A stretch of DNA of 64,000 nucleotides, taken from Terriglobus albidus. Its GTDB lineage: Bacteria; Acidobacteriota; Terriglobia; Terriglobales; Acidobacteriaceae. The translations under genes and the position numbers were made by a program. The DNA lies in NCBI RefSeq assembly GCF_008000815.1, contig NZ_CP042806.1, positions 2,170,001-2,234,000 on the forward strand. The letters are read 5' to 3'. Below are positions 1 through 64,000 of this stretch, one piece after another (position 1 is the first letter of the stretch; each line of letters starts with the position of its first letter). The notes beneath the pieces are model-generated. The model was given only the letters and a program-made list of their open reading frames with translations, had not been told where the DNA came from and did no database searches.

Positions 1-4
1 AAAG

Positions 5-26
5 GCCTCCGCTTCAGGAGGCTTTT
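5..26. terminator. Hairpin terminator downstream of polA
   Basis: A perfect 6-bp stem (GCCTCC at 5-10 pairing with GGAGGC at 17-22) with a 6-nt loop is flanked by AAA on the left and TTTT on the right, so it can act in either direction. It lies just past the polA stop codon, which is read on the minus strand, and could also serve a gene entering from the left that is outside the window. Confidence 0.7.
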
Positions 27-52
27 GCTTATTCAATCATTCCATCATTCAA

Positions 53-2815
53 TCATTTGATATCTCTCCAATTATTGCCTACGCCGGTGTCGGCGACGAG
101 TGGGACCTTGAGTTCGATGACGCTTTCCATCTCGTGCTTGACCATGGCTTCTACCTCTTTGGCTTCTTCCGGGGGAACATCGAAGAGCAGTTCATCGTGT
201 ACCTGCAGAGTCATCTTCGCCTTCAGTTGACGACGCGAGAGCTCTGCATCGATGTGCAGCATGGCCACTTTGATGAGATCGGCGGCGGTGCCCTGCAGCG
301 GTGTGTTAACCGCGGTGCGTTCAGCAAAGCCGCGCATATTGGCATTGCGCGACTGGATATCCGGAATAGGGCGAACACGGCCAAAGAGTGTTTTGACCTT
401 CTGCTCTTCGCGTACGGTCGCCAGCACGGCATCGATGAACGTGCGGACCCCCTTATAGCGCTCGAAGTAACGCTCGATATAGAGTTTGGCTTCCTTCTGT
501 TCAATCCCGAGCTGTGCCGCCAGGCCGAAGGGCGAGATGCCGTAGACGATGCCGAAGTTGACGGCCTTGGCGCGATTGCGCGTCTCTTTGTCCATCGTCT
601 CGGGGTCTACTCCAAAAACCTCGCTGGCGGTAAGCGTATGGATGTCTTTGCCAGTTCGATAAGCGTCAACCAGTAGAGGGTCATCTGAGAAGTGCGCCAT
701 CAGCCGGAGCTCGATCTGCGAGTAGTCGGCTGAGAGCAGTACGTTGCCGGGAGCCGCAATGAACGCAGCACGGATCTCCCGTCCCAGCGCGGTACGAACG
801 GGAATGTTCTGCAGATTGGGATTGATCGAGGAGAGCCGGCCGGTCGCTGTGCCTACCTGATTGAAGGTCGTATGGATACGGCCTTCGCTGTCGGCGAGCT
901 GCGGCAACTGGTCAAGATAGGTCGACTTCAGCTTGGCGAGCTGGCGGAACTCGAGGACCAGGCGGGGGACCTCGTGGTGCTCCGCGAGCTCTTCCAGAAC
1001 GTCCTGCGCCGTAGAGATGACCTTGCCCTTGCCATACTTCAACGGCTTGGGTAGCGCCATCTTGTTGAACAGCACGTCGCCGAGCTGCTTGGGGGAGTTG
1101 ATATTGAAGCGATGGCCGCTGGTCTCGTAGATACGCTCACTGAGTGAATCGATCTCGACCGCAAGACGGGAAGACATGTCACTCAGAACTTCGCGATCGA
1201 TGCGTACACCTGCACGCTCCATCTTGAGGAGAAGCGGGACGAGCGGCTTATCGATCTCGTCATAGACCTTCATGGTTTCGGCCTGGGTGACGTCATCTCT
1301 CATCGGTTTTGCGAGGCGAAGGACAGCATCGGCAGATTCGACAAGTAGCGTGTTTGGATCTTTGCCGAGAGCGCGGCTGGAGAAGCGCGCGGCAATGTCG
1401 GCCAGTGTATGTGAGCCGTGCGTCGGATTGATGAGATAGCTGTAGAGCATCACATCGTCCACCACGCCACGTATTGCAAAGCCACAGGATTCGATCGCGC
1501 GCAGAGCCGACTTGAGATCGTGTACAGACTTAGGAACGTTTTCGGCTTCGAGCAAGGCTTTGAGCGGCTCTGCTTCCGGCCGTCCCATATCGACAAAGGT
1601 CACATCATGGCCTTCCACGGCAAGGCCAAGGCGTAATGATTGCGAAGCAGGTGGAACGGGCGCCGCAGGGGCTACCGGAGGTGGCACAGCGAAGAGACTG
1701 CCGGTCTCCGGTGGAGGAGGTTCAGCTTCGTCCTCCTCGGGCACGCTGACCTCGGAAGCAATAGCAGCGGCATTCTCGAAAACTGCGAGGGCAAAGCCTT
1801 TTTTCGCGGAGGTAAGCAGGGCTGCGAGCTGTTCCGGCGTGGGATCGAGGATGTAGGTCGCCGGTTTGGCATCTTCCGGCGGAGCAAGCTCCTTGAGCAG
1901 TGTCGTGAACTCGAGCTCGGTAAAGAGCTCGCGGCAGGCGATGGGATCAATCGCCTGTGTCTCCATCGCGGCGAGGTCGTACTCGACAGGCACGTTCGTG
2001 TGGATGGTGACCAGCTCTTTGCTGAGCATGATGTTGTCGCGGTTGTTCTGCAGGCTCTCACGATAGGTCTTACGTTTGACCTCTTCAGCACGATCGAGCG
2101 CGGCTTCTACTGTACCGAACTGCTGGATCAACTCCACGGATCCCTTGTCGCCGATGCCCGGCGCTCCAGGGATGTTGTCGACCGAGTCGCCTCGCAGAGC
2201 CATCACATCGATCACCTGTTGCGGTGGCACACCAAGCGTCTCCTCGACCTTCTTCGGATCGAGGATAAGATTGTCCTTCGTCGGATTGAGGATAAGAACA
2301 TCGTCATTGACGAGCTGCATCATGTCCTTGTCCGAGGAGACGACATAAACCTTGTATCCCTCAGCCGCAAACTTGCAGGAGAGGGTGCCGATCACGTCGT
2401 CGGCTTCGAAGCCCTCGTGGAGCAGGACAGGGATGCGAAAGGCATCCAGGGAGCGGCGGATGTAAGGCATCTGCTGCAGCAGGTCAGGCGGAGTCTCAGT
2501 GCGGGTCGCCTTGTAGCCCGCATAGTCGACCTCTTCAAACTGCTGGGTTTTGATATTCCACTTGCGAACAGCCTTCATTTCGCGGGCGCGCTCGTCACGA
2601 AAGACGGGACCGGGCGGATCGTAAATAGCGGCGAGGTACTTCGGCTGGAAGTCGCGGCGCAGTTTGTTGATCATGTTCACGAAGACGTAGGTCGCCGCCG
2701 TGGGAATGCCGGTGCGCGTGGACATGGGGCGCTGCCGCTGCATGGCGTGGTAGGCGCGGAAGATGAACGCCATTGCGTCCAGCAGGTAGATTGCGGGTTT
2801 CTGCTCGTCAGCCAT
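53..2815 (-). CDS. polA: DNA polymerase I, proofreading site degenerate
   Basis: This 920-residue protein fills gaps and removes RNA primers in replication and repair. Residues about 1-300 are the 5'-3' flap exonuclease domain (EADDVIG, SSDKDMMQLV and GDSVDNIPGAPGIGDKG are visible). The C-terminal polymerase domain is intact: TATGRLSS, motif A LLSADYSQIELR, the O-helix RNRAKAVNFGIVYGIS and motif C LQVHDELLF. The middle 3'-5' exonuclease domain is present in outline but the first acidic motif (DxE in E. coli) reads FALAVFEN and the third motif is missing, so proofreading is probably lost, as in Taq polymerase. A Pro/Ala/Glu-rich linker (about 365-395) interrupts that domain. The gene is last in its minus-strand run and is followed by a hairpin. 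The start codon has an AAGG immediately before it, closer than ideal. Confidence 0.97.
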   Translation of the reverse strand: MADEQKPAIYLLDAMAFIFRAYHAMQRQRPMSTRTGIPTAATYVFVNMINKLRRDFQPKYLAAIYDPPGPVFRDERAREMKAVRKWNIKTQQFEEVDYAGYKATRTETPPDLLQQMPYIRRSLDAFRIPVLLHEGFEADDVIGTLSCKFAAEGYKVYVVSSDKDMMQLVNDDVLILNPTKDNLILDPKKVEETLGVPPQQVIDVMALRGDSVDNIPGAPGIGDKGSVELIQQFGTVEAALDRAEEVKRKTYRESLQNNRDNIMLSKELVTIHTNVPVEYDLAAMETQAIDPIACRELFTELEFTTLLKELAPPEDAKPATYILDPTPEQLAALLTSAKKGFALAVFENAAAIASEVSVPEEDEAEPPPPETGSLFAVPPPVAPAAPVPPASQSLRLGLAVEGHDVTFVDMGRPEAEPLKALLEAENVPKSVHDLKSALRAIESCGFAIRGVVDDVMLYSYLINPTHGSHTLADIAARFSSRALGKDPNTLLVESADAVLRLAKPMRDDVTQAETMKVYDEIDKPLVPLLLKMERAGVRIDREVLSDMSSRLAVEIDSLSERIYETSGHRFNINSPKQLGDVLFNKMALPKPLKYGKGKVISTAQDVLEELAEHHEVPRLVLEFRQLAKLKSTYLDQLPQLADSEGRIHTTFNQVGTATGRLSSINPNLQNIPVRTALGREIRAAFIAAPGNVLLSADYSQIELRLMAHFSDDPLLVDAYRTGKDIHTLTASEVFGVDPETMDKETRNRAKAVNFGIVYGISPFGLAAQLGIEQKEAKLYIERYFERYKGVRTFIDAVLATVREEQKVKTLFGRVRPIPDIQSRNANMRGFAERTAVNTPLQGTAADLIKVAMLHIDAELSRRQLKAKMTLQVHDELLFDVPPEEAKEVEAMVKHEMESVIELKVPLVADTGVGNNWRDIK

Positions 2816-2883
2816 CCTTAGAAGGATACGCGTTCGGATAGTTGCCGGTTGAATTGTTGAATAGTTGAATGGTGCCTGGGATT

Positions 2884-2929
2884 CGTTATCAGAGACACGA
2901 TCCTCGTGTCCTGGAAGGCGCAGATAACG
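2884..2929. terminator. Nested inverted repeats downstream of queA
   Basis: An outer 7-bp arm pair (CGTTATC 2884-2890, GATAACG 2923-2929) encloses a 7-bp hairpin with a 3-nt loop (GACACGA 2894-2900, TCGTGTC 2904-2910). It sits between the queA stop and the polA start. There is no long T-run, so it may be a weak terminator or a 3'-end stabilising structure rather than a classical intrinsic terminator. Confidence 0.4.
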
Positions 2930-2936
2930 GTGGATT

Positions 2937-3959
2937 TCAGGCGATAAACATGCAGTCGCCGTAGCTGAAGAAGCGATAGCGCTCCACTACGGCGTGGTTG
3001 TAGGCGCGGAGTACGTTTTCGCGACCCGCGAAGGCGCTTACCAGCATCAGCAGCGTCGATTGTGGCAGGTGGAAGTTAGTCAGCAGGGCCTGGACGAGTT
3101 TGAACTCCGCTCCGGGAGAGAGAAAGATATTTGTCTCTCCGGAGTGAGGTTCGAGCGAGGTGCGGACGCAGTGTTCCAGCGTGCGGACCGTTGTGGTGCC
3201 GGCGGCGACGATCCGTCTGCCCTCCCGCTGTGCAGACTGGATGGCGCGTGCGGTCTCTTCCGGAAGAGTGTAGTGCTCGGTGTGAAGCCTGATCTCGTCC
3301 AGCCGCTCAACACGTACCGGCTGAAAGGTTCCGAGGCCGACATGCAGCGTGATGGTAGCGATCTGCACCCCGCGGGCTTTGACCTCATCCAGTACGCGCG
3401 GCGTGAAGTGCAGACCGGCCGTCGGTGCAGCCGCCGAGCCCGGCTGCTGGTTGTAGACCGTCTGATAACGTTCGCGGTCTGCCTCGTCATCAGGACGGTG
3501 CATGTAGGGCGGCAGCGGAATATGGCCGATGCGATCGAGGCGCGCGAAGAAGTCATCGACTGGTGCAAAGCGAAGCGTGCGCTCGCCGAACTCACCGGCG
3601 GCAATCACTTCGGCCTGAAGTTGGTCAGCGAAGAGCAGTGTTGTCCCGACGCGAACCTTCTTCCCAGGACGAACAAGAGCCGTCCATTCCAACGGTGCAG
3701 TCTGCTGGGTGAGCAGCACCTCAATCTGTCCGATAAAGCCGTAGCGGGTGGCATAGAGACGCGCTGGAATAACGCGGCTGTTGTTCAGTACAAGCAGGTC
3801 CCCAGGCCGCAAGAGCGAGGGCAACGAACGGAAGCTGTCATCACGAAAAGCGCCGGTGTGGCGATCGAGCACGAGCATGCGCGAGGCATCACGTTCGGGC
3901 AGAGGCTGTTGTGCGATGAGCTCCTCGGGAAGATGGAAGTCGAAGTCGGAGACCAGCAT
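2937..3959 (-). CDS. queA: tRNA preQ1(34) S-adenosylmethionine ribosyltransferase-isomerase
   Basis: QueA transfers and isomerises the ribosyl moiety of SAM onto preQ1 at tRNA position 34, making epoxyqueuosine. The 340-residue protein has the family length and hallmark segments: [12 protein letters not shown] at the N-terminus, [21 protein letters not shown], the [16 protein letters not shown] block, [10 protein letters not shown] and the C-terminal [19 protein letters not shown]. Its ATG follows directly after the TAG stop of the upstream acyltransferase gene, with AGGAG placed 8 nt before it inside that gene, so translation is probably coupled. No other queuosine genes are in the window. 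Confidence 0.97.
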
Positions 3960-4598
3960 CTAGAGGTCTCCTGTATGCGGTTTCGCCAGACGCACCGCCT
4001 CATCGAGGGCTGCCTGGGTCGCTTCCGGCGTGGGAACAGCTGAGGTATGTGGCGGCCACGTCACCGCCACACGGCTGAAAGGTTTGGGGATGAGGAAGCG
4101 GTCCCAGGAACGCAGTACCCAGGCGCGTTGCGGCTGCAGGTGAAATGCGCCCACGTTGGTTTCGACCCGATTCGCGAGGGCAGTTACGCCAGGCTTGGCA
4201 ATCATGTTTGGACCGCGAGGCCCATCGGCAGTGAAGGCGCAGATATGGCCGTTGCGATAGGCGGTCTCCATGGCAAGCAGACCAACTGCTCCGCCACGCG
4301 AGCTGGAGCCTCGCACCGCCTTGAAGCCGAGACGTTCGACGGTGCGTGCGATCAACTCGCCGTCAAAGGACTGAGAGATAAGGATGGCGATCCTGAGATT
4401 GCGGAAGCGGTAGGCGGCCATCAGCAGGGAACGGTGCCAGAAGGCGAAGACACTGGGAGGAGGCATGCGATCGCCCGGAGTAACACCGGCAGCGCATATC
4501 TCCTCAAAGCGAAGCGTGCTGCCCAGAAGGCGGATGAGGAAGGCGGCGAGGCGCGGGATAAGAAAGAGCAGTATCCGTTGTTTGGCCGTCCATTTCAT
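3960..4598 (-). CDS. DUF374 / lysophospholipid acyltransferase-like protein
   Basis: The 212-residue protein matches the DUF374 branch of the PlsC/LpxL-like acyltransferase superfamily. The N-terminus is a hydrophobic membrane-binding segment (about 8-26). The visible family signature is FAFWHRSLL, ISQSFDGELIARTVERLGFKAVRGSSSRGG and FTADGPRGPNMIAKPG; the H in FWH would be the HX4D-type catalytic histidine variant. Family members are thought to acylate lipid A or related glycolipids, but the substrate of this one cannot be read from sequence. It sits between glmM and queA, with 11 bp to glmM and none to queA, consistent with one transcript. Confidence 0.85.
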   Translation of the reverse strand: MKWTAKQRILLFLIPRLAAFLIRLLGSTLRFEEICAAGVTPGDRMPPPSVFAFWHRSLLMAAYRFRNLRIAILISQSFDGELIARTVERLGFKAVRGSSSRGGAVGLLAMETAYRNGHICAFTADGPRGPNMIAKPGVTALANRVETNVGAFHLQPQRAWVLRSWDRFLIPKPFSRVAVTWPPHTSAVPTPEATQAALDEAVRLAKPHTGDL

Positions 4599-4609
4599 CC
4601 GCGTTCTTG

Positions 4610-5950
4610 TTAGATTCCGAGCTCGTTACGGATAGAGCTGGCGATCGCCTCGGCGTGATGCTTCATGCGAGCTTCGTCTTCCGCCTCGATCATCACGCGG
4701 GCAAGAGCTTCGGTGCCGCTGTAACGGATGACGACTCGGCCACTGTCCTTCAGCTCATCTTCGGCTGCGGCGATGGCGCTGACGATGGTGGGGAACTGGT
4801 CGAGCGGCTTCTTCTCACGCACCTTGACGTTGACGATCACCTGCGGGAAGACTTTGAGGTCTCCTGTCAGCTCTGCAAGCGATTTACCGCTGTAGTGCAG
4901 CACATTCAGTACAGCGAGCGCGGTCTGCAGGCCATCTCCTGTGGTGGAGAGAGCCGGGAAGAGGATATGGCCGGACTGCTCGCCGCCGAGCGATGCGCCT
5001 GTAGCCTGCATCTGCTCGAGGACATATTTGTCGCCTACCGGAGCGCGCAGCATCCTGATGCCGGAGCGCTTGAGTGCTGCTTCCAAACCCATGTTGGACA
5101 TGGTTGTGGCGACGACGAGATCGTTGGCAAGCTGTCCGCGTGCCTTTAGATCGCGTGCTGCCAGCAGCATGACGGCATCGCCATTCACGACCTGGCCGTA
5201 CTCGTCGGCAAAGAGAGCTCGGTCGGCATCTCCGTCGAAGGTGATGCCCATGGAGGCGCCGGAGGCTGTTACTTCGTCGGCGACGATCTCCGGATGCAGT
5301 GCGCCGCAGCCCTCATTGATGTTGCGGCCGTCAGGAGAGGCGTGGGTAATACGGATCTCTCCGCCAAGCTCTGCGAAGAGCTGTGCCGCAACGGAAGATG
5401 CTGCGCCATTGGCGCAATCGATAACGATGGTCTTGCCATCGAGAGAGAGGCCGGGAACCTGCCCGAGAAGGAACTGGATGTACTCGGCACGGTAGGCTTC
5501 ATCGGCTTCAGGCAGTGCATTGGCAGCGATGGAGTCATGAGCAAGGTTGCTGAGGTGCCGGAAGATCTCCTCTTCCATGGCCAGTTCTGTGGCATCGGGG
5601 AGTTTGTAGCCATCAGGGCCGAAGAGCTTGATGCCATTGTCCTGCCACGGATTGTGCGAGGCCGAGATGACAACGCCCGCGCCAAAGCCGTGTTTGCGTG
5701 TCAGATACGCCACAGCCGGGGTGGTGATGATTCCGGCAAGGTGCGCAATGGCTCCTCCCGCTGTGAGACCGGCAACGAGTGTGGCGGCGATCCACTCAGA
5801 GCTCTCGCGGGTGTCCATGCCAAGCAGGACGTCCTTTGAGTCCCGCAGGGAGTGTGCCAATGCAAGGCCGGCGGCGTAGATGGTCTTCGGGTCGAGCGGA
5901 GCTTCGCCGGCGACAGCACGGATGCCATCGGTTCCAAAGAGCTTTCGCAT
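4610..5950 (-). CDS. glmM: Phosphoglucosamine mutase
   Basis: GlmM interconverts glucosamine-6-phosphate and glucosamine-1-phosphate on the path to UDP-GlcNAc, the precursor of peptidoglycan and LPS. The 446-residue protein begins with the typical KLFGTDGIRAVAG, has the phosphoserine loop VISASHNPWQDNGIK (about residue 100), the metal-binding loop FDGDADRALFAD (about 240) and the sugar-binding GGEQSGHI and C-terminal RYSGTEALARVM phosphate-binding loop. All four domains of the alpha-D-phosphohexomutase family are therefore present. A Shine-Dalgarno before the ATG is weak. It fits with the peptidoglycan theme of the dcw cluster further along, although it is on the other strand. Confidence 0.97.
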   Translation of the reverse strand: MRKLFGTDGIRAVAGEAPLDPKTIYAAGLALAHSLRDSKDVLLGMDTRESSEWIAATLVAGLTAGGAIAHLAGIITTPAVAYLTRKHGFGAGVVISASHNPWQDNGIKLFGPDGYKLPDATELAMEEEIFRHLSNLAHDSIAANALPEADEAYRAEYIQFLLGQVPGLSLDGKTIVIDCANGAASSVAAQLFAELGGEIRITHASPDGRNINEGCGALHPEIVADEVTASGASMGITFDGDADRALFADEYGQVVNGDAVMLLAARDLKARGQLANDLVVATTMSNMGLEAALKRSGIRMLRAPVGDKYVLEQMQATGASLGGEQSGHILFPALSTTGDGLQTALAVLNVLHYSGKSLAELTGDLKVFPQVIVNVKVREKKPLDQFPTIVSAIAAAEDELKDSGRVVIRYSGTEALARVMIEAEDEARMKHHAEAIASSIRNELGI

Positions 5951-5977
5951 ATTGAATTTGAGGGTAACAGCTTGCCG

Positions 5978-7441
5978 TCAGGAACGCTTGCTGGTGACAG
6001 TAGCTTCCAGCGAGCCCTTGTGCAGCCGAGCGGTAATGGAGCTTCCGGGAGCGGCCTCGGAGGCGTCGCGCAGCAGCTTACCGTCTGCGTCATACACAAG
6101 GGCATATCCACGCTGCAGCACGGCAAGCGGAGACAGCGACTGAAGCGCGGTCGATGCGCCCTGCACGCGGTTCCGTTCGCTTGAAAGGCGATCGCGATGA
6201 GCGGTCAGCAGGCGGGTTTCAGCGATAGAAACGCGATGACGCGCTTGAGAGAGCTGCCGCGTCAGGTCGCGTGCAGCCAGGCGCTGATGCAGCGCAAGCA
6301 GACGTCGCTCATTGCGCTGAACCCCAGTGTTTACGGCAGAATTGGCGCGCCACGCAAGCTCATCCAGTCGTTGATAGCGGCGGCTGATGGAATCTTCCAC
6401 ACGATAGAGGATTGCCTGTGCATTGATGCGCGCAAAGCGCTGGCCGGCCTGCATGGTGGTATAGCGAGCGGCACGTACCAGCCGTTGGCTGAGTGTAGCT
6501 ACATGGTCTTCAATGCGATGCTGGGCGGCTGTAATGAGTTCTGCGGCGGCCGATGGAGTGGGCGCACGCAGATCCGATACAAAGTCGGCGATGGTGAAGT
6601 CAGTCTCGTGCCCGACGGCGGAGACGATGGGAAGCTCACTGCCCGCAATCACACGGGCGAGAGCCTCGTCGTTGAAGCCGGCAAGGTCTTCGGCAGAGCC
6701 GCCTCCGCGGGCAAGAAGGATGAGATCCACGGCGTGGGGAGTTCCTGTTGCCCGGTTGAAGTAACGGATACCGTTGGCGACTTCCAGCGGGGAACTGGCT
6801 CCCTGTACTGCGGCGGGGTAGACCAGCAGATCGAGGCAAGCGTGCCGTCGCCGGATGACATTGACGATGTCGCGGATGACAGCACCGGTAGGTGAGGTGA
6901 CGATGCCGATGCGTGTGGGAAAGGCGGGAAGCGGGCGCTTCCGGTCGGCATCGAAGAGACCTTCGGCCTGTAGGCGGCCCTTGAGCTGCTCAAAGGCAAG
7001 CTGCAGCGCTCCGGCTCCGCGGGGCTCAACTGATTCGGCGATGAGCTGAAGTTGCCCGCGCGATTCGTACACAGAGACGCGGCCACGGACCAGGACCTCC
7101 AGACCGTCTTCAATGCGGAAACGGTGTGTCTGTGCCTGGCGGCGAAAGAGCACGACGGGAAGCTGTGCCTCACCATCTTTCAATGTGAAGTAGACGTGGC
7201 CGGAGGTGGCTGGGCGGCAGTTGGAGACCTCTCCGAAGACGGAGATATTGCCGTATCCCTTTTCGAGCTCGCCCCGGATCAGCGAGACCAGTTCGGCGAC
7301 GGAAAACGTGGTGCGGCGCGGCGCCGGCCGGGCCGCAGGTTCAGCCGGCTGAGGCGCAGCTTCGGGTTCTTCGAACGCGAAGCCAAGCTGGGGCGCGGTA
7401 TCCGAGGTACGGCCTGAGCGGAGCTGTGCCAGCGTGGGCAT
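5978..7441 (-). CDS. xseA: Exodeoxyribonuclease VII large subunit
   Basis: XseA is the catalytic subunit of ExoVII, which degrades single-stranded DNA into oligonucleotides from either end. The 487-residue protein has the N-terminal OB-fold (TTFSVAELVSLIRGELEKGY, GEVSNCRPATSGHVYFTLKD, about 44-140), the catalytic core (PLPAFPTRIGIVTSPTGAV, ARGGGSAEDLAGFNDEALARVI, PIVSAVGHETDFTIADFVSDLRAPTPSAAAE) and a long helical coiled C-terminal region. The first 40 residues are a Pro/Ala-rich extension that is longer than in E. coli. The small subunit XseB is not seen in the window. GAGG precedes the ATG. Confidence 0.96.
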   Translation of the reverse strand: MPTLAQLRSGRTSDTAPQLGFAFEEPEAAPQPAEPAARPAPRRTTFSVAELVSLIRGELEKGYGNISVFGEVSNCRPATSGHVYFTLKDGEAQLPVVLFRRQAQTHRFRIEDGLEVLVRGRVSVYESRGQLQLIAESVEPRGAGALQLAFEQLKGRLQAEGLFDADRKRPLPAFPTRIGIVTSPTGAVIRDIVNVIRRRHACLDLLVYPAAVQGASSPLEVANGIRYFNRATGTPHAVDLILLARGGGSAEDLAGFNDEALARVIAGSELPIVSAVGHETDFTIADFVSDLRAPTPSAAAELITAAQHRIEDHVATLSQRLVRAARYTTMQAGQRFARINAQAILYRVEDSISRRYQRLDELAWRANSAVNTGVQRNERRLLALHQRLAARDLTRQLSQARHRVSIAETRLLTAHRDRLSSERNRVQGASTALQSLSPLAVLQRGYALVYDADGKLLRDASEAAPGSSITARLHKGSLEATVTSKRS

Positions 7442-7451
7442 AGCCTCTAGG

Positions 7452-7676
7452 TTATCGCCGGAAGTGGCTGAGGAGATAGAGGACCAGTGACAGGACGATG
7501 CTGATTACGATACTGGTCCCTAAAGGGATGAAAATCTGCCAGTTACGTCCACGGAAGCTGATATCGCCGGGAAGCCGGCCCAGGGGGAGCGAAAACTTCC
7601 CGGCAACCAGGAAAATGAGACCCGCGAGAATCAACAGGCAGCCGGTAGCGATCAGCATGCGGCCGATGGAGGTCAT
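7452..7676 (-). CDS. DUF2905 small membrane protein
   Basis: The 74-residue protein has two predicted membrane spans (about 5-27 and 46-68) separated by the loop LPLGRLPGDISFRGRNWQIF, which is the DUF2905 signature (LGxLPGDI). The ATG at 7676 was chosen because an upstream in-frame methionine would add 26 residues unlike this family. The function is unknown. It sits 10 bp upstream of xseA in the same direction and 8 bp after the response regulator stop, so it is probably cotranscribed with both. Confidence 0.85.
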   Translation of the reverse strand: MTSIGRMLIATGCLLILAGLIFLVAGKFSLPLGRLPGDISFRGRNWQIFIPLGTSIVISIVLSLVLYLLSHFRR

Positions 7677-7684
7677 TGACACGC

Positions 7685-8050
7685 CTAGGCTAAAAGGTCG
7701 TTGGCTTCGCGCAGCAGATCGGTTGGATGAAGCGGTTTGGTTAGAACAGACCACGGTTGCGGCTGCTCTCTGGAGCGGTCCATCAGACTTTTCATCATGG
7801 AGTAGTAGCCCGTGAAGAGCAGGACACGGCAGTCCGGCTGCTCTTCCGTCAGGCGTGTGGCGAGAGCGACACCGTCCTCTCCGGGCATATTCACATCGCA
7901 GAGAAGGAGGTTTGGGTGGAAGTCACGGGCAGCAGACAAGCCATCTTCCGCTGTATAAACAGCGCGTGCATCGAAGCCATTTTCCCGAAAAATGATCCGC
8001 AGGGTATCGGCTACGAGATGCTCATCATCAACAACCAGGATACGGCGCAT
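7685..8050 (-). CDS. Single-domain response regulator (CheY-like)
   Basis: This 121-residue protein is one receiver domain without an output domain. The acidic pair (VVDDE, residues 7-9), the phosphoacceptor Asp52 in LLLCDVNMPGEDG, the Thr of LLFTGYYS and the Lys of VLTKPLHP are all present, so it should be phosphorylatable. The start at 8050 is preferred over one 16 codons upstream because AGGAG lies 6 nt before it and the domain begins immediately (MRRILVVDDE). No histidine kinase is encoded nearby, so it is an orphan; the partner may be a hybrid kinase elsewhere. Confidence 0.9.
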   Translation of the reverse strand: MRRILVVDDEHLVADTLRIIFRENGFDARAVYTAEDGLSAARDFHPNLLLCDVNMPGEDGVALATRLTEEQPDCRVLLFTGYYSMMKSLMDRSREQPQPWSVLTKPLHPTDLLREANDLLA

Positions 8051-8147
8051 ATGTATCTCCTGCTTCGGTGGAATGCAGGGCAGGTCAAATTGCCACAAGA
8101 ACGACAGCGTTTCCGAAGTACTTGGGGGTATATTGCGCCGTGCCGAC

Positions 8148-8192
8148 GCCGGAAATCCAATTAAACCTTCTTAAGAATGCTGGATTTCCGGC
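8148..8192. terminator. 12-bp perfect inverted repeat, putative terminator
   Basis: GCCGGAAATCCA (8148-8159) pairs perfectly with TGGATTTCCGGC (8181-8192) across a 21-nt AT-rich loop. It lies between the TPR gene, which ends at 8211 on the minus strand, and the response regulator. There is no T-run on the minus strand after the stem, so it could be a Rho-assisted or 3'-stabilising hairpin rather than an intrinsic terminator. Confidence 0.5.
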
Positions 8193-8210
8193 CCGGTACT
8201 GAAATGGGAT

Positions 8211-8933
8211 TTACTGACGCGCGCCGGGATTCAGACGCTGATCGGCGATGGAGCCGGCAGCAGTCTTGGCTTCCTTGTCCTTGAGCTGTGCGTAGATTTT
8301 GCGAGCCTCAGCCTGCTGGCCCTTGGATTCGTAGAGAGAGGCGAGCTGCAGCTGGGCGGTTGCGGCCGGAACCGAATGATTCGGCTTGGCGATGAGTTGG
8401 TTGTAGATGTCGATTGCCTTCTGGTCCTGTCCGTTCTGGCGGTACAGGCTGGCCAGGGAAAGCTTCGCCAGCGAGGCGAGGTCGCCGTTCCAGGAGCCGG
8501 CAACCTTTTCAAGGGTGGCCTGCGCCGTGGAGATCTGGTTCGCTTCGATGGCGGTCAGGCCGGCGAAGTAGAGCGCGAGCTTGCCGCTTGCGGTCATGCC
8601 GTAGCTGTCAGCCACCTGCTGGAACTTCTCATGGGCAGCCTTGGCGCGCTCCTGTGCCGAAGGGAAGGTCTTGACCCCCTGCTGCGGCGGAACACCGGGT
8701 TCGGCGATGTCGGACTGATAGACCCCCATAGCCTCGCCAAACGCGGCATTGGCGGAGTTGGAACGCACGTTGTAGATCACCAGGCCGCCAATCACGACGA
8801 GCAGAACAACAAGGATACCGACGACGTAGCGAATCACGGCGCTGCGATTCTGCTGGGCCCACTTCAGGCCGTGCTCGGTTGCGGCGACGTAGGCGTCTGG
8901 CTGCTTCAGGGAGTGGCGGGTCTGGCTGTCCAA
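8211..8933 (-). CDS. Membrane-anchored TPR protein (YfgM-like)
   Basis: The 240-residue protein has a cytoplasmic N-terminus, one membrane span (about 33-55, VIRYVVGILVVLLVVIGGLVIY) and a periplasmic part with several tetratricopeptide-like helical hairpins (for example ASGKLALYFAGLTAIEANQ, LAKLSLASLYRQNGQDQKAI and TAQLQLASLYESKGQQAEARKIY). The topology and repeat spacing resemble YfgM, a periplasmic helper at the Sec translocon, but sequence alone does not prove that role. The start is TTG at 8933 with AAGGA 8 nt upstream; no ATG fits better. The gene stands alone between two hairpin or repeat structures. Confidence 0.75.
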   Translation of the reverse strand: MDSQTRHSLKQPDAYVAATEHGLKWAQQNRSAVIRYVVGILVVLLVVIGGLVIYNVRSNSANAAFGEAMGVYQSDIAEPGVPPQQGVKTFPSAQERAKAAHEKFQQVADSYGMTASGKLALYFAGLTAIEANQISTAQATLEKVAGSWNGDLASLAKLSLASLYRQNGQDQKAIDIYNQLIAKPNHSVPAATAQLQLASLYESKGQQAEARKIYAQLKDKEAKTAAGSIADQRLNPGARQ

Positions 8934-8996
8934 CGTGATGTTCCTTAGGTCTCGGTAGAGGTGCCGTGCCCGGAATGGGCACGTAATTTCTAAGTT

Positions 8997-9110
8997 TAGA
9001 GCATTTTCCCTGTTGCCGGGAATCCCGGAGGGGTATGCAGCGGCGTTTTCATTGCGGAAACGCCCATAGATGCGGAAGCCCTGCCCTACACCTACAGGGA
9101 AAATGCTCTA
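8997..9110. repeat. Palindromic stop-abutting element, copy A
   Basis: This 114-bp element is bounded by TAGAGCATTTTCCCTGT and its inverted copy ACAGGGAAAATGCTCTA and has a central hairpin (GGCGTTTTC, loop ATTGC, GGAAACGCC). Its right end touches the TGA stop of the small gene at 9111 read on the minus strand. Near-identical copies are at 27577 (inverted orientation) and 54716, a diverged copy at 26320 and a truncated one at 51132. No reading frame spans it. Confidence 0.9.
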
Positions 9111-9413
9111 TCAGTGACCGGTTGCCGCTTCAATCTCGGTTACCTGCAGCACTTCGCCGGGTTTCAGGTAGCTCTTGCGGCGAAACCAGTCCTCCATGGA
9201 GCTCTGTAGACGACTGAGCGGCACACGGTAACCGGCCTCCATGAGGCCATCGGCGACAGGAAGGGTGTCGTCGAAGACGGCATCGTTGGTGAAGTTTCGC
9301 ATCGCGAAGGAGTCAATATGAGCCAACGGAGCCGGGCGGGAAGAGCCGTCCGGAGCGATGCAGGCGATGCTGATACGGCGGATGAACATAATGCGGCCTT
9401 CTGAATAGACCAT
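9111..9413 (-). CDS. Hypothetical protein, 100 residues
   Basis: I do not recognise this protein. It is 100 residues from the first ATG, or 92 from a second ATG (residue 9), and has no signal peptide or membrane span. It contains a short beta-rich start (MFIRRISIACIAPDGSSRP) and the segment PLSRLQSSMEDWFRRKSYLKPGEVLQV. It ends directly at palindromic element A and lies 7 bp after the phosphatase gene in the same direction, so the two are likely cotranscribed. Confidence 0.55.
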   Translation of the reverse strand: MVYSEGRIMFIRRISIACIAPDGSSRPAPLAHIDSFAMRNFTNDAVFDDTLPVADGLMEAGYRVPLSRLQSSMEDWFRRKSYLKPGEVLQVTEIEAATGH

Positions 9414-9420
9414 AACTATC

Positions 9421-9984
9421 TCAAAAGGGTTCGTGAATCAGCTGTTGCGAAGCGAGCTTTCCGTCGTGGCTGTAGTGAAGCTCGATAACCCAGTTGAAGA
9501 CATCGTCCGGCCAGTGCTCGCCGCCGATCAGACGTGTGGAATCCGCCCCGAGTTTGGTGAGCAACTCAGGAATACCGCCATGCCTCCAGGAGATGAGAAT
9601 GACTTTCCCGTGCGATTCCTTCTGGAGCTCGGTGACGAAGTCATCGTTCTTCTTCTCGACGAAGTGCGTGTCGATGGGTTTGCGAATGGCTGTGCTGAGC
9701 GGCTCTACGGTCAAGCGCGGACGCAGGCTGTTCTTGCTGTCAGTCGCGGCGAAGATCGTATCGATGGTGAGGTTCTGGCCGCTGGGATCGACGAAGGGAG
9801 CGAAGTAGGCCGCATACCGTTGCGCGCGAGCTTCGCCGGCAGGAGTCAGACGGTCGCCCACCACAGGCTTCTCCGCGTGCCGGATGATGAGCAGCGTTGT
9901 GTCACGCAGACCCTCCTGCGCATGGCAGAGCAGGGAAGAAGCGCCCATGAGGGCGGCACACAGGAGAGAGCGGCGAAGCAGCAT
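9421..9984 (-). CDS. Secreted histidine-phosphatase superfamily protein
   Basis: The 187-residue protein starts with a signal peptide (LLRRSLLCAALMGASSLLCHAQ, residues 2-23). The mature part has the core TTLLIIRHAEKP, in which RHAE is the RHG/RHA phosphohistidine motif of the histidine phosphatase superfamily, followed by LTPAGEARAQRYAAYF. A later VILISWRHGGIPELL provides the second catalytic histidine typical of this fold. It would act in the periplasm; the substrate is unknown. Acidobacterial and other bacterial homologs of this short secreted type are common but uncharacterised. Confidence 0.8.
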   Translation of the reverse strand: MLLRRSLLCAALMGASSLLCHAQEGLRDTTLLIIRHAEKPVVGDRLTPAGEARAQRYAAYFAPFVDPSGQNLTIDTIFAATDSKNSLRPRLTVEPLSTAIRKPIDTHFVEKKNDDFVTELQKESHGKVILISWRHGGIPELLTKLGADSTRLIGGEHWPDDVFNWVIELHYSHDGKLASQQLIHEPF

Positions 9985-10025
9985 GGCTCCAGCGTGCCGC
10001 AGGAAGCTTAAGGACGAATGAAAAT

Positions 10026-10472
10026 CTATTCGGAGAGCGGGAGCTTATGAGGCTCGCCCGGAAGGACGAAGTCGAGCTCGTCCGGGTGCGAGTCGCGATT
10101 CACGAGCGGGAGCTGCGGCAGCTTGGAGGTATGTCCGGCTTCGCGGACCACCTGGTCAACGTGCTGCAACACCTCGTCAATGGACATGGTGTACATCTCG
10201 CGGCCATTGTCGTAGCCGGTCTCGATGATGGACTTCAGGTAGTGTCCCGCAGCCTGCGCCGCGAGATAGTCGGTAATGACGTGACCGTTCTTCGCCTTCT
10301 GCTGCACCCACGCGTCATTCGGCATGGCGATCCAGACAGGGCGGCCGTTCACGGCGAAACGGATATCGGTGGCGTCGGCGTGACGCGTTGCGATGGCGAC
10401 GACCGTGCCCTTCCAGGTGCAATGCAGGTCTTCCCCGGTAAACCGGTCGCGAGCGTGAAAGTCCTCGTACAT
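10026..10472 (-). CDS. Conserved hypothetical protein, 148 residues
   Basis: I cannot assign a family. From the ATG at 10472 the product has 148 residues; a TTG at 10508 would add 12 more (residues PRHHPSFKLVD), and neither has a clear Shine-Dalgarno. It shows no signal peptide or membrane span. The N-terminal half looks like a small beta domain (WKGTVVAIATRHADATDIRFAVNGRPVWIAMP) and the C-terminal half is helical (YLAAQAAGHYLKSIIETGYDNGREMY, IDEVLQHVDQVVREAG). It lies between the phosphatase and the tandem secreted paralogs on the same strand. Confidence 0.6.
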   Translation of the reverse strand: MYEDFHARDRFTGEDLHCTWKGTVVAIATRHADATDIRFAVNGRPVWIAMPNDAWVQQKAKNGHVITDYLAAQAAGHYLKSIIETGYDNGREMYTMSIDEVLQHVDQVVREAGHTSKLPQLPLVNRDSHPDELDFVLPGEPHKLPLSE

Positions 10473-10527
10473 ATCTACGAGCTTAAATGAGGGGTGGTGC
10501 CGGGGCAAGGTGGACCGGTTCAGAGAT

Positions 10528-11616
10528 CTACCAGCCTGCGATGGCGAGGTTTGAGAGCGAGTTTGAGGAGTCGTTCGCTCCCGGGCCCAGATAGGCGTTC
10601 CATCCGGATAGGAAGCCGGCGGTGGAGACCTGGTTCATCTCTGGCCGGTAGACGCTGGTAATGAATGAGAAGTCCGTTACCCGCCCGTCTACGACGCAGG
10701 GAGAATAGGAACGATGCTTCATCTCTTCAGCGACATAGCCCTGGGTGAGGGTGTCGGCCCGCGATAGGACACGGATGTTGTCCGGCTTGCCGTTGCGGTC
10801 GACATGGACATACGCCTGCAGCCGGGGGGTGTGCGACTGCGGCAGGCCGACGGGGCTGTATCCTCCCTGGTCGCAGGCGGCTAGCTCAGCGCCATGGGCC
10901 GGATGCAGGCGAATATTGGAGGGCGGGTTGTCCAGGGAATGATCGAGTGGCTCCAGCAGGGTGACCGTCAGCTCGGCGATCTTTCCCTCTTCGCCGAACA
11001 CTGTAATGCGGCCGGGGACGCGATGTTCACGGAGCGTATTCCAGTCGAGGATCGCGGTCACGATGCCGTTGCGCTTTACGGCTCGCAGTTCTCCGCTTGT
11101 GGCCTGGAAGCAGGTTGTTGGCGCGTCGACCAGGGAGACGGCATACATGCCGGACTCATCCGTTCGTTGCGTGCCGAAGCAGGCCAGGTTGCCATGACCG
11201 GGAGCATGTTCGCTCAGGAAACGGTCACGCGGAAGTACATCGGGGACCCCGGTCTCTCCAAGTCCGGCGAGGGCGAGCAGAAGTGCTGGTGAAAGAGAGA
11301 TATTGCGGACGTCGACGAACGTTCCCTCTGCGGTCGTGTAGGTCGTGAAGTGCTGCTTCGTAGAGGTAAACACCCGGCGCTGGCTGTCAGGGGAACTATA
11401 GAAGTCTTCGACCGTTCCGGCCTGGATCGGGTGTCCTTGTTGGTCGTAGAGCTGGAAGCTGACAATGCGATGCCAGGGCTGACGGTAGGCCTCACGGACT
11501 TCGAGACGCTGTGCCCGAAGCACGTCGGCGGGCTTCCATGGTTGTTCCGCCGGGGCCCCCATGACCGCGATTCCGCAGAGTGCGAAGATCAGTGCCCGCA
11601 TCATGCCGAACATCAT
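10528..11616 (-). CDS. Secreted protein with TonB-C-like end, paralog 1
   Basis: The 362-residue protein has a signal peptide (about 1-21) and is clearly related to its upstream neighbour at 11655. Shared landmarks are a QPWHRIV / RPWHRIV segment near residue 48, TVEDFYSS / TVEDTVYSP, YTTAEGTFVDVRN / YTLPEGTFTDRKN, a cysteine pair in ACFGTQRTDESG / SCYQIERRDDSG, and a C-terminal block with VHVDRNGKPDNIRVLSR ... YSPCVVDGRVTDFSF. That C-terminal block resembles the TonB C-terminal fold found alone in many secreted proteins. The function is unknown. The start could be either of two nearby ATG pairs. Confidence 0.7.
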   Translation of the reverse strand: MMFGMMRALIFALCGIAVMGAPAEQPWKPADVLRAQRLEVREAYRQPWHRIVSFQLYDQQGHPIQAGTVEDFYSSPDSQRRVFTSTKQHFTTYTTAEGTFVDVRNISLSPALLLALAGLGETGVPDVLPRDRFLSEHAPGHGNLACFGTQRTDESGMYAVSLVDAPTTCFQATSGELRAVKRNGIVTAILDWNTLREHRVPGRITVFGEEGKIAELTVTLLEPLDHSLDNPPSNIRLHPAHGAELAACDQGGYSPVGLPQSHTPRLQAYVHVDRNGKPDNIRVLSRADTLTQGYVAEEMKHRSYSPCVVDGRVTDFSFITSVYRPEMNQVSTAGFLSGWNAYLGPGANDSSNSLSNLAIAGW

Positions 11617-11654
11617 AGCCCCGGTGCGCCATGGTTGGGGGGAAGGTTATTTGC

Positions 11655-12668
11655 TTAGAATCGGGAAAAAGGCCCCTTTCGGAACCGAAAGCGATCGGGT
11701 CCCCACCAGAGCGTCGTCAGACCATAATCTGTCGCTTTTCCGGAGATTACGCATGGAGCGTATGTTTTCTTCCGGATCTCGTCCTGCGCCTCGCCCTCGA
11801 ATAAAGCGGAGGCGGAAGCGATGACGGATGTGCGGTCAACCTTTCCCTGTTCATTGATATGAACATCGAGGAACACGCCACGTGTACTGAGCGAGGTCGG
11901 AGCGGATGCGGTTATCTCGGTTCCTCCGGAATCGCATGAGCTGATCTCGGATCGTTCGCCAGGATAGATCGCCTCCGAAGGCCTCTGGATGGTTCCGTTT
12001 TCAGAAAGAGATTCCAGCAGTGTCGTCTCGAGAGAGGCGAGGGTGCCTCCCTCAGTCGCGACCAGGACGCGGGAGGGAACGTATCTCTGATTGAGCAGTA
12101 GCTGCGCGTTAACCGCAGTCATGATGTGTTCCAGGGTCACAGTTCGTAGTATCCCGCCTTGATCGAAGCAGAATGAAGGAACACTTCTGCTGTTGAATGC
12201 GATGAATCCGGAGTCGTCCCGCCTTTCGATCTGGTAGCAGCTGAAGTTAGTGTCAGGGAGAGCCGCAATAGCGAGAATGCGGTCCTTAGCCAGGAACTGC
12301 GGCACAAGTTGAGGGGACATGCCTTGCAAGCCGAAGCGAAGCATTCCAGGAAGGATCGCGTTCTTGCGATCCGTAAATGTTCCTTCCGGAAGCGTGTAGA
12401 TCGAGAACGATTCCTTCGCGGAACTGTAGGTGCGTTTCTGGTGAAACGGAGAATAGACGGTATCTTCTACCGTGCCGGTGATCTCTTTCTTCTTATCGCC
12501 GGGAAAAAGAATGAAGTGAACGATGCGATGCCAGGGTCTTGAATAAGCAGTGACGAATGCATCTCGTTCGGCAGCAAGCAGGCTCTGCGGAGACGGCTGC
12601 CTGCCGGGCTGCGTGCCGATCAGCGAGGCTGACGATAGCAGGAAAACGCTAAGGAGAACTCGCCTCAA
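11655..12668 (-). CDS. Secreted protein with TonB-C-like end, paralog 2
   Basis: The 337-residue protein is the tandem paralog of the 10528 gene, with the same order of landmarks: signal peptide (RRVLLSVFLLSSASLIGTQ), RPWHRIVHF, TVEDTVYSPFHQKRTY, YTLPEGTFTDRKN, SCYQIERRDDSG, a long variable middle and a TonB-C-like end (VHINEQGKVDRTSVI, KKTYAPCVISGKATDY). The start codon is TTG with AGGGGG 4 nt upstream. The pair probably arose by local duplication; the amino acid identity outside the landmarks is low, so the duplication is old. Confidence 0.7.
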   Translation of the reverse strand: MRRVLLSVFLLSSASLIGTQPGRQPSPQSLLAAERDAFVTAYSRPWHRIVHFILFPGDKKKEITGTVEDTVYSPFHQKRTYSSAKESFSIYTLPEGTFTDRKNAILPGMLRFGLQGMSPQLVPQFLAKDRILAIAALPDTNFSCYQIERRDDSGFIAFNSRSVPSFCFDQGGILRTVTLEHIMTAVNAQLLLNQRYVPSRVLVATEGGTLASLETTLLESLSENGTIQRPSEAIYPGERSEISSCDSGGTEITASAPTSLSTRGVFLDVHINEQGKVDRTSVIASASALFEGEAQDEIRKKTYAPCVISGKATDYGLTTLWWGPDRFRFRKGPFSRF

Positions 12669-12697
12669 TCGACCCCCTAGTTGAGGGCTCGATCATC

Positions 12698-13105
12698 TCA
12701 CTTGACGACAAGCAGGGCAATCATCAGGGCGATGGCGGCGAGCAGCAGTGCAAGCAGGATCCAGAACCAGCTCTGGAAGCTGTGGAGCTGATGCTCCAAC
12801 TGATCGATCTGGCGGCTGCTTGCCTCCTGGTGGGTGCGGAGCTCGGTGGAGAGATGCTCGATCCGCTGGTTCAGGTCCTGATGTGTTTCAAAGATCTGCT
12901 TGCTGAGGGAGACGTGAGAACGGGCAACCTGGCCGAGCTCGGTTTTCAGCGCCTCCGTCGCCTCGTTGAGCGGAGTGAGGTCGAGTTCCGCCGGCGCAGC
13001 GGCAGGAGCAGCCAGGCGAGAAGCGACCAGTGACTCAAGCAAAGGAATCAGGCGGATGAGCTTGGGAAGGTGTTCCGTCAGTTGGAGAAGAAGCTTGGGC
13101 CACAT
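12698..13105 (-). CDS. Coiled-coil protein with C-terminal membrane anchor
   Basis: The 135-residue protein has an amphipathic N-terminus (MWPKLLLQLTEHLPKLIRLIPLLESL), a Pro/Ala-rich linker, a long predicted coiled coil (about 45-108) and a single hydrophobic span at the very C-terminus (WFWILLALLLAAIALMIALLVV). This makes it a tail-anchored type membrane protein. I do not recognise a family. It is on the same strand as the SRPBCC gene 38 bp upstream and may be cotranscribed with it. Confidence 0.65.
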   Translation of the reverse strand: MWPKLLLQLTEHLPKLIRLIPLLESLVASRLAAPAAAPAELDLTPLNEATEALKTELGQVARSHVSLSKQIFETHQDLNQRIEHLSTELRTHQEASSRQIDQLEHQLHSFQSWFWILLALLLAAIALMIALLVVK

Positions 13106-13143
13106 AGGTTTAGGGTGCCGGGTATCGCCGGGAATCGCAAGTC

Positions 13144-13704
13144 CTAACGCCGGTTGAGGCTGGCTACCAGCTTCGGCAGGATCGAATCCAGTTTCTTCTG
13201 ACGGGTCCGGAAGTTGGAGGCGAGTTGCCGCCTGATGATGGCGGACGAGGCGAGAGCCATGGGTGGGGTGAACTCAATGTCATCGGTGACCCGGGTGCCG
13301 TGGATCGGGACTCCGGCCTCATTGGCGCGGGTCTCTTCGCTGACGCTGTGGGTGTGTTTCCAGTAACGGAAGGGACCGCGAAGCTGAACATCTGTGAAGT
13401 GATGGTTCCACGCGAACTCGGTGATCTCGACCTCCCAGGGAACCCGGAAGTTGATAAGCGGCAGGGGAACTAAACAGGCTGAGACCGTAAAGCGGCTGCC
13501 GGCACCCGCGGCGATGCTCTTCAGGCGCAGGGCGGGGTCCGGCGCCACAGGCCGTGAAGGCGGAGGAGCAAGAGCGGCCTCCTCGATCCGGACCTTGAAG
13601 AACTTCGGCATCAGCAGCGGCAGATTGTATGGATTCGCAAAAAAGGCGAAGACCAGCTCGACCGGGTAGGGGACCCACTGCTCGGTATGAAATGTGGCCG
13701 GCAC
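13144..13704 (-). CDS. SRPBCC-family protein
   Basis: The 186-residue protein has the start typical of SRPBCC (START/cyclase-like) proteins, with a beta strand followed by VELVFAFFANPYNLPLLMPKFFKVRI, then FRVPWEVEITEFAWNHHFTDVQLRGPFRYWKHTH and a long C-terminal helix (SSAIIRRQLASNFRTRQKKLDSIL). Proteins of this fold bind hydrophobic ligands; the ligand is unknown. A loop of about 25 residues rich in Pro and Ala sits between the first helix and the next strand. It is divergent from the siderophore receptor gene and shares its upstream region. Confidence 0.75.
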   Translation of the reverse strand: MPATFHTEQWVPYPVELVFAFFANPYNLPLLMPKFFKVRIEEAALAPPPSRPVAPDPALRLKSIAAGAGSRFTVSACLVPLPLINFRVPWEVEITEFAWNHHFTDVQLRGPFRYWKHTHSVSEETRANEAGVPIHGTRVTDDIEFTPPMALASSAIIRRQLASNFRTRQKKLDSILPKLVASLNRR

Positions 13705-13731
13705 GGCTTTCAGAGTACTCGAACGATTACC

Positions 13732-13816
13732 GACCGAAATAGTCGGAAATTTTTCTCAAATAGGACTCGAAAGGTCGCCAATTGCGATATGCTGCCTATA
13801 TCGGACTGAAAAAGTC
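13732..13816. promoter_or_regulatory. Three GACyGAAAwrGTC-like sites before the siderophore receptor
   Basis: Three 13-bp near-palindromic sites occur in the divergent region: GACCGAAATAGTC at 13732-13744, GACTCGAAAGGTC at 13764-13776 and GACTGAAAAAGTC at 13804-13816. Their starts are 32 and 40 bp apart, about three and four helical turns. They do not match a classical Fur box. The position between the receptor gene and the SRPBCC gene makes an operator for iron or other regulation plausible; this is inference from repetition only. Confidence 0.5.
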
Positions 13817-13952
13817 GTTGATCGCTCTCAGGAAGTTTCTGAGGGGCGAAGGTGTGCCGCGAACGGTTGAGGGGCTGCTTCGGGCGGAAGACAAGACTGG
13901 GAAGCGTGTGAAGGTGAGGGCCTCCGCGCAGACCAAACCCTGGAGGATTGGC

Positions 13953-16574
13953 ATGAAGAGGCCTTTGGATCGTTGGAAGCTTTGGCAGAAGCGTAGTGCG
14001 AAGGTGGTGGCGGTAACCCTTGCGGCATATGGCGCCGGCGAGGGAGCAGTTGCCCAGGAAGGTCATGGACATGATCATTCGCATCACGCGCCTATCTCGC
14101 AGGGCGTGGTGAAGTTCAATATCCCCGCCGGACAGATGGATGAGGCGCTGCGGAGCTTTGAGTCGCAGAGCGGCAGCAAGGTGAACCTGAAGGTTCCCGC
14201 TGAGACGGTCGCGGGCTTCCGCACCAAGGGCGTCAGCGGCATGATGTCTGCCGAGCAGGCGTTGCGTGCGTTGCTGGGCGAAACCGGTCTGGGCGTGAAG
14301 GTTGTAAGCGATTCGACCTTTGAGATCGGCGTGCAGAACTCCGAGCAGGTGGACGTAACGACGCAGTCGACGACCGTCGCGCTGACGCAGTTCACGCAGC
14401 CGCTGCTGGACACGGCGCAGACCGTCAATGTGATTCCGCAGTACATCATGCAGGAGCAGCAGGTCACCACGCTGCGCGATACGCTGCGCAACTCGCCGGG
14501 CATATCCATCGCCGCCGGAGAGGGAGGAGCCCAGGGAGACAATTTGACGATTCGCGGATTCTCCGCGCGGAACGATATGTTCCTCGACGGCATTCGTGAC
14601 TTCGGAAGCTACTATCGTGATGCTTTTGACTACGAGCAGGTGGCGGTGCTGCAGGGACCGGCCAGCGTACAGTTTGGCCGTGGATCGACGGGTGGCGTCA
14701 TCAACCAGGAGACGAAACAGCCGCAGACGAATCAGTTTGCGCATGGATCGCTGCAGCTAGGTACGAACCTGATGCGGCGTGTTACCGGTGACATCAATGT
14801 TCCGCTGCAGGACACGCTCGATGGCGCGGCGTTTCGTTTGAATGTGGTTGGCTCCCAGAGCAAGGTTGCACAGCGCGATTATGCGGAGATTCGGCGCTTC
14901 GGTATTGCTCCATCCCTTATCTTCGGCCTGAACTCGCCGACGCGTTTCAGCCTCAACTATCTACATGAAGGCGAGAACTCGACTCCGGATTATGGCCTGC
15001 CTTACTTTGGGCCGCGTGTCGCTCAGGTGAACCGCAAGAATTACTACGGCTTCGCGAATGACAACTTCCTGCGGACGAATCCTGATGTTGTCACGGCGAA
15101 GGTGGAACATGACATCGGCACACGGGCAACGCTGCGCAACGTTACGCGCTGGGGCAACTACCCTCGCAATGTCGTGATCACCGAGCCTCAGATCCTGACG
15201 GCGGGCACGCTGACTGCGATTAAAGACTCGACGGGAAAGATCACCGGATATAACGCTACCTGCGCTCCGACCAATGCGACTGCTTGCTATCCGGTAACCA
15301 CTCCTCTCAGTAATGTGCAGGTCACCCGTGCACAGATTCCGGTCAACAGCACGGAAGACATCATCTGGAACCAGACCAGCGCTGTCGGCCACTTCTCGCT
15401 GGGGCATATCGAGAACGATGCTGTGATCATGGCGGAAGGCGGGCGTGAGCGTTCGATGCCACAACGTACCAACCGTACAGTTGGGTCTACGAATGCGCTG
15501 AACCCAGCGCAGGATGTGTATGCCGCAACTTACGCAACGCCTCCCGGACGTACGCATATCACCTCATGGAGTTATGGCATCGGCTTCAACGACACCATGA
15601 AACTGACGCAGTGGTTGATGCTTTCCGGCGGTGTGCGATTCGATCACTTCGAGACACAGTCCGACCAGGCAGCTACGGTGAATGGCGCGGTGGTGCTCCC
15701 ATGGCGTGTGGACGATAAGCCGACCTATCGCGCGGCTGTCGTGGTGAAACCGAGGCCAAACGGAAGTGTGTACTTCGATTGGGGCACCAGTTTCAATCCT
15801 TCCGCAGAGAGTCTAAGCCTGAGTGCCAATAACGCAACGCAGGCGCCGCAGGAAAACGAGACCTACGAGGCTGGTGCGAAGTGGGCGTTCATGCGCGATC
15901 GTCTCAACGTCAACGGAGCTTACTTCCGTACGACGAAGTCGAACGTCTATGAAACCGATCCGTTCGATACCACTCAGGTTCGCAATGTAGGCAATCAGCG
16001 AATCCAGGGCGTGCAGTTCGGTGTCTTAGGGCACCTCCCTCAGCACTTCGACATTCTTGCCGGTTACGCCTATCTGTCCGGACGTGTCACAGCAACTGCC
16101 TTGAATGCATCCCCGTTTGCTACTCAGGCCGCAGCGATTGCGGCACAGGGAGATGCGGCCAGCCTGGCTCTTTCAAGGACGGCGCCGTTCTACATCAATC
16201 CGGTAGGCATGCCGTTTGCTAATGTACCGAAGAACACGGGCAATCTGTGGGTGACGCACGATATCGGATGGGGCTTTGTTGGCGGCTTCGGATCCAATTA
16301 CACGGCAGCGCGCCGCGCCAGCACCGGGGCTCTGATTGCGGTCTATGACACGACGGCGTCCACGAACGTGAACAATGTCCGCCTGGATTACAAAGCCATC
16401 CCTGATTACTGGATCTTCTCAGCGATGGTACGCAAGCCTCTCAGCGACCGTCTCGACTTCCAGGCCAACCTCAACAACCTTGGCAACAAGTTCTATATTG
16501 ACCAGCCGCATCCGAATCACCTGATTCCCGGAGAAGGCTTCAACGCGCAATTCGGTTTCAACATGAAGTTCTAG
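13953..16574 (+). CDS. TonB-dependent siderophore receptor with STN domain (Fiu-like)
   Basis: The outer-membrane receptor has 873 residues from the ATG at 13953, chosen because GGAGGA lies just upstream and a signal peptide follows (KRSAKVVAVTLAAYGAGEGAVAQ). The mature protein begins with a His-rich stretch EGHGHDHSHH, then a secretin/STN domain (KFNIPAGQMDEALRSFESQSG to VVSDSTFEIG), a plug domain (TAQTVNVIPQYIMQEQ, SPGISIAAGEGGAQGDNLTIRGFSARND, VLQGPASVQFGRGSTGGVINQ) and a 22-strand-type barrel ending in the C-terminal aromatic QFGFNMKF. The plug features and the PiuC-like neighbour point to catecholate siderophores as in Fiu/PiuA. STN domains usually signal to a FecR-type anti-sigma, but none is encoded nearby. 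Confidence 0.92.
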   Translation: MKRPLDRWKLWQKRSAKVVAVTLAAYGAGEGAVAQEGHGHDHSHHAPISQGVVKFNIPAGQMDEALRSFESQSGSKVNLKVPAETVAGFRTKGVSGMMSAEQALRALLGETGLGVKVVSDSTFEIGVQNSEQVDVTTQSTTVALTQFTQPLLDTAQTVNVIPQYIMQEQQVTTLRDTLRNSPGISIAAGEGGAQGDNLTIRGFSARNDMFLDGIRDFGSYYRDAFDYEQVAVLQGPASVQFGRGSTGGVINQETKQPQTNQFAHGSLQLGTNLMRRVTGDINVPLQDTLDGAAFRLNVVGSQSKVAQRDYAEIRRFGIAPSLIFGLNSPTRFSLNYLHEGENSTPDYGLPYFGPRVAQVNRKNYYGFANDNFLRTNPDVVTAKVEHDIGTRATLRNVTRWGNYPRNVVITEPQILTAGTLTAIKDSTGKITGYNATCAPTNATACYPVTTPLSNVQVTRAQIPVNSTEDIIWNQTSAVGHFSLGHIENDAVIMAEGGRERSMPQRTNRTVGSTNALNPAQDVYAATYATPPGRTHITSWSYGIGFNDTMKLTQWLMLSGGVRFDHFETQSDQAATVNGAVVLPWRVDDKPTYRAAVVVKPRPNGSVYFDWGTSFNPSAESLSLSANNATQAPQENETYEAGAKWAFMRDRLNVNGAYFRTTKSNVYETDPFDTTQVRNVGNQRIQGVQFGVLGHLPQHFDILAGYAYLSGRVTATALNASPFATQAAAIAAQGDAASLALSRTAPFYINPVGMPFANVPKNTGNLWVTHDIGWGFVGGFGSNYTAARRASTGALIAVYDTTASTNVNNVRLDYKAIPDYWIFSAMVRKPLSDRLDFQANLNNLGNKFYIDQPHPNHLIPGEGFNAQFGFNMKF

Positions 16575-16580
16575 CCTGAG

Positions 16581-16610
16581 GCCGCGGGCACACCGTTTGC
16601 TGCTCGCGGC
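16581..16610. other. Intercistronic hairpin between receptor and dioxygenase genes
   Basis: GCCGCGGGCA (16581-16590) pairs with TGCTCGCGGC (16601-16610) with one mismatch and a 10-nt loop, seven bases after the receptor stop codon. No T-run follows. It could be an attenuator or an mRNA-stabilising stem that makes expression of the receptor and the downstream gene unequal. Confidence 0.45.
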
Positions 16611-16634
16611 TTACTTTCGAAAGCCTGTACCAAA

Positions 16635-17315
16635 ATGCTGATTACGATTCCCGATGTATTAAATCCCGAGCAGGTAAGACAGGCACGGGTTCTGCTGGAC
16701 AATGCGGAGTGGATGGACGGCAAGGTCACCGCCGGTCATCAGTCCGCGCTGGCGAAGCATAATGCCCAGTTGGCGGAGAACTCGCCGGTAGCGCAGCAAC
16801 TCGGCGAGATGATTTTGAACGCGCTCGGACAGAATCCTCTCTTTATCTCGGCCGCCCTGCCTTCCAAGATCTTTCCTCCGCTCTTCAATCGTTATGCCGG
16901 TGGACAGAACTTCGGCACGCATGTCGACAATGCCATCCGCCAGGTAACCGGTACGCCGTTCCGCATCCGCACGGATCTCTCCTGCACGCTGTTCTTCAGC
17001 AATCCTGAGGAGTACGACGGTGGTGTGCTGAATATTGAAGATGTGTATGGCGTGCAGAGCGTGAAGCTACCCGCGGGGCACATGGTTCTGTATCCCTCAA
17101 CGAGTCTGCATCATGTCACTCCGGTGACTCGTGGAGCTCGTGTGAGCTCGTTCTTCTGGCTGCAGAGCATGGTGCGCCAGGATGCGCAGCGCACACTGCT
17201 CTTCGACCTCGATACCTCAATCCAGAGGCTGGCTGCCGATCATCCGGAGCATCCTTCAACCGTGCAATTGACCGGTGTGTATCACAACCTGCTGCGGCAG
17301 TGGGCTGAGCTGTAG
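16635..17315 (+). CDS. PKHD-type Fe(II)/2-oxoglutarate hydroxylase (PiuC/YbiX family)
   Basis: The 226-residue protein has the PiuC/YbiX signature: [21 protein letters not shown], a GKVTAGHQ stretch, [19 protein letters not shown] carrying the first His and Asp of the iron-binding triad, [16 protein letters not shown], and [25 protein letters not shown] carrying the distal His and the Arg that binds 2-oxoglutarate. Genes of this family typically accompany Fiu/PiuA-type catecholate receptors, as here, and are thought to aid use of the siderophore, though the reaction is not established. It begins 60 bp after the receptor gene and is probably in the same operon. Confidence 0.93.
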
Positions 17316-17411
17316 ACAGAGTTCAGGATGGGTGCGCCGGCCTTGCCTCGGAACATGGCCCGTGCGCCCGGAAGGGTCCGAAGCAAACACACACGGTGCT
17401 TCGGGCAACAC

Positions 17412-17452
17412 GCAGGTGGAGCTGGTCGCCCTCACGACCAGGCTCCATCTGC
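17412..17452. terminator. Hairpin between convergent piuC-like and fasciclin genes
   Basis: A long stem with one bulged base is formed by GCAG plus TGGAGCTGGTCG (17417-17428) and CGACCAGGCTCCA (17435-17447) plus CTGC. It lies between two convergent genes and may terminate both. There is no clear U-tract. Confidence 0.45.
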
Positions 17453-17476
17453 CGTGGCACGAGTTTGATGACAGGC

Positions 17477-18031
17477 CTAATTGGGCATCACGACCATGTC
17501 GATTACATGGATCACGCCGTTCTTCTGGAAGACATCCGCTGTGGTCACCGTGGCCATGCCTCCCTTTTCATCAGTCAGCATCACCTTGCCGTTGCTCATC
17601 CATGCGGTCAGGGTTTCTCCTTGAACGGTCTTCATGGAATACTTCCCGCCGTTCTTCTTGATCCATGCGGTCAGTTCTTTCGCAGTGATCTTTCCAGGGA
17701 CAACATGGTAGGTCAGGATCTTGACCAGCATGTCTTTGTTCTCTGGCTTCACAAGATGTTCTACTGTGCCGGCAGGAAGTTTGGCGAAGGCATCGTCTGT
17801 GGGAGCGAAGACGGTGAAGGGACCGGTGCTGTTGAGTGTGTCTACGAGTCCCGCTGCTTTGACAGCGGCGACCAGCGTCTTGTGAATCGGAGAGTTCATC
17901 GCGTTCTCGACGATGGTCTTTGCGGGAAACATCGCAGCTCCGCCGACATCGGGATTCTTCATCTCTCCCTGCATGGAGAAGGTGAGTCCGGCGAGCACCG
18001 TGGCAAAACAAGCTTTCAGAAGTGTCTTCAT
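17477..18031 (-). CDS. Secreted fasciclin (FAS1) domain protein
   Basis: The 184-residue protein has an N-terminal signal peptide (KTLLKACFATVLAGLTFS) and one FAS1 domain, recognisable from TIVENAMNSPIHKTLVAAVKAAGLVDTL, the GPFTVFAPTDDAFAKLPAGTVE box (H1-type motif) and LTYHVVPGKITAKEL, ending in NGVIHVIDMVVMP. FAS1 proteins mediate adhesion or bind surface polymers; the ligand here is unknown. AAGGA precedes the start by 6 nt. It is divergent from the DUF2127 gene. Confidence 0.93.
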   Translation of the reverse strand: MKTLLKACFATVLAGLTFSMQGEMKNPDVGGAAMFPAKTIVENAMNSPIHKTLVAAVKAAGLVDTLNSTGPFTVFAPTDDAFAKLPAGTVEHLVKPENKDMLVKILTYHVVPGKITAKELTAWIKKNGGKYSMKTVQGETLTAWMSNGKVMLTDEKGGMATVTTADVFQKNGVIHVIDMVVMPN

Positions 18032-18312
18032 GGGGTGTCCTTTTCTCGAACGGCCTTGATGGCGTGTTCATGCAAAGGACGAGGCAGGAGAACGCGCCAG
18101 ATTGGTGTTGCCCCTCGGTTGGCTTGCGCAGGATGAAAGGCATATTTGCGCTCTGCGCAATCCAGAACTGGTTGTCGTGCGTAAAGGTCTCTCTAGAAAT
18201 GGCCGATAACCGGTGCATGAGGACGCGTGCGTATTTATCGTCTGTTCTCTCGCGTGGGTTTGACAGGCCGGTAGTCTTGCCTCGAAGCTGGAAGTCAGGC
18301 CTCCTCGCGCGT

Positions 18313-18807
18313 ATGAACGGCACGCAGTCCCATCCTGTAGCAAAACACCATGACTCTGGTCTGCTGGCCATCGGCATCCTGAAGGTGTTGGAAGCGGCAC
18401 TTTCCGTAGCCGTCGGGCTTGGCGTGCTTCATCTGCTGAATAAGGATCTCAACGACGAGCTCACGAATCTGGTTCGCTATCTCCACCTGAACGAAGATGG
18501 CCGGCTGGTCTCGCTCGCCTTCGACAAACTCGACCTGATCGACAACCACCGCCTGAAACAGATCGGCGCCTCCGCTTTTGCGTACGGCGCTCTGAAGCTG
18601 GTAGAGGGCGTGGGGCTGGTGCGGGAAAAGGTTTGGGCAGAGTATCTGACTGTGATTGCCAGCCTGGTCTTTCTGCCCTGGGAGATCTATGAGCTGGCAC
18701 GTCACCCCAACATCTGGAGGCTGGGGATCCTTATAGCAAACCTGCTCATTGTGGCCTATCTGCTGTGGGTTCTGTCGCGGATGAGGCGGCGGAAACATCA
18801 GGATTGA
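18313..18807 (+). CDS. DUF2127 membrane protein
   Basis: The protein has 164 residues from the ATG at 18313. The reading frame is open for 97 codons further upstream, but those residues (Cys- and Arg-rich, unlike a membrane protein) do not look coding. The body has an N-terminal hydrophobic segment (LLAIGILKVLEAALSVAVGLGVLHLL), the charged region around DKLDLIDNHRLKQIGA, and two or three further spans (FAYGALKLVEGVGLV, EYLTVIASLVFLPWEIYELAR, LGILIANLLIVAYLLWVL). This is the pattern of DUF2127 proteins, whose function is unknown. Confidence 0.8.
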   Translation: MNGTQSHPVAKHHDSGLLAIGILKVLEAALSVAVGLGVLHLLNKDLNDELTNLVRYLHLNEDGRLVSLAFDKLDLIDNHRLKQIGASAFAYGALKLVEGVGLVREKVWAEYLTVIASLVFLPWEIYELARHPNIWRLGILIANLLIVAYLLWVLSRMRRRKHQD

Positions 18808-19014
18808 CGCGGTTCTAGTTCACTTTCGCCTAATTTTCGCTTACCACGGATTTCCTCAGCCGCGCCACCCTCCGGCACCAATCTTCTAAACACTATGGGT
18901 AGGGGTATACCCTTTGGTTACCCCCACAGCGTGAGTTTTCCACAGCCCATTTTGGAACTGCCAATGTTTTCCGCAATTTAGGGACTTGTATTAGGGCAAC
19001 TTATGGGCGATTCT
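18808..19014. other. Upstream region of the dcw cluster
   Basis: No gene is visible here. The region contains a perfect 10-bp palindrome GGGTATACCC (18903-18912) within a run of GGTA/TACC sequence, and a single DnaA-box-like TTTTCCACA (18936-18944). It precedes the MraZ site and probably holds the cluster promoter, but I cannot place -35 and -10 elements with confidence. Confidence 0.4.
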
Positions 19015-19049
19015 GTGGGTCGAAGTGGTAAGAAGTGGAGCAAAAGGGA
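19015..19049 (+). promoter_or_regulatory. MraZ operator, GTGG repeats every 10 bp
   Basis: GTGGG starts at 19015, GTGGT at 19025, GTGGA at 19035 and a degenerate AGGGA at 19045, exactly one repeat per 10 bp. MraZ is known to bind arrays of TGGGN repeats spaced by 5 nt ahead of its own gene. The array lies 120-154 bp before the mraZ start, so the cluster is probably autorepressed by MraZ. Phasing is read directly from the sequence. Confidence 0.85.
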
Positions 19050-19168
19050 TGAAGATTGCTCCGATGGCATGATTCTAACCCCGGAACGGAAGCGAACGGC
19101 AAGATTCGCACCGTAACCAACTTTGGGCTCCTGGTTAGCTCTTGGGTTCTTGCTGGCAGTGAGGAACG

Positions 19169-19609
19169 ATGTTTCGCGGAAACCATCCAGCGCGTGTTGA
19201 CGAAAAGGGCAGGCTTAAACTCCCTGCCGAGTTCATGCGCCGTTGCAAGGATGTGTATGGCGATCAGTTCTACATCACCAGCAAGGACGGGAAGCGGGCT
19301 GAGATTTATCCGCTGAAGGAGTGGGAAAAGATCGAGGAGAGGCTGGCGCAGATCCCCTCTATGAATCCCCACAAGAAGAAGTTTCTGGACGTAACCAACT
19401 ATTACGGCCAGATGGCGCAGATGGACGAGCAGGGACGAGTTCTGATTCCGGCCATTCTGCGGCAGGCGGCAAGTGTGAAGGGCGAGGTGGTGGTTCTGGG
19501 ATCGCAGACCTACCTGGAACTGGTGAACCACGATGCCTTCAAGGCTGAGCTTGAGAGCCAGCCGCTCACTATGGACGACCAGGCTGCACTGGCCGACCTA
19601 GGTCTGTAA
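19169..19609 (+). CDS. mraZ: Transcriptional regulator MraZ
   Basis: The 146-residue protein is the DNA-binding first gene of dcw clusters. It carries two AbrB-like halves, each with the family signature: GNHPARVDEKGRLKLPAEF (about 4-22) and YYGQMAQMDEQGRVLIPAILRQAA (about 78-101). The middle MNPHKKKFLDV and C-terminal VLGSQTYLELVNHDAF segments are also typical. MraZ forms a ring and represses the dcw promoter through TGGGN arrays; such an array is seen upstream. AGTGAGGAACG precedes the ATG. Confidence 0.97.
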   Translation: MFRGNHPARVDEKGRLKLPAEFMRRCKDVYGDQFYITSKDGKRAEIYPLKEWEKIEERLAQIPSMNPHKKKFLDVTNYYGQMAQMDEQGRVLIPAILRQAASVKGEVVVLGSQTYLELVNHDAFKAELESQPLTMDDQAALADLGL

Positions 19610-19645
19610 CGGTTTGAGCTCCCAAGGGAGCCACATGGGGGATGA

Positions 19646-20539
19646 ATGATTGCATCGCTTCATGTGCCGGTTCTTTTTGAAGAGGTTTTGAACTTCCTGA
19701 ATGTGCGGCGCGGCGGTAACTACGCTGACGCAACGCTTGGACTTGCCGGGCATACGAGCGGAATTGCTCGCCGCCTGGGGCCACACGGAACGCTGCATTG
19801 TTTCGATCGCGATCCGGACGCCATGAAGCTGGCGAAGGAGCGGCTGGAACATCTGGCAGCGGAGCTGAAAGCGACGATGCCGAAGGTGGAGTTTCATGCA
19901 CGGGCTTTTAGCGAGGCGGACCAGGTGATTGCCCCTGGAACGCTGGATGGCATCCTGGCTGACTTTGGCGTAAGCAGTCTGCAGTTGGACACACCGCACA
20001 GAGGATTCAGTTTCAGGCACGACGGTCCGCTTGATATGCGGATGAACCCAAAGGTAGGGGTGAGTGCCGAACAGGTGGTAAATCAGATCGACGAAAACGA
20101 GCTCGCCGACCTGATTTACGAATTCGGAGAGGAAAGGAGTTCGCGGAGAATTGCCAGAGCCATTGTCAGGGCCCGGCCGATTACGACGACGGGGGAATTA
20201 GCCCGAGTGGTAGCGGCCGCGGCCCCAGCAATGAAAGGCGAGAAGATTCATCCCGCGACCAAGACCTTTCAGGCGCTCCGGATTTACGTGAATGACGAGC
20301 TGGGGGAGATCCGGTCGCTGCTTGGAAGCGCGCCATCTCTTCTAAAGCCCGGTGGCCGGCTGGCGGTGATCAGTTTTCACTCGCTGGAAGACCGGTTGGT
20401 GAAAGACGACTTCCGCGAGCGATCGCGGACGGGCGAGTACGAGGTTTTGACGAAGAAGCCGGTAACGGCGACTGAGGACGAGATGGAACGCAATCCGCGG
20501 GCACGCAGCGCCAAGCTGCGGGTAGCGGAGAAGAAATAA
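19646..20539 (+). CDS. rsmH: 16S rRNA m4C1402 methyltransferase
   Basis: RsmH (MraW) methylates N4 of C1402 in the decoding centre of 16S rRNA. The 297-residue protein starts with the usual HVPVLFEEVLNFL, has the SAM-binding YADATLGLAGHTSGI and CFDRDPDAMKLA, then GILADFGVSSLQLDTPHRGFSF, LDMRMNP, and the C-terminal KTFQALRIYVNDELGEIRSLL and LAVISFHSLEDRLVKD. The second gene of dcw clusters, it lies 36 bp after mraZ. Confidence 0.97.
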   Translation: MIASLHVPVLFEEVLNFLNVRRGGNYADATLGLAGHTSGIARRLGPHGTLHCFDRDPDAMKLAKERLEHLAAELKATMPKVEFHARAFSEADQVIAPGTLDGILADFGVSSLQLDTPHRGFSFRHDGPLDMRMNPKVGVSAEQVVNQIDENELADLIYEFGEERSSRRIARAIVRARPITTTGELARVVAAAAPAMKGEKIHPATKTFQALRIYVNDELGEIRSLLGSAPSLLKPGGRLAVISFHSLEDRLVKDDFRERSRTGEYEVLTKKPVTATEDEMERNPRARSAKLRVAEKK

Positions 20540-20554
20540 GAAGGGAGCACGGCA

Positions 20555-21049
20555 ATGGCAAGCGTGGCGCAGACAATTGAAGGAATGGGACGGCGGAAGT
20601 GCCGCACCGAGTCGCCGGCCGAGCGGAATCGCCGTGTCTATGAGACACAGCGCGCGGCGCGCCGCGGACCGACGCCCGAGGTTCTCTTCCACAAGTACCT
20701 CGACAACTCGCGCATCGTGAAGGCCGATGATCCGGTCCGCAAGCGTGAGATGCGTACCTTCGGCTCCGCCTGCGCGGTGCTGTTCGTGCTGGTGATGGTG
20801 TACGTTTGGCAGCACTTCAGCGCGATTGAAGCGGGTTACAAGATCGAGGCCGCCAAGCAGCAGGTTGGGCAGATGCAGGAGCAGAATCGCCAGCTCCGTC
20901 TGCAGGAGGCCCAGTTGACCGATCCTGAGCGGATCCACACCATGGCCGCGCAGCTTGGCCTGTCAGCTCCGCTGCCCGGTCAGGTGGTTCGTCCGGATGG
21001 TGTGAACGATCCGAACGCTCCGGTCGTGGCGCAGGTTGCTACGCATTAA
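20555..21049 (+). CDS. ftsL: FtsL-like cell division protein
   Basis: The 164-residue protein is bitopic: a long basic cytoplasmic N-terminus (about 1-62), one membrane span (FGSACAVLFVLVMVYVWQHF, about 69-88) and a periplasmic coiled coil (QVGQMQEQNRQLRLQEAQLTDPERIHTMAAQLGL). The leucine-rich coiled coil ending in a DPERI..A..LGL motif and the position between rsmH and ftsI identify it as FtsL, which with FtsB and FtsQ activates FtsWI in the divisome. The N-terminal extension is longer than in E. coli. GGGAG precedes the ATG. Confidence 0.88.
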   Translation: MASVAQTIEGMGRRKCRTESPAERNRRVYETQRAARRGPTPEVLFHKYLDNSRIVKADDPVRKREMRTFGSACAVLFVLVMVYVWQHFSAIEAGYKIEAAKQQVGQMQEQNRQLRLQEAQLTDPERIHTMAAQLGLSAPLPGQVVRPDGVNDPNAPVVAQVATH

Positions 21050-21095
21050 TAGGTTTGTTGTTTTGTTGTTTCTCTGGATGCTGAGGTTGAAGTAG

Positions 21096-23420
21096 ATGCA
21101 TACTGTGGCGCCCCCACGTCAGACGCTAACCGCACCGATCAAGCGTGTCCGGTTCGTCTACGTGGCGGCGTTCTTTCTTTTCTGGACGGTGGTCATCTCG
21201 GGCCGCCTGGCCTGGCTGCAGATCATCCGCCATTCGCACTATGTAGAGAAGGCTGCGAGCCAGCAGGAGCGCAGTGTGACCGTGGCTCCGCGGCGTGGTC
21301 TGCTGTATGACCGCAATTTGCGTGAGCTGGCGATGACTGTCTCCGTGGATTCGATCTACGCGGTTCCCAAGGAGCTCGGCAGCAACGCCGGCGATGCCGC
21401 CAGTCTGCTGGCCCATGTCGTACACGACGATCCGGAAGACCGCTTCACCTCCGAACAGAGCATCCTGGCGCGTTTCACCGCCTCGCATAACTTCGCCTGG
21501 GTTGCGCATCGTGTGACACCTGAGATCGCTGAGCGGGTTAAGGATCTCAACCTCAAAGGCGTCTACTTCCAGAAGGAGTTCAAGCGCTTCTATCCGAACA
21601 ACGATCTGGCTTCGCAGGTACTGGGCTATGTCGGTGCTGAGGATATTGGTCTGGGCGGTCTGGAGCGTGAGTTCGAGGAAGATATGCACGGCACGCCGGG
21701 TAAGGTGCGCACTGCGCTCGATGCGCGTCGCAAGGTGCTGGGCAGCATTGAGCAGGAGCCTCTTCCGGGTGAGAACCTGGTCTTGAGCATCGACGCTAAC
21801 ATCCAGCACATCGCCGAGCGTGCCTTGGATGAGCAGGTGGAGAAGACCAAGGCGCTGCATGGTGTTGTCGTAGTGCAGGATCCACGTTCGGGGCAGATTC
21901 TGGCACTGGCGGTGGCGCCGCGCTTCAATCCGAATGAGACCCGGCATCTCGATCCGAAGGCTTTGTCGAACCTGGCAGTGAGCGATGTCTATGAGCCGGG
22001 CTCGACCTTCAAGCTGGTGACGTATGCCTCGGCGCTCGATGGCGCCAACGTAAAGCCGGAAGACCTGGTGGACTGCCAGGGCGGCGCGATTACGATCTTT
22101 GGCCGCACGATTCATGACGACATCTCCGATCGCGGCATGGGCGTGGTTACGGTGCAGCGTGCTCTGGAGAAGTCCAGCGACGTCGCCGCGGTAAAGCTTG
22201 CCATGAAGCTCGGCAACGAGCGCTTCTATAAATACATGCGCGACTTCGGTTTCGGCGATCGCTCCGGTATCGAGCTGCCGAGCGAGACTCGTGGCCTGTT
22301 GCGTCCGGTCCGTAAGTGGGACCCGGCATCGATCGGTTCACTGGCCATCGGTCAGGAGGTGGGTGTGACGCCGATTCAGCTGGTCACCATGGTCTCTACG
22401 ATTGCCAACGGCGGCATGTATCTGCCGCCGCACATCATCCTCTCCGAGACGGAGAAGATGAAGGGCGATGCTGAGCTGAAAGCGACCCCATTCCGTCCCC
22501 AGAATGAGCTTCCGAAGAACCTGCCGGATGGCTCGCATCGTGTGATCAGTGAACTGACCGCTGCGAAGATGCGCAGCATGATGCAGGCCGTCGTGGTGAG
22601 TGGAACTGGAGGGTCGGCTGCGCTGAACGGATATTCCAGCGGCGGCAAGACGGGAACGGCGCAGAAGATCGATACGGCAACGCATACCTATTCCAAGACC
22701 AAGCACGTCGCCAGCTTTGCCGGCATTGCTCCGGTGAGTACGCCGGCGATCGCGGTCGCGGTGGTGATCGATACTCCTACAGCAGGGCCTTCTTACTACG
22801 GTGGTTCGGTCTCCGCGCCGGTCTTCGCCGAAGTGGCTCAGCAGGTGCTGGAGTACCTGGGCATACCGCACGATCAGCCCTTCAACCCGAAGAAGCGCGT
22901 CGAGCAGATGAACGTGGCTAAGGTCGAGCACGACGATCATCCCGAGGACAGCAATGCCGATTTGAATGCCATGTTTGCTGAGGCCAATGCGCTTCCGGAT
23001 GATGACCCGCTGAAGGGCACGGCTAACGCCGGTCCTGCCAAGCCCGAGCCTGAGCCCGTGGCGTTGCAGCCGGCAAAGAAGTCTGTGCTGAACCTGTTAC
23101 CGGAGAAGGTGCTGGCAGCCTTCCGCGCCAACGGAGGAGCGAACACCATGGCCGACGCGGCGGATAATAAACCGCTGACTGCGCCGAAGGTTGCTCCACT
23201 GTCACAGCGTAAAGAAGATGGCGGCGTGATTGTCGACGCGACCAAACGCGTGGCGGTGCCGGCGTTCAATGGCGCTGCGCTGCGTCAGGTCGTGCAGCAG
23301 GCGAACTCGGTAGGTTTGCGTGTTCAGCCGGTCGGCAGCGGTCTGGCAAGGGAGCAGGTGCCGTCTGCAGGTACCATGGTTCCTGTGGGGACGCAGGTGG
23401 TTGTGCGCTTCCTGCGCTAG
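21096..23420 (+). CDS. ftsI: Division transpeptidase PBP3/FtsI with PASTA domain
   Basis: The 774-residue class B penicillin-binding protein crosslinks septal peptidoglycan. It has one N-terminal membrane span (VRFVYVAAFFLFWTVVISGRLAWLQII), the PBP dimerisation domain with RRGLLYDRNLRELAM, and a transpeptidase domain with the active-site SxxK in EPGSTFKLVTYA (Ser about 303), SSDVAAVKLA and KTGTAQK (about 518). After a Pro/Ala/Glu-rich linker the last about 65 residues form a PASTA domain (VAVPAFNGAALRQVVQQANSV, GTMVPVGTQVVVRF). A C-terminal PASTA is unusual for textbook Gram-negative FtsI but is known in several other phyla. It sits between ftsL and murE. Confidence 0.95.
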   Translation: MHTVAPPRQTLTAPIKRVRFVYVAAFFLFWTVVISGRLAWLQIIRHSHYVEKAASQQERSVTVAPRRGLLYDRNLRELAMTVSVDSIYAVPKELGSNAGDAASLLAHVVHDDPEDRFTSEQSILARFTASHNFAWVAHRVTPEIAERVKDLNLKGVYFQKEFKRFYPNNDLASQVLGYVGAEDIGLGGLEREFEEDMHGTPGKVRTALDARRKVLGSIEQEPLPGENLVLSIDANIQHIAERALDEQVEKTKALHGVVVVQDPRSGQILALAVAPRFNPNETRHLDPKALSNLAVSDVYEPGSTFKLVTYASALDGANVKPEDLVDCQGGAITIFGRTIHDDISDRGMGVVTVQRALEKSSDVAAVKLAMKLGNERFYKYMRDFGFGDRSGIELPSETRGLLRPVRKWDPASIGSLAIGQEVGVTPIQLVTMVSTIANGGMYLPPHIILSETEKMKGDAELKATPFRPQNELPKNLPDGSHRVISELTAAKMRSMMQAVVVSGTGGSAALNGYSSGGKTGTAQKIDTATHTYSKTKHVASFAGIAPVSTPAIAVAVVIDTPTAGPSYYGGSVSAPVFAEVAQQVLEYLGIPHDQPFNPKKRVEQMNVAKVEHDDHPEDSNADLNAMFAEANALPDDDPLKGTANAGPAKPEPEPVALQPAKKSVLNLLPEKVLAAFRANGGANTMADAADNKPLTAPKVAPLSQRKEDGGVIVDATKRVAVPAFNGAALRQVVQQANSVGLRVQPVGSGLAREQVPSAGTMVPVGTQVVVRFLR

Positions 23421-23458
23421 GCCGTACATCGCTAAGATCCTTTTCTCAGTCTCTCTAT

Positions 23459-24949
23459 ATGCTTTTTTCCGAAGTAGTTGCAGGTATCGAACTCGACGAG
23501 CAGACGCATGGCTCGTGCGAGATTACGGGTGTCGAATATGACTCGCGCCGTGTGCGCGAAGGCTCGCTGTTTGTGGCGATGCGCGGCGGCACGACCGACG
23601 GCAATAAATTCATCCGCCAGGCAATGGATAAAGGCGCGGGCGGAGTTATCACCGACTCCCGGGAGAGCTTCACCAACGCGTTGTCGCGCTGGCCACATCT
23701 TTGCATCGGATTGATGGAGCATGGACGTCGCGCTCTGGCAACGGCAAGCGCCAACTTCTTCGGGCATCCCGAACAAAAATTGAAGCTTACAGCCGTTACC
23801 GGGACGAACGGAAAGACGACAACCACTTTCCTGGTAGAGGCGATGCTGCAGGCTGCGGCGCGCAAGAGCGTTCTCGTTGGCACGATCGAAGTGCATCTGG
23901 CAGGCGAGGTGCGTGAGTCTCCTCACACCACTCCCGAAGCGCGCGATCTGTTGGCGCTGTTTACCGAGGGTGTTCAGGCGGGAGCAAGCGAGGCTGTGAT
24001 GGAGATGAGCTCTCACGCGCTCGATCAGGAGCGCGTGTGGGGCATGCCCGTGGATGTGGCCATCTTCACCAACCTGACGCAGGACCATCTGGACTATCAC
24101 GGCACGATGGAGAAGTACTTCGCCGCCAAGCAACGCCTGTTCGCGGGCGTGGGTGCGCCGCCACCGCGTGTTGCTGTTATCAATGCGGATGACGAGTATG
24201 GTCATCGTCTGGAGAAGTTCGCTCTGCGGGAAGGGGCGGTCGTAGCCACCTACGGCATGACAAAGGGCGAGTGGCGTGCGGAAGAGGTTGTATTGCGTGC
24301 CGGCGAGACGAGCTTTTTGCTGAAGTCGCCTGCAGGAGAGATTCTGCTGCGGACGAGTCTGACCGGACGTGTGAATGTCTTGAATACCCTGGCTGCCTCT
24401 GCTGCGGCGTATTCACGCGGTATTTCGCTGGAGCAGATTGCCGCGGGCGTGGCGGAACTGCCGTTTGTCCCGGGCCGCTTCCAGACGGTGCCTAACGATC
24501 GAGGCGTTACGGTGGCAGTGGACTATGCACACACCGATGATGCACTGCTGAACCTGATCAGGCTGGCGAGGGAGCTGGCCGGAAAAGACCATCGTGTGAT
24601 CACGCTCTTCGGCTGCGGCGGCGATCGCGACCGCACGAAACGGCCGAAGATGGGGCGTGCCGCCGGCCGGGGGAGCGACCTGGTGGTGCTGACCAGCGAT
24701 AATCCACGGACGGAAGATCCCGGCATCATCATCGAGCAGGCGCTTCGTGGTGTGGAAGAGACGGGAACAGACTGCATCGTTGAGGCCGATCGCGAGCAGG
24801 CCATTCGCCGGGCGCTGGCGACAGCGAAGACAGGTGACATTGTGCTGCTGGCAGGCAAAGGACACGAGAAGACCCAGGTGCTGGCCGACCGCACGATTCC
24901 GTTCGATGATGCCGAAGTGGCTGCACGCGTACTGAAGGAGATGGCATGA
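23459..24949 (+). CDS. murE: UDP-MurNAc-tripeptide ligase (meso-DAP type)
   Basis: MurE adds the third amino acid to UDP-MurNAc-L-Ala-D-Glu. The 496-residue protein has the Mur ligase layout: N-terminal UMP-binding domain (GVEYDSRRVREGSLFVAM), the ATP-binding loop VTGTNGKTTTTF (about 112-123), SHALDQERVWGM, FTNLTQDHLDYHGTMEKYF, DYAHTDDALLNLI, and SDNPRTEDP (about 412). DNPR is the motif that selects meso-diaminopimelate, so the peptidoglycan should be A1gamma type. Its stop overlaps the murF start by 4 bp (ATGA). The Shine-Dalgarno is weak. Confidence 0.97.
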   Translation: MLFSEVVAGIELDEQTHGSCEITGVEYDSRRVREGSLFVAMRGGTTDGNKFIRQAMDKGAGGVITDSRESFTNALSRWPHLCIGLMEHGRRALATASANFFGHPEQKLKLTAVTGTNGKTTTTFLVEAMLQAAARKSVLVGTIEVHLAGEVRESPHTTPEARDLLALFTEGVQAGASEAVMEMSSHALDQERVWGMPVDVAIFTNLTQDHLDYHGTMEKYFAAKQRLFAGVGAPPPRVAVINADDEYGHRLEKFALREGAVVATYGMTKGEWRAEEVVLRAGETSFLLKSPAGEILLRTSLTGRVNVLNTLAASAAAYSRGISLEQIAAGVAELPFVPGRFQTVPNDRGVTVAVDYAHTDDALLNLIRLARELAGKDHRVITLFGCGGDRDRTKRPKMGRAAGRGSDLVVLTSDNPRTEDPGIIIEQALRGVEETGTDCIVEADREQAIRRALATAKTGDIVLLAGKGHEKTQVLADRTIPFDDAEVAARVLKEMA

Positions 24950-26322
24950 AGCTGACGCTCGGCCAGATTGCGGATTGGATTCACGCCGAAGGCGACTTCG
25001 ATGACGATGCCGTGGCCTACGGCTATTCCATCGACTCGCGCACCATCGCCGCCGGCGACCTCTTCTTTGCGGTCAAGGGAGAACGGCTGGATGGTCACGA
25101 CTTCGTAGAGACGGCGTTGAAGGATGGCGCCGTAGCTGCCGTGGTGAGTATGCACTGGGTCGTTCCCTCGACTGTCGAGGAAGGTAAGCTGCTTCGCGTG
25201 CCCGAAGGCGAAGACTGTGTGCTGGCAGCGATGCAGAAGCTTGCAACCGCTGTCCGGCGACACTGGGGCAAACGGGTCATCGGCGTTACCGGCTCAGCGG
25301 GCAAGACAACCACTAAGGAAGCCGTGGCTGCCGTTTTGGGAGCGAAATTCAAGGTGCTGAAATCCGCGGGCAACCTCAACAATAACTTCGGCGTGCCGCT
25401 GCAGGTGCTGCGCCTTGAGCCGGAGCATGAGATGGCCGTCCTTGAGATGGGCATGAATCATACCGGTGAGATCGCCCTGCTGGCTAAGATTGCTGAGCCC
25501 GATTGGGCCGTGGTGTCGAATGTAGCTCCGGTGCACCTGGAGTACTTCCCGGATGGAATTGCCGGCATTGCCCGCGCCAAGTACGAGCTAGTGGAGGCAT
25601 TGCCTGCAGACGGCATTGCGATTCTGAACGCCGACGACGAGTATGTCGGCACCTTCGGTAAAGGGATGGGCGGCCGCGCCGTCTTTTATGGCCTGGGTGA
25701 AACAGCGACGGTACGGGCAGAGAATGTGCACGAAGCCGGCGAAGAGGGCATGACCTTCACCGTGGTTGCCGGAGGAGAGCGTGCCGAGGCCAAGCTGGCG
25801 CTTTTGGGACGACACAACGTCTACAACGCACTGGCCGGTATCGCCGCCGGACTGCAGTGCGGTATGACTCTGGCGGAATGCGTGGAAGGGCTGCGCGAGC
25901 TGCAGCCATCGGACAAGCGCGGCGAGGTTTTGCACTGGCGTGAAGCGACGCTGATCAACGATTGCTACAACTCCAATCCGCGGGCTCTTGACGCGATGGT
26001 GGAAGCGCTGCTGGCGGTAACGGCTGAGCGATATATCGTAATCGCCGGCGAGATGCTGGAGCTGGGGCCGGATGGCCCGGCACTGCATGAAGCCAGTGGA
26101 CGGACGATGGCGAAGCTCGGTATCCGGCATGTGATTGGAGTGCGTGGTCTGGCCGAGCACCTGGTTGCCGGGGCAAAGGCGAACGGCGCAGAAGCGACTT
26201 TTGTCGCCACGCCGGAAGAGGCGGGCCAATGGCTGCAGGCCAATCTGCGAGCCGGTGACGCTGTGTTGTTGAAGGCATCACGCGGGGTACGTCTGGAACG
26301 TGCATTGGCGGGGATACACTAG
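24946..26322 (+). CDS. murF: UDP-MurNAc-tripeptide:D-Ala-D-Ala ligase
   Basis: MurF adds D-Ala-D-Ala to complete the pentapeptide precursor. The 458-residue protein shows GYSIDSRTIAAGDLFFAVKGERLDGHDFV, the ATP loop GVTGSAGKTTTKEAVAAVL, the KSAGNLNNNFGVPLQVLRL motif specific to MurF, EMGMNHTGEIALL, NVAPVHLEYF and NDCYNSNPRALDAMVEAL. The TAG stop codon is the first three bases of palindromic element B. Confidence 0.97.
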   Translation: MKLTLGQIADWIHAEGDFDDDAVAYGYSIDSRTIAAGDLFFAVKGERLDGHDFVETALKDGAVAAVVSMHWVVPSTVEEGKLLRVPEGEDCVLAAMQKLATAVRRHWGKRVIGVTGSAGKTTTKEAVAAVLGAKFKVLKSAGNLNNNFGVPLQVLRLEPEHEMAVLEMGMNHTGEIALLAKIAEPDWAVVSNVAPVHLEYFPDGIAGIARAKYELVEALPADGIAILNADDEYVGTFGKGMGGRAVFYGLGETATVRAENVHEAGEEGMTFTVVAGGERAEAKLALLGRHNVYNALAGIAAGLQCGMTLAECVEGLRELQPSDKRGEVLHWREATLINDCYNSNPRALDAMVEALLAVTAERYIVIAGEMLELGPDGPALHEASGRTMAKLGIRHVIGVRGLAEHLVAGAKANGAEATFVATPEEAGQWLQANLRAGDAVLLKASRGVRLERALAGIH

Positions 26323-26435
26323 AGCAATTCTCCCAATACTGTGGTGTTGGAGAAATCTGCGAATGCCGTTTTCTTCGAAGGAAAACGGCGCAAACTGCAA
26401 ACGCTTCGCTCTACACCTTTAGGAGAACTGCTCTA
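26320..26435. repeat. Palindromic stop-abutting element, copy B (diverged)
   Basis: This 116-bp copy keeps the outer inverted ends (TAGAGCAATTCTCC and GGAGAACTGCTCTA, one mismatch) and the central hairpin (GCCGTTTTC ... GAAAACGGC) but its interior differs from copies A, C and D. Its first three bases are the murF stop codon TAG. It occupies almost the whole murF-mraY gap and ends 7 bp before the mraY start codon. Confidence 0.8.
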
Positions 26436-26442
26436 GGCGCAC

Positions 26443-27579
26443 ATGCTTTACTGGCTGCTCTATCAGAAGTTATTCCCGTATTTCCGGCTGTTCCGGATCT
26501 TCCGTTACCTTACGTTCCGGACGGTCTTTGCCTCCCTGACCGCCCTGTTGATCGGCCTGATCATCGGCCCCTATGTCATCGAGCGGCTGCGCGAGTTCCA
26601 GATCGGCCAGTACATCCGAGAAGAAGGGCCGCAGAGCCACCAGAAGAAGAAGGGCACTCCGACGATGGGAGGCGTGCTGATCTGCATCTCCATCCTGGTG
26701 CCGACACTGCTGTGGAGCGATCTGTCGAATCCGCTGGTCTGGATCACCATTCTTTCGACGTTTTTCTTTGCGGCGATCGGGTTTGCGGATGACTACATTA
26801 AGGTTGTCCATAAGCGGAACCTTGGCCTCACCTCGAAGCAGAAGTTTGCGCTGCAGTTGCTGGTCAGCCTGGGAGTCGCGCTGGCGCTGTGCGTGCTGCA
26901 GCATAAGGGTTTCTACTCCACCCGGCTGGTAGTTCCGTTCATCAAACGCTGGAGGCCCGACCTGATTATCGGAGCCTTGATGCACAACCATTCGTTGTGG
27001 TGGCTGGGGTTTGCTCCGTTCGTGATCTTTGTCATGCTTGTCCTCACCTTCAGCTCTAACGCGGTGAATCTGACGGACGGCCTGGACGGTCTGGCGATCG
27101 GGTGCACGATCATTGCCGCCGGGGCGCTGACGGTGCTGACGTATGTCAGCGGTCATGCAGTGTTTTCGGACTATCTGGAGCTCTCACGTATGCCGCTGGC
27201 CGGAGAGCTGAGTATCTTCTGCGGCTCCATGGTGGGCGCATCAATCGGATTTCTTTGGTACAACGCGCACCCAGCCGAGGTCTTCATGGGCGACGTGGGT
27301 TCGCTGGCGCTTGGAGGGGCCATCGGGACGGTCGCAGTACTCATCAAGCAGGAGCTGCTGCTTCCCTTTATTGGTGGTGTCTTCATCCTGGAGGCACTAA
27401 GTGTCATGCTGCAGGTGGGCAGCTATAAGCTGCGTAACGGAAAACGCATCTTCAAAATGGCTCCGCTGCACCATCATTTCGAGCTGCTGGGGTGGAGCGA
27501 GAGCAAGGTGATTGCCCGGTTCTGGATCGCAGCCCTGGTCTTTGCTCTATTCGCTCTTACGACCCTGAAATTACGATAG
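26443..27579 (+). CDS. mraY: Phospho-N-acetylmuramoyl-pentapeptide transferase
   Basis: MraY transfers phospho-MurNAc-pentapeptide to undecaprenyl phosphate, making lipid I at the inner membrane. The 378-residue polytopic protein (about ten spans) has [27 protein letters not shown] with the catalytic aspartates, [32 protein letters not shown] and the C-terminal [12 protein letters not shown]. The start is close to element B and has little Shine-Dalgarno. The TAG stop codon forms the first bases of element C. Confidence 0.97.
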
Positions 27580-27693
27580 AGCATTTTTTCCTGTCGATGT
27601 GATGTAGGGTTTCCGCATTATGGGCGTTTTCCGCAATGAAAACGCTGCTGCACGGCGCCTTCCGGGAAACCCAGCAACAGGGAAAATGCTCTA
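27577..27693. repeat. Palindromic stop-abutting element, copy C
   Basis: This 117-bp copy is inverted relative to copies A and D: its reverse complement lines up with them through TAGAGCATTTTCCCTGTTGCTGGG, the CGTTTTCATTGCGGAAAACG hairpin and the closing TGCTCTA. Its first three bases are the mraY stop codon TAG. It separates mraY from the non-coding region before murD. Confidence 0.9.
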
Positions 27694-27894
27694 GTGTGCT
27701 CTCCGGGACGGGAGTTCATCGTCCATTCTTTTGGCAGCCGGTAAATGAGGCGGCCGGATGTCCCTTTCGTCTTTGATACCCGAGGCTTAGGTGAGGTGGT
27801 AGCCTTGATTGCATCTCCCGACAGACCGCACAAGGAGCGGATTTTTGCTTCATTGCGGAATGACAGACAAGAAGAGCGAGCTTACGTAGAAACG
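27694..27894. other. Non-coding stretch before murD
   Basis: About 200 bp without a credible gene. The murD frame is open upstream through it (residues beginning MRRPDVPFVF), but that extension has no counterpart in MurD and includes translation of ATTGCGGAATGACAG, a kind of sequence that looks like a dispersed intergenic repeat. A promoter for murD-ftsW-murG could lie here, given that element C precedes it. Confidence 0.45.
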
Positions 27895-29256
27895 ATGATC
27901 GAGCTGAAGAATAAACGTGTCCTCGTGGTTGGTCTTGGGAAGTCAGGCCTGGCCGCTGCTCACTTTCTAAAGGAGCAGGGAGCTCTTGTCACCGTCTCGG
28001 ACTCGCAGTCCGCGTCGGCGTTGTCGGCCGAGCTGCCGGCGCTGCTGGAGGCAGGGATTGCGGTAGAGACGGGCGGGCATGGAGTGCTGACCTTCCGGCG
28101 GCAGGATCTGCTGGTAGTTTCGCCCGGTGTCCCGCTGAATACTGAAGAGATCGCATACGCCATGGCTGCCGGCGTGCCGGTGATTGGTGAGGTAGAGCTT
28201 GCCTCGTACTTCCTGAAAGGGCAGATCATCGCTGTTACCGGGTCGAATGGGAAGACGACCACCACCTCGCTGATCGGTCACATTCTGAAGACCGCCGGTC
28301 TGCCGACTCTGGTGGGCGGTAATATCGGAACGCCGGTCCTGAACCTTCGCCGCGTCTCCACGCACAAGCACTGGGTGGTTTTGGAGGTATCGAGCTTCCA
28401 GTTGGAGACGGTGACCCACTTCCATCCGAAGATCGCCGTGGTGCTGAACATCACGCCGGACCATCTGGACCGCCATGGCACCTTTGAGGCCTATGCCGCG
28501 GCAAAATACCGCATCACCATCGCGCAGGACCCCTCGGACTGCCTGGTGCTGAACGCCGAAGATGTTCCTACGCAGCTGACTGCATCGCACACCAAGGCCG
28601 GTATTTATTGGTTCTCGCCCTCGCGGCCGATCAAGCAGGGAGCGTTTGTCCACGGCGACGGTATCTACTTCAAACAGAAGGAAGGTCATCGGCCTGAGCC
28701 GATCATGCCGATCAGCGAGATTCCTCTCAAGGGCGCGCACAATATCGAGAATGTCCTTGCCGCCATTACCGCGGCGAGGCTCGCGGGTGTTCCCAAGGAA
28801 CAGGTCCGTGCCGGTGTAGCCAGCTTCAAGGCGGTAGAACACCGCCTGGAGTTTGTGCGCAAGGTGAACGGCGTGGACTACTACAACGACTCAAAGGCCA
28901 CAAATGTAGATGCGACCGTGAAGGCGCTGGAGTCCTTTCCAAAGGGAATCCACCTGATTCTCGGAGGCAAGGACAAGGATTCGGACTACCGTACGCTCGT
29001 GCCCCTGCTGAAAGACCGGGCTGTCGCTGTTTACACCATTGGTTCAGCCGCGGAAAAGATCGAGTCGCACCTTAACAAAGTAGTCAACATAGTTTCAGCG
29101 GGAACTTTGGAAAACGCGCTTGTACAGGCGAAAGAAGTGGCCCAACCGGGTGAGGTTGTCCTGTTGGCGCCGGCATGTGCCAGCTTCGATCAGTTCCAGA
29201 GTTACGAACACCGCGGCCGCGTCTTCAAGGAGACGGTAAACGGCTGGGCGGAGTAG
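27895..29256 (+). CDS. murD: UDP-N-acetylmuramoyl-L-alanine--D-glutamate ligase
   Basis: MurD adds D-Glu to UDP-MurNAc-L-Ala. From the ATG at 27895 the protein has 453 residues, the usual length, starting with the Rossmann-like ELKNKRVLVVGLGKSGLAAAHFL. Further motifs are ITVTGSNGKTTTTSLIG-type ATP loop (AVTGSNGKTTTTS), GGNIGTPVL, EVSSFQLETV, NITPDHLDRHGTFEAY, GAHNIENVLAAITAARLAGV, EHRLEFVRKVNGVDYYNDSKATN and LLAPACASFDQFQSYEHRG. The Shine-Dalgarno at the chosen start is weak; the start rests on homology. Confidence 0.95.
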   Translation: MIELKNKRVLVVGLGKSGLAAAHFLKEQGALVTVSDSQSASALSAELPALLEAGIAVETGGHGVLTFRRQDLLVVSPGVPLNTEEIAYAMAAGVPVIGEVELASYFLKGQIIAVTGSNGKTTTTSLIGHILKTAGLPTLVGGNIGTPVLNLRRVSTHKHWVVLEVSSFQLETVTHFHPKIAVVLNITPDHLDRHGTFEAYAAAKYRITIAQDPSDCLVLNAEDVPTQLTASHTKAGIYWFSPSRPIKQGAFVHGDGIYFKQKEGHRPEPIMPISEIPLKGAHNIENVLAAITAARLAGVPKEQVRAGVASFKAVEHRLEFVRKVNGVDYYNDSKATNVDATVKALESFPKGIHLILGGKDKDSDYRTLVPLLKDRAVAVYTIGSAAEKIESHLNKVVNIVSAGTLENALVQAKEVAQPGEVVLLAPACASFDQFQSYEHRGRVFKETVNGWAE

Positions 29257-29300
29257 GCCGGCACGACGGCGAGCCTGCCTGCTCCGGATGAAGGCAGGAA

Positions 29301-30395
29301 ATGGCAAAGCGCGTCGGTGTCGATAAATGGTTGTTCTTTGTGGTGGTGCTGCTGGTCCTAATCGGGCTGGTGATGGTCTTTTCTGCTTCGGCTGTGATGG
29401 CCAAGGAGCGCTACGGCTCACCTTATACCTTCGTCAGCAAACAGGCGATGTGGGCCTTAACAGGCCTGGGCGCGCTGCTGGTACTGATGCGCGTGGACTA
29501 CCGCAAGTTCAATAACCCCAAGATTGTTCTGCCGTCGGTCGCGATCACGATGCTGTTGTTGATCGGCGTCTTTGCGATGCGCGACTCGCACAACACGCAT
29601 CGCTGGTTCAAGATCGGTCCGTTCTTTGGCTTTCAGCCCTCTGAGATCGCCAAGCCCGTGCTGGTGCTATTTCTGGCGTGGTTTTTGCAGAACCGCATGC
29701 ATTGCATGGACGACCTGAAAGGGACCATTCTGCGGGCGGTGACGCCTCCGCTGTTGATGATTGCTCTCGTCCTGAAGGAGCCGGATCTTGGTACAGCCAT
29801 GGTGTGTGCCGCGGTGCTCGCGCTGATGCTGTATCTCGCCGGCGCGCAGATGCGCTACTTTGCCATTGGAGCAGCGCTGGCTTCGCCGGTACTGTACTTC
29901 ATGCTCTTTCATGTTGCCTGGCGCCGCGCCCGCATGCTGGCGTATATGGATCCGGAGAAGGATCCGCGCGGAACAGGATTCCACATTCTGCAGTCGCTCA
30001 TTGCCGTGGGCACCGGCGGCTTCCATGGACTTGGCCTGATGGAGGGCCGGCAGAAGCTCTTCTATCTGCCCGAGCCGCACACTGACTTTATCTACGCCAA
30101 TGTCTGTGAAGAGTTAGGGCTGCTGGGGGCGTTGTTTGTGGTCGCGCTCTTTGTTGTCCTTGGGTATCGCGGACTGCGTACGGCGTTTCTCTCAACCGAT
30201 CCGTTCGCCCGGTTCCTGGCGTTCGGGATTACCTGCGCGATCATCATCCAGGCCTTCTTCAATATCAGCGTGGTGCTGGCGCTGCTGCCTACCAAGGGCA
30301 TTCCGCTGCCGTTTATCTCCTCGGGAGGCACGAGCGTGTTTATCACGCTGGCCAGTATGGGCGTGCTGCTGAACATCTCCCGTGAGACGGATTAG
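29301..30395 (+). CDS. ftsW: Peptidoglycan glycosyltransferase / division protein FtsW
   Basis: FtsW is the SEDS-family glycan polymerase that works with FtsI at the septum. The 364-residue protein has about ten membrane spans and the family motifs LVMVFSASAVMAKERYGSPYTFVSKQ, KIGPFFGFQPSEIAKPVLVLFLAWFL, KEPDLGTAMV, the IAVGTGGFHGLGLMEGRQK loop, LPEPHTDFIYANVCEELGLLG and FISSGGTSVFITLASMGVLLNIS. It is shorter at both ends than E. coli FtsW. AGGCAGGAA precedes the ATG. Confidence 0.95.
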   Translation: MAKRVGVDKWLFFVVVLLVLIGLVMVFSASAVMAKERYGSPYTFVSKQAMWALTGLGALLVLMRVDYRKFNNPKIVLPSVAITMLLLIGVFAMRDSHNTHRWFKIGPFFGFQPSEIAKPVLVLFLAWFLQNRMHCMDDLKGTILRAVTPPLLMIALVLKEPDLGTAMVCAAVLALMLYLAGAQMRYFAIGAALASPVLYFMLFHVAWRRARMLAYMDPEKDPRGTGFHILQSLIAVGTGGFHGLGLMEGRQKLFYLPEPHTDFIYANVCEELGLLGALFVVALFVVLGYRGLRTAFLSTDPFARFLAFGITCAIIIQAFFNISVVLALLPTKGIPLPFISSGGTSVFITLASMGVLLNISRETD

Positions 30396-30422
30396 TACCG
30401 ATATAGGGATATAAGGATAGGA

Positions 30423-31502
30423 ATGAGAGTATTGATTGCCGGTGGCGGCACGGGCGGACACGTTGTTCCGGCGCTCGCCATCGGGCGTAAGTTACGTGAT
30501 TCGTTTGGAGCTGACGTGCGTTTTGTCGGCACCGAGCGTGGGCTTGAGACAAAGCTGATTCCGGAGGCTGGCTTTCCGCTGGAATTGGTGAAGTCTGGCC
30601 AGTTGAAGAATGTCAGCGTGATGACTCGTCTGAAGACCTTTACGGATCTTCCCCTTGGAGTGCTGCATTGCATTCGGCTCATACGGAATTTCCGGCCAGT
30701 TGTCGTCGTGGGTGTCGGCGGCTACGCCAGTGGCCCGGCGATGGCGGCAGCGGTCTTGTTGAGGGTTCCCACGCTGGCCTATGAGCCAAATGCCTTGCCC
30801 GGCATGACCAACCGCCTGGTGGGCAAATACGTCAGCGCAGCGGCCGTTGCCTACGAGCAGACGACACACTATTTCCGCAACGCAACTGTGACCGGAGTGC
30901 CAGTCAGGCCGGAGATCTTCGACCTTCCGCGGAAGCCGGAAGGAGCTGCGCCACGGCTGCTGGTAACGGCTGGAAGCCAGGGAGCCGCAGTCTTCAATGA
31001 GTTCGTTCCTAAGATTGCTGCACGCCTACTGGGCGCGGTCTCTGGGCTGACGATTGTGCATCAGGCCGGTGCTCGGAACCTGGAGAAGACACGAGAGGCT
31101 TTTACGGCGAGCGGAGCGGATAGTTCACGCATCGCCGTGGAGGCTTTTCTGAACGATATGCCACAGCAGTATGCGGCAGCGGATGTAGTCCTGGCCCGTT
31201 CGGGGAGTACGGTTTCGGAATTGTGCGCGGCGGGCAAGCCGTCGTTACTGGTGCCTTTTCCGCAAGCGGCTGACGATCACCAGAGGAAGAATGCCGAAGT
31301 GCTTGGAAATGCCGGCGCCGCAGTCGTGTTGTTGCAGAAGGATGTTACCGAACAGAGCCTGCTGGAGGCTCTGACGGGGTTGCTCTCCGATCGGGAAAGG
31401 CGAGAGAGGATGAGTGCAGCAGCGCGATCGCTGGCAAAGCCGGGAGCGCTGGAACGAATTGTCGGGATGATACGAGGACTGGCGGACAGCAAAAAGGGCT
31501 GA
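30423..31502 (+). CDS. murG: UDP-GlcNAc:undecaprenyl-PP-MurNAc-pentapeptide transferase
   Basis: MurG converts lipid I to lipid II on the cytoplasmic face of the membrane. The 359-residue GT28 enzyme has the glycine-rich loop AGGGTGGHVVPALAIGRKL, the second loop GVGGYASGPAMAAA, YEPNALPGMTNRLVGKY, VTAGSQGAAVFNEFVP, and the donor-binding ARSGSTVSELCAAGKPSLLVPFPQAADDHQRKNAEVL. AAGGATAGGA precedes the ATG. It is the last gene of this dcw segment; a terminator overlaps its stop codon. Confidence 0.97.
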   Translation: MRVLIAGGGTGGHVVPALAIGRKLRDSFGADVRFVGTERGLETKLIPEAGFPLELVKSGQLKNVSVMTRLKTFTDLPLGVLHCIRLIRNFRPVVVVGVGGYASGPAMAAAVLLRVPTLAYEPNALPGMTNRLVGKYVSAAAVAYEQTTHYFRNATVTGVPVRPEIFDLPRKPEGAAPRLLVTAGSQGAAVFNEFVPKIAARLLGAVSGLTIVHQAGARNLEKTREAFTASGADSSRIAVEAFLNDMPQQYAAADVVLARSGSTVSELCAAGKPSLLVPFPQAADDHQRKNAEVLGNAGAAVVLLQKDVTEQSLLEALTGLLSDRERRERMSAAARSLAKPGALERIVGMIRGLADSKKG

Positions 31503-31522
31503 GACGTTGTGTCTCAGCCCTT
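31494..31522. terminator. Terminator at the end of the dcw segment
   Basis: AAGGGCTGAGAC (31494-31505) pairs perfectly with GTCTCAGCCCTT (31511-31522) across a 5-nt loop. It includes the murG stop codon and lies between convergent genes, so it can serve murG on the plus strand (TTCGGTCTT follows) and the glycine-rich gene on the minus strand (AAAAA on the left gives a U-tract). Confidence 0.85.
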
Positions 31523-31536
31523 CGGTCTTGTAGGGA

Positions 31537-32580
31537 TTAGCGATGTCCGCCACCGCCGTGGAAGCCGCCACCGCCTCCACCACCATGGAAGCCGCCACCA
31601 CCGCCGCCGGAGAAGCCACGGCCACCGCCGAAGCCTCCACCGCCACCGAAGTTACCGCCGCTGCTACGGGGAGCGCTGAAGCCGCCGCCGCCAAAGCCTC
31701 CGCGATTGCCGCCGAAGCTCGGCTGGCTGCCGCCGAAGCTGCCACGGTTTCCGCCAAAGCTGGGCTGGTTTCCACCAAAGCCGCCGCGGTTTACGTTGCC
31801 TCCGAAGTTCTGGCCGCCGTTGAAGGCCTGACGGTTTCCGTCAAAGCGCTGCGCTCCACTACCGAAGTTGCCACGGTTCTGGCTGAAGTCGCGGTTGCTG
31901 TTGAAGGACTGACGGCCACCATTGAAGTTCTGGTTGCCATTGAAGCGCTGCGCTCCGCCATTGAAGCCACCGCGGTTCACCGAGACATTGGTCCGGTTGA
32001 AGTTGTTCACCGTCGTACCGCCGTGGAAGTTGGCGTACCGCGCGGGCGGATTGCGCTGGAAGCTGGCGCCACCGGGATGGACGGGAACTCCACGATAAGG
32101 CTGGTTATAGAACGAGCCGCGGAAGCCGGGCCTGAAGTTGCAATAGGCGCGGTTGTACCAGAAACGGCCGCCATTCCAATAACCGCCATAGAAGCCGGTG
32201 CCAAAGTAGCCGAAGCCGTAGTTAATGCCGCCGTAGTAGCCAATTGTGGATCCCCAGTAACCGGGATGCCAGAAGTAAGCGCTGTCACCCCAGCCCCACC
32301 AGCCGGGAGTCCAAAGGGCGCCCGCATAAGGAGGAAGCACCCAGGCGCCGTCGACCCAGTAATAACCATCCGGACCGTAAGCCCAGTAACCGGGAGTCCA
32401 GATATAACCATCACCCGGAGCTACAGGCTGCGCATACACAGGGATAGGAGGTGGGGCAATGCCCACAGAGACAAATACGGCAGCGTGCACCGCCGTTGGA
32501 ACGATCGCCGCTCCGAGGGCAAGGGCCGAGCCTAAGATCATCTTTCCAAACGACTTACGAATTGTACTTGCTACATCCAT
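31537..32580 (-). CDS. Secreted glycine-rich protein with WxPGYW repeats
   Basis: The 347-residue protein starts at the ATG at 32580, with AAGGTG 5 nt upstream, and has a signal peptide (GKMILGSALALGAAIVPTAVHA). After it come aromatic repeats of the YXWxPGYW type (YIWTPGYWAYGPDGYYW, LWTPGWWGWGDSAYFWHPGYW), seen in many proteobacterial and acidobacterial surface or periplasmic proteins of unknown function. The second half is low complexity, with GGNQPSFGGNRGSFGG-type repeats and a C-terminal tail of Gly runs with FHGGG. It is likely an extracytoplasmic matrix or envelope component; there is no enzymatic motif. Confidence 0.85.
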   Translation of the reverse strand: MDVASTIRKSFGKMILGSALALGAAIVPTAVHAAVFVSVGIAPPPIPVYAQPVAPGDGYIWTPGYWAYGPDGYYWVDGAWVLPPYAGALWTPGWWGWGDSAYFWHPGYWGSTIGYYGGINYGFGYFGTGFYGGYWNGGRFWYNRAYCNFRPGFRGSFYNQPYRGVPVHPGGASFQRNPPARYANFHGGTTVNNFNRTNVSVNRGGFNGGAQRFNGNQNFNGGRQSFNSNRDFSQNRGNFGSGAQRFDGNRQAFNGGQNFGGNVNRGGFGGNQPSFGGNRGSFGGSQPSFGGNRGGFGGGGFSAPRSSGGNFGGGGGFGGGRGFSGGGGGGFHGGGGGGGFHGGGGHR

Positions 32581-32661
32581 CGGGTCACCTTGCCGCTGTT
32601 CACGCCTTCGCTGCTTCATCCTTGCGCGGTGTGTGCGGCGAGCTTCCGGCCTAAAGGGAAA

Positions 32662-32693
32662 GGTCCGGGACTCGTTTTAAGAGACACCGGACC
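32662..32693 (-). terminator. Terminator after the 90-residue membrane protein gene
   Basis: GGTCCGG (32662-32668) and CCGGACC (32687-32693) form a 7-bp stem with an 18-nt loop. Read on the minus strand it is followed by TTTCCCTTT and lies 32 bp past the stop of the gene ending at 32725. Confidence 0.55.
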
Positions 32694-32724
32694 CTGGGGA
32701 AAGTTGCTTGTTGGCGGGGAGCTG

Positions 32725-32997
32725 CTAGTGCGTTAGGGCCTGCCAGGCGCTATATACATAGACGCCGATGATGCCTGCGGTCGCCAGACCGGCGGCGCCA
32801 CCCAGGACACGCAACATGGGTTGCAACCTATTGACTTTCCGAACGATTTCCATTTGTTCGGTCTTTTCGACAGTGTTGGAGTCGCTGAGAAAGAGCTGGT
32901 CCTCCTCATAACGGGTAAGCGTTCCGCGATATGCCAGAAGCGCGAGAAAACAGGCGGTGAGCGCCGCCCATATGATCAGCATCAGTTGCATGGACAT
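32725..32997 (-). CDS. Small membrane protein, YRGxLTRxEEDQ family, paralog 1
   Basis: The 90-residue protein has an N-terminal membrane span (LMLIIWAALTACFLALLAY), a central cytoplasmic-looking segment starting YRGTLTRYEEDQLFLSDS, and a second span (VLGGAAGLATAGIIGVYVYSAW). It is clearly paralogous to the product at 33419 (shared YRGxLTRxEEDQxFL, LxP and GG landmarks). I do not recognise a named family. GGAGGG lies 7 nt before the ATG. Confidence 0.75.
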   Translation of the reverse strand: MSMQLMLIIWAALTACFLALLAYRGTLTRYEEDQLFLSDSNTVEKTEQMEIVRKVNRLQPMLRVLGGAAGLATAGIIGVYVYSAWQALTH

Positions 32998-33146
32998 GTT
33001 GAAACCCTCCGAAAGGCTGCAATAGCCGGCTCGGGATACCGGGCGGGTCCGCTTTTATTTCGCGGGCTCTCGGGGTAGGCAGGGCCGTTCGCGCGGAATG
33101 ATACTCCTGCCGATAACGGACGCACTATAGCTTTCAGAAAATAAAT

Positions 33147-33311
33147 TTATGGGCGAACCAGATAGAAAAGCACGGTGGCGATCCCACCGAGGACGGCCAG
33201 AGTGGCTGTCATCAACCCGACAATGAACCAGGCTGCCATGCGTTTCTGCCGTTCAGTCGGGTGGGTAATCCCGAAGAAGTCGATAAACCAGTTGGCGATG
33301 AAGCTGATCAC
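33147..33311 (-). CDS. Very small membrane protein, 54 residues
   Basis: A 54-residue frame starts at GTG (33311) and encodes an amphipathic start (MISFIANWFIDFFGIT), the charged turn HPTERQKR and one strong membrane span (MAAWFIVGLMTATLAVLGGIATVLFYLV) ending in RP. AGAGGGCGG lies upstream at a reasonable distance. It is placed between the two paralogous small membrane proteins on the same strand, and the coherent hydrophobic pattern argues that it is real. No family is recognised. Confidence 0.6.
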   Translation of the reverse strand: MISFIANWFIDFFGITHPTERQKRMAAWFIVGLMTATLAVLGGIATVLFYLVRP

Positions 33312-33374
33312 GATGTCACCGCCCTCTCATTATGGAAGATGCTGGGCTAAGCAGAAAGGGTTCGCAAACGAACA

Positions 33375-33398
33375 CCGGCCGCCAATTCTGGCGGCCGG
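33375..33398. terminator. Strong hairpin after the 92-residue membrane protein gene
   Basis: A perfect 10-bp GC-rich stem (CCGGCCGCCA 33375-33384, TGGCGGCCGG 33389-33398) with loop ATTC lies 20 bp past the stop of the minus-strand gene at 33419. On the minus strand it is followed by TGTTCGTTT, on the plus strand by CTTT. Confidence 0.7.
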
Positions 33399-33418
33399 CT
33401 TTGTACCAAAGCGCGATC

Positions 33419-33697
33419 TCATCCACGCAGAACCTGGATGGCATTTACGACATAAATTCCCAGCAGCGCGGCAGAGAGGGCAATAGTGGTTCCACCGGCG
33501 AAGGCAACAAAGGGTTTAAGGAACTGGATTCTCCGCTGGATGTCGTCCTGACGGCGTTTTTCTTCGCCGAGGATATTTTCATCCAGGAAGATCTGATCTT
33601 CTTCCCCGCGGGTAAGAAGACCGCGATAGACCATAAGGGCAGTCGTAGAAAGAAATAGGAAGGCCCAAACGGTCCAGAGCAGGGTTATGGTGCTCAT
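33419..33697 (-). CDS. Small membrane protein, YRGxLTRxEEDQ family, paralog 2
   Basis: The 92-residue protein has the same layout as the product at 32725: span one (TLLWTVWAFLFLSTTALMVY), the conserved YRGLLTRGEEDQIFLDEN segment, a basic helix (KRRQDDIQRRIQFLKPF) and span two (AGGTTIALSAALLGIYVVNAI). AGGAGG lies 9-10 nt before the ATG, a strong ribosome site. Function unknown; the two-span hairpin with acidic and basic linker would suit an adaptor or assembly role, which is only a guess. Confidence 0.78.
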   Translation of the reverse strand: MSTITLLWTVWAFLFLSTTALMVYRGLLTRGEEDQIFLDENILGEEKRRQDDIQRRIQFLKPFVAFAGGTTIALSAALLGIYVVNAIQVLRG

Positions 33698-33903
33698 GGG
33701 GGTTACACCTCCTGAGAGAAATCACTGCAGGCGTAACTAAGCTGCCGCCGTCTGTGCGGGATATTTGATTTCGCAGCAGTCCACACGAAACGACGGTCAG
33801 GCCTACCGGCGGGTCTGCGAAAAGCGCAGTATGCAGGCTCGGACGGTAGAAAAGGCCGCCCACACGAAAATATACGCCGGTTTTTGGAGCACTGGTGCAA
33901 AAT

Positions 33904-33932
33904 GCATCCATTTGGGTACGACGGCATCCATT
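33904..33932 (+). promoter_or_regulatory. Direct repeats GCATCCATT upstream of the Fe-S carrier gene
   Basis: The 9-mer GCATCCATT occurs at 33904-33912 and again at 33924-33932, 20 bp apart, about two helical turns and on the same DNA face. The second copy ends 30 bp before the proposed -35 element. It could be an activator or repressor site; the regulator is unknown. The remainder of 33698-34024 shows no gene. Confidence 0.35.
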
Positions 33933-33961
33933 ACTTGTGTAGCGGGCGCGAAAATCGCCCC

Positions 33962-33990
33962 TTGCCCGGCCTTCCGAGGGGGCATACACT
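33962..33990 (+). promoter_or_regulatory. Candidate sigma70 promoter of the Fe-S carrier gene
   Basis: TTGCCC (33962-33967) and TACACT (33985-33990) are separated by exactly 17 bp and lie 35 bp before the start codon, with AGGAG in between (34011-34015). The -10 box deviates from TATAAT at two positions. Confidence 0.5.
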
Positions 33991-34024
33991 TAGATAGAGA
34001 TCGACTGAATAGGAGTTTCTTACC

Positions 34025-34414
34025 ATGGCCACTACTGCCGCTACCCCCGAGGTTGTTGAGGTTGTTTCCTCGCCGATGCCCTCGTCGCAGCCCGTCAACC
34101 TGACACCGGCGGCGATTGCCAAGGTGAAGGAGATCATGGCTACCCAGGATCCAGTGCCGGCTGGTCTGCGCATCGGTGTTGTGGGCGGCGGGTGCTCCGG
34201 CTTTCAGTACTCCATGAGCTTTGAGAACCAGCAGGGCATGATGGACAAGGTTGTCCGCTACGACGACCTGAAGGTCTTCATTGATGCCACCAGCGCCATG
34301 TATCTGAATGGCTGCATCGTGGACTACGTTGAGACGCTGGAGGCTGCCGGCTTCAAGTTCGACAATCCCCAGGTGAAGAGCACCTGCGGCTGCGGATCGA
34401 GCTTCAGCGTGTAA
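34025..34414 (+). CDS. A-type iron-sulfur cluster carrier (IscA/ErpA family)
   Basis: The 129-residue protein carries the three conserved cysteines of A-type carriers, Cys57 in VVGGGCSGFQYSM and Cys121 and Cys123 in the C-terminal CGCGSSFSV. These bind Fe-S clusters or iron and pass clusters to target enzymes. The first about 24 residues are a low-complexity Ala/Thr/Pro/Ser extension absent from E. coli IscA. It is monocistronic, with its own promoter-like sequence and a strong terminator. ErpA and IscA cannot be told apart from sequence here. Confidence 0.95.
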   Translation: MATTAATPEVVEVVSSPMPSSQPVNLTPAAIAKVKEIMATQDPVPAGLRIGVVGGGCSGFQYSMSFENQQGMMDKVVRYDDLKVFIDATSAMYLNGCIVDYVETLEAAGFKFDNPQVKSTCGCGSSFSV

Positions 34415-34431
34415 GTTTCTGATTTCCGGTG

Positions 34432-34464
34432 AAAAGACCTCGCTTCGGGCGAGGTCTTTTCTTT
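34432..34464 (+). terminator. Strong intrinsic terminator after the Fe-S carrier gene
   Basis: AAAAGACCTCGC (34432-34443) pairs perfectly with GCGAGGTCTTTT (34449-34460) around loop TTCGG and is followed by more T residues (CTTTT). It lies 18 bp after the stop codon. Confidence 0.93.
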
Positions 34465-34543
34465 TGTATGAGTTTGATGGAAATGGACCTCCGAAAAGGG
34501 GTACGCGGCGTCTAAACTCATACAGGGTTACCCCGCCGGATTC

Positions 34544-35743
34544 ATGACTGAGTTTGTCATCAAGTTGGCCGATGAGCGCGGCCGTATACAGGAGCAAATC
34601 CACGCCGCTGCCACGGCCGAGGAGCTACGTCTGCGTTTCACGCAGGCGGGCTACCTGGTCTACTCGGTCAAGCCCCGCTCGGTGCTGGCAAGCGGGCGCA
34701 AGAAGAAGATCAAGCTCGACACCTTTCTCATCTTCAACCAACAGTTCTTGACCTTGATACGAGCCGGTCTGCCAATCCTGAGCGGGCTGGATCTGCTGAC
34801 AGCCGGTCAGAAAGACCTGAATCTGAAGGCGCAACTGGAGGATGTCGGAACGCGCGTACGGACGGGTGAGTCGCTGTCGTCGGCGTTCGATGCGCAGAGC
34901 GGCGTGCCGATCATCTATACAACGACGCTTCTGGCTGGCGAGCGGTCGGGCAACCTGGAAGAGGTGTTACAGCGGTTTGTCGACTTTCAACGGATGTCGT
35001 TGAGCTTTACGAAAAAATTGAAGTCGGCGATGGTGTACCCCATCGTTCTGGTGCTGATGGTGATCGCCATCATGATCTTTCTGCTGACCTTTGTGATCCC
35101 TCGATTTGCAGAGCTGTATGAGCAATTGAATACGCCGCTGCCCGCAATTACGGTCTTTCTGCTGAATCTCGGGAAACAGGCGCAGCACTATGGCATTTAC
35201 GCCGCCGCGGTATTCGCGGTTGCGATCTATATCTTCTTTCGCTGGCTGAAGACGGATACCGGGAACCAGTTGGTCGACCGCATCCGGATCAGGCTGCCCC
35301 TGATTGGGCCGGTGTGGCTGAAGTACCAGGTAGCGCTGTTTTCCCGCACGTTGTCGACGCTGCTGACCGGCGGTCTGCCGCTGGTGCCGTCACTGGAGAC
35401 GGCCGCAAAATCGATTAACAGTCGGCAGACGGCGTTGGCCGTGTATGCTTCGGTGGGCTCGGTCCGCGAAGGTAAAGGATTGGCGTATTCTCTGCGACAG
35501 ACCAAGATCTTTCCGAACCTGGCGACAGAGATGATTGAGGTCGGTGAGTCCACCGGCGCCTTGCCGGCGATGTTGAACTCGGTGGCCGAGTTCTTTGAGG
35601 AGGACGTACAGCTTTCCCTTGCGGCAGCCATGAGCCTGATTGAGCCAATCCTGCTCGTTTTTATGGGCATTGTGATTGCCGTTATTCTTATCTCTCTCTA
35701 TCTACCGATTTTCTCGCTGGGCGCTGGCGGGCTCGGTCAGTAA
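34544..35743 (+). CDS. pilC: Type IV pilus / type II secretion inner-membrane platform protein
   Basis: The 399-residue protein is of the PilC/GspF family, the polytopic base around which the ATPase drives pilin assembly. Two GspF domains are visible, each with the family pattern (FNQQFLTLIRAGLPILSGLDLL ... LLAGERSGNLEEVLQRFVDF; and ALFSRTLSTLLTGGLPLVPSLETA ... MIEVGESTGALPAMLNSVAEFFEEDV). Three hydrophobic spans are at about 165-190, 215-235 and 368-392. It opens a seven-gene unit with tight or overlapping spacing. The start has a weak Shine-Dalgarno. Confidence 0.93.
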   Translation: MTEFVIKLADERGRIQEQIHAAATAEELRLRFTQAGYLVYSVKPRSVLASGRKKKIKLDTFLIFNQQFLTLIRAGLPILSGLDLLTAGQKDLNLKAQLEDVGTRVRTGESLSSAFDAQSGVPIIYTTTLLAGERSGNLEEVLQRFVDFQRMSLSFTKKLKSAMVYPIVLVLMVIAIMIFLLTFVIPRFAELYEQLNTPLPAITVFLLNLGKQAQHYGIYAAAVFAVAIYIFFRWLKTDTGNQLVDRIRIRLPLIGPVWLKYQVALFSRTLSTLLTGGLPLVPSLETAAKSINSRQTALAVYASVGSVREGKGLAYSLRQTKIFPNLATEMIEVGESTGALPAMLNSVAEFFEEDVQLSLAAAMSLIEPILLVFMGIVIAVILISLYLPIFSLGAGGLGQ

Positions 35744-35774
35744 ACCCTTGGCGCAAACCGGAGTCCAATAAACC

Positions 35775-37421
35775 ATGGCACAAGCTCCCATCGCGATCCC
35801 GATTCCCTCGACCAACGGCCTTGAGCTGAACGAGGTAGAGCGCGCGCAGATGCTGGCGCGCCGCTATCACTCTGAGTTTGTTGACCTGAAGAACTTCAAG
35901 ATTCAGCATGAGCTGTTCCGGACAGTGCCGGTGGAGCTGATGTTCCGCTATAACTTCGTCCCGCTCGAACAGAAGCCCGATGGCCGCCTGGTGATTGCGG
36001 TAAGCGATCCATCGAAGCTGATGGTTCTGGATGAGATTGCTTCTTTGTTGTCGGCGCGGCTGGTGACGCGGGTGGCGACGCTATCGCAGATCACGGACCT
36101 GCTGAAGAAGAATGAACAGTCGCAGCGTGTCCTGGAAGAGGCGAGCGAAGGGCTGACCTTCGATGTGGTGTCGTTGGACGAGAATGCGGACGAGAACATC
36201 TCGATTGAGAAGCTGACCAGCGAAGAAGATATCTCGCCGATTATTCGTTTGGTCGACACGACGATCTTTACGGCGCTGGAGCGTCGGGCTTCGGATATCC
36301 ACCTTGAAACCTACGACGACTCTCTACTGGTGAAGTACCGTATCGATGGTGTGCTGACGCAGGCCATGGCGCCAATTGCGCGTGAGCATCATCAGACGAT
36401 CCTGTCGCGTATCAAGGTCATGAGCGAACTCGATATTGCCGAGCGGCGTGTACCGCAGGACGGACGTTTCCGCGTGCGGTACAAAGGACGTCTTATCGAT
36501 TTCCGTGTCTCGATCATGCCGACCGTTCATGGTGAGAATGCTGTGCTCCGTGTGCTCGATAAGGAGTCGATGAGCGAGAAGTTCACCAAGCTCTCGCTGG
36601 ACGTGGTGGGCTTTGCGGATGATGATCTGCGCAGGTTCCGGCGTTACATCAAGGAGCCATACGGCATGGTGCTGGTTACAGGACCTACGGGTTCCGGTAA
36701 GACGACCACGCTGTACGCCGCGTTGAATGAGATTAAGAGCGAAGAAGATAAGATCATCACGATCGAAGATCCGGTCGAGTACCAGATTCGCGGCATCACC
36801 CAGATTCCGGTCAATGAGAAAAAGGGCCTGACCTTTGCCCGCGGTCTGCGTTCGATTCTGCGTCACGATCCCGACAAGATTCTGGTCGGTGAGATTCGCG
36901 ATGCTGAGACCGCACAGATCGCCATTAATTCGGCGCTGACGGGTCACCTTGTCTTTACGACCGTGCACGCGAATAACGTTGTCGATGTGCTTGGCCGGTT
37001 CCTGAATATGGGAGTGGAGCCGTACAATTTTGTCTCTGCCTTGAACTGTATTCTGGCGCAGCGGCTGGTACGCCAGATCTGTGATTTTTGCGCGCACTAC
37101 GTTACGTACGACGATGAGACGCTGCTGCAGAGCGGTCTCGAGCTCGAGGATTGGCGAGGTTTCAAATTCCGCGAAGGCGCCGGCTGCATGGAGTGTGGCG
37201 GTACCGGATATCGCGGACGTTCGGCCATTCATGAGTTGCTGGAGCTGGATGATGAGATTCGCGAGATGCTGCTGGCCAAGAAGCCGGGCTCGGAGATTCG
37301 GCGTGTGGCGCGTGAAAAGGGAATGGCATTTCTACGCGACTCGGCGCTGCAGCGTGTGCGCGCCGGTGTGACTACCTTGAAGGAGATCAACAAGGTAACC
37401 TTTATCGAGGCGACCCGGTAA
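35775..37421 (+). CDS. pilB: Type IV pilus / type II secretion extension ATPase
   Basis: The 548-residue PilB/GspE-type AAA ATPase powers pilin addition. It has the N-terminal MshEN-like domain (RYHSEFVDLKNFKI, VPLEQKPDGRLVIAVSDP), the RRASDIHLET segment, DGRFRVRYKGRLIDFRVSIMPT, Walker A in VTGPTGSGKTTTLYAAL (about 303-310), the Asp box EDPVEYQIRGITQI, Walker B LRHDPDKILVGEIRDAETA and the His box TGHLVFTTVHANN. A four-cysteine zinc motif (CDFC about 436, CMEC about 471) identifies the extension rather than the retraction (PilT) class. Confidence 0.96.
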   Translation: MAQAPIAIPIPSTNGLELNEVERAQMLARRYHSEFVDLKNFKIQHELFRTVPVELMFRYNFVPLEQKPDGRLVIAVSDPSKLMVLDEIASLLSARLVTRVATLSQITDLLKKNEQSQRVLEEASEGLTFDVVSLDENADENISIEKLTSEEDISPIIRLVDTTIFTALERRASDIHLETYDDSLLVKYRIDGVLTQAMAPIAREHHQTILSRIKVMSELDIAERRVPQDGRFRVRYKGRLIDFRVSIMPTVHGENAVLRVLDKESMSEKFTKLSLDVVGFADDDLRRFRRYIKEPYGMVLVTGPTGSGKTTTLYAALNEIKSEEDKIITIEDPVEYQIRGITQIPVNEKKGLTFARGLRSILRHDPDKILVGEIRDAETAQIAINSALTGHLVFTTVHANNVVDVLGRFLNMGVEPYNFVSALNCILAQRLVRQICDFCAHYVTYDDETLLQSGLELEDWRGFKFREGAGCMECGGTGYRGRSAIHELLELDDEIREMLLAKKPGSEIRRVAREKGMAFLRDSALQRVRAGVTTLKEINKVTFIEATR

Positions 37422-37432
37422 CAAATCAACAC

Positions 37433-38449
37433 ATGTCCTTTCTTTCCAAGTTGAGCGGCACACATCAACGTCCCCGCCTGGCGGCAGAGTTACGTGGCGA
37501 ACTGGTGGTGGCCGCAGCGGCTGATGCAACCACGGCACCGGTGCGTGCAGTCGCGCAGGTATCGCTGCGCGCGGGCGCTTTGCAGCCTTCGCTGAAGGTT
37601 CCTAACCTCGTAGACCGTGTTGCGGTTGCCACCGCACTACGTTCGGCGCTGGAACGGGTAGCGGCACAGAGTCGTGATGTCACGCTTGTTCTTCCGGATG
37701 CGGCGGTCCGCGTCGTGCTTCTGGACTTCGACACTATGCCTTCTCGGGAAGACGACGCCGAGAGCGTGGTGCGGTTCCGTCTGAAGCGCATGCTGCCCTT
37801 TGATTCTGATACCGCTGCGGTCAGCTACCAGGTGATGAGCGAGGCCAGGGGGAGCGTGAGTGTCCTGGCTGTCGCCATGCCCGCGGACTTGCGCAGCGAG
37901 TATGAGCAGGCTGTGCGCGAGGCAGGATACGAGCCCGGCGCGGTGGTGCCGTCGACGCTGGCTGCCGTGGCAGCGCTCGACCCCGCGGAGCCAAAGGCGC
38001 AACTGCTCTTGAATATCGATGAAGCCAGCATGACCACCGCGATCGTGCGCGGCGGCAACCTGGTGCTGTACCGTACAGTAGAGTTTGCCCACGAGACGGT
38101 TAATGCGGAGCCGCCGGAACCAGCGCCTGTAGCCAGTGATTCGACATCGGCTCTAGCCATGGAGCAGGCAGACGTCCTGTTGGCTGAGGTGGAGCATTTG
38201 AGCCATGCCGATGAGATTGCCCGCGCCATCTCGGTTGCTACGGCCTATTTTGAAGATACGCTGGGTGCACTGCCGGAGGAGATTCTGGTCGCCGGGACGT
38301 GGCCTTCGAACGAACTGCAGCGAATCGCATCGGAGACGATTGGAGAAGGGGTGCGACTGCGTGAGATTGTACGTGCCGAGGACCTGCTGACCGGATCGAC
38401 GGTGTCGCGCAATCTGCTGGCTGGTGTGAGAGGAGCGTTGAAAGGCTGA
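37433..38449 (+). CDS. pilM: PilM-like actin-fold pilus assembly protein
   Basis: The 338-residue protein resembles PilM/GspL cytoplasmic domains with an actin-like fold: a repeated beta-rich start (LAAELRGELVVAAAAD), LVLPDAAVRVVLLDFDTMP, FRLKRMLPFDSDTAAVSYQV and LLNIDEASMTTAIVRGGNLVLYRTVEF. PilM binds the N-terminus of PilN and links the cytoplasmic ATPase to the inner-membrane alignment complex. The sequence is more diverged than the ATPase, so the assignment leans on gene order. Its TGA stop shares a base with the next ATG. Confidence 0.8.
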   Translation: MSFLSKLSGTHQRPRLAAELRGELVVAAAADATTAPVRAVAQVSLRAGALQPSLKVPNLVDRVAVATALRSALERVAAQSRDVTLVLPDAAVRVVLLDFDTMPSREDDAESVVRFRLKRMLPFDSDTAAVSYQVMSEARGSVSVLAVAMPADLRSEYEQAVREAGYEPGAVVPSTLAAVAALDPAEPKAQLLLNIDEASMTTAIVRGGNLVLYRTVEFAHETVNAEPPEPAPVASDSTSALAMEQADVLLAEVEHLSHADEIARAISVATAYFEDTLGALPEEILVAGTWPSNELQRIASETIGEGVRLREIVRAEDLLTGSTVSRNLLAGVRGALKG

Positions 38450-39273
38450 TGCGTATCCAGATCAATCTCGCGTCGAAGCCTTTTGTCGAACTTGGGCAGG
38501 TCTTCAAGCGGCTGCGTGTTGCCATGGCTGCCCTGGGGGTAACGGCAGCTGCATTGGGTGGTTTGCTGTATATGGAGTCGTCCAAGGCCGATGTCGCACA
38601 GGGACAATTAGCAACGTTGCGGAACAAGACTTCAGATCTGCAGCGAGAGCGCTCCCGGAATGAGGCACGTATGCATCAGCCGGTGAATGCGGCGGCGCTG
38701 GAGCGCTCCCGGTTTTTGAACGAGCTGTTCCTGCGCAAGAGCTTCAGTTGGACCGCTGTGATGATGGACCTGGAAAATGTGCTTCCGGCAGGAGTACAGG
38801 TGTCATCGATCGAACCTCAAATCGGAAGCGACGGCGAGGTGCATATTCGCCTGCGCGTGATGGGAGACCGCGACAAAGCGGTAGAACTGATCCGTAACCT
38901 GGAGCATTCGCGGAGGTTTGCCGCGCCACGTCTGGCCAGTGAATCGTTGCAGACGTCAGGCAATCAGCCTGCCTATCAGCTGGCAGCGATGGGCAATGTA
39001 GAGTTCGATATCCTCTCCGGCTATAACCCGCTGGCTCCGCGTACCGAAGCGAAGAAGGAAGCAGAGAAGGAAGATAAGGCGAATTCGAAGAAGGACGCTA
39101 TCACTCCGGTGAAGCCGGTAGTTCGCACTCCTGGAAAACTTCCCGCAAAGCCTATGAATGCGCCGGGCGGGCCGGGGATGCCGATCAGGTCAGGTCCACC
39201 TGCTGGGCCGGGTACAGCGATGCCGCCGAAAGCAGCTACGCCGGGAATCAACCAGGGAGGGGTGAAGCGATGA
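38449..39273 (+). CDS. pilN: PilN-like pilus alignment protein
   Basis: The 274-residue protein begins with MRIQINLASKPF, the short PilM-binding motif of PilN (INLxP type), followed by one membrane span (VAMAALGVTAAALGGLLYM) and a periplasmic part with a coiled coil and a ferredoxin-like fold (SWTAVMMDLENVLPAGVQVSSIEPQI, RDKAVELIRNLEHSRRFAAPRL). A Lys/Pro/Gly-rich C-terminal tail of about 70 residues is an extra. It overlaps pilM by one base and the next gene by 4 bp. Confidence 0.85.
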   Translation: MRIQINLASKPFVELGQVFKRLRVAMAALGVTAAALGGLLYMESSKADVAQGQLATLRNKTSDLQRERSRNEARMHQPVNAAALERSRFLNELFLRKSFSWTAVMMDLENVLPAGVQVSSIEPQIGSDGEVHIRLRVMGDRDKAVELIRNLEHSRRFAAPRLASESLQTSGNQPAYQLAAMGNVEFDILSGYNPLAPRTEAKKEAEKEDKANSKKDAITPVKPVVRTPGKLPAKPMNAPGGPGMPIRSGPPAGPGTAMPPKAATPGINQGGVKR

Positions 39274-39965
39274 GTACCTCCACCGTGACTCCCAGCATGA
39301 ATTCGCGCCGCGTTGCGGCGGCCCTGTCTCCTGTGAATCTCCATATTGCAGGTGTGATGGTGCTGCTGGCTCTGAATATCTATCTTGCTGTGCATCTCTT
39401 CCTGGCATGGAACAAGCTGCGTCAGAGCGGCAGCGAGGCAGTGAGTCAGCAACAGGTGGCGTTGAAGACTGCCGATATTGCGGCGCAACCGCTACGCGGG
39501 CTGGATGACAAACTGAGCACTGCGCGTGCCGATGCTGACAAGTTTACGGAGCAGCGCTTGTCCTATGCGTGGTCTCAGGTATTGGCGGAGCTGGGGGCAC
39601 TCGCGAAGAAGCAGAATGTCCGTCTGACGCGGGTACAGTACACCGAGACTGCTGCGGAAGATTCGCCTGATCCTGATCTGGTCGAGATCAGGATGGATAT
39701 GACGCTCTCAGGAGACTATCGTCCTCTGATGCAGTTCCTGAATTCAGTGGAGCGCGACAAGACTTTCTTCGTGATCGGTGCAGTGACGTTTACAGGACAG
39801 GCGGGCGGAGGGAATAACAACAATGCGCTGGCAACCTCTGTGGTTAACCTGCGCCTGCGCTTGACGACGTATCTACGCAAGCCACTGCCGTCCGATTCCA
39901 AACAGGAGACAAGTACGAAAGAGGTTAGCACCAGGCAGGAGGCAGGCCATGAAGTCCGGCGCTGA
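39270..39965 (+). CDS. pilO: PilO-like pilus alignment protein
   Basis: The 231-residue protein has one N-terminal membrane span (LHIAGVMVLLALNIYLAVHLFL), a coiled coil and a ferredoxin-like fold (LAKKQNVRLTRVQYTE, EIRMDMTLSGDYRPLMQFLNSVER). PilO pairs with PilN in the inner-membrane alignment complex. Sequence similarity is weak and the assignment is from topology and order. It overlaps pilN by 4 bp and the following gene by 17 bp. Confidence 0.75.
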   Translation: MSTSTVTPSMNSRRVAAALSPVNLHIAGVMVLLALNIYLAVHLFLAWNKLRQSGSEAVSQQQVALKTADIAAQPLRGLDDKLSTARADADKFTEQRLSYAWSQVLAELGALAKKQNVRLTRVQYTETAAEDSPDPDLVEIRMDMTLSGDYRPLMQFLNSVERDKTFFVIGAVTFTGQAGGGNNNNALATSVVNLRLRLTTYLRKPLPSDSKQETSTKEVSTRQEAGHEVRR

Positions 39966-40596
39966 GGATAAGAAGAAGGTCGCCATTGCCGGAACGCTGG
40001 GCGCGGTTGCGGTGATTTGCCTGGGCTATATCATCTGGGACAACTTTCTTAGTTCGCCGGCAACTACTGCCGCCCCACCTGCCGCTCCGGTAATTCGTGA
40101 TCTGACGCCTAACGGCGGTACAGCTGCGAATACAGGCCGTAAAGGTGGAGGAGCCACAGGCGGTTCTACCGCGAAGAAGGTTGGTACCACGGCGGCGCAG
40201 CTTGATCCCACGCTTCATATGGAAGCGATGAAGGTGGCGGAGTCCCTGGAGTACTCGGGCTCTGGGCGAAATATCTTTTCGATGACGTCAGCGCCTCCAC
40301 CGATGGCGAACATTCCAAAGCCCATTGCTCCGCCGCGTCCCATAACGCAGCCGGTGAATGTTGTTCCTGTTGGGCCACCGCCGCCTCCGCCGATCAACCT
40401 GCGTTTCTTCGGAGTAGCGACACGGTCAAATGGGCAGCGTCAGGCATTCCTGTTGCAGGGGGATGATGTTTTTCTGGCGGGATCCGGCGATGTGGTTGCG
40501 CGTCGTTATAAAGTCGTGACGGTCAATGCCACCTCTGCGGTGGTGATGGACATGACCAACAATAACCAGCAGACTCTTCCTCTGGTGACGCAATGA
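39949..40596 (+). CDS. PilP/GspC-like protein
   Basis: The 215-residue protein has one N-terminal membrane span (VAIAGTLGAVAVICLGYIIWDNF), a low-complexity linker rich in Pro, Gly, Thr and Ala, the conserved-looking segment SGRNIFSM, a proline-rich stretch and a small C-terminal beta domain (LRFFGVATRSNGQRQAFLLQGDDVFLAGSGDVVARRYKVVTV). That layout matches the PilP or GspC HR domain, which touches the secretin. The secretin itself is not in the window. Its stop overlaps the pseudopilin start by 4 bp. Confidence 0.7.
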   Translation: MKSGAEDKKKVAIAGTLGAVAVICLGYIIWDNFLSSPATTAAPPAAPVIRDLTPNGGTAANTGRKGGGATGGSTAKKVGTTAAQLDPTLHMEAMKVAESLEYSGSGRNIFSMTSAPPPMANIPKPIAPPRPITQPVNVVPVGPPPPPPINLRFFGVATRSNGQRQAFLLQGDDVFLAGSGDVVARRYKVVTVNATSAVVMDMTNNNQQTLPLVTQ

Positions 40597-41408
40597 CGAA
40601 GCGGCGGACCAATGAAGACGGTTATCTTCTGGTTGGTCTGCTGGTGATCATCTTTATTGTGCTGCTGACGCTCGGGGTGGCCGCGCCCACGATGCTGAAA
40701 TCATTGCGGCGCGATCAAGAGCTTGAGTCCATGCATCGCGCGCAGCAATACCAGCGTGCGATTCGGCTGTACTACCTTAAGCTCGGACATTATCCGGCCT
40801 CGATCGATCAGCTTGAGAATACAAATAATCAGCGCTTTCTGCGGCGGCGTTATGTCGATCCGCTGACAGGTAAGGATGATTGGCGTCTGATCCACTTCGG
40901 TCAGGCGAAGGCGCAGATCAAGGGCTTCTTCGGCAAGCCGCTTGCGCCTACAGGTGGTGGTCTGGGGGCAGCCTCAGGAATGGGCTCGAATATCGGGGGC
41001 ATCAACACCACTGCCAATCCAGGAATTGGTGGAAGTCCAGGACTTGGCGCGACGGGATCGAGTGGAGCCACTGGGAGTACGGGAAGCACAAGCCCGTTCG
41101 GTGGTATCGGCAGCCAGAGCGCATCTAGCCTGCAGGGAACCGGCGGTGTGATCGTCGGTGTAGGGACCTCAAAGACCGGACCGTCGCTACTGGCGATCAA
41201 CGGGGATGAGGTGAAATACGAGGACTGGGAGTTTACCTACGATCCCAGGCTGGAACAGCTGCGGGCGCAGGCAAGCCTTCTGGGAGGCGCGCCGAGTAGC
41301 GGCTCCTTGGGAAGCCTGGGTTCTTCCGGGGCCACCGGTAGTACGGGAAGCAGTGGGTCTAGTGGAAGCAGCGGCGCGACCGGAACCTCAACGACGCCGC
41401 AACCGTAA
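40593..41408 (+). CDS. Pseudopilin-like protein without Glu5
   Basis: The 271-residue protein starts like a type IV prepilin: a short basic leader, Gly10, then a hydrophobic helix YLLVGLLVIIFIVLLTLG. The position that is Glu5 in most pilins is Gly (residue 15). A GspG-like body follows (RAQQYQRAIRLYYLKLGHYPASIDQLENTNNQRFLRRRYVDPLTGKDDW). After about residue 115 it is low complexity, with Gly/Ser/Thr repeats (GATGSTGSS type) interrupted by one short ordered block with VGVGTSKTGPSLLAINGD. It closes the pilus-like operon and may be a minor tip component or a GspK-like initiator. Confidence 0.75.
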   Translation: MTKRRTNEDGYLLVGLLVIIFIVLLTLGVAAPTMLKSLRRDQELESMHRAQQYQRAIRLYYLKLGHYPASIDQLENTNNQRFLRRRYVDPLTGKDDWRLIHFGQAKAQIKGFFGKPLAPTGGGLGAASGMGSNIGGINTTANPGIGGSPGLGATGSSGATGSTGSTSPFGGIGSQSASSLQGTGGVIVGVGTSKTGPSLLAINGDEVKYEDWEFTYDPRLEQLRAQASLLGGAPSSGSLGSLGSSGATGSTGSSGSSGSSGATGTSTTPQP

Positions 41409-41568
41409 CAAGTGTCCCGACAGATCTTCTTGGACTCGCTTACATCTCGTTATGTTCATACCCTATGTAGTATATTACTTATTGGGACATCAAGTTCGCC
41501 TACTCTGCAGATGCGTCGATCGCGGTAAACGCTAAAACTACAACGCTTGATCCTGGAGAAAGTTGCTT

Positions 41569-43155
41569 ATGGCGAAGCGTCGTTTCATCCTTTCCTTGCT
41601 CATGCTGGTTGGTTTGCAATCGGCAAATCATGCGCAGGTTCTGACTGCGCAGTACGACAATTTCCGAACCAGCGCAGACCTCCACGAGACAATTCTGAAA
41701 CCATCGAATGTGAACTCTCGCGAGTTCGGGAAACTATTTTCCAGGACCGTGGATGGGGATGTTTTTGCCCAGCCTCTGTACATGCCCTCGCTTGCGATTC
41801 CTGGAAAGGGAAAGCGCGATGTGGTCTTTGCCGCGACGGCGCACGATAGCGTCTATGCGTTTGACGTTAACGGTAAGAACGATGCTCCTTTGTGGAAGAC
41901 CACGTTTATCAACCCACAGCGTGACATTACCGCACTGAGCGAAGGAGATGCGTCCTGCCCGTTCATTACCCCGGAGGTGGGAATCACTCCAACTCCTGTC
42001 ATCGATGCAGGAAGCAAGACAATGTATGTACTCGCGCGGACGAAGGAGCATGGCGCGTTCGTACAAAAGCTGCATGCGCTGGACATCACCAACGGAAAGG
42101 AAAGAGCGGGCAGCCCGGTAGTGATCTCGGCAACAGTGCAGGGCTCGGGCGATGGCGCCGTGAATGGGAGGGTTAGCTTCGATCCGCTCAAAGAGAATCC
42201 CCGCGCCGCGCTGCTGCTTGTCGGTGGCGAGGTGTATGTGACCTGGGCTTCATCCTGCGACGTCGGCCCCTATCACGGCTGGATTATGGCGTACGACGGC
42301 CACACCCTAAGACAGCGCGCCGTGCTGAATACCTCTCCGGACGGCGCGAAGGCTGGAATCTGGCAGTCCGATGCAGGACCTGCGGCTGATGAGGAAGGCA
42401 ATATCTATGTTGCTACCGGCAACGGTGACTTCAACGCGGCGAACGCGAATGGCAGAAACTTCGGCGATAGCCTCTTGAAGCTGCGCCTGGAAGGTCCGAA
42501 CTTTGTGGTGCGTGATTTCTTCACACCCTTCAATCAGAAGATTCTGGATTCTAAGGATCAGGATCTCGGAAGTCAGGGACCTGTCCTGCTTCCGGCGCAA
42601 ACTGGAGCTCATCCGCATCTGCTCGTAATCGCCGGAAAGGAGGGCAAACTCTACATGCTCAATCGTGACAAACTTGGAAAGTTTCACGAAGGTTCCGACA
42701 CCGACGTTGTGCAAGCCATCATCAATGAGAAGGGCGCGTATGGAGCCGCGGCATACTGGAACGGCCACATCTTTTTGACAGATCGAAGCTACATAACCCG
42801 CGACTTTGCGCTCCAAGCGGGCCAACTCGTTCTGAAGGGAGCGACGACCAAAATGCCCTCACCGGCGGCGACACCAATCATCTCGGCCGATGGAACGAAG
42901 AATGCAATTTTATGGGTCGTCTCCACAAAGGAGTGGAACGAGGCACACACGGACAGGGCCGCGGTTCTGCATGCATACGATGCGAATGATATTTCGCATG
43001 AGCTCTACAATAGCGAACAAAACAGCAACCGCGACCGTGCCGATATGACCGTTCGTTTCTGCATACCTACGGTTGCGGATGGCCACATATTTATCGGAGC
43101 TCGCGGCCGATTAGATGTTTATGGGTTGCTCAACACAACTACTTCTCGGAGGTAA
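41569..43155 (+). CDS. Secreted PQQ-like beta-propeller protein
   Basis: The protein has 528 residues from the ATG at 41569; a TTG two codons upstream is an alternative start. A signal peptide (RRFILSLLMLVGLQSANHAQ) leads to a repeat-rich body of the pyrroloquinoline-quinone-like propeller class, visible in VFAQPLYMPSLAI, VVFAATAHDSVYAFDVNG, IYVATGNGDFNAANANG and IAGKEGKLYMLNRDKLGKF. The quinone-binding residues cannot be confirmed. Related proteins are frequent in acidobacteria, with unknown roles. It is monocistronic and convergent with the TonB receptor gene. Confidence 0.75.
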   Translation: MAKRRFILSLLMLVGLQSANHAQVLTAQYDNFRTSADLHETILKPSNVNSREFGKLFSRTVDGDVFAQPLYMPSLAIPGKGKRDVVFAATAHDSVYAFDVNGKNDAPLWKTTFINPQRDITALSEGDASCPFITPEVGITPTPVIDAGSKTMYVLARTKEHGAFVQKLHALDITNGKERAGSPVVISATVQGSGDGAVNGRVSFDPLKENPRAALLLVGGEVYVTWASSCDVGPYHGWIMAYDGHTLRQRAVLNTSPDGAKAGIWQSDAGPAADEEGNIYVATGNGDFNAANANGRNFGDSLLKLRLEGPNFVVRDFFTPFNQKILDSKDQDLGSQGPVLLPAQTGAHPHLLVIAGKEGKLYMLNRDKLGKFHEGSDTDVVQAIINEKGAYGAAAYWNGHIFLTDRSYITRDFALQAGQLVLKGATTKMPSPAATPIISADGTKNAILWVVSTKEWNEAHTDRAAVLHAYDANDISHELYNSEQNSNRDRADMTVRFCIPTVADGHIFIGARGRLDVYGLLNTTTSRR

Positions 43156-43206
43156 GCTCGGCATGCTGGTCGCTTTGACCTGGTCGCGTCTCGCATTCGT
43201 CATAGG

Positions 43207-46200
43207 TTAAAAGTGAAGCCGGAGTGATATCTGAAGGGACCGTGGTCCGCCCGGTTCATAGAGAGAACCTGTGGAGCCGAAGCTCTGATTCAGCATCAGC
43301 GTCGCCTGTCCGAATAGGGTGTCCGTCAGCGTCGGATCGATATACCCGAATTCGGGATGATTGAAGATGTTGAAAGCGTCGAGCCGTACCTGCAGCTTTG
43401 CCTTCGTTCGGAGAGCGAATTCTCTTCGAAGAGCGAGATTGGTTTGATAGGCTCCGAAGCCTCGTAAGAGATTGCGCGGAGCAGTTCCGCCACGAGCACC
43501 GTCGGGAAGTGCAAACGCCGGCGCCGCGACGTTGGGACCACCATTGATCATGCGCCCTCCGGGATACTGCGTTCCATATAGATAAAGCTGACGGCCGGGG
43601 ATGAGGTCTACTCCACTGTAGTAGCGATTTCCGGATGCCGGATCGGAAAAGATATTTCCGAGCGGTTGGATTGGAAAGGCGGTTCGAATAGCCAGCCGCG
43701 CGTCTACACCCCACCCGCCGATCAAAGCCTGAGACATCTTTCCACCTGGGCGAAGATTTTCGTCCCACGAGAGAGCTGTTTGAAAGTTTTGACGAACATC
43801 AAGATCAGAGTTTCCGCGCGTGAGCGGAAAAGCCGGATCTGTTGAGCCGTAATCGAGTGTATGTGACCATCCGTAATTTCCAAGTACCTGCAGTCCGTGG
43901 GAAATAGCGCGTTGAAACTTTATCTGTAATGCCTGGTAGCTGGAGGTGAGATGCCCCGGGAAGAAATAAACCTCCCCGAACATAGGATTCTCGCTGCTGA
44001 TGTTTGTGCGCTGCTTTTGAAGCAATCTGCGACCGTTGGTGCCGACCCAGGAGATATTGAGTGTCTGGCGCTTTCCCAAGGACTTCTCTATCCCAATATT
44101 CCATTGAAGTGCATAGGGCAACTGCAGGTGCGGAGGAAATGCGAAGGCAGCCGTATTTATATAGGGCCCGGGGGGCGTGGCGGAGAAATCAAGTTGCGCG
44201 GGCGTGACGGGGACTGGAACGTTTATTGGATGGTTTGTTGCTGAAAAACCCAATGCGGAGAAAGCTTCCGCGGCCGGCCGATTAGCGGTAGCGAAAAAGA
44301 TACCGGCTCCTGCACGTATCAATAGTTCACCGCCCGGTGTGCTTTTCAAAGCCCACACACCGCCAACACTGGGTGCGATATTAAACTTCGCCGTATGCCA
44401 GAGGGGAGTGCCGCGAGGCGCCAACGTTAGCCTCGATGGATCCGCTATATCTCCTAATAGGGTGTAGGCATCCAAGCCATTTTTGCCGTGCGGTGGAGGG
44501 GAGGCCTCCCACCGTAGACCAGAGGTGATTGTGAATGACTGGGATACTCGCCATTGGTCCTGAAGAAAGGCGGCGAATTGCTGGAATATGGGTGTCGCAG
44601 GGACGCTTCGGGTAATTGAGATGGCTGAGGCTCGGTTCTGCAACAACGAGTCCGTCGAGAAGAAATCTGCTTCGATACTCAGCGCCGGTGGCTTGATCGT
44701 GGAGACGATCTGTCTTTGATCAATCCCAAATCGCAATAGGCGCCGGCCTGCCTGCGCGTTGAAGGTATCGCGGATATTCCATTGCCGAAGAGCGCTCGAA
44801 GCCCGATCCGTTTTAATTTCGGATGGACCGGCACCTGGAATCTGAATGAAGACAGCTGCGCTAGCCGATTCCGAAGAGGGAGGAATTCCGATCAAAGGGT
44901 TTAAACGAGTTCCAAAATTCAGATCCAAAGAATAGTAATAATTGTCCAGCGTGGTGGTTAACGACGAGTGGCTTGCTGCATACCCAATTCGAAGCTCATT
45001 GTTGATACGGGAAGCGAGCTGTGCGGTAGCACCGAGAGTGAAGGTGCGTGTATCAGCATGGACTTGAGTGAGCGATGAGAGATTGCCGGCTTCACTTCGG
45101 CTCGGGGTTTCACCATACCGCAGAAATCCGGAGAGCTTCGACGAAAGAGTGTGGTCGAGACGGACACTCGTCGCGTTGACAATCCCTGGGTAAGAAGTTG
45201 CGCCACCCGGGTAGGGAGCCAGCCCCGTGGAGATTGCCGAAGGAAGACTAAAGGCGTGATTGACCTGCGGAAATAGATTGAGTACTGCCTGCAGTGGCAA
45301 CGCGTCTCCGTGCAGTGTTACGTCTGGGACGAATTGTACTTGTGGAGCGGATGGTTGCCGAACATTGAGGCCCTCATACGAGAGGAAGATGAACGTCTTA
45401 TCTATTCCGCGATAGATGCCTGGAAGGATTATCGGTACACCGAGTGTGCCTCCGAAATCATCCTGATGATAAGCGGTCCGTCTATCCGCCTTGTTGAAGC
45501 TGGTGTACCAGTCGGTCGCGTCAGCCGCGTCCGTCCGGACATAGTTAAATAGGCTGCCATGCGCCGTGTTAGTTCCAGAGTGTGTGAGGAACGTGAATTG
45601 TCCGCCGGGCAGACGACCGTATTCCGGCGGATAGGTTGAAGTCATCACCCGGAACTCCTGGAGCGCATCGACCGCCACAAGGCTCTGCGTGGTGCCGAGT
45701 GCTGTAAGCGCTGCAAGACTCCCATCACTCGGAATTTTCTGGTGTCCTGTGAGTAGACCTGCGCCGACATTCGCGGAGACGCCGTCTACGAAGTATCCAT
45801 TCCCGTCGATTCGCTGGCCATTCACGCTGAATGATCCACGAGCTCCAAAGGACTCACCTGTGGTTTGTGGACTCTGTGTAGTGACGCCTGGAGTCATCGC
45901 GATGAGATCCTGAAAGCTTCTCCCATTCAATGGCATGTTTGCTACGAAACCTCTGTCGACTACGGTACCGACCGATATGTTTCCGGTATCGAAGGAGGCT
46001 TCGCTCTGATTTACATCCACTGTCTGGGCTACAGGCCCCACCGGCATCCGGATGAGGAAGTTCTTAGTATCGCCGACGTGAAGAGTAAGCCCTGTGATCT
46101 GTATGGCGGCGAAACCACTCCGGTCGATCTCAAGCGTGTAGTCTCCTGGGATCACACCAGGCAAGAAGAACATGCCGAAGTGGTTGGTTCTGGAGTTGCT

Positions 46201-46398
46201 TTCTGCACCGGTCAAGATGTTCAGAAGCTTGACGTTCGCATCCGGAATTCGTGCAGTGGTCACATCGACCACCGTTCCGGTCACGTTCGCCGTGCTGGTT
46301 TGAGCAAACATACGAAGTCCCGCAAACAAGCAGAGACTGAATATGCGTCGAAGCAACGGGTCACAGCCTCTTCGAGGTATTTGCTTTAGACAGCTCAT
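43207..46398 (-). CDS. Oar-like TonB-dependent receptor
   Basis: The 1063-residue outer-membrane protein has a signal peptide (RRIFSLCLFAGLRMFAQ), an N-terminal carboxypeptidase-regulatory (CarboxypepD_reg) domain (VTGTVVDVTTARIPDANVKLLNI ... GDYTLEIDRSGFAAIQITGLTL), a plug (NMPLNGRSFQDLIAMTPGVTTQSP, GSFSVNGQRIDGNGYFVDGVSAN) and a large barrel ending in RSLQISLRLHF. It has no STN domain. Oar-like receptors import oligosaccharides or peptides or act in surface assembly; the ligand is unknown. Its ATG overlaps by 4 bp (ATGA) the stop of the sigma-fusion gene, so the two are translationally coupled. Confidence 0.92.
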   Translation of the reverse strand: MSCLKQIPRRGCDPLLRRIFSLCLFAGLRMFAQTSTANVTGTVVDVTTARIPDANVKLLNILTGAESNSRTNHFGMFFLPGVIPGDYTLEIDRSGFAAIQITGLTLHVGDTKNFLIRMPVGPVAQTVDVNQSEASFDTGNISVGTVVDRGFVANMPLNGRSFQDLIAMTPGVTTQSPQTTGESFGARGSFSVNGQRIDGNGYFVDGVSANVGAGLLTGHQKIPSDGSLAALTALGTTQSLVAVDALQEFRVMTSTYPPEYGRLPGGQFTFLTHSGTNTAHGSLFNYVRTDAADATDWYTSFNKADRRTAYHQDDFGGTLGVPIILPGIYRGIDKTFIFLSYEGLNVRQPSAPQVQFVPDVTLHGDALPLQAVLNLFPQVNHAFSLPSAISTGLAPYPGGATSYPGIVNATSVRLDHTLSSKLSGFLRYGETPSRSEAGNLSSLTQVHADTRTFTLGATAQLASRINNELRIGYAASHSSLTTTLDNYYYSLDLNFGTRLNPLIGIPPSSESASAAVFIQIPGAGPSEIKTDRASSALRQWNIRDTFNAQAGRRLLRFGIDQRQIVSTIKPPALSIEADFFSTDSLLQNRASAISITRSVPATPIFQQFAAFLQDQWRVSQSFTITSGLRWEASPPPHGKNGLDAYTLLGDIADPSRLTLAPRGTPLWHTAKFNIAPSVGGVWALKSTPGGELLIRAGAGIFFATANRPAAEAFSALGFSATNHPINVPVPVTPAQLDFSATPPGPYINTAAFAFPPHLQLPYALQWNIGIEKSLGKRQTLNISWVGTNGRRLLQKQRTNISSENPMFGEVYFFPGHLTSSYQALQIKFQRAISHGLQVLGNYGWSHTLDYGSTDPAFPLTRGNSDLDVRQNFQTALSWDENLRPGGKMSQALIGGWGVDARLAIRTAFPIQPLGNIFSDPASGNRYYSGVDLIPGRQLYLYGTQYPGGRMINGGPNVAAPAFALPDGARGGTAPRNLLRGFGAYQTNLALRREFALRTKAKLQVRLDAFNIFNHPEFGYIDPTLTDTLFGQATLMLNQSFGSTGSLYEPGGPRSLQISLRLHF

Positions 46399-49370
46399 TG
46401 CTCATCGCGATGCCGCAACGGGCCTTTAGAGTCACTGGGTCTGACTTCGTGTGCATCGAGATGAGAAAGGCGTTGAGTAAAGCTAACGATTGCTGCGGCC
46501 TCCCGCAACGGAATGGAATTTCTTGCGTGAGTTAGAAGTGGTTCACCATTCCGATCAGCACTCTTTACTACGCCAGATGCAAACGCACCGCCGATAATAC
46601 GACTCAACTCCTGTGTCTTGTGCAGTAGTCGCTCGGTGGCACGTGCCAAAGTTGCCGGATCGTCGATATTCGCATACTCTCCGCCGTGCGCCGGGAGCGA
46701 TTCGTGATCATCCGGTATTATTCTGCTCAGCTGATCATTGAGTGCACTTAGCTCAATTTCCAGCGCGAATGCATGCGCTGAAGCCATCCTGGCCCATTGT
46801 CGCTGGTACGCCGGGTTTGCTGCGCTCAATTCACGCGCAGTGAAGCTTGTTCCGAGACGATTCAAGGCATAGGCACGCTGTAATGCACGCTGAGCGTGTT
46901 CGCGAGCTTCTTGCGAAAACTGCGAAACGGCAGACTTTTCGCGATCTCCCGTCCAACCTTTGGATTCGAAGTATTGCTTCAGAACAACCTCTGATGGCGC
47001 CTCGGTACGCGTGACGCTATATACGCTTGTGGTGGGAACTGTGCTTTTTGGCGCCGAAGGAGCTGCGCTGCGTAAAGAGCTCTGTGAATTTAATTGAATG
47101 GTCAGAAGTTGCTGATTCGGCAATGTCTCCAATCGCGCCAGCAACTGCGACCTACGCGCATTGTCCGCAACCGTTCCATAGATGCGTATCCGCCCATCCG
47201 GTGCGCGGACAACGTCGATGGGATCACCGATGTCGGCTCCCATCTGGTTGAGCTCATAGAGTGCTCCAATCTCCAATTGCACCAACTGCGTGTTAGTGTT
47301 TGGCTTCGATCGGTCGCGCATGGAAGCATCACCCTTGTCGACCGGGCTTCCTCCCATACCCTCTTCCTCGTTAGAGAAGACGGAGTCTGGAACGTTGGAA
47401 GATGGTTGGTAGTCTTGACCTGTTTGTAGCAGCTGCAGCTCACGGATCGGCGAATCCTTATGGAGGTATAACTCTTCACCGACCGCATTCAGGTGACTAT
47501 CGAGCACAAGTACTGCTGATAACAGACGAGGCTTATTGTCGTCTTCCATTGTTGCGGATAGCTTGTATTCCCCGTTGACCACGGATACTCGTATGGATTT
47601 TCCGCCGAGTGCACGGAAGTCCGCGGAAGAGAGGTCTTGTTTCCATAGATCATTCATGGCCAGCTGACGAGCGGGAGCGTCGATCTCCGTATTTGACGGG
47701 GCGATCGATACTCCGGATCTTCCGTTCTTATCTTTCCATTCGGACGCGATGACATGGTGGTGCAAATCATAGAGCCGCCGGATGTGGCGCCCCGTCTGGC
47801 CTTCCTGCCAAGTCTCAACGATACCCCGAAGGACGAGTCCGTCTGAAGTTGTCTCGATCAGGTTCATCGTCTGATGTCTTGTCGCCCCGGCCATCTTGGC
47901 CGCTTCCATTGCAACGGCCTGGTTCAAAACAGCGGAGGCATCAAGTCGCGGTTGATGGATATAGCTCATAAAATATGCACCTGCACACGCTACGAACGCG
48001 AGGGCAAGACCCCATGCCATCGCCGGCGATGGCACCAGCGTGGAAATTAGCTTTTTGATCCACGATGGTTGATCCGTGCCAACGAGCGCCTGAAGCGTAG
48101 AAGGCCGCAACTCTTCCATCGCATCCTGTATGCCTGTCGAGGCCTCCGGATCGGAATACACAACCTCACACTGTAGGCCGAGACCATCAAAGGAAAGATT
48201 CAATTCCAGTCTTCTCGTATCACTAAGAAGGGTTTGCTGCGTAAGCCGCTCGGGGCCATCAGGAGGCAGACTGTCGATCGCGATCATGGCGAGACGAATC
48301 TGTTGCTCGCTGAATACCTCAACACAATTTGGCTGTTCGGAATATTCAAGGCGAATCGACAACGCGCTTTGTATCCCCTGAACGTCGTGGAAGGCTACTA
48401 CCCGTGTATTTACTGCAATGAATAGGCTTTGCGGCCGATGATGATAGATGCGCTCTTTCTCTCTGCGCATCGTCTCAAACATGACCTTGACGCTCTTTCG
48501 ATCTGTACCGCCCTGCGCCAGGTGCTGCATATTGAGGACTCGGTCAAAACCATCAAGCGCATCGCGATCTTTCAATGTCGGCCGTCGGAAGTGACGATCG
48601 ATGAGTGCGAGACACCGTTGGCAGCTGACGATGTGGGAGAGCAGCTCACAAGGGATTGGGACGGGGGCATCAATTTCGTAATATGCCAACAAGTCTTCTT
48701 CCGGCAGGCAGGCCCCTCTTCTTGCTTGAAGGATCGTCTCGCGGAGCTCTTGGAAGAGCTCCGGCGTGGGCACGACAATTGGTGACTGGCGGGGTAAGGG
48801 CAAGGAGCCCTGCTTGATTGGACGCACTTTGTCCGGTGCAGAAAGATGTTCCTTCAGCTCCGTACGAGCACTTTTCAGTTTGTTGTAGATGGCAGACACC
48901 GGCAAGCAGGCAATCTCCGCGATTTCCCGAGGGAAGTATCCATGGAAAAAGTGAAGGATGAAGTAGCTGAAGCCTTTCGATGCCTCCTTTCTCCAAACCG
49001 AGTAGCCACAGATTGTGCGGAGATCGTTCTGGATTAGGACTGATCCGCTACGGTCTCGTCCTGAAAGGGCGAAGTGCACATTGTCGAAGTCTCCAATACT
49101 CACAAAACGCAAAGCCTCGCGAGAGGCTCGAGTCATGCGTGATAAATAAACGTGGCGAAGTGAGGTGTAGAGGTACCCGTCCTGATTGGAGATCCGGTTG
49201 AAATCCGTCTTTGTCAGGATGAGGTAGAGACACAGGTCGTGAACAATTTCGCGTGCCTCGCCTGCATCGCCGCGGGTCAGTAGAATCCCCCAATGCAGGA
49301 GCTGATCGTAGCGGCTCTCGAGGACGGCCTCTGTCTCGAAGGCCCTCCAGCTTGTCTTCTTTTGCTCCAT
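46395..49370 (-). CDS. Membrane-spanning ECF sigma / anti-sigma-like fusion protein
   Basis: The 991-residue protein combines modules usually encoded separately. Residues about 18-85 resemble ECF sigma region 2 (RYDQLLHWGILLTRGDAGEAREIVHDL, DGYLYTSLRHVYLSRMTRASRE). Residues about 132-177 match region 4, a helix-turn-helix with HGYFPREIAEIACLPVSAIYNKLKSARTELKEHL. His246, Cys250 and Cys253 form an HX3CX2C motif like zinc anti-sigma factors. One membrane span (about 450-470) leads to an extracytoplasmic part with a BON-like segment (about 700-762) and a helical C-terminus. It is the first gene of the operon with the Oar-like receptor. Its roles as sigma factor and as sensor are inferences from the modules. 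Confidence 0.82.
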   Translation of the reverse strand: MEQKKTSWRAFETEAVLESRYDQLLHWGILLTRGDAGEAREIVHDLCLYLILTKTDFNRISNQDGYLYTSLRHVYLSRMTRASREALRFVSIGDFDNVHFALSGRDRSGSVLIQNDLRTICGYSVWRKEASKGFSYFILHFFHGYFPREIAEIACLPVSAIYNKLKSARTELKEHLSAPDKVRPIKQGSLPLPRQSPIVVPTPELFQELRETILQARRGACLPEEDLLAYYEIDAPVPIPCELLSHIVSCQRCLALIDRHFRRPTLKDRDALDGFDRVLNMQHLAQGGTDRKSVKVMFETMRREKERIYHHRPQSLFIAVNTRVVAFHDVQGIQSALSIRLEYSEQPNCVEVFSEQQIRLAMIAIDSLPPDGPERLTQQTLLSDTRRLELNLSFDGLGLQCEVVYSDPEASTGIQDAMEELRPSTLQALVGTDQPSWIKKLISTLVPSPAMAWGLALAFVACAGAYFMSYIHQPRLDASAVLNQAVAMEAAKMAGATRHQTMNLIETTSDGLVLRGIVETWQEGQTGRHIRRLYDLHHHVIASEWKDKNGRSGVSIAPSNTEIDAPARQLAMNDLWKQDLSSADFRALGGKSIRVSVVNGEYKLSATMEDDNKPRLLSAVLVLDSHLNAVGEELYLHKDSPIRELQLLQTGQDYQPSSNVPDSVFSNEEEGMGGSPVDKGDASMRDRSKPNTNTQLVQLEIGALYELNQMGADIGDPIDVVRAPDGRIRIYGTVADNARRSQLLARLETLPNQQLLTIQLNSQSSLRSAAPSAPKSTVPTTSVYSVTRTEAPSEVVLKQYFESKGWTGDREKSAVSQFSQEAREHAQRALQRAYALNRLGTSFTARELSAANPAYQRQWARMASAHAFALEIELSALNDQLSRIIPDDHESLPAHGGEYANIDDPATLARATERLLHKTQELSRIIGGAFASGVVKSADRNGEPLLTHARNSIPLREAAAIVSFTQRLSHLDAHEVRPSDSKGPLRHRDEQ

Positions 49371-49398
49371 TAAACAGTAAAGAGAGAACCTGGCTGTG

Positions 49399-49483
49399 AA
49401 TCTACCCTCGGGCTCAATTTTTATTTTCTCATCCTAAGAATCGCAAATTCGACCATATTTCTTTCGCTCGTCATGGGTAGATT
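49399..49483. promoter_or_regulatory. Inverted repeat pair AATCTACCC / GGGTAGATT in a divergent promoter
   Basis: AATCTACCC (49399-49407) and GGGTAGATT (49475-49483) are perfect inverted copies 67 bp apart in the 143-bp gap between the sigma-fusion gene and the GT-C-like gene. They could be paired operators that act by looping, or promoter elements of the two divergent genes. No regulator can be named. Confidence 0.4.
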
Positions 49484-49513
49484 GCAAGGCGGGAAACGCT
49501 CTTTCAATGCAGA

Positions 49514-51130
49514 ATGCGGCAACACTTTTTCGGATCACGCTCCATCGCAATAGCGCACCGCCTGACTCCTGTTCCTATTTCTCTCGGCACTAGCTCACAG
49601 ACTCTGCGGGATTTTGTTCCGCAGACAAGCGCAATGCTTCTGGTGTCCTCTTGTTTTTTGATCGTTTGTGTGGTTTTCTTTGCAATCGCTACTATTCACT
49701 GGCCGTTAGCGGGCGACGCTTCGCTCATGCACTATATCGCTTTTCTGATGGACAACGGCCGCGTGCCATATCGCGATATCGCAGATATGAATCTGCCTGG
49801 CGCCTATTCAATCGACTACGCCGTTATGCATGTGCTGGGGGGAGGATCGTTGGCATGGAGGTCCTTCGATCTTGGCCTGACGCTTGCGGGCGCATTGGCG
49901 ATGATTTGTATTTCGCGTCCGTGTGGATGGTACCCCGGAATTTTTTCCGGTGCGCTCCTGGCCCTCATTCATGGCCAGGACGGCATCTTTGAACCTGGGC
50001 AACGCGATTTTGTCATTGCGGTTCTCCTCCTTATCGCGTACGCCGCGTTCTTTCAAGCATTTAGGAAGAATTTTCCGCCTTGGATGTTTCTCTTTGGTCT
50101 ATGCGTGAGTATGACAGGAACGATCAAGCCTGTCTTTCTTCCGTTCGGAGCTGTGCTGCTTGGTTGCGCGACCATTATGCGCAGAACGAAATGCCAACCA
50201 GTCTCATGGTTCATACTTTGGGGCGCAGGCGGTTTGTTCGTTCCGATCGTGGCTATGTATTCGTTTCTGAGAGTCATGCATTGTACGGAGGAGTTTTTCA
50301 CAGTAGTGCGGGGATTGATGCCGTATCACGCGTCATTAGCGCGAAAGCCCCTGGGCTTTCTGCTTGTGCATTCGATCTCTCCACTGTTGCCACTAGCTAC
50401 CGTCTGGGGCTGTTGCCTGTTCTCCCAATGGAGGCAATGGAAAAATTGGGAAGGCGTCACTTTACTGATTGGACTGTTTTTCGGATTGGGGTCTTACGTC
50501 ATACAGGGGAAGGGGTACTCCTACCATCGCTACCCATTTATCGCACTCTTCCTTTTGGTTATGGCCATTGACTTTCAACGTTGCCTTACGGGCAATCGAT
50601 GGACGCGAAGGCTGGGATGGGCCGGCATAGCCTTTGGAACCCTGTTTGTAGCACCTGTCTCTACACTCAAGGCCAGTCAATATGACTGGCGCAACGTCGA
50701 GTTCTCAACGATGTTGCAGAGCGATCTGCGTCGGCTTGGCGGTGAAGAGCTTTCGGGACAGGTGCAATGTATCGATACGGTTGGTGGCTGTTTTGACGTT
50801 CTTTATGAAATGAGACTTCTTCAAAGGGATCGTTTTGTTTACGATGAGTTTCTCTTCGCTCCCGCTCGGGATGAATCAGTGATCAATAGCCGTGAGGAAT
50901 TCTTAGCTGAGATCTATGAGAAGCCCCCTCGCGTTGTTGTCATCACGGATGATCTTTTCCCCTCGGGGCCAGCGGGGTTTCAAAAGCTGGAAAGGTGGCC
51001 GCAGTTCGCGAGCTACCTTCAAGCGAATTACCGTCTTTGCGCTGAGGGAACGCCCCTTAGTGATCTCAGGTGGTGGAGCCGCAAGCAGCCGCCTCATTCC
51101 TACAGAATTTTCTGCAGCCTTCGCCCCTGA
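49514..51130 (+). CDS. Polytopic GT-C-like glycosyltransferase
   Basis: The 538-residue protein has about ten to twelve hydrophobic spans. The first periplasmic loop carries GDASLMHYIAFLMDNGRVPYRDIADMNLPG, similar to the GD/ED loop and Pro-rich segment of GT-C enzymes such as ArnT or PMT-like glycosyltransferases that use polyprenyl-linked sugars. A soluble C-terminal part of about 140 residues follows. The acceptor is unknown. By eye the codon use is more AT-rich than in the dcw genes. The stop is one base before the truncated palindromic element E. It is divergent from the sigma fusion gene. Confidence 0.7.
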   Translation: MRQHFFGSRSIAIAHRLTPVPISLGTSSQTLRDFVPQTSAMLLVSSCFLIVCVVFFAIATIHWPLAGDASLMHYIAFLMDNGRVPYRDIADMNLPGAYSIDYAVMHVLGGGSLAWRSFDLGLTLAGALAMICISRPCGWYPGIFSGALLALIHGQDGIFEPGQRDFVIAVLLLIAYAAFFQAFRKNFPPWMFLFGLCVSMTGTIKPVFLPFGAVLLGCATIMRRTKCQPVSWFILWGAGGLFVPIVAMYSFLRVMHCTEEFFTVVRGLMPYHASLARKPLGFLLVHSISPLLPLATVWGCCLFSQWRQWKNWEGVTLLIGLFFGLGSYVIQGKGYSYHRYPFIALFLLVMAIDFQRCLTGNRWTRRLGWAGIAFGTLFVAPVSTLKASQYDWRNVEFSTMLQSDLRRLGGEELSGQVQCIDTVGGCFDVLYEMRLLQRDRFVYDEFLFAPARDESVINSREEFLAEIYEKPPRVVVITDDLFPSGPAGFQKLERWPQFASYLQANYRLCAEGTPLSDLRWWSRKQPPHSYRIFCSLRP

Positions 51131-51131
51131 C

Positions 51132-51180
51132 TAGAGCATTTTCGCCGTTGCTGGGTATCCGAGAAAGCGGCGTGCAGCGG
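51132..51180. repeat. Palindromic stop-abutting element, copy E (truncated)
   Basis: TAGAGCATTTT begins one or two bases after the TGA of the GT-C-like gene and continues as CGTTGCTGGGTATCC and GTGCAGCGGC, matching the left half of copies A and D. The match ends where the central hairpin should start, so the right half and the closing inverted end are missing. It lies about 100 bp before the tRNA-Gly gene. Confidence 0.75.
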
Positions 51181-51275
51181 CAAGACCACGCAGAAGTGCT
51201 TAGGATCAGGAGGGAAGTGGGAAGCATGCCCGTAGGATTCCACTATGGCACACTACAGCGATAACCGAGTGGTCC

Positions 51276-51350
51276 TGGAGCGGGAGACCGGGATCGAACC
51301 GGCGACATTCAGCTTGGGAAGCTGACGTTCTGCCACTGAACTACTCCCGC
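51276..51350 (-). tRNA. tRNA-Gly (anticodon CCC)
   Basis: Read on the minus strand the gene begins GCGGGAG, pairing with CTCCCGC at the 3' end, with discriminator T and an encoded CCA (51276-51278). The D arm holds AGUUCAGUGGCAGAAC, the anticodon stem TCAGC/GCTGA with loop TTCCCAA gives anticodon CCC (codon GGG), and the T loop reads TTCGATC. All four arms fold. It lies next to gene remnants and a truncated repeat, a common setting for integration or rearrangement. Confidence 0.97.
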
Positions 51351-51394
51351 TCGTGGAACCGATTATAGACTGCAGCAGCATTTCTGCGAAACAC

Positions 51395-51408
51395 CACCTG
51401 ATCAGGTG
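51395..51408. other. 14-bp perfect palindrome at the ArsR remnant stop
   Basis: CACCTGATCAGGTG is a perfect palindrome directly after the TAA of the truncated ArsR gene (minus strand). It might be an operator, a short terminator stem, or part of the scar; nothing decides between them. Confidence 0.4.
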
Positions 51409-51660
51409 TTAGCGTACCTTCTTCTTTGCTGTGCTCGCAGGGCGCTCCAGAACCGCATCGAGAAGGTTAGGGAAGCGCGCATCCAGATCGTTGCGGCGAA
51501 GGGTATTTAGCAGCGCTGTCCCCTGCCGCATGGTTGCCACGATCCCCGACTCACGCAGAACACGGAAGTGATGCGATAGGGAAGATTTGGGGCGATCTAC
51601 CTCGAAGACACCGCACGTGGCAGGGCCGTCCTCGTCGAGTTGACGGACGATACTCAGCCC
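51409..51660 (-). pseudogene. ArsR-family regulator remnant, N-terminus missing
   Basis: On the minus strand a frame of about 83 codons ending at TAA (51409-51411) encodes the winged-helix part of an ArsR repressor: IVRQLDEDGPATCGVFEVDRPKSSLSHHFRVLRESGIV, then an EGT-like RQGTALLNTLRRNDLDARFP block. The first about 20 residues, with the start codon, are absent. The frame reaches back only to P-G-L-S just before IVRQLD. The remaining part contains the recognition helix SSLSHHFRVL. It appears to be a fragment left by deletion. Confidence 0.8.
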
Positions 51661-51828
51661 GGGGTATGGTCACCGGCCCGCGGCTTCGAGGAGATGAATG
51701 AGGCTCTCGAGAGCCTGAAAATACGTCCTGTGATCGATGCGGTGTATGCATTCGACGACGCTCAAAAAGCGTATGAGCATCTGTACCGTGGAGCGTTCGG
51801 GAAGATCGTGATCCGGGTCAGTAAATAG
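51661..51828 (+). pseudogene. Zinc-type alcohol dehydrogenase C-terminal remnant
   Basis: The plus-strand frame ending at TAG (51826-51828) encodes the last about 55 residues of a medium-chain NAD(P)-dependent alcohol dehydrogenase: GFEEMNEALESLKIRPVIDAVYAFDDAQKAYEHLYRGAFGKIVIRV. The whole catalytic and Rossmann part (about 280 residues) is missing. Upstream it runs directly into the truncated ArsR gene, which reads the other way. An ATG at 51640 exists but lies in the opposite gene's remnant and is not a native start. Confidence 0.85.
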
Positions 51829-52012
51829 AGCGCATGGGAGAACAAGAAGGCAGCCACAGGCATTTTTTAAGGCTTTGCCATGACTGCCCGAAACTTCGCA
51901 AAAACTCTGTTCGTAACAAAACTCGATCCATTCCAGGTGCATCAGAGTAACCTACGCACCTGCGAGTCAAATTCCATGGATTTCCCGAGGACTCATGGAA
52001 TCGGAGGAAGTT

Positions 52013-52450
52013 ATGAAGGTGAGAGAAGTGATGACATCCAATCCCATCTGTTGTGTTCCGGAGGATACCGCACAACATGTGGCGAAGTTGATGTGCGAAC
52101 AGAATGTTGGAGCACTCCCTGTAGTTGCAGATCAGCAATCCCGCACGCTGACAGGGATCATTACCGATCGCGATCTCTGTTGTTCGGTCATTGCTCAGGG
52201 CCTCGATCCTAAAAACACGACCATCCAGAGATATATGCGTCAAAATCCAGTAGCCTGCCGCGACGGCGAGAACCTGGAGCACTGCGAAGATGCGATGCAA
52301 AAGCATCAGATTCGCCGCGTTCCTATCGTTGATGGCGAGGGCCGTTGTATCGGCATCGTCGCGCAGGCCGATCTGGCCCTCAAAGATAGATCAGAGAGAG
52401 TATCGAAGACGGTAGCGGAGATCTCCAGGAGCCGGTCTGTAGCGGCATGA
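52013..52450 (+). CDS. CBS-domain pair protein
   Basis: The 145-residue protein is two CBS domains (Bateman module) and little else: KVREVMTSNPICCVPEDTAQHVAKLMCEQNVGALPVVAD ... LTGIITDRDLCCSVIAQG and TIQRYMRQNPVACRDGENLEHCEDAMQKHQIRRVPIVDGEGRCIGIVAQADLAL. Such stand-alone modules bind adenine nucleotides and act as regulators or stress proteins. The start at 52013 is chosen for the excellent GGAGGAAG just upstream; an ATG six codons earlier lacks it. It is monocistronic with a strong terminator. Confidence 0.92.
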   Translation: MKVREVMTSNPICCVPEDTAQHVAKLMCEQNVGALPVVADQQSRTLTGIITDRDLCCSVIAQGLDPKNTTIQRYMRQNPVACRDGENLEHCEDAMQKHQIRRVPIVDGEGRCIGIVAQADLALKDRSERVSKTVAEISRSRSVAA

Positions 52451-52512
52451 TGAAGAAATCCACCGTGCGATGAATTGGACCGAACGTTTAAATAAAGCGA
52501 CAACAAATCTAC

Positions 52513-52550
52513 ATAAGACCTGACGCCAGCCGGCTGGTGTCAGGTCTTAT
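52513..52550. terminator. Bidirectional 17-bp hairpin between convergent genes
   Basis: ATAAGACCTGACGCCAG (52513-52529) pairs with CTGGTGTCAGGTCTTAT (52534-52550) with one G-T pair and a CCGG loop. It lies between the CBS gene and the regulator gene that ends at 52579 on the other strand and can terminate both. Confidence 0.85.
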
Positions 52551-52578
52551 GCCGTCAACGAGTAATAGCAAGAATATG

Positions 52579-53232
52579 CTAGAAGATCACGAGGCGCTGC
52601 TTGGCTGCGTAAATTACGAGAGAGGTTCTATCGTCCACCTCGAGCTTGCGAAAAATAGAAGTCAGGTGATGCGAAACAGTAGCAAGGCTGATATGGAGCC
52701 GATCTGCTATCTCCTTGTTGCGCAGACCCTGGCAGATCAGTTCGACGACTTCACGCTCTCGTGGGGTGAGAGACGCGACCTTGCATTCGTCGGCATCGGG
52801 GGCCTGACGCCTTGTAAGAACCTGCTCAAGCATGCGTTCTGCCGCGGCCTGCTCCAGCCAGACCCCGCCATTGATGACCTTACGGATGGCCATTGGGATC
52901 TGCTGGACGGGCCATTCGCGCTGAAAGACACCCTTGGCTCCGCATCGCAAGGCGCCTTCAAGAAAGGCCATATCCTTTCGATTCGTGACCACAATGACTC
53001 GGGTCTCCTCGATTTCGCTGACGAGGAGCTCCAACTCTTTCAGTTCTTCGCGAAGAATCTCTGCACTTACCAGCAACACATCCGGTGAGTAATTTCGTAC
53101 TGCATCAAGGAGCCGCTCTGGGTTTTGACATTCTGCAAGAATCCTTATATCGGATTGGTCGGCTACTGCACTTCTCAGACCTGAAAGAGACATTGGTTGA
53201 TTATCAGCAATGACTACATCGATCGCTGCCAT
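52579..53232 (-). CDS. NarL/LuxR-type regulator with degenerate receiver
   Basis: The 217-residue protein has a receiver-like domain (about 1-120) and a LuxR-type helix-turn-helix (LTPREREVVELICQGLRNKEIADRLHISLATVSHHLTSIFRKLEVDDRT). In the receiver the phosphoacceptor Asp is replaced by Ser56 (SPDVLLVSAEIL, where PDVVLLDL is usual), the first acidic pair is ADN, and the switch Lys region reads GAKGVFQRE. It therefore probably does not use normal phosphorylation. The start at 53232 has GGAGG 4 nt upstream; an upstream ATG at 53295 would add a poorly fitting 21 residues. It is divergent from the glycoside hydrolase gene. Confidence 0.9.
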   Translation of the reverse strand: MAAIDVVIADNQPMSLSGLRSAVADQSDIRILAECQNPERLLDAVRNYSPDVLLVSAEILREELKELELLVSEIEETRVIVVTNRKDMAFLEGALRCGAKGVFQREWPVQQIPMAIRKVINGGVWLEQAAAERMLEQVLTRRQAPDADECKVASLTPREREVVELICQGLRNKEIADRLHISLATVSHHLTSIFRKLEVDDRTSLVIYAAKQRLVIF

Positions 53233-53282
53233 ATTCCTCCCCGCCCTGATTGGGCAAACCGAGGCAGCTAAGTGGTGCTCGT

Positions 53283-53312
53283 GCGTGTGATTCACGCATC
53301 TAAAAATTTAGA
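53283..53312. promoter_or_regulatory. Two short palindromes in the regulator/hydrolase divergent region
   Basis: GCGTG-N5-CACGC (53283-53297) and TCTAAA-N2-TTTAGA (53299-53312) lie side by side between the LuxR-type regulator gene and the divergent glycoside hydrolase gene. LuxR-type regulators bind such dyads, so these are candidate operators, possibly for autoregulation. Confidence 0.35.
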
Positions 53313-53353
53313 CATGGCCCACTCTTACTTTCGCGGTTAGATGCTGTGAGGGG

Positions 53354-54718
53354 ATGATCGGTTGGACACGGAGATCTTTACTAGATATGCGCTTTAGATA
53401 TCGTTGGAAAGTCATTGCAATTTCAGTCATTTGTGCTGGCACCATGATCGCGGTCTTCGATCACTGGCGCGAATCGGCGCACACTTTTGCGGCCTCGTCG
53501 CCTGCGACTAACCCGCAATCGGCAGAACAAGCGCGCAGTGCGTACGACTTCGTCAACAGTATTGGCGTGAATACACACTTGAACTATTTCGACCGGGAAT
53601 ATGGCAATTTTTCTTTTGTCAAAAATGAATTGCAAATGAGCGGTATCCGACATTTACGTGACGGCGTACATTTTCAGGATCCTGGCTATAACCGCCTTAT
53701 GTATGGCCGCTGGGCGGAGCTTGGCGCTCTCGGCATTCGATTCGATGCGGTTGTGGACCCGCGGAGCGGTCTTGGTCCAATGAGGCCAGAGATACTGGAA
53801 GAGGCGGACAAATTATCGAATCACTCGATTGAAGCGTTCGAAGGGCCGAACGAGATGGATATCAGTGGACAGTCCGATTGGACTTCTACAGACCGCGACT
53901 ACATCAAAGCCCTTTTTCGTTCAGCAAGGGCACTCGGCGGCGGCAATCGTTTCCAGATTATCGGCCCATCGCTGGCCTTCGCAAAACGCGGTTCAGAGCT
54001 CGGGAACCTCGCTGATTCTATTGATGCTGGGAATCTTCACCCATATCCCGCGGGGAAGATGCCGTCTCACGTCTTTCCAGAACAGACGGACTTTGCAAAA
54101 AATGTGTCGGGAGCGAAGAGCATTGTCGTTACAGAGAGCGGCTACCACAATGCCCTGAACGACCACACGGATCAGCCTGCTGTTTCGGAGCTGGCCTCAT
54201 CGAAATACATTCCACGGCTGTTCCTTGAGAACTTCTCGCGAGGAATTCAACGTACATATCTCTATGAATTGCTGGATGAGACGGCCGACCCCGGTCTCAC
54301 GAACAATCAACTGCATTGGGGGCTGATTCGCGCTGACAGGTCTGAGAAGCCTGCATTCATCGCAGTAAAGAGGCTTATCGAAGAGCTGAACGATACGGCC
54401 GCACCCGCCCGCCTCCATTCGTTAGCCTGGTCGCTCGAATCGAAAGACTCTCGCATCCATCATGTGCTGCTCGAGAAATCGAGCGGGGAGTTCGATCTTG
54501 TGCTCTGGCAGGAGACACCAAGCTACGACACCTTCTGGCAGAAGGACATCTCGAATTCGCCCATTGCGACAACGTTGACGCTGGTGAGTCCCGGTCGCCG
54601 CGTCGTTCTCTACGAGCCCTCAGTACAGGGTGAGCCGCTGAAGGAATGGAAGGATACTGCGAAGATTCCTTTGGCCATTCCGGACCATCCGCTCGTTATC
54701 AACATCGTTACGCGATAG
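53354..54718 (+). CDS. Clan-A-like glycoside hydrolase, membrane-anchored or secreted
   Basis: The 454-residue protein has an N-terminal membrane/signal segment (WKVIAISVICAGTMIAVF, about 18-35) and a TIM-barrel with the two catalytic signatures of clan GH-A: Asn166-Glu167 in AFEGPNEMD (acid/base) and Glu261 in SIVVTESGYHNA (nucleophile). The C-terminus (about 350-454) is a beta domain (HHVLLEKSSGEFDLVLWQE). The substrate is unknown; its place beside an exopolysaccharide cluster suggests a polysaccharide lyase or trimming role. An ATG 11 codons in (53387) is an alternative start. Its TAG stop is the first three bases of element D. Confidence 0.8.
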   Translation: MIGWTRRSLLDMRFRYRWKVIAISVICAGTMIAVFDHWRESAHTFAASSPATNPQSAEQARSAYDFVNSIGVNTHLNYFDREYGNFSFVKNELQMSGIRHLRDGVHFQDPGYNRLMYGRWAELGALGIRFDAVVDPRSGLGPMRPEILEEADKLSNHSIEAFEGPNEMDISGQSDWTSTDRDYIKALFRSARALGGGNRFQIIGPSLAFAKRGSELGNLADSIDAGNLHPYPAGKMPSHVFPEQTDFAKNVSGAKSIVVTESGYHNALNDHTDQPAVSELASSKYIPRLFLENFSRGIQRTYLYELLDETADPGLTNNQLHWGLIRADRSEKPAFIAVKRLIEELNDTAAPARLHSLAWSLESKDSRIHHVLLEKSSGEFDLVLWQETPSYDTFWQKDISNSPIATTLTLVSPGRRVVLYEPSVQGEPLKEWKDTAKIPLAIPDHPLVINIVTR

Positions 54719-54837
54719 AGCGTTTTCCCTGTTGCTGGGTATCCCGGAAGAGGAGTGCAGCGGCGTTTTCATTGCGGAAAACGCCCATAGATACGGAAGC
54801 CCTACAGGGAAAATGCTCTAGCATCGCGTAACGATGT
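54702..54837. repeat. 15-bp inverted repeat flanking element D
   Basis: ACATCGTTACGCGAT (54702-54716, the last sense codons of the hydrolase gene) and ATCGCGTAACGATGT (54823-54837) are perfect inverted copies that enclose palindromic element D. Without the element they would form one hairpin with a very short loop, which suggests that the element inserted at the tip of a pre-existing palindrome. Confidence 0.75.
54716..54820. repeat. Palindromic stop-abutting element, copy D
   Basis: This 105-bp copy begins TAGAGCGTTTTCCCTGT, has the central hairpin GGCGTTTTC-ATTGC-GGAAAACGCC and closes ACAGGGAAAATGCTCTA. It is in the same orientation as copy A and nearly identical to it. The first three bases are the stop codon of the glycoside hydrolase gene. 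Confidence 0.9.
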
Positions 54838-54840
54838 GCA

Positions 54841-55938
54841 TCAGAAGAAAAAGTGATCTTCCGTAAGCAATGACCGTACGCCGGCTATGACACGTCCAAG
54901 GCGAGTAGACCTGACGGCCGCAAACCTGGGACTAATAACTCCTCCGAAGCCAGTGTAGTGAAGAATGCTGCCCGAGGTTCCCAGGCCCGCGAAGTCGAAG
55001 ATCAGCCCTTTGTTTGCAGCATGCTGGATGGCCTTCCATACCAGCATGCTTGCGGCTCCGTTTCCCGCAGCATCACTGCGAGTACAGGAGATGTAATAGG
55101 ACGTCTTGTGATCCCATGCACAGAAATTCGCTGCGACGAGTTCTCCCGTGCGGTTTCTGGCGGTAATCACGCGTCCCTGGTTGTGTTGGAGCGCAGCTTC
55201 GATAAGCCTTTTACAGGCCGAGAGGTCCAGCTTATTGCGCACGCTTTTTGATGAGAGGTTGTTCTCATACAGCCGGATAAATGCATTGGCGTCTGGGATC
55301 TCAACCGTCTCAAACTGTTCTTCTGCCCGGCGGATTACATTGCGCGTTTTGTCGCGCATGCGCTGCCAGATCTCTTTCTCCGAGGCCGGCAGCACCTCAT
55401 AGGTAAATTGCACATAGGTGCGAAAGGCCTGCTCTTGAAAGGGAATGACGTCGGGCGTTCCCCCATGACAGCGGATGCATTGCCATGATGACGGCGGTAG
55501 CTTGTGGATGAGCTCCCGGGTAATTTCCAGCCTGCGAAGATAGCGTGTGTTTGCACTGCCTTCTCCCTCATCAATTCCTGGTCCGAGAAAGTAGGTAAAG
55601 GGTGGAGTCCAGATTCCTTTGAGGCCCAGACGGTTTCTCATCATAAACGGAAGCCGGCCGACGATCTGGTTATTCGCCGAGATCTCCAGGGTTGTATGGC
55701 GTCCTTCGGTGGCAGCCTCCATCCACCAGTCTTCGTGGAAGACCGTGGGAATAAGACTTGTCCGCGATGAAGAGATGCTGGTTTTGGGCGCAGGATCATT
55801 AGCGTCCGGGGAATGGGCGAGTCTGGTTCCGTTGCGGGGAGAAGTTACCTGGAGAAGAGTAGTGTCGTACAACGGTTTTCGCGTACTTTTCGGTTTCTGC
55901 GACTCTTCCGTGCTGGTCGCCTCAGTCGTTATCTTCAT
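54841..55938 (-). CDS. FemAB/GNAT-like acyltransferase of exopolysaccharide clusters
   Basis: The 365-residue protein belongs to the BioF2-like/FemAB-type GNAT group often found in capsule or exopolysaccharide loci. Visible are the N-terminal FHEDWWMEAATEGRHTTLEI, NQIVGRLPFMMRNRLGLKGIWTPPFTYFLGPGI, KTRNVIRRAEEQFETVEIPDANAFIRLYENNLSSK and the acetyl-CoA-side GELVAANFCAWDHKTSYYISCTRSDAAGNGAASMLVWKAIQHA. The start at 55938 is preferred because the 50 residues upstream are Arg/His-rich and unlike the family. It may acylate a sugar or an aminoacyl chain; it is the last gene of the cluster. Confidence 0.8.
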   Translation of the reverse strand: MKITTEATSTEESQKPKSTRKPLYDTTLLQVTSPRNGTRLAHSPDANDPAPKTSISSSRTSLIPTVFHEDWWMEAATEGRHTTLEISANNQIVGRLPFMMRNRLGLKGIWTPPFTYFLGPGIDEGEGSANTRYLRRLEITRELIHKLPPSSWQCIRCHGGTPDVIPFQEQAFRTYVQFTYEVLPASEKEIWQRMRDKTRNVIRRAEEQFETVEIPDANAFIRLYENNLSSKSVRNKLDLSACKRLIEAALQHNQGRVITARNRTGELVAANFCAWDHKTSYYISCTRSDAAGNGAASMLVWKAIQHAANKGLIFDFAGLGTSGSILHYTGFGGVISPRFAAVRSTRLGRVIAGVRSLLTEDHFFF

Positions 55939-56098
55939 AGGGGGAGTACTCCTCGCATGGCGCGCCGCCTTTCTTTCCAGCGTCGCGTATGACCGAGCAG
56001 GCAAGGCATGCTGCATTCTTATCGCGGCGTGCGAAGATTGCATTCGTCTTTCGATATGGATTCGATGGGAACATGCTGTGAGCTGCAAACACCCTTAT

Positions 56099-57199
56099 TT
56101 ATTTCTGCCAAACTACGTTGGTCTCTGTGTCGATGTTCGGCGATAAGGAGATCTCCTCATAAACGCTCTGAACTTCGCCGGCCATCACACTGACCCGATA
56201 ATCTTCAATTCCGTTGAGTGCCTGTTTCCTCCACGCATCGCGCTCGTCCGCGGATCCAATCAAGGACGATATGGCTCTGGCGAGTGCTTCCGGAGATTGG
56301 GGCGGCACCATGACTCCGGAACGCCCATCATCCAGAGCTTCAGAGATGCCGTCGACATTGGTTGCGACAATGGCGCAACCCGCCTGGCGAGCCTCAATCA
56401 GTACCAGTCCAAACGACTCTCGCCTGGAAGCCAGAACGAACACATCCGCGCTCAGCATGTATGCCTGGGGTACTGCCTGAAACCCCTCGAAATGAATGCG
56501 TTCGTGGAAGAGGGACTGCTGTGCTCGCTGTTCGAAGATATTCCGTTCTGGCCCATCGCCGACGAGGTAAAGATGCGCCGTCGGGAATTTGCGTCCGATA
56601 GACTCAAATGCCTCGATGAGTTCTGCAATGCCTTTGCGGCTTGTCATGCCCGCGACAGTAACAATTGCTGGATGCTGCAATTGCACAGGCTGGATCTCGT
56701 CGAGTTGCGGTTGACGCTGATTTTGCAGCGTTCTGTTCAGGACAACCCTGATCTTGTGCGGGGCGATTCCCTGGCCCTCCATCGTTGCGGCAACCGATTG
56801 ACTCACGACAATAATGCGGTCAGCAAGCCCCATCAGGATGGAGCTTCGATCATGGACATTGTGAACGTGGCCGACTAGAACGAATCGCCGGAACCTGCGC
56901 CAAACCCATGCAAGCAGCAGTCCGGTGCGCATGTGTGCGTGAACGACATCCGGCTGAAACTCCTGTAGGATCTTTCCAAATCGAATGACGGCGCGCAATA
57001 ACTGCAGCGGACGGCGGGCCTGATTGAGGGTAATGTGGGTCGCGCCGGCTCTCTCCAGTAGTGGCTGGTATCCTCCACCGTCTGAGACAACGGCGACGGG
57101 AACACCTGTTCGCGCCTGCTCTGTCGCGAGATCGACCGCGGTATTGACGATGCCATTACCCTGATCGGTTACGTCGTTGAGGATATGGAGAACTCGCAT
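56099..57199 (-). CDS. Glycosyltransferase, GT4 family (1)
   Basis: The 366-residue GT-B enzyme begins MRVLHILNDVTDQGNGIVNTAVDLATEQARTGVPVAVVS after AGGAGGGG, which fixes the start at 57199. It has VVHAHMRTGLLLAW, the GT4 C-terminal pattern VTVAGMTSRKGIAELIEAFE, YLVGDGPERNIFEQRAQ and VLASRRESFGLVLIEARQAGCAIVATNVDGISEAL with the EX7E pair (ESFGLVLIE). It would transfer a sugar from a nucleotide donor to the lipid-linked repeat unit; which sugar cannot be told. It lies 8 bp after the Wzy-like gene. Confidence 0.93.
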   Translation of the reverse strand: MRVLHILNDVTDQGNGIVNTAVDLATEQARTGVPVAVVSDGGGYQPLLERAGATHITLNQARRPLQLLRAVIRFGKILQEFQPDVVHAHMRTGLLLAWVWRRFRRFVLVGHVHNVHDRSSILMGLADRIIVVSQSVAATMEGQGIAPHKIRVVLNRTLQNQRQPQLDEIQPVQLQHPAIVTVAGMTSRKGIAELIEAFESIGRKFPTAHLYLVGDGPERNIFEQRAQQSLFHERIHFEGFQAVPQAYMLSADVFVLASRRESFGLVLIEARQAGCAIVATNVDGISEALDDGRSGVMVPPQSPEALARAISSLIGSADERDAWRKQALNGIEDYRVSVMAGEVQSVYEEISLSPNIDTETNVVWQK

Positions 57200-57207
57200 G
57201 TCCCCTC

Positions 57208-58671
57208 CTAGGTGGTTGCGTAGCTGGCGGTTGGGTTGGGTTGATAGTCCATTGCTCTTTCGCGTATCTCTGGACTGGAAGCTGCAGCGAGGCTCATGGA
57301 TGCAAATGTCCACACCATGAAGCCCAGAACACCCAGCATGACGCTGTTCAGCATGGACTGTGCAACAAAGCCAATCAGGATCGCATGCGACGAGAGGACA
57401 AAAGGATCCCGCTGGCTATGGCGGATCACTTGAAAGAGAAGATAACCAAGTCCCAGCAGATAAATGAACGTGCCGACCCATCCGAGGGAATAGAGAAACT
57501 CAAGCAAGGTACTGTCGTGAGGGCCGATCATATCGTCGTCACCTTCAGTGTTGTGGAGGGTGTCAGTGCTCCCGATACCCTCGCCCCAGGGCTCCTGAGC
57601 AATCTCGCGAAGAGCTCGTTGGTGGCCTTCAATACGGGCAAGATAGCTCACGTCCTGTGATGGCTGCGAGAATGTGCGCATGCGCGTTTCAACAACTTCA
57701 TCAACACCAGGAACCTGTGTGGCGGCCAGCATGAATGCGATGCAAGCGAGCGAGGCAATCGCGAAATTGACGCGTGCACGCATTCCGAGGCGGAAGAGGA
57801 GATATGCGCCGCCGGCTACCAGGCTGAGCCACGACGAACGGCTGAGGGTCATGATCAGGCTAACGAATCCGCATGCCGCAGCCAGCATGCGGAGCTTCTG
57901 CTTCGAGTTGAATAACAGCAGAAGACCAGTGGCCATCGCCGCGGCGAAGATGGCCGGGGCATTCATGGTGCTGAACGCACGGGTCTTCATCGGATCGATT
58001 TCGCCGAAGGAATTCATCTGGACGTGCAGCATCCAGCCGCGATCCCATTCTGGAAGAACAAAAAACTGATAGATACCGTAAGCTCCCAGGATCAGTACGC
58101 CGTAGAGAAATGCCTTTTCAATCACCCTGCGGAACTCTGGGTAGAATTCCCGATTCTGATAAATAAATAGACCGAAGATGACCGGTACCAGCCAGTTCAA
58201 CAGTGCGCGTAATACGTTGAACAGCGGAAGGGTCACAAGGCCGAAGACGGCGCCATAGAAGATTGCCGCCAATGCGCAGGCATAGGGAACGGTCCCCCGG
58301 TCGGTAAGGCAACTCAGGTTTGCCAGCAGGGGAATTACTGCAAGGCCCGCAACAAGGTAAGGGGCAATTTCAACCGGGTTCGCAGGCGTGTATCCCGATT
58401 GATAGTCCGCCATGCGGCCGAGAAACGGAGTTACAAACCATAGCCAGAACGTAAGGCCAACATAGTGCGGTTTCGAACGCCATAGGAGAAACGCACCTAT
58501 GGCCAGGCTGAGGGCAGGGAATGCAAGCCGCAAAAGTCCGGCCTGATGGCCAAGAATCAAAACCGTGGGAAGTCCCGCGAGGATCAGGATGGCGCATAGA
58601 ACCTGCCCGCGATGCAGCGTGGGATGGATGGGGCCGAGGGGATACTGCTGTACACCTGTGAGAACAGTCAT
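57208..58671 (-). CDS. O-antigen ligase / Wzy polymerase-like protein
   Basis: The 487-residue polytopic protein (about 12 spans) carries the Wzy_C/WaaL pattern in the large loop and after it: VSYLARIEGHQRALREIAQEPWGEGIG, then PHDSTLLEFLYSLGWVGTFIYLLGLGYLLFQ. Such proteins polymerise or ligate polyprenyl-linked polysaccharide units in the periplasm. The ATG at 58671 overlaps the flippase stop by 4 bp (ATGA), which decides the start over an upstream one. Confidence 0.88.
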   Translation of the reverse strand: MTVLTGVQQYPLGPIHPTLHRGQVLCAILILAGLPTVLILGHQAGLLRLAFPALSLAIGAFLLWRSKPHYVGLTFWLWFVTPFLGRMADYQSGYTPANPVEIAPYLVAGLAVIPLLANLSCLTDRGTVPYACALAAIFYGAVFGLVTLPLFNVLRALLNWLVPVIFGLFIYQNREFYPEFRRVIEKAFLYGVLILGAYGIYQFFVLPEWDRGWMLHVQMNSFGEIDPMKTRAFSTMNAPAIFAAAMATGLLLLFNSKQKLRMLAAACGFVSLIMTLSRSSWLSLVAGGAYLLFRLGMRARVNFAIASLACIAFMLAATQVPGVDEVVETRMRTFSQPSQDVSYLARIEGHQRALREIAQEPWGEGIGSTDTLHNTEGDDDMIGPHDSTLLEFLYSLGWVGTFIYLLGLGYLLFQVIRHSQRDPFVLSSHAILIGFVAQSMLNSVMLGVLGFMVWTFASMSLAAASSPEIRERAMDYQPNPTASYATT

Positions 58672-60026
58672 GCGGCACGCTCCATGCGCCAGCCAGAGAC
58701 CATACTCCACAAGAGGCGGATATCTGCGCCTTCAGGGACCAGGCTCGGTGGCTTGGTTTTGAGGAACCAGCGGAAGCCGACATAGACGAAGATCAGTCTT
58801 GCGATCGTCGAGGTAAGAAGCGACACTGCCGCTCCGTAGATTCCATAGCGCGGGATCAGCAGGAGCATCATCGGAATACTGAATGAAAGTCCAACCGCCT
58901 GAAGAATGGTGACCACGCCTGGCCGATCGAGAGCCATGAAGGGCTGAGCCAGAATAAAGACAGCTCCGGAGAGCACGACTTCCAGAACCAGGATACGGAG
59001 CACGCCGGCGGCTTCAACGTATTCACGCCCATAAAGCAGGCGCAACAGGAGCGGGCCGGCGAGACAGACGAAGATGCCGCATGCAGCCGTCACAAGTCCG
59101 CTCACGCGTACGGCATCGCCTGTCATAGCGATGACTTCGTCTGCAGAACGGCCCGCGGCTTTGGGGAAGAGCACCATGACTACTGAATTTTGGAAGAGGT
59201 TGAGCATCCGGGACAGACTCAACACAACTACATACGATCCCATCGCGCTGGGGCTCAGCATGCCTACTACCAATACCTGATCGACTTGTAGTGTCAGTGT
59301 TCCTAATACGTCGATTCCGTACGAACGAATTCCATAGCTCAGGATCTGCTTCACGACCGCCATTCGCGCGGGTGCAACTTTTGCGGAAGCTCGCCGCAAG
59401 CGCGTGGCCATATACCAGAACGCCGGGCCGGACGCGGCGATGTATGCGATCGCGGCGGTGAGCGGCGTAAGGTGGTGGACGACCACAAAACATAACAGAC
59501 CGATCAGCGTTGCAAGGGGTGTGATGATCTGGATTGCATTCGAACCGGAGAAGTCATGCGAAGCCTCAAGCACCGCACGGCCGACGAGAGTGACCGAGCA
59601 GAGCGGCACCGTGATGAGAAACCATTGCGCGGCATGTACGGTCGACGGCGAGTATTGATGCAGCCAATGAGGAAGCAGGAACACGGTGACTGCAGTGGCA
59701 AGCATGCCCAGGATTGTCGCCATGAAAAAGCCATTTGCAATAAGCTCTTCTCGGTCTTCAGGGCGAAAACGCAGATAGTAGATGAGAGAACTGGGAACGC
59801 CCAGTGTCGTAACGCTGGCAATAAAGAGAGGCCACAAGATCATAGCCGCCAGTTCGCCGCGGCCCCAGGGTAAGAGCATTCGAGCGGTAAGTATCCCTGT
59901 GGAGGCCTGAAGCGCAAGAATGAGAACCTTGCTGGCGATGGAATGAACGACCGCACGCGCACCGTGTCCAGCCCTGGTTGCGGCTGACTTTGGTGGTGAG
60001 ATCGATTCTGTGGACGATACGCTCAT
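58668..60026 (-). CDS. Wzx-like oligosaccharide flippase
   Basis: The 452-residue protein has about 12 to 14 membrane spans and the MOP/PST (polysaccharide transporter) pattern: ARAVVHSIASKVLILALQASTGILTARMLLPWGRGELAAMILWP, then LSYGIRSYGIDVLGTLTLQVDQVLVVGMLSPSAMGSYVVVLSLSRMLN and VLFPKAAGRS. It would flip the completed lipid-linked unit to the periplasm for the Wzy-like enzyme. It overlaps both neighbours by 4 bp, so expression is coupled. Confidence 0.9.
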   Translation of the reverse strand: MSVSSTESISPPKSAATRAGHGARAVVHSIASKVLILALQASTGILTARMLLPWGRGELAAMILWPLFIASVTTLGVPSSLIYYLRFRPEDREELIANGFFMATILGMLATAVTVFLLPHWLHQYSPSTVHAAQWFLITVPLCSVTLVGRAVLEASHDFSGSNAIQIITPLATLIGLLCFVVVHHLTPLTAAIAYIAASGPAFWYMATRLRRASAKVAPARMAVVKQILSYGIRSYGIDVLGTLTLQVDQVLVVGMLSPSAMGSYVVVLSLSRMLNLFQNSVVMVLFPKAAGRSADEVIAMTGDAVRVSGLVTAACGIFVCLAGPLLLRLLYGREYVEAAGVLRILVLEVVLSGAVFILAQPFMALDRPGVVTILQAVGLSFSIPMMLLLIPRYGIYGAAVSLLTSTIARLIFVYVGFRWFLKTKPPSLVPEGADIRLLWSMVSGWRMERAA

Positions 60027-61147
60027 CCAGCCCTCCGCTGTAGCAATTTCAAGCTATGAACCGCAGGCGATACGCTGTCGAGAAAGCCCAACAGGCGCTC
60101 CTGAAAGACGTTGATGTCATAACGCTGCGCATTTCTCCGGATAGCCGCTGGGTCCCATTCCTGGCTTTCCAGTCTTTCCAACCCTTCAATCAGTGAGTCG
60201 ACGGTTTGTTCGCCAAAGCGGACGCCATTCATGCCTTCTACGACGGTCTCCGTTGCTCCTCCGGCATCGTATGCCACCACAGGCCGACCCGCCGCATTGA
60301 TCTCAAGCGGAGCCATCCCGAAATCTTCCTCGCCTGGAAAGATCAGAGCGCGGCAACGGCTCGCATAGCGATTGACGTCGGCATCGGACTGACGCCCAAG
60401 GAAGGTAACGGTTGGTCCTGCCATCGCCTCGAGCGATTCGCGGGCTGGACCATCACCGATAACAATCAGCCGCCGATTGGTTCGCGTGCATGCTTCGACC
60501 GCGAGGTCGATTCGTTTGTAGGCGTTCAAACGAGAGAGAATCAGGTAATAATCCTCGGTTTCTTTGCTCACCCAGAACCGCGACGTAACGATCGGAGGTT
60601 CGATGACAATTGCGTTCACGCCAAAGGCTTCTTTTAGACGGTTTGCCACAATATGCGAGTTTGCGATAAAGAAATCGGGCCGCGTGGCTGCCTGCATCTC
60701 CCACTTCTTCAAGGCCTGGACCATAAGATGCAGTAGCATCTTGGTCGGTTTATTGAAGTGTTCGCGCGCAATGTATTCGGGAAACCGCCAAACCCAGCGC
60801 ATCGGGTTATGACAGTAGCAGACGTGAATCGCGTCTTTGCTGCGTTTCACTCCTTTTGCATATCCACAGCAGCTACTGACGATCAGGTCGTATGCTGTCA
60901 GGTTCGCCGACTCTACACCGAATGGATACAAAAGGAAATATTGCCGGTACCACTTGGCCTTGGCAGGCAGTGCCTGCATCCAGGTCGTCGTGGCATCTGC
61001 GTCGCGAAGATATGGGGGCAGCCGCTCGGGCACCGCCATTGTGGTGTGAAGATCTGCGCCGGGTAACGTTCGGAGGATCGCTTCGGTTACCCGTTCTGCA
61101 CCGCCGTTCTGTGCAAGATAGTCCTGGAAGAGAGCAATTCTGGGCAT
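60023..61147 (-). CDS. Glycosyltransferase, GT4 family (2)
   Basis: The 374-residue GT-B protein starts MPRIALFQDYLAQNGGAERVTEAILRTLP and has YDLIVSSCCGYAKG, HVCYCHNPMRWVWRFPEYI, FFIANSHIVANRLKEAFG, YYLILSRLNAYKRIDLAVEAC, LIVIGDGPARESLEAMAGP and FPGEEDFGMAPLEINAAGRPVVAYDAGG (EX7E). This pattern is close to mannosyltransferase-like members of GT4 in exopolysaccharide loci. Its stop overlaps the flippase start by 4 bp. Confidence 0.93.
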   Translation of the reverse strand: MPRIALFQDYLAQNGGAERVTEAILRTLPGADLHTTMAVPERLPPYLRDADATTTWMQALPAKAKWYRQYFLLYPFGVESANLTAYDLIVSSCCGYAKGVKRSKDAIHVCYCHNPMRWVWRFPEYIAREHFNKPTKMLLHLMVQALKKWEMQAATRPDFFIANSHIVANRLKEAFGVNAIVIEPPIVTSRFWVSKETEDYYLILSRLNAYKRIDLAVEACTRTNRRLIVIGDGPARESLEAMAGPTVTFLGRQSDADVNRYASRCRALIFPGEEDFGMAPLEINAAGRPVVAYDAGGATETVVEGMNGVRFGEQTVDSLIEGLERLESQEWDPAAIRRNAQRYDINVFQERLLGFLDSVSPAVHSLKLLQRRAG

Positions 61148-61173
61148 AGAACCCCTTGTTCCTCGAGATCTGG

Positions 61174-62460
61174 CTAATCGAGGAACTTCGTTTTGAAATC
61201 GTGTTCTGTACTGCTTTTCGCGTTCATCTGGCAGCTGACAAGAGGACCGAGCTCATGGGGGTTGGGAGCATGTCGCCGCCGTGTTGTTGTGGGAACTACT
61301 CGTTCATAAAGTTTCTTTAGCTCCTCCCGAAATCTCTCCGAGGAGAATCGCGGGCAGGTTTCAAGCCGCGCTGTCATGGCTACAGCGTCGAGCAGCGGGC
61401 GGTTTTGGGATAACTGAAGCAATCTACCGGCCAGGCCGGCAGTGTCTCCCGGCTCGACAAGCCATCCACTTCGCGCGTCCTCAACGATCTCCGGAATTCC
61501 TCCCGTGCGTGTTGTAAGCACAGGCGTACCGCTGGACATCGCTTCTATGAGGACAAGGCCAAAAGGTTCATCCAAGGAGTTCAATACAAGCAGGTCGGCT
61601 GCTCGCAGGAGTGCCGACGTATTGCGGATTTCACCAATGAGGTGCACCCGGTCCCTGAGTTCCGGTGTGGCTGCAACATGGCGAAGGGTCTCAAAGTACT
61701 CCTGCTCATGCTCGAAGACGACCTTTCCCGCGATGACGAGATGCATCGTCGGGGCCAGTTGATGTATTCCCTGGAAGGCTCGGACGAGCTCCACAAGCCC
61801 CTTGCGCGCGCAGATCTGTCCTACAGCGCAAACCAGAAATGCATTGTCTGGAACTCCGATCGTCGACCGGAAATCACGATCGCCGTAGGCCTTCAATGGA
61901 AACTGGGTCAGATCGGTTCCGTTATAGATGGTGTTCACCTTCCTGCCGAAGGGAAGCCGGCCGCGGAAAGCCTTGGCTACGGCATCGGAGACGGTGACGA
62001 TCTGAGTGCGACGAGAAAGAAAGGCGAGGACACGGATTGCGCTGCTGAAAGGATGTCGCGGGAGCGTGTCATGCACGTGCCAGATTGCCGGACGCGACAT
62101 ACCTGCAGTCGCCAGGGAAACGACGATTCCCGCGCGCAATGTATTCGCATGAACAATGTCGGGTTTGAGATAGTCGACCGTCCGGCGAACGGCAACTACG
62201 GCTTGGCTCATTGTTCGGGCAGCTTGCCATAGCTGGCTTAGTCGCCATCCAAAGCGGGCTTGTACCTGCGGAATTTCGACGCATGGAACGTCTTCCGCCG
62301 TTACCGCTCTGGTAAGGCGACCATCTGCGGGGCATGCAACGAAGGGTTCGTAGTATCTGCGGTCGAGCCCTTTGATCATGTCCAGAAGGACTCTCTCCGC
62401 GCCGCTCACCTGGCCCGTATGGTTGATATAGAGGACTCGCATTCGGCCGGAGGAGTTCAT
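61174..62460 (-). CDS. Glycosyltransferase, GT4 family (3)
   Basis: The 428-residue GT-B protein starts with a short polar leader then RVLYINHTGQVSGAERVLLDMIKGL. Further motifs are DIVHANTLRAGIV, WHVHDTLP, VSDAVAKAFRGRLPFGRKVNTIYNGTDLTQF, AVGQICARKGLVELVRAFQGI, VIAGKVVFEHEQEYFETL and NSLDEPFGLVLIEAMSSGTPVLTTRTGGIPEIVEDARSGWLVEPGD (EX7E). It overlaps the initiating transferase gene by 4 bp and lies 26 bp before the next glycosyltransferase gene. Confidence 0.93.
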   Translation of the reverse strand: MNSSGRMRVLYINHTGQVSGAERVLLDMIKGLDRRYYEPFVACPADGRLTRAVTAEDVPCVEIPQVQARFGWRLSQLWQAARTMSQAVVAVRRTVDYLKPDIVHANTLRAGIVVSLATAGMSRPAIWHVHDTLPRHPFSSAIRVLAFLSRRTQIVTVSDAVAKAFRGRLPFGRKVNTIYNGTDLTQFPLKAYGDRDFRSTIGVPDNAFLVCAVGQICARKGLVELVRAFQGIHQLAPTMHLVIAGKVVFEHEQEYFETLRHVAATPELRDRVHLIGEIRNTSALLRAADLLVLNSLDEPFGLVLIEAMSSGTPVLTTRTGGIPEIVEDARSGWLVEPGDTAGLAGRLLQLSQNRPLLDAVAMTARLETCPRFSSERFREELKKLYERVVPTTTRRRHAPNPHELGPLVSCQMNAKSSTEHDFKTKFLD

Positions 62461-63995
62461 GCCGCCCCCGTCTCACGCAGGACGACAGGCACAGTCCGGG
62501 CGAGGATCTTCATATCGAGTTCAAGTGACCAGTTGTCGATATATTGCAGGTCGAGCTCGATCCAGCGATCGAAGCTCACATTACTGCGTCCGCCAATCTG
62601 CCACAGGCATGTGAGTCCGGGTTTGACGCTGAAGCGGCGCATGAGCCACGCCTCAGAGAACAAGCCTACGTCGCGCAGGTTCAGAGGACGCGGGCCAACA
62701 AAGGACATCTCTCCCTTGAGGATGTTGATGAGTTGCGGTATCTCATCAATAGAGGTCCTGCGAAGGAAGGCTCCGATCTTCGTTACACGAGGATCTTTGA
62801 AGATCTTGAACACCGGCCCGCTATTCTCATTGAGATGTTCGAGCGATGCCTGGGCAGCTTCAGCATTGACGACCATCGTGCGGAACTTGTAGATCCGGAA
62901 GATGCGGCGCCCAAGGCCATAACGCTGCTGCAGAAAGAACACGGGACCGGGGCTGGTGCTCTTGATAAGAATGGCTACGACAAGAAACACTGGCGCGCAG
63001 AGAATCAGGCCAAAGAGTGCGCCCACAATGTCGATTCCTCTTTTAATGCGATGACGGTAGTCATCCTCAACCATCTTGAGAATGACTTTGCGGTCGTCGT
63101 AACGTTCCCGATAGCAGCGGCCTCGGCGGGAAGCATCGAAGAAGAGGTCATCGCGATACTGTACCTGGACACCCACTCGCTCGCAGACCGAGATCGTGTG
63201 TTCGATCGCGGCATAATCCGATTTCGCCGGCAGAGCGACGATGACCTCATCAACGACCTGCTTCAGCAGGATGTCCTCAAGATCTCCAATTTGTCCCAGA
63301 CAGCCGGCCGGAGTTTTCGACTGAGATACGACGCTGTCTACGCGACCCAGGATCTTGTAGTCCCATTTCGGGTGTGCTTTGAGCTCCTCGGCGATGCGGC
63401 CAGCGCGCGCGCGTTTGCCAACGATCACGGCATATCTGCTTTTCCGGAAGTGGGGTTGCACATAACGGTGGAAGAGGCCGATTGCGATTCGCGACAACAT
63501 GACGCCGCTACCGGAGATGACCCAGAAGAGCAGTGCTTCTCTCACAAAGTGGCCATGGTGCCAGATCGTGGAGATCGTCCTTCCTGCGATCAGTGAAGAA
63601 AGGAAGGTTGCCAGGGCGACCCTACCCGGAAGGCCCTTCATCGACTGCACATGCTGCCAGGTATAAAGTCCGCAGTAGGAGAAGATGGTATGCCATAGCA
63701 TCAGACACACTGCCAGTACGGCAAAATGTCCGATAGAAATTCGCATGGATAGAAAATCAAGGACGTTGCTGGAGATCCCAGGTCGTCCACCTCCGGCCCA
63801 CAGAGCCAGATAGATAAGAGCCGCACTCATGCATGTGAGATCGGCTATACGGCCCGCAGGTCCAGCTATGGCTCTCGCTAACGACGGTTGCAGGCGAAGT
63901 GCCGACTCTGTCGGCATAGACGCAACGAGCGGCGTGCTGAACGACTCAAAGCGGGTTGCCGAGCGATCGTCGAACTGCGAATTCTTCTGCTGCAT
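62457..63995 (-). CDS. Undecaprenyl-phosphate sugar-1-phosphate transferase (WbaP/WcaJ-like)
   Basis: This 512-residue polyprenol-phosphate hexose-1-phosphate transferase starts the repeat unit. It has an N-terminal four-span membrane domain, a CoA-binding-like (Rossmann) domain (YAVIVGKRARAGRIAEELKAHPKWDYKILGRV), then the sugar transferase domain: DIVGALFGLILCAPVFLVVAILIKSTSPGPVFFLQQRYGLGRRIFRIYKFRTMV, LRRTSIDEIPQLINILKGEMSFVGPRPL and GLTCLWQIGGRSN. The start lies 5 bp from the window edge; a longer N-terminus cannot be excluded. It is the first gene of the visible exopolysaccharide operon. Confidence 0.95.
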   Translation of the reverse strand: MQQKNSQFDDRSATRFESFSTPLVASMPTESALRLQPSLARAIAGPAGRIADLTCMSAALIYLALWAGGGRPGISSNVLDFLSMRISIGHFAVLAVCLMLWHTIFSYCGLYTWQHVQSMKGLPGRVALATFLSSLIAGRTISTIWHHGHFVREALLFWVISGSGVMLSRIAIGLFHRYVQPHFRKSRYAVIVGKRARAGRIAEELKAHPKWDYKILGRVDSVVSQSKTPAGCLGQIGDLEDILLKQVVDEVIVALPAKSDYAAIEHTISVCERVGVQVQYRDDLFFDASRRGRCYRERYDDRKVILKMVEDDYRHRIKRGIDIVGALFGLILCAPVFLVVAILIKSTSPGPVFFLQQRYGLGRRIFRIYKFRTMVVNAEAAQASLEHLNENSGPVFKIFKDPRVTKIGAFLRRTSIDEIPQLINILKGEMSFVGPRPLNLRDVGLFSEAWLMRRFSVKPGLTCLWQIGGRSNVSFDRWIELDLQYIDNWSLELDMKILARTVPVVLRETGAA

Positions 63996-64000
63996 CGCAA

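Follow-up and report, generated by a model that had tools for sequence, protein, structure and literature searches.

A membrane-anchored sigma/anti-sigma chain beside a TonB receptor gene looks like a new acidobacterial version of known sigma/anti-sigma fusions

In the RpoE-RseA-RseB and AlgU-MucA-MucB systems, control is divided among the roles of a sigma factor, a membrane anti-sigma factor and a periplasmic regulator, and the regulators RseB and MucB sense mislocalised lipid, lipoprotein or outer-membrane protein fragments. The outside part of PupR has an all-beta subdomain, after which comes a small STN subdomain (PMC7186176). In Pseudomonas putida, IutY (ECF243) joins sigma and anti-sigma in one hybrid protein of the Iut cell-surface signalling system (PMC5411451, PMC8999054), and proteolytic release has been proposed for ECF52 (SCO4117 of Streptomyces coelicolor) along with ECF48 and ECF53 (PMC5826349, PMC8999054). 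The preliminary description of the DNA studied here had put forward a one-protein version of surface signalling whose novelty needed a check; as an idea it is preceded by IutY and ECF52 (PMC8999054, PMC5411451, PMC5826349). The earlier interpretation keeps its one-chain architecture and its operon with a TonB receptor.

We analysed a window of Terriglobus albidus DNA (the whole stretch of 64,000 nucleotides) in which a single gene appears to combine gene switch, brake, membrane anchor and outside sensor within one protein of soil Acidobacteria. The gene does encode one multi-part polypeptide, as first observed, and the joining of sigma factor, ZAS-type motif, tether and outside part on one chain is borne out by 33 other fused loci (Table 1). 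The domain order is conserved, the fused gene shares an operon with the gene of an uptake receptor, which it probably controls, and a promoter-like element is almost confined to the locus. With a probability of roughly two in three, we read the product as a membrane-tethered ECF sigma factor that carries its own anti-sigma segment and sensor and is released by a signal.

Table 1. Features of the fused locus, in window positions; residue numbers refer to the fused protein.
Feature	Position	Strand	Remark
TonB-dependent-receptor-like protein, 1063 aa	43207..46398	-	CarboxypepD_reg, plug (below cut-off), OMP_b-brl_4; no STN match
Fused sigma/anti-sigma/membrane/sensor protein, 991 aa	46395..49370	-	same fusion in 33 other loci
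Outside C-terminal helical part, residues 794-970	46461..46991	-	model
Outside domain 2, residues 690-762, BON-like alpha/beta	47085..47303	-	model
Outside domain 1, residues 475-674, predicted LolA/LolB/RseB/MucB-like fold	47349..47948	-	
Membrane span, residues 450-470	47961..48023	-	hydropathy
Cytoplasmic beta domain, residues 291-412	48135..48500	-	model; lies between zinc motif and membrane
HX3CX2C zinc anti-sigma-like motif, residues 246-253	48612..48635	-	in 34/34 fused loci
Sigma region 4, residues about 134-177	48840..48971	-	TIGR02937 and low-confidence model
Sigma region 2, residues 10-86	49113..49343	-	
Promoter-like element GGGTAGATT-N14-CTCTTTA	49378..49407	-	7 nt before fused gene ATG
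Second copy, GGGTAGATT-N15-CTCTTTC	49475..49505	+	8 nt before divergent gene ATG
Divergent gene, 538-aa membrane protein	49514..51130	+	predicted second target

The fused protein has the sigma2 and sigma4 domains of an ECF sigma factor, with TIGR02937 matching residues 137-176 (E 4.5e-4). Pfam Sigma70_r2 has no match in the window's protein, so this member may have a weakened sigma. The models render sigma4 and the zinc segment poorly, and model confidence is low across the anti-sigma segment (residues about 200-290), which carries the HX3CX2C motif of ZAS-type anti-sigma factors in every fused locus counted. We infer that this segment binds zinc and inhibits the sigma. The cytoplasmic beta domain that follows is modelled with pLDDT mostly 70-86. 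From zinc motif to membrane span the window's protein measures 204 aa, against 72-89 aa in 16 proteins of a related two-gene system, a stretch too short for the anti-sigmas of that system to hold such a domain. Apart from the fused chains, the extra beta domain occurs in one distant relative of split form, L122, where the same region is matched.

This two-gene system, in which an ECF sigma gene is followed by a ZAS-membrane-sensor gene, was found at 16 clean loci, and a receptor comes next at 14 of them (none was seen beside the pair at L133 and L134). Fused copies reach five within one genome (G035), each with its own receptor beside it. Relatives also occur in the cultured Paracidobacterium acidisoli. 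A first contig scan with the single window protein as query found no relative; counts from the class- and phylum-wide profile searches, which scored only about two candidates per genome, are lower bounds.

The receptor and fused genes of the window overlap by 4 bp, and sigma, anti-sigma and receptor genes lie together as in FecIRA and IutY systems. When the same architecture beside TonB receptors was sought in other genomes, as had been proposed, a receptor homologue proved to be next on the same strand in all 33 fused loci with sequence available (the window, 19 loci, one found through L075, five named loci and seven more); L046, which stops at a contig end, lies outside this count. The 32 receptors scanned all carry CarboxypepD_reg, and none matches the STN signalling domain in Pfam at E 0.01. 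The suggestion of one-protein surface signalling therefore finds support as to the operon with a TonB receptor and none as to STN, the hallmark of the classical form; since its receptors show no STN domain, we do not file the fused system under FecIRA/IutY, although it would work like cell-surface signalling.

Over 30 pairs, distances among fused proteins co-vary with those among receptors (Mantel r 0.50, with 0 of 5000 permutations as high), more so for the outside part (0.56) than for the sigma part (0.37), a correlation confounded by species descent; the nearest neighbour is the same in both comparisons for only 13 of the 30. The T. albidus genome holds at least 65 receptor homologues. Among the 65 listed receptors and 42 sigma matches, a search for a second sigma-linked receptor gave one pair within 6 kb and in the right order, which is not such a module.

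The models predict a LolA/LolB/RseB/MucB fold for the first outside domain, including the half-barrel of the LolA/RseB superfamily. Because 49 sequences, compared by hhalign with the single RseB sequence of E. coli, gave a probability of 0.2% and showed no sequence-level similarity to RseB in this comparison, and Pfam has no match in this part, the LolA/RseB-like fold is put forward from the models only. For the second domain Pfam gives only weak BON-like matches, each confined to one or two members (E 0.015-0.065). A FecR-like outside part was rejected, with no Pfam FecR or DUF4974 match in the window protein or the family members scanned. No carbohydrate-binding family matched the window protein (Pfam, E up to 1), and none stands in the list of 13 families for 21 members (E up to 0.1).

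Both copies of the promoter-like element lie within 140 bp of the fused gene start. Allowing one mismatch, GGGTAGATT-N14/15-CTCTTTA has 14 whole-genome matches in seven genomes (spacing 14 in ten, 15 in four), 13 of them at the fused locus; about 1.4 would be expected by chance under uniform base composition, and the reversed pattern gave none at either spacing. The sole off-locus match (G842:C60, L153) is on a different contig, ahead of the gene for a 687-aa protein. Other fetched loci, 1.166 Mb with overlaps counted twice, gave no matches with up to two mismatches except two copies of one site (L127/L086), which directly precedes what is probably the true start of the nearest relative of the window. 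Only the near-exact element carries weight, since a loosened form (three mismatches in 18 bases) gave four matches in three genomes against five for the reversed control, and within the window the upstream half by itself shows no enrichment (10 matches against 11.5 expected). The fused gene's own copy at L073 has three mismatches, and the other fused clades are without the element. An unbiased dyad search of 33 upstream regions gave 6, only slightly above the 4-5 in shuffles; generic ECF promoter strings, near the shuffled background, were discarded. The element is consistent with an ECF sigma that directs RNA polymerase to specific promoters; we infer that the fused sigma recognises it, and this sigma probably serves mainly its own locus. 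The divergent gene is putatively glycosyltransferase-like; its product has no Pfam match, but its relative in L127, to which it is 58% identical, matches PMT_2 (mannosyltransferase-like, E 2.3e-9). Envelope genes figure among the predicted second targets, with weak matches to OmpA-like barrels and with PMT_2-like proteins.

Under the reading we favour, the ZAS-type segment would keep the N-terminal sigma against the inner membrane at rest, and the outside part (LolA/RseB-like, BON-like and helical tail) would read the state of the partner receptor or a ligand that the receptor delivers. The signal passed across would then free the sigma, most probably through proteolysis in two steps, the last of them by an M50 site-2 protease. 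In FecIRA and IutY signalling, release runs through the proteases Prc and RseP; candidate proteases in the T. albidus genome comprise four M50 and two S41 matches. The freed sigma would transcribe from promoters carrying the element, almost only at its own locus: those of the fused-gene/receptor operon and of a single adjacent gene, which in most cases encodes an envelope protein.

The placement of these predicted promoters, both genome-wide and in the window, would also suit a sigma that is never released and acts tethered, in cis: while the chain is made and inserted, its locus would be held at the membrane, and when the chain changes conformation the tethered sigma would fire the adjoining promoters. 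Receptor state would then reach transcription at one locus without release of a soluble sigma. We consider this unlikely, and as unlikely its corollary that a single chain joins the roles of RpoE, RseA and RseB, stays in the inner membrane and has essentially two promoters, beside its own gene. Small local regulons are common among released ECF sigmas too, and one element match lies on another contig. Truncated IutY is active without signal, and truncated SCO4117 is reported to support the same model (PMC8999054). Slightly less probable still is that the sigma-like domain is no working sigma and the chain serves as anti-sigma or adaptor for another sigma, the element belonging to that other regulator, a reading favoured by the window protein's scores under the sigma cut-offs and by 42 other sigma-region-2 matches in the genome.

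A better contender, though one we doubt, is that the outside part responds to the same misplaced lipid, lipoprotein or outer-membrane protein fragments as RseB and MucB, and not to a substrate that the receptor imports, the receptor being regulated cargo only. The predicted LolA/RseB/MucB-like fold and the envelope genes among the second targets point this way; however, a shared fold shows no function, and the one-to-one partnership in 33 of 33 loci and the co-variation of the outside part with the receptor fit a dedicated partner better. An assembly or frameshift artefact merging two genes, named beforehand as what would overturn the architecture, has next to no probability. Such merging can occur, as the related locus L055 reads as one frame through a shifted sigma4, but the fusion recurs, with the window's copy included, at 34 loci across many genomes and assemblies, each of which has the zinc motif, and 33 fused sigmas form one group in the tree (SH-aLRT 84); the artefact was therefore rejected.

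We found no description of the acidobacterial fused family in the open-licence papers searched. The principle of a sigma/anti-sigma hybrid was established by experiment on one Pseudomonas protein; the present loci show it as a family in Acidobacteriota and tie part of the large acidobacterial receptor repertoire to regulation. A predicted promoter and target set is now on offer for testing, and fused, two-gene and split forms allow the merging of sigma and anti-sigma to be traced.

Like RpoE-RseA-RseB and AlgU-MucA-MucB, the fused protein unites sigma, membrane anti-sigma and a periplasmic regulator of LolA fold (predicted for the fused protein) as a unit, which in those systems is three separate proteins (E. 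coli gene order inspected). With FecI-FecR-FecA and PupR-PupB it shares the unit of sigma, membrane regulator and TonB receptor, and the make-up of PupR's outside part is a further point in common; those systems have a separate sigma, a receptor with an N-terminal signalling domain and a FecR-type regulator in place of ZAS. ECF52 is not known to have a TonB receptor. It has the same order of sigma, zinc finger, membrane span and extracytoplasmic part in one chain, but is actinobacterial, with a proline-rich region and a carbohydrate-binding module (PMC5826349, PMC8999054), whereas the fused protein is from Acidobacteriota, with a predicted LolA-like sensor and a receptor in its operon. IutY likewise has a cytosolic ECF sigma, one membrane span, a periplasmic regulatory part and an adjoining TonB receptor gene (PMC5411451, PMC8999054). 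It is described there as sigma, membrane span and periplasmic domain. In the fused protein a ZAS motif and then the cytoplasmic beta domain separate sigma and span, the outside part is predicted to combine LolA-like and BON-like domains, and the receptor carries CarboxypepD_reg but no STN match.

The fusion of sigma and anti-sigma parts in one chain is real. As the preliminary description had proposed, a sigma factor, a zinc motif and a membrane span lie in a single polypeptide: the 991-residue frame is unbroken, and we counted 34 fused loci, the window included, all of which carry the HX3CX2C motif (34/34). This set (the window and fetched related loci L031-L051, L071, L073, L074, L076, L078, L123, L124 and L127-L131) leaves out duplicates (L072, L075 and L077, which equal L031, L032 and L033, respectively), includes paralogues of the same genome (five in G035) and contains one chain that reaches a contig end after 551 residues (L046). 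The eight named relatives, which include Paracidobacterium acidisoli and a Granulicella MAG, all fall within the Acidobacteriaceae or Acidobacteriales; no second match to the fused protein was found in the 6.4-Mb genome at E 1e-3.

Coordinates of features in the window and in three related loci
Feature	Coordinates	Strand	Details
Fused ORF	46395-49370	minus	991 residues, reading frame unbroken
Receptor	43207-46398	minus	1063 aa, downstream of fused gene; CarboxypepD_reg; plug match just under cut-off; OMP_b-brl_4 barrel E 4.5e-106
Second element copy			8 bases before divergent gene start 49514
Divergent gene	49514-51130	plus	538-aa membrane protein
L055 (G072)	4923-7544		two-gene locus read as one frame
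L122 (G797)	7739-12727		anti-sigma and sigma as separate genes
L153 (G842:C60)	~735-2842		element before unrelated protein

Of 150 genomes in the window's family, 23 hold a match and 13 a fused form. Class- and phylum-wide searches, whose counts are lower bounds because about two candidates were scored per genome, gave matches at 1e-20 in at least 53 of 399 and at least 15 of 396 genomes, respectively, and extend fused forms to at least two more families (G700, G763). In a quick tree built from 56 sigma sequences, all 33 full-length fused sigmas fall on one side of one branch (SH-aLRT 84), with the split relative L122 adjoining them (support 95) and 16 two-gene sigmas forming a separate group (support 92).

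Those 16 come from clean two-gene loci (L052-L054, L057-L066, L132-L134), where a separate ECF sigma gene overlaps or abuts a ZAS-TM-sensor gene of about 590-660 aa; the receptor follows in 14 of the 16, and was not found in the next frame at L133 and L134. Outside this set are L056, which meets a contig end, and L055, a two-gene locus where a frame shift inside sigma4 lets both genes run as a single 873-aa frame. Because zinc motif and span lie 72-89 residues apart in two-gene anti-sigmas and 204 apart in the window's chain (246 to 450), fused chains hold an extra segment, the predicted cytoplasmic beta domain (residues 291-412). L122 comes from a distant family of this phylum. Its first gene encodes a 458-aa anti-sigma in which zinc motif and beta-domain region are accompanied by a span (identified by eye); a 195-aa sigma resembling the fused ones and a CHAT-TPR protein are encoded next, in this order. 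L122 is a split relative with a different partner; the beta domain therefore seems to belong to the sigma lineage and not to fusion as such. A lone 129-aa ORF at L125 (G130), whose match is confined to the beta-domain region, is probably a relict.

The fused gene's stop and the receptor's start overlap by four bases (ATGA). When the same architecture beside a TonB receptor was sought in other genomes, a homologue of the window's receptor proved to be the next same-strand gene in all 33 fused loci with continuing sequence, the window included (at L032 and L044 the receptor start alone is visible before the contig end; at L041 the receptor is split into two frames). OMP_b-brl_4 and CarboxypepD_reg occur in 32/32 receptors scanned from fused and two-gene loci, and an STN match at E 0.01 in none. 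The window's genome has at least 65 homologous receptors (65 of 142 candidates scored, the window's own outside these). Fused-protein and receptor distances co-vary (Mantel r 0.50, 30 pairs, 0/5000 permutations as high), with r 0.56 for the outside part and 0.37 for the sigma part; the nearest neighbour is shared in just 13 of 30 pairs, and descent contributes to the co-variation.

At L126 (G482), outside the 34-locus count, the fused gene and neighbouring receptor gene are each broken into several frames, as if lost together. The gene after the receptor, third at the locus, encodes in L038, L040, L042, L128 and L132 a protein of 724-803 aa that matches S9 prolyl-oligopeptidase, with a strength that varies (just under cut-off in L042), a hint that some of the receptors may take up peptides. 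Thioredoxin-like proteins occupy this place in L034 and L037, and no match of this sort came from L063 or L049.

A promoter-like element, GGGTAGATT-N14/15-CTCTTTA, recurs upstream of six orthologous fused genes (window, L031, L071, L073, L074, L078; L130 and L127 joined later), in most of them 7 bases ahead of the fused gene's ATG (4 or 7 in L074 and 3 or 6 in L078, depending on start choice). The definition was drawn from these upstream regions, and second copies, sought afterwards, were present in all seven loci scanned at up to one mismatch. At that threshold seven whole genomes gave 14 matches, 10 with a 14-base spacer and 4 with a 15-base one, against none with either spacer for reversed-pattern controls. 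The element is almost confined to the locus: 13 of these matches map to the fused locus, within about 8 kb. The fourteenth, in L153, precedes a 687-aa protein that is unrelated, shows repeated stretches of GG-W (by eye) and begins with codons resembling the fused gene's first ones; this is possibly a promoter capture that would have widened the regulon. In the other fetched loci (1.166 Mb, with overlapping stretches counted twice), up to two mismatches brought up a single site, represented by two copies, which precedes the probable true start of L127, the nearest relative of the window; 21 further matches have three mismatches. Some results weigh against the element. Loosened to three mismatches in 18 bases, the pattern gave 4 matches in three genomes versus 5 in the reversed control; by itself, its upstream half shows no enrichment in the window; and by uniform base composition about 1.4 matches would be expected by chance in the seven genomes.

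A further point against it is its absence from other fused clades. At L032, L033 and L076 the downstream half reads CTCTTTA or CTCTTCA and keeps the window's distance of seven bases to the ATG, but the upstream half differs. The clade of L044, L049, L050 and L129 shares GGCGAATAT, GATT and TAGAG-like elements (by eye) in the last 75 bp ahead of the fused gene, as expected if each clade had its own promoter. No sigma-70-like promoter is listed between the window's fused and divergent genes. Predicted second targets start 6 bases from the element in L071 and farther away, or at an uncertain start, in the other five loci. Those of L071, L078 and L130 show weak OmpA-like barrel matches, with a homologue in L073; PMT_2-like membrane proteins occur as the second target of L074 and beside the fused gene of L127; the L127 protein shares 58% identity with the 538-aa protein of the window. 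In L031 a LysR gene lies 77 nt from the second copy.

The tethered sigma probably works as follows; its architecture, its conservation and the confinement of the promoter-like element are observed, whereas inhibition, signal and release are steps that we infer. The ZAS segment would hold the sigma silent at the membrane while the outside part senses the state of the partner receptor; the sigma would then be set free, likely by proteolysis with an M50 protease as the last step, and activate its own operon together with one neighbouring gene. Candidate proteases in the genome comprise four M50 and two S41 matches.

Among open-licence papers, we found no account of the acidobacterial fused family. 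As three reports describe, IutY and ECF52 already establish the one-polypeptide sigma/anti-sigma principle (PMC5411451, PMC5826349, PMC8999054). Unlike these, the acidobacterial chain combines ZAS and beta segments with a sensor predicted to be LolA-like, its receptors are without STN, and its predicted promoter set is almost purely local.
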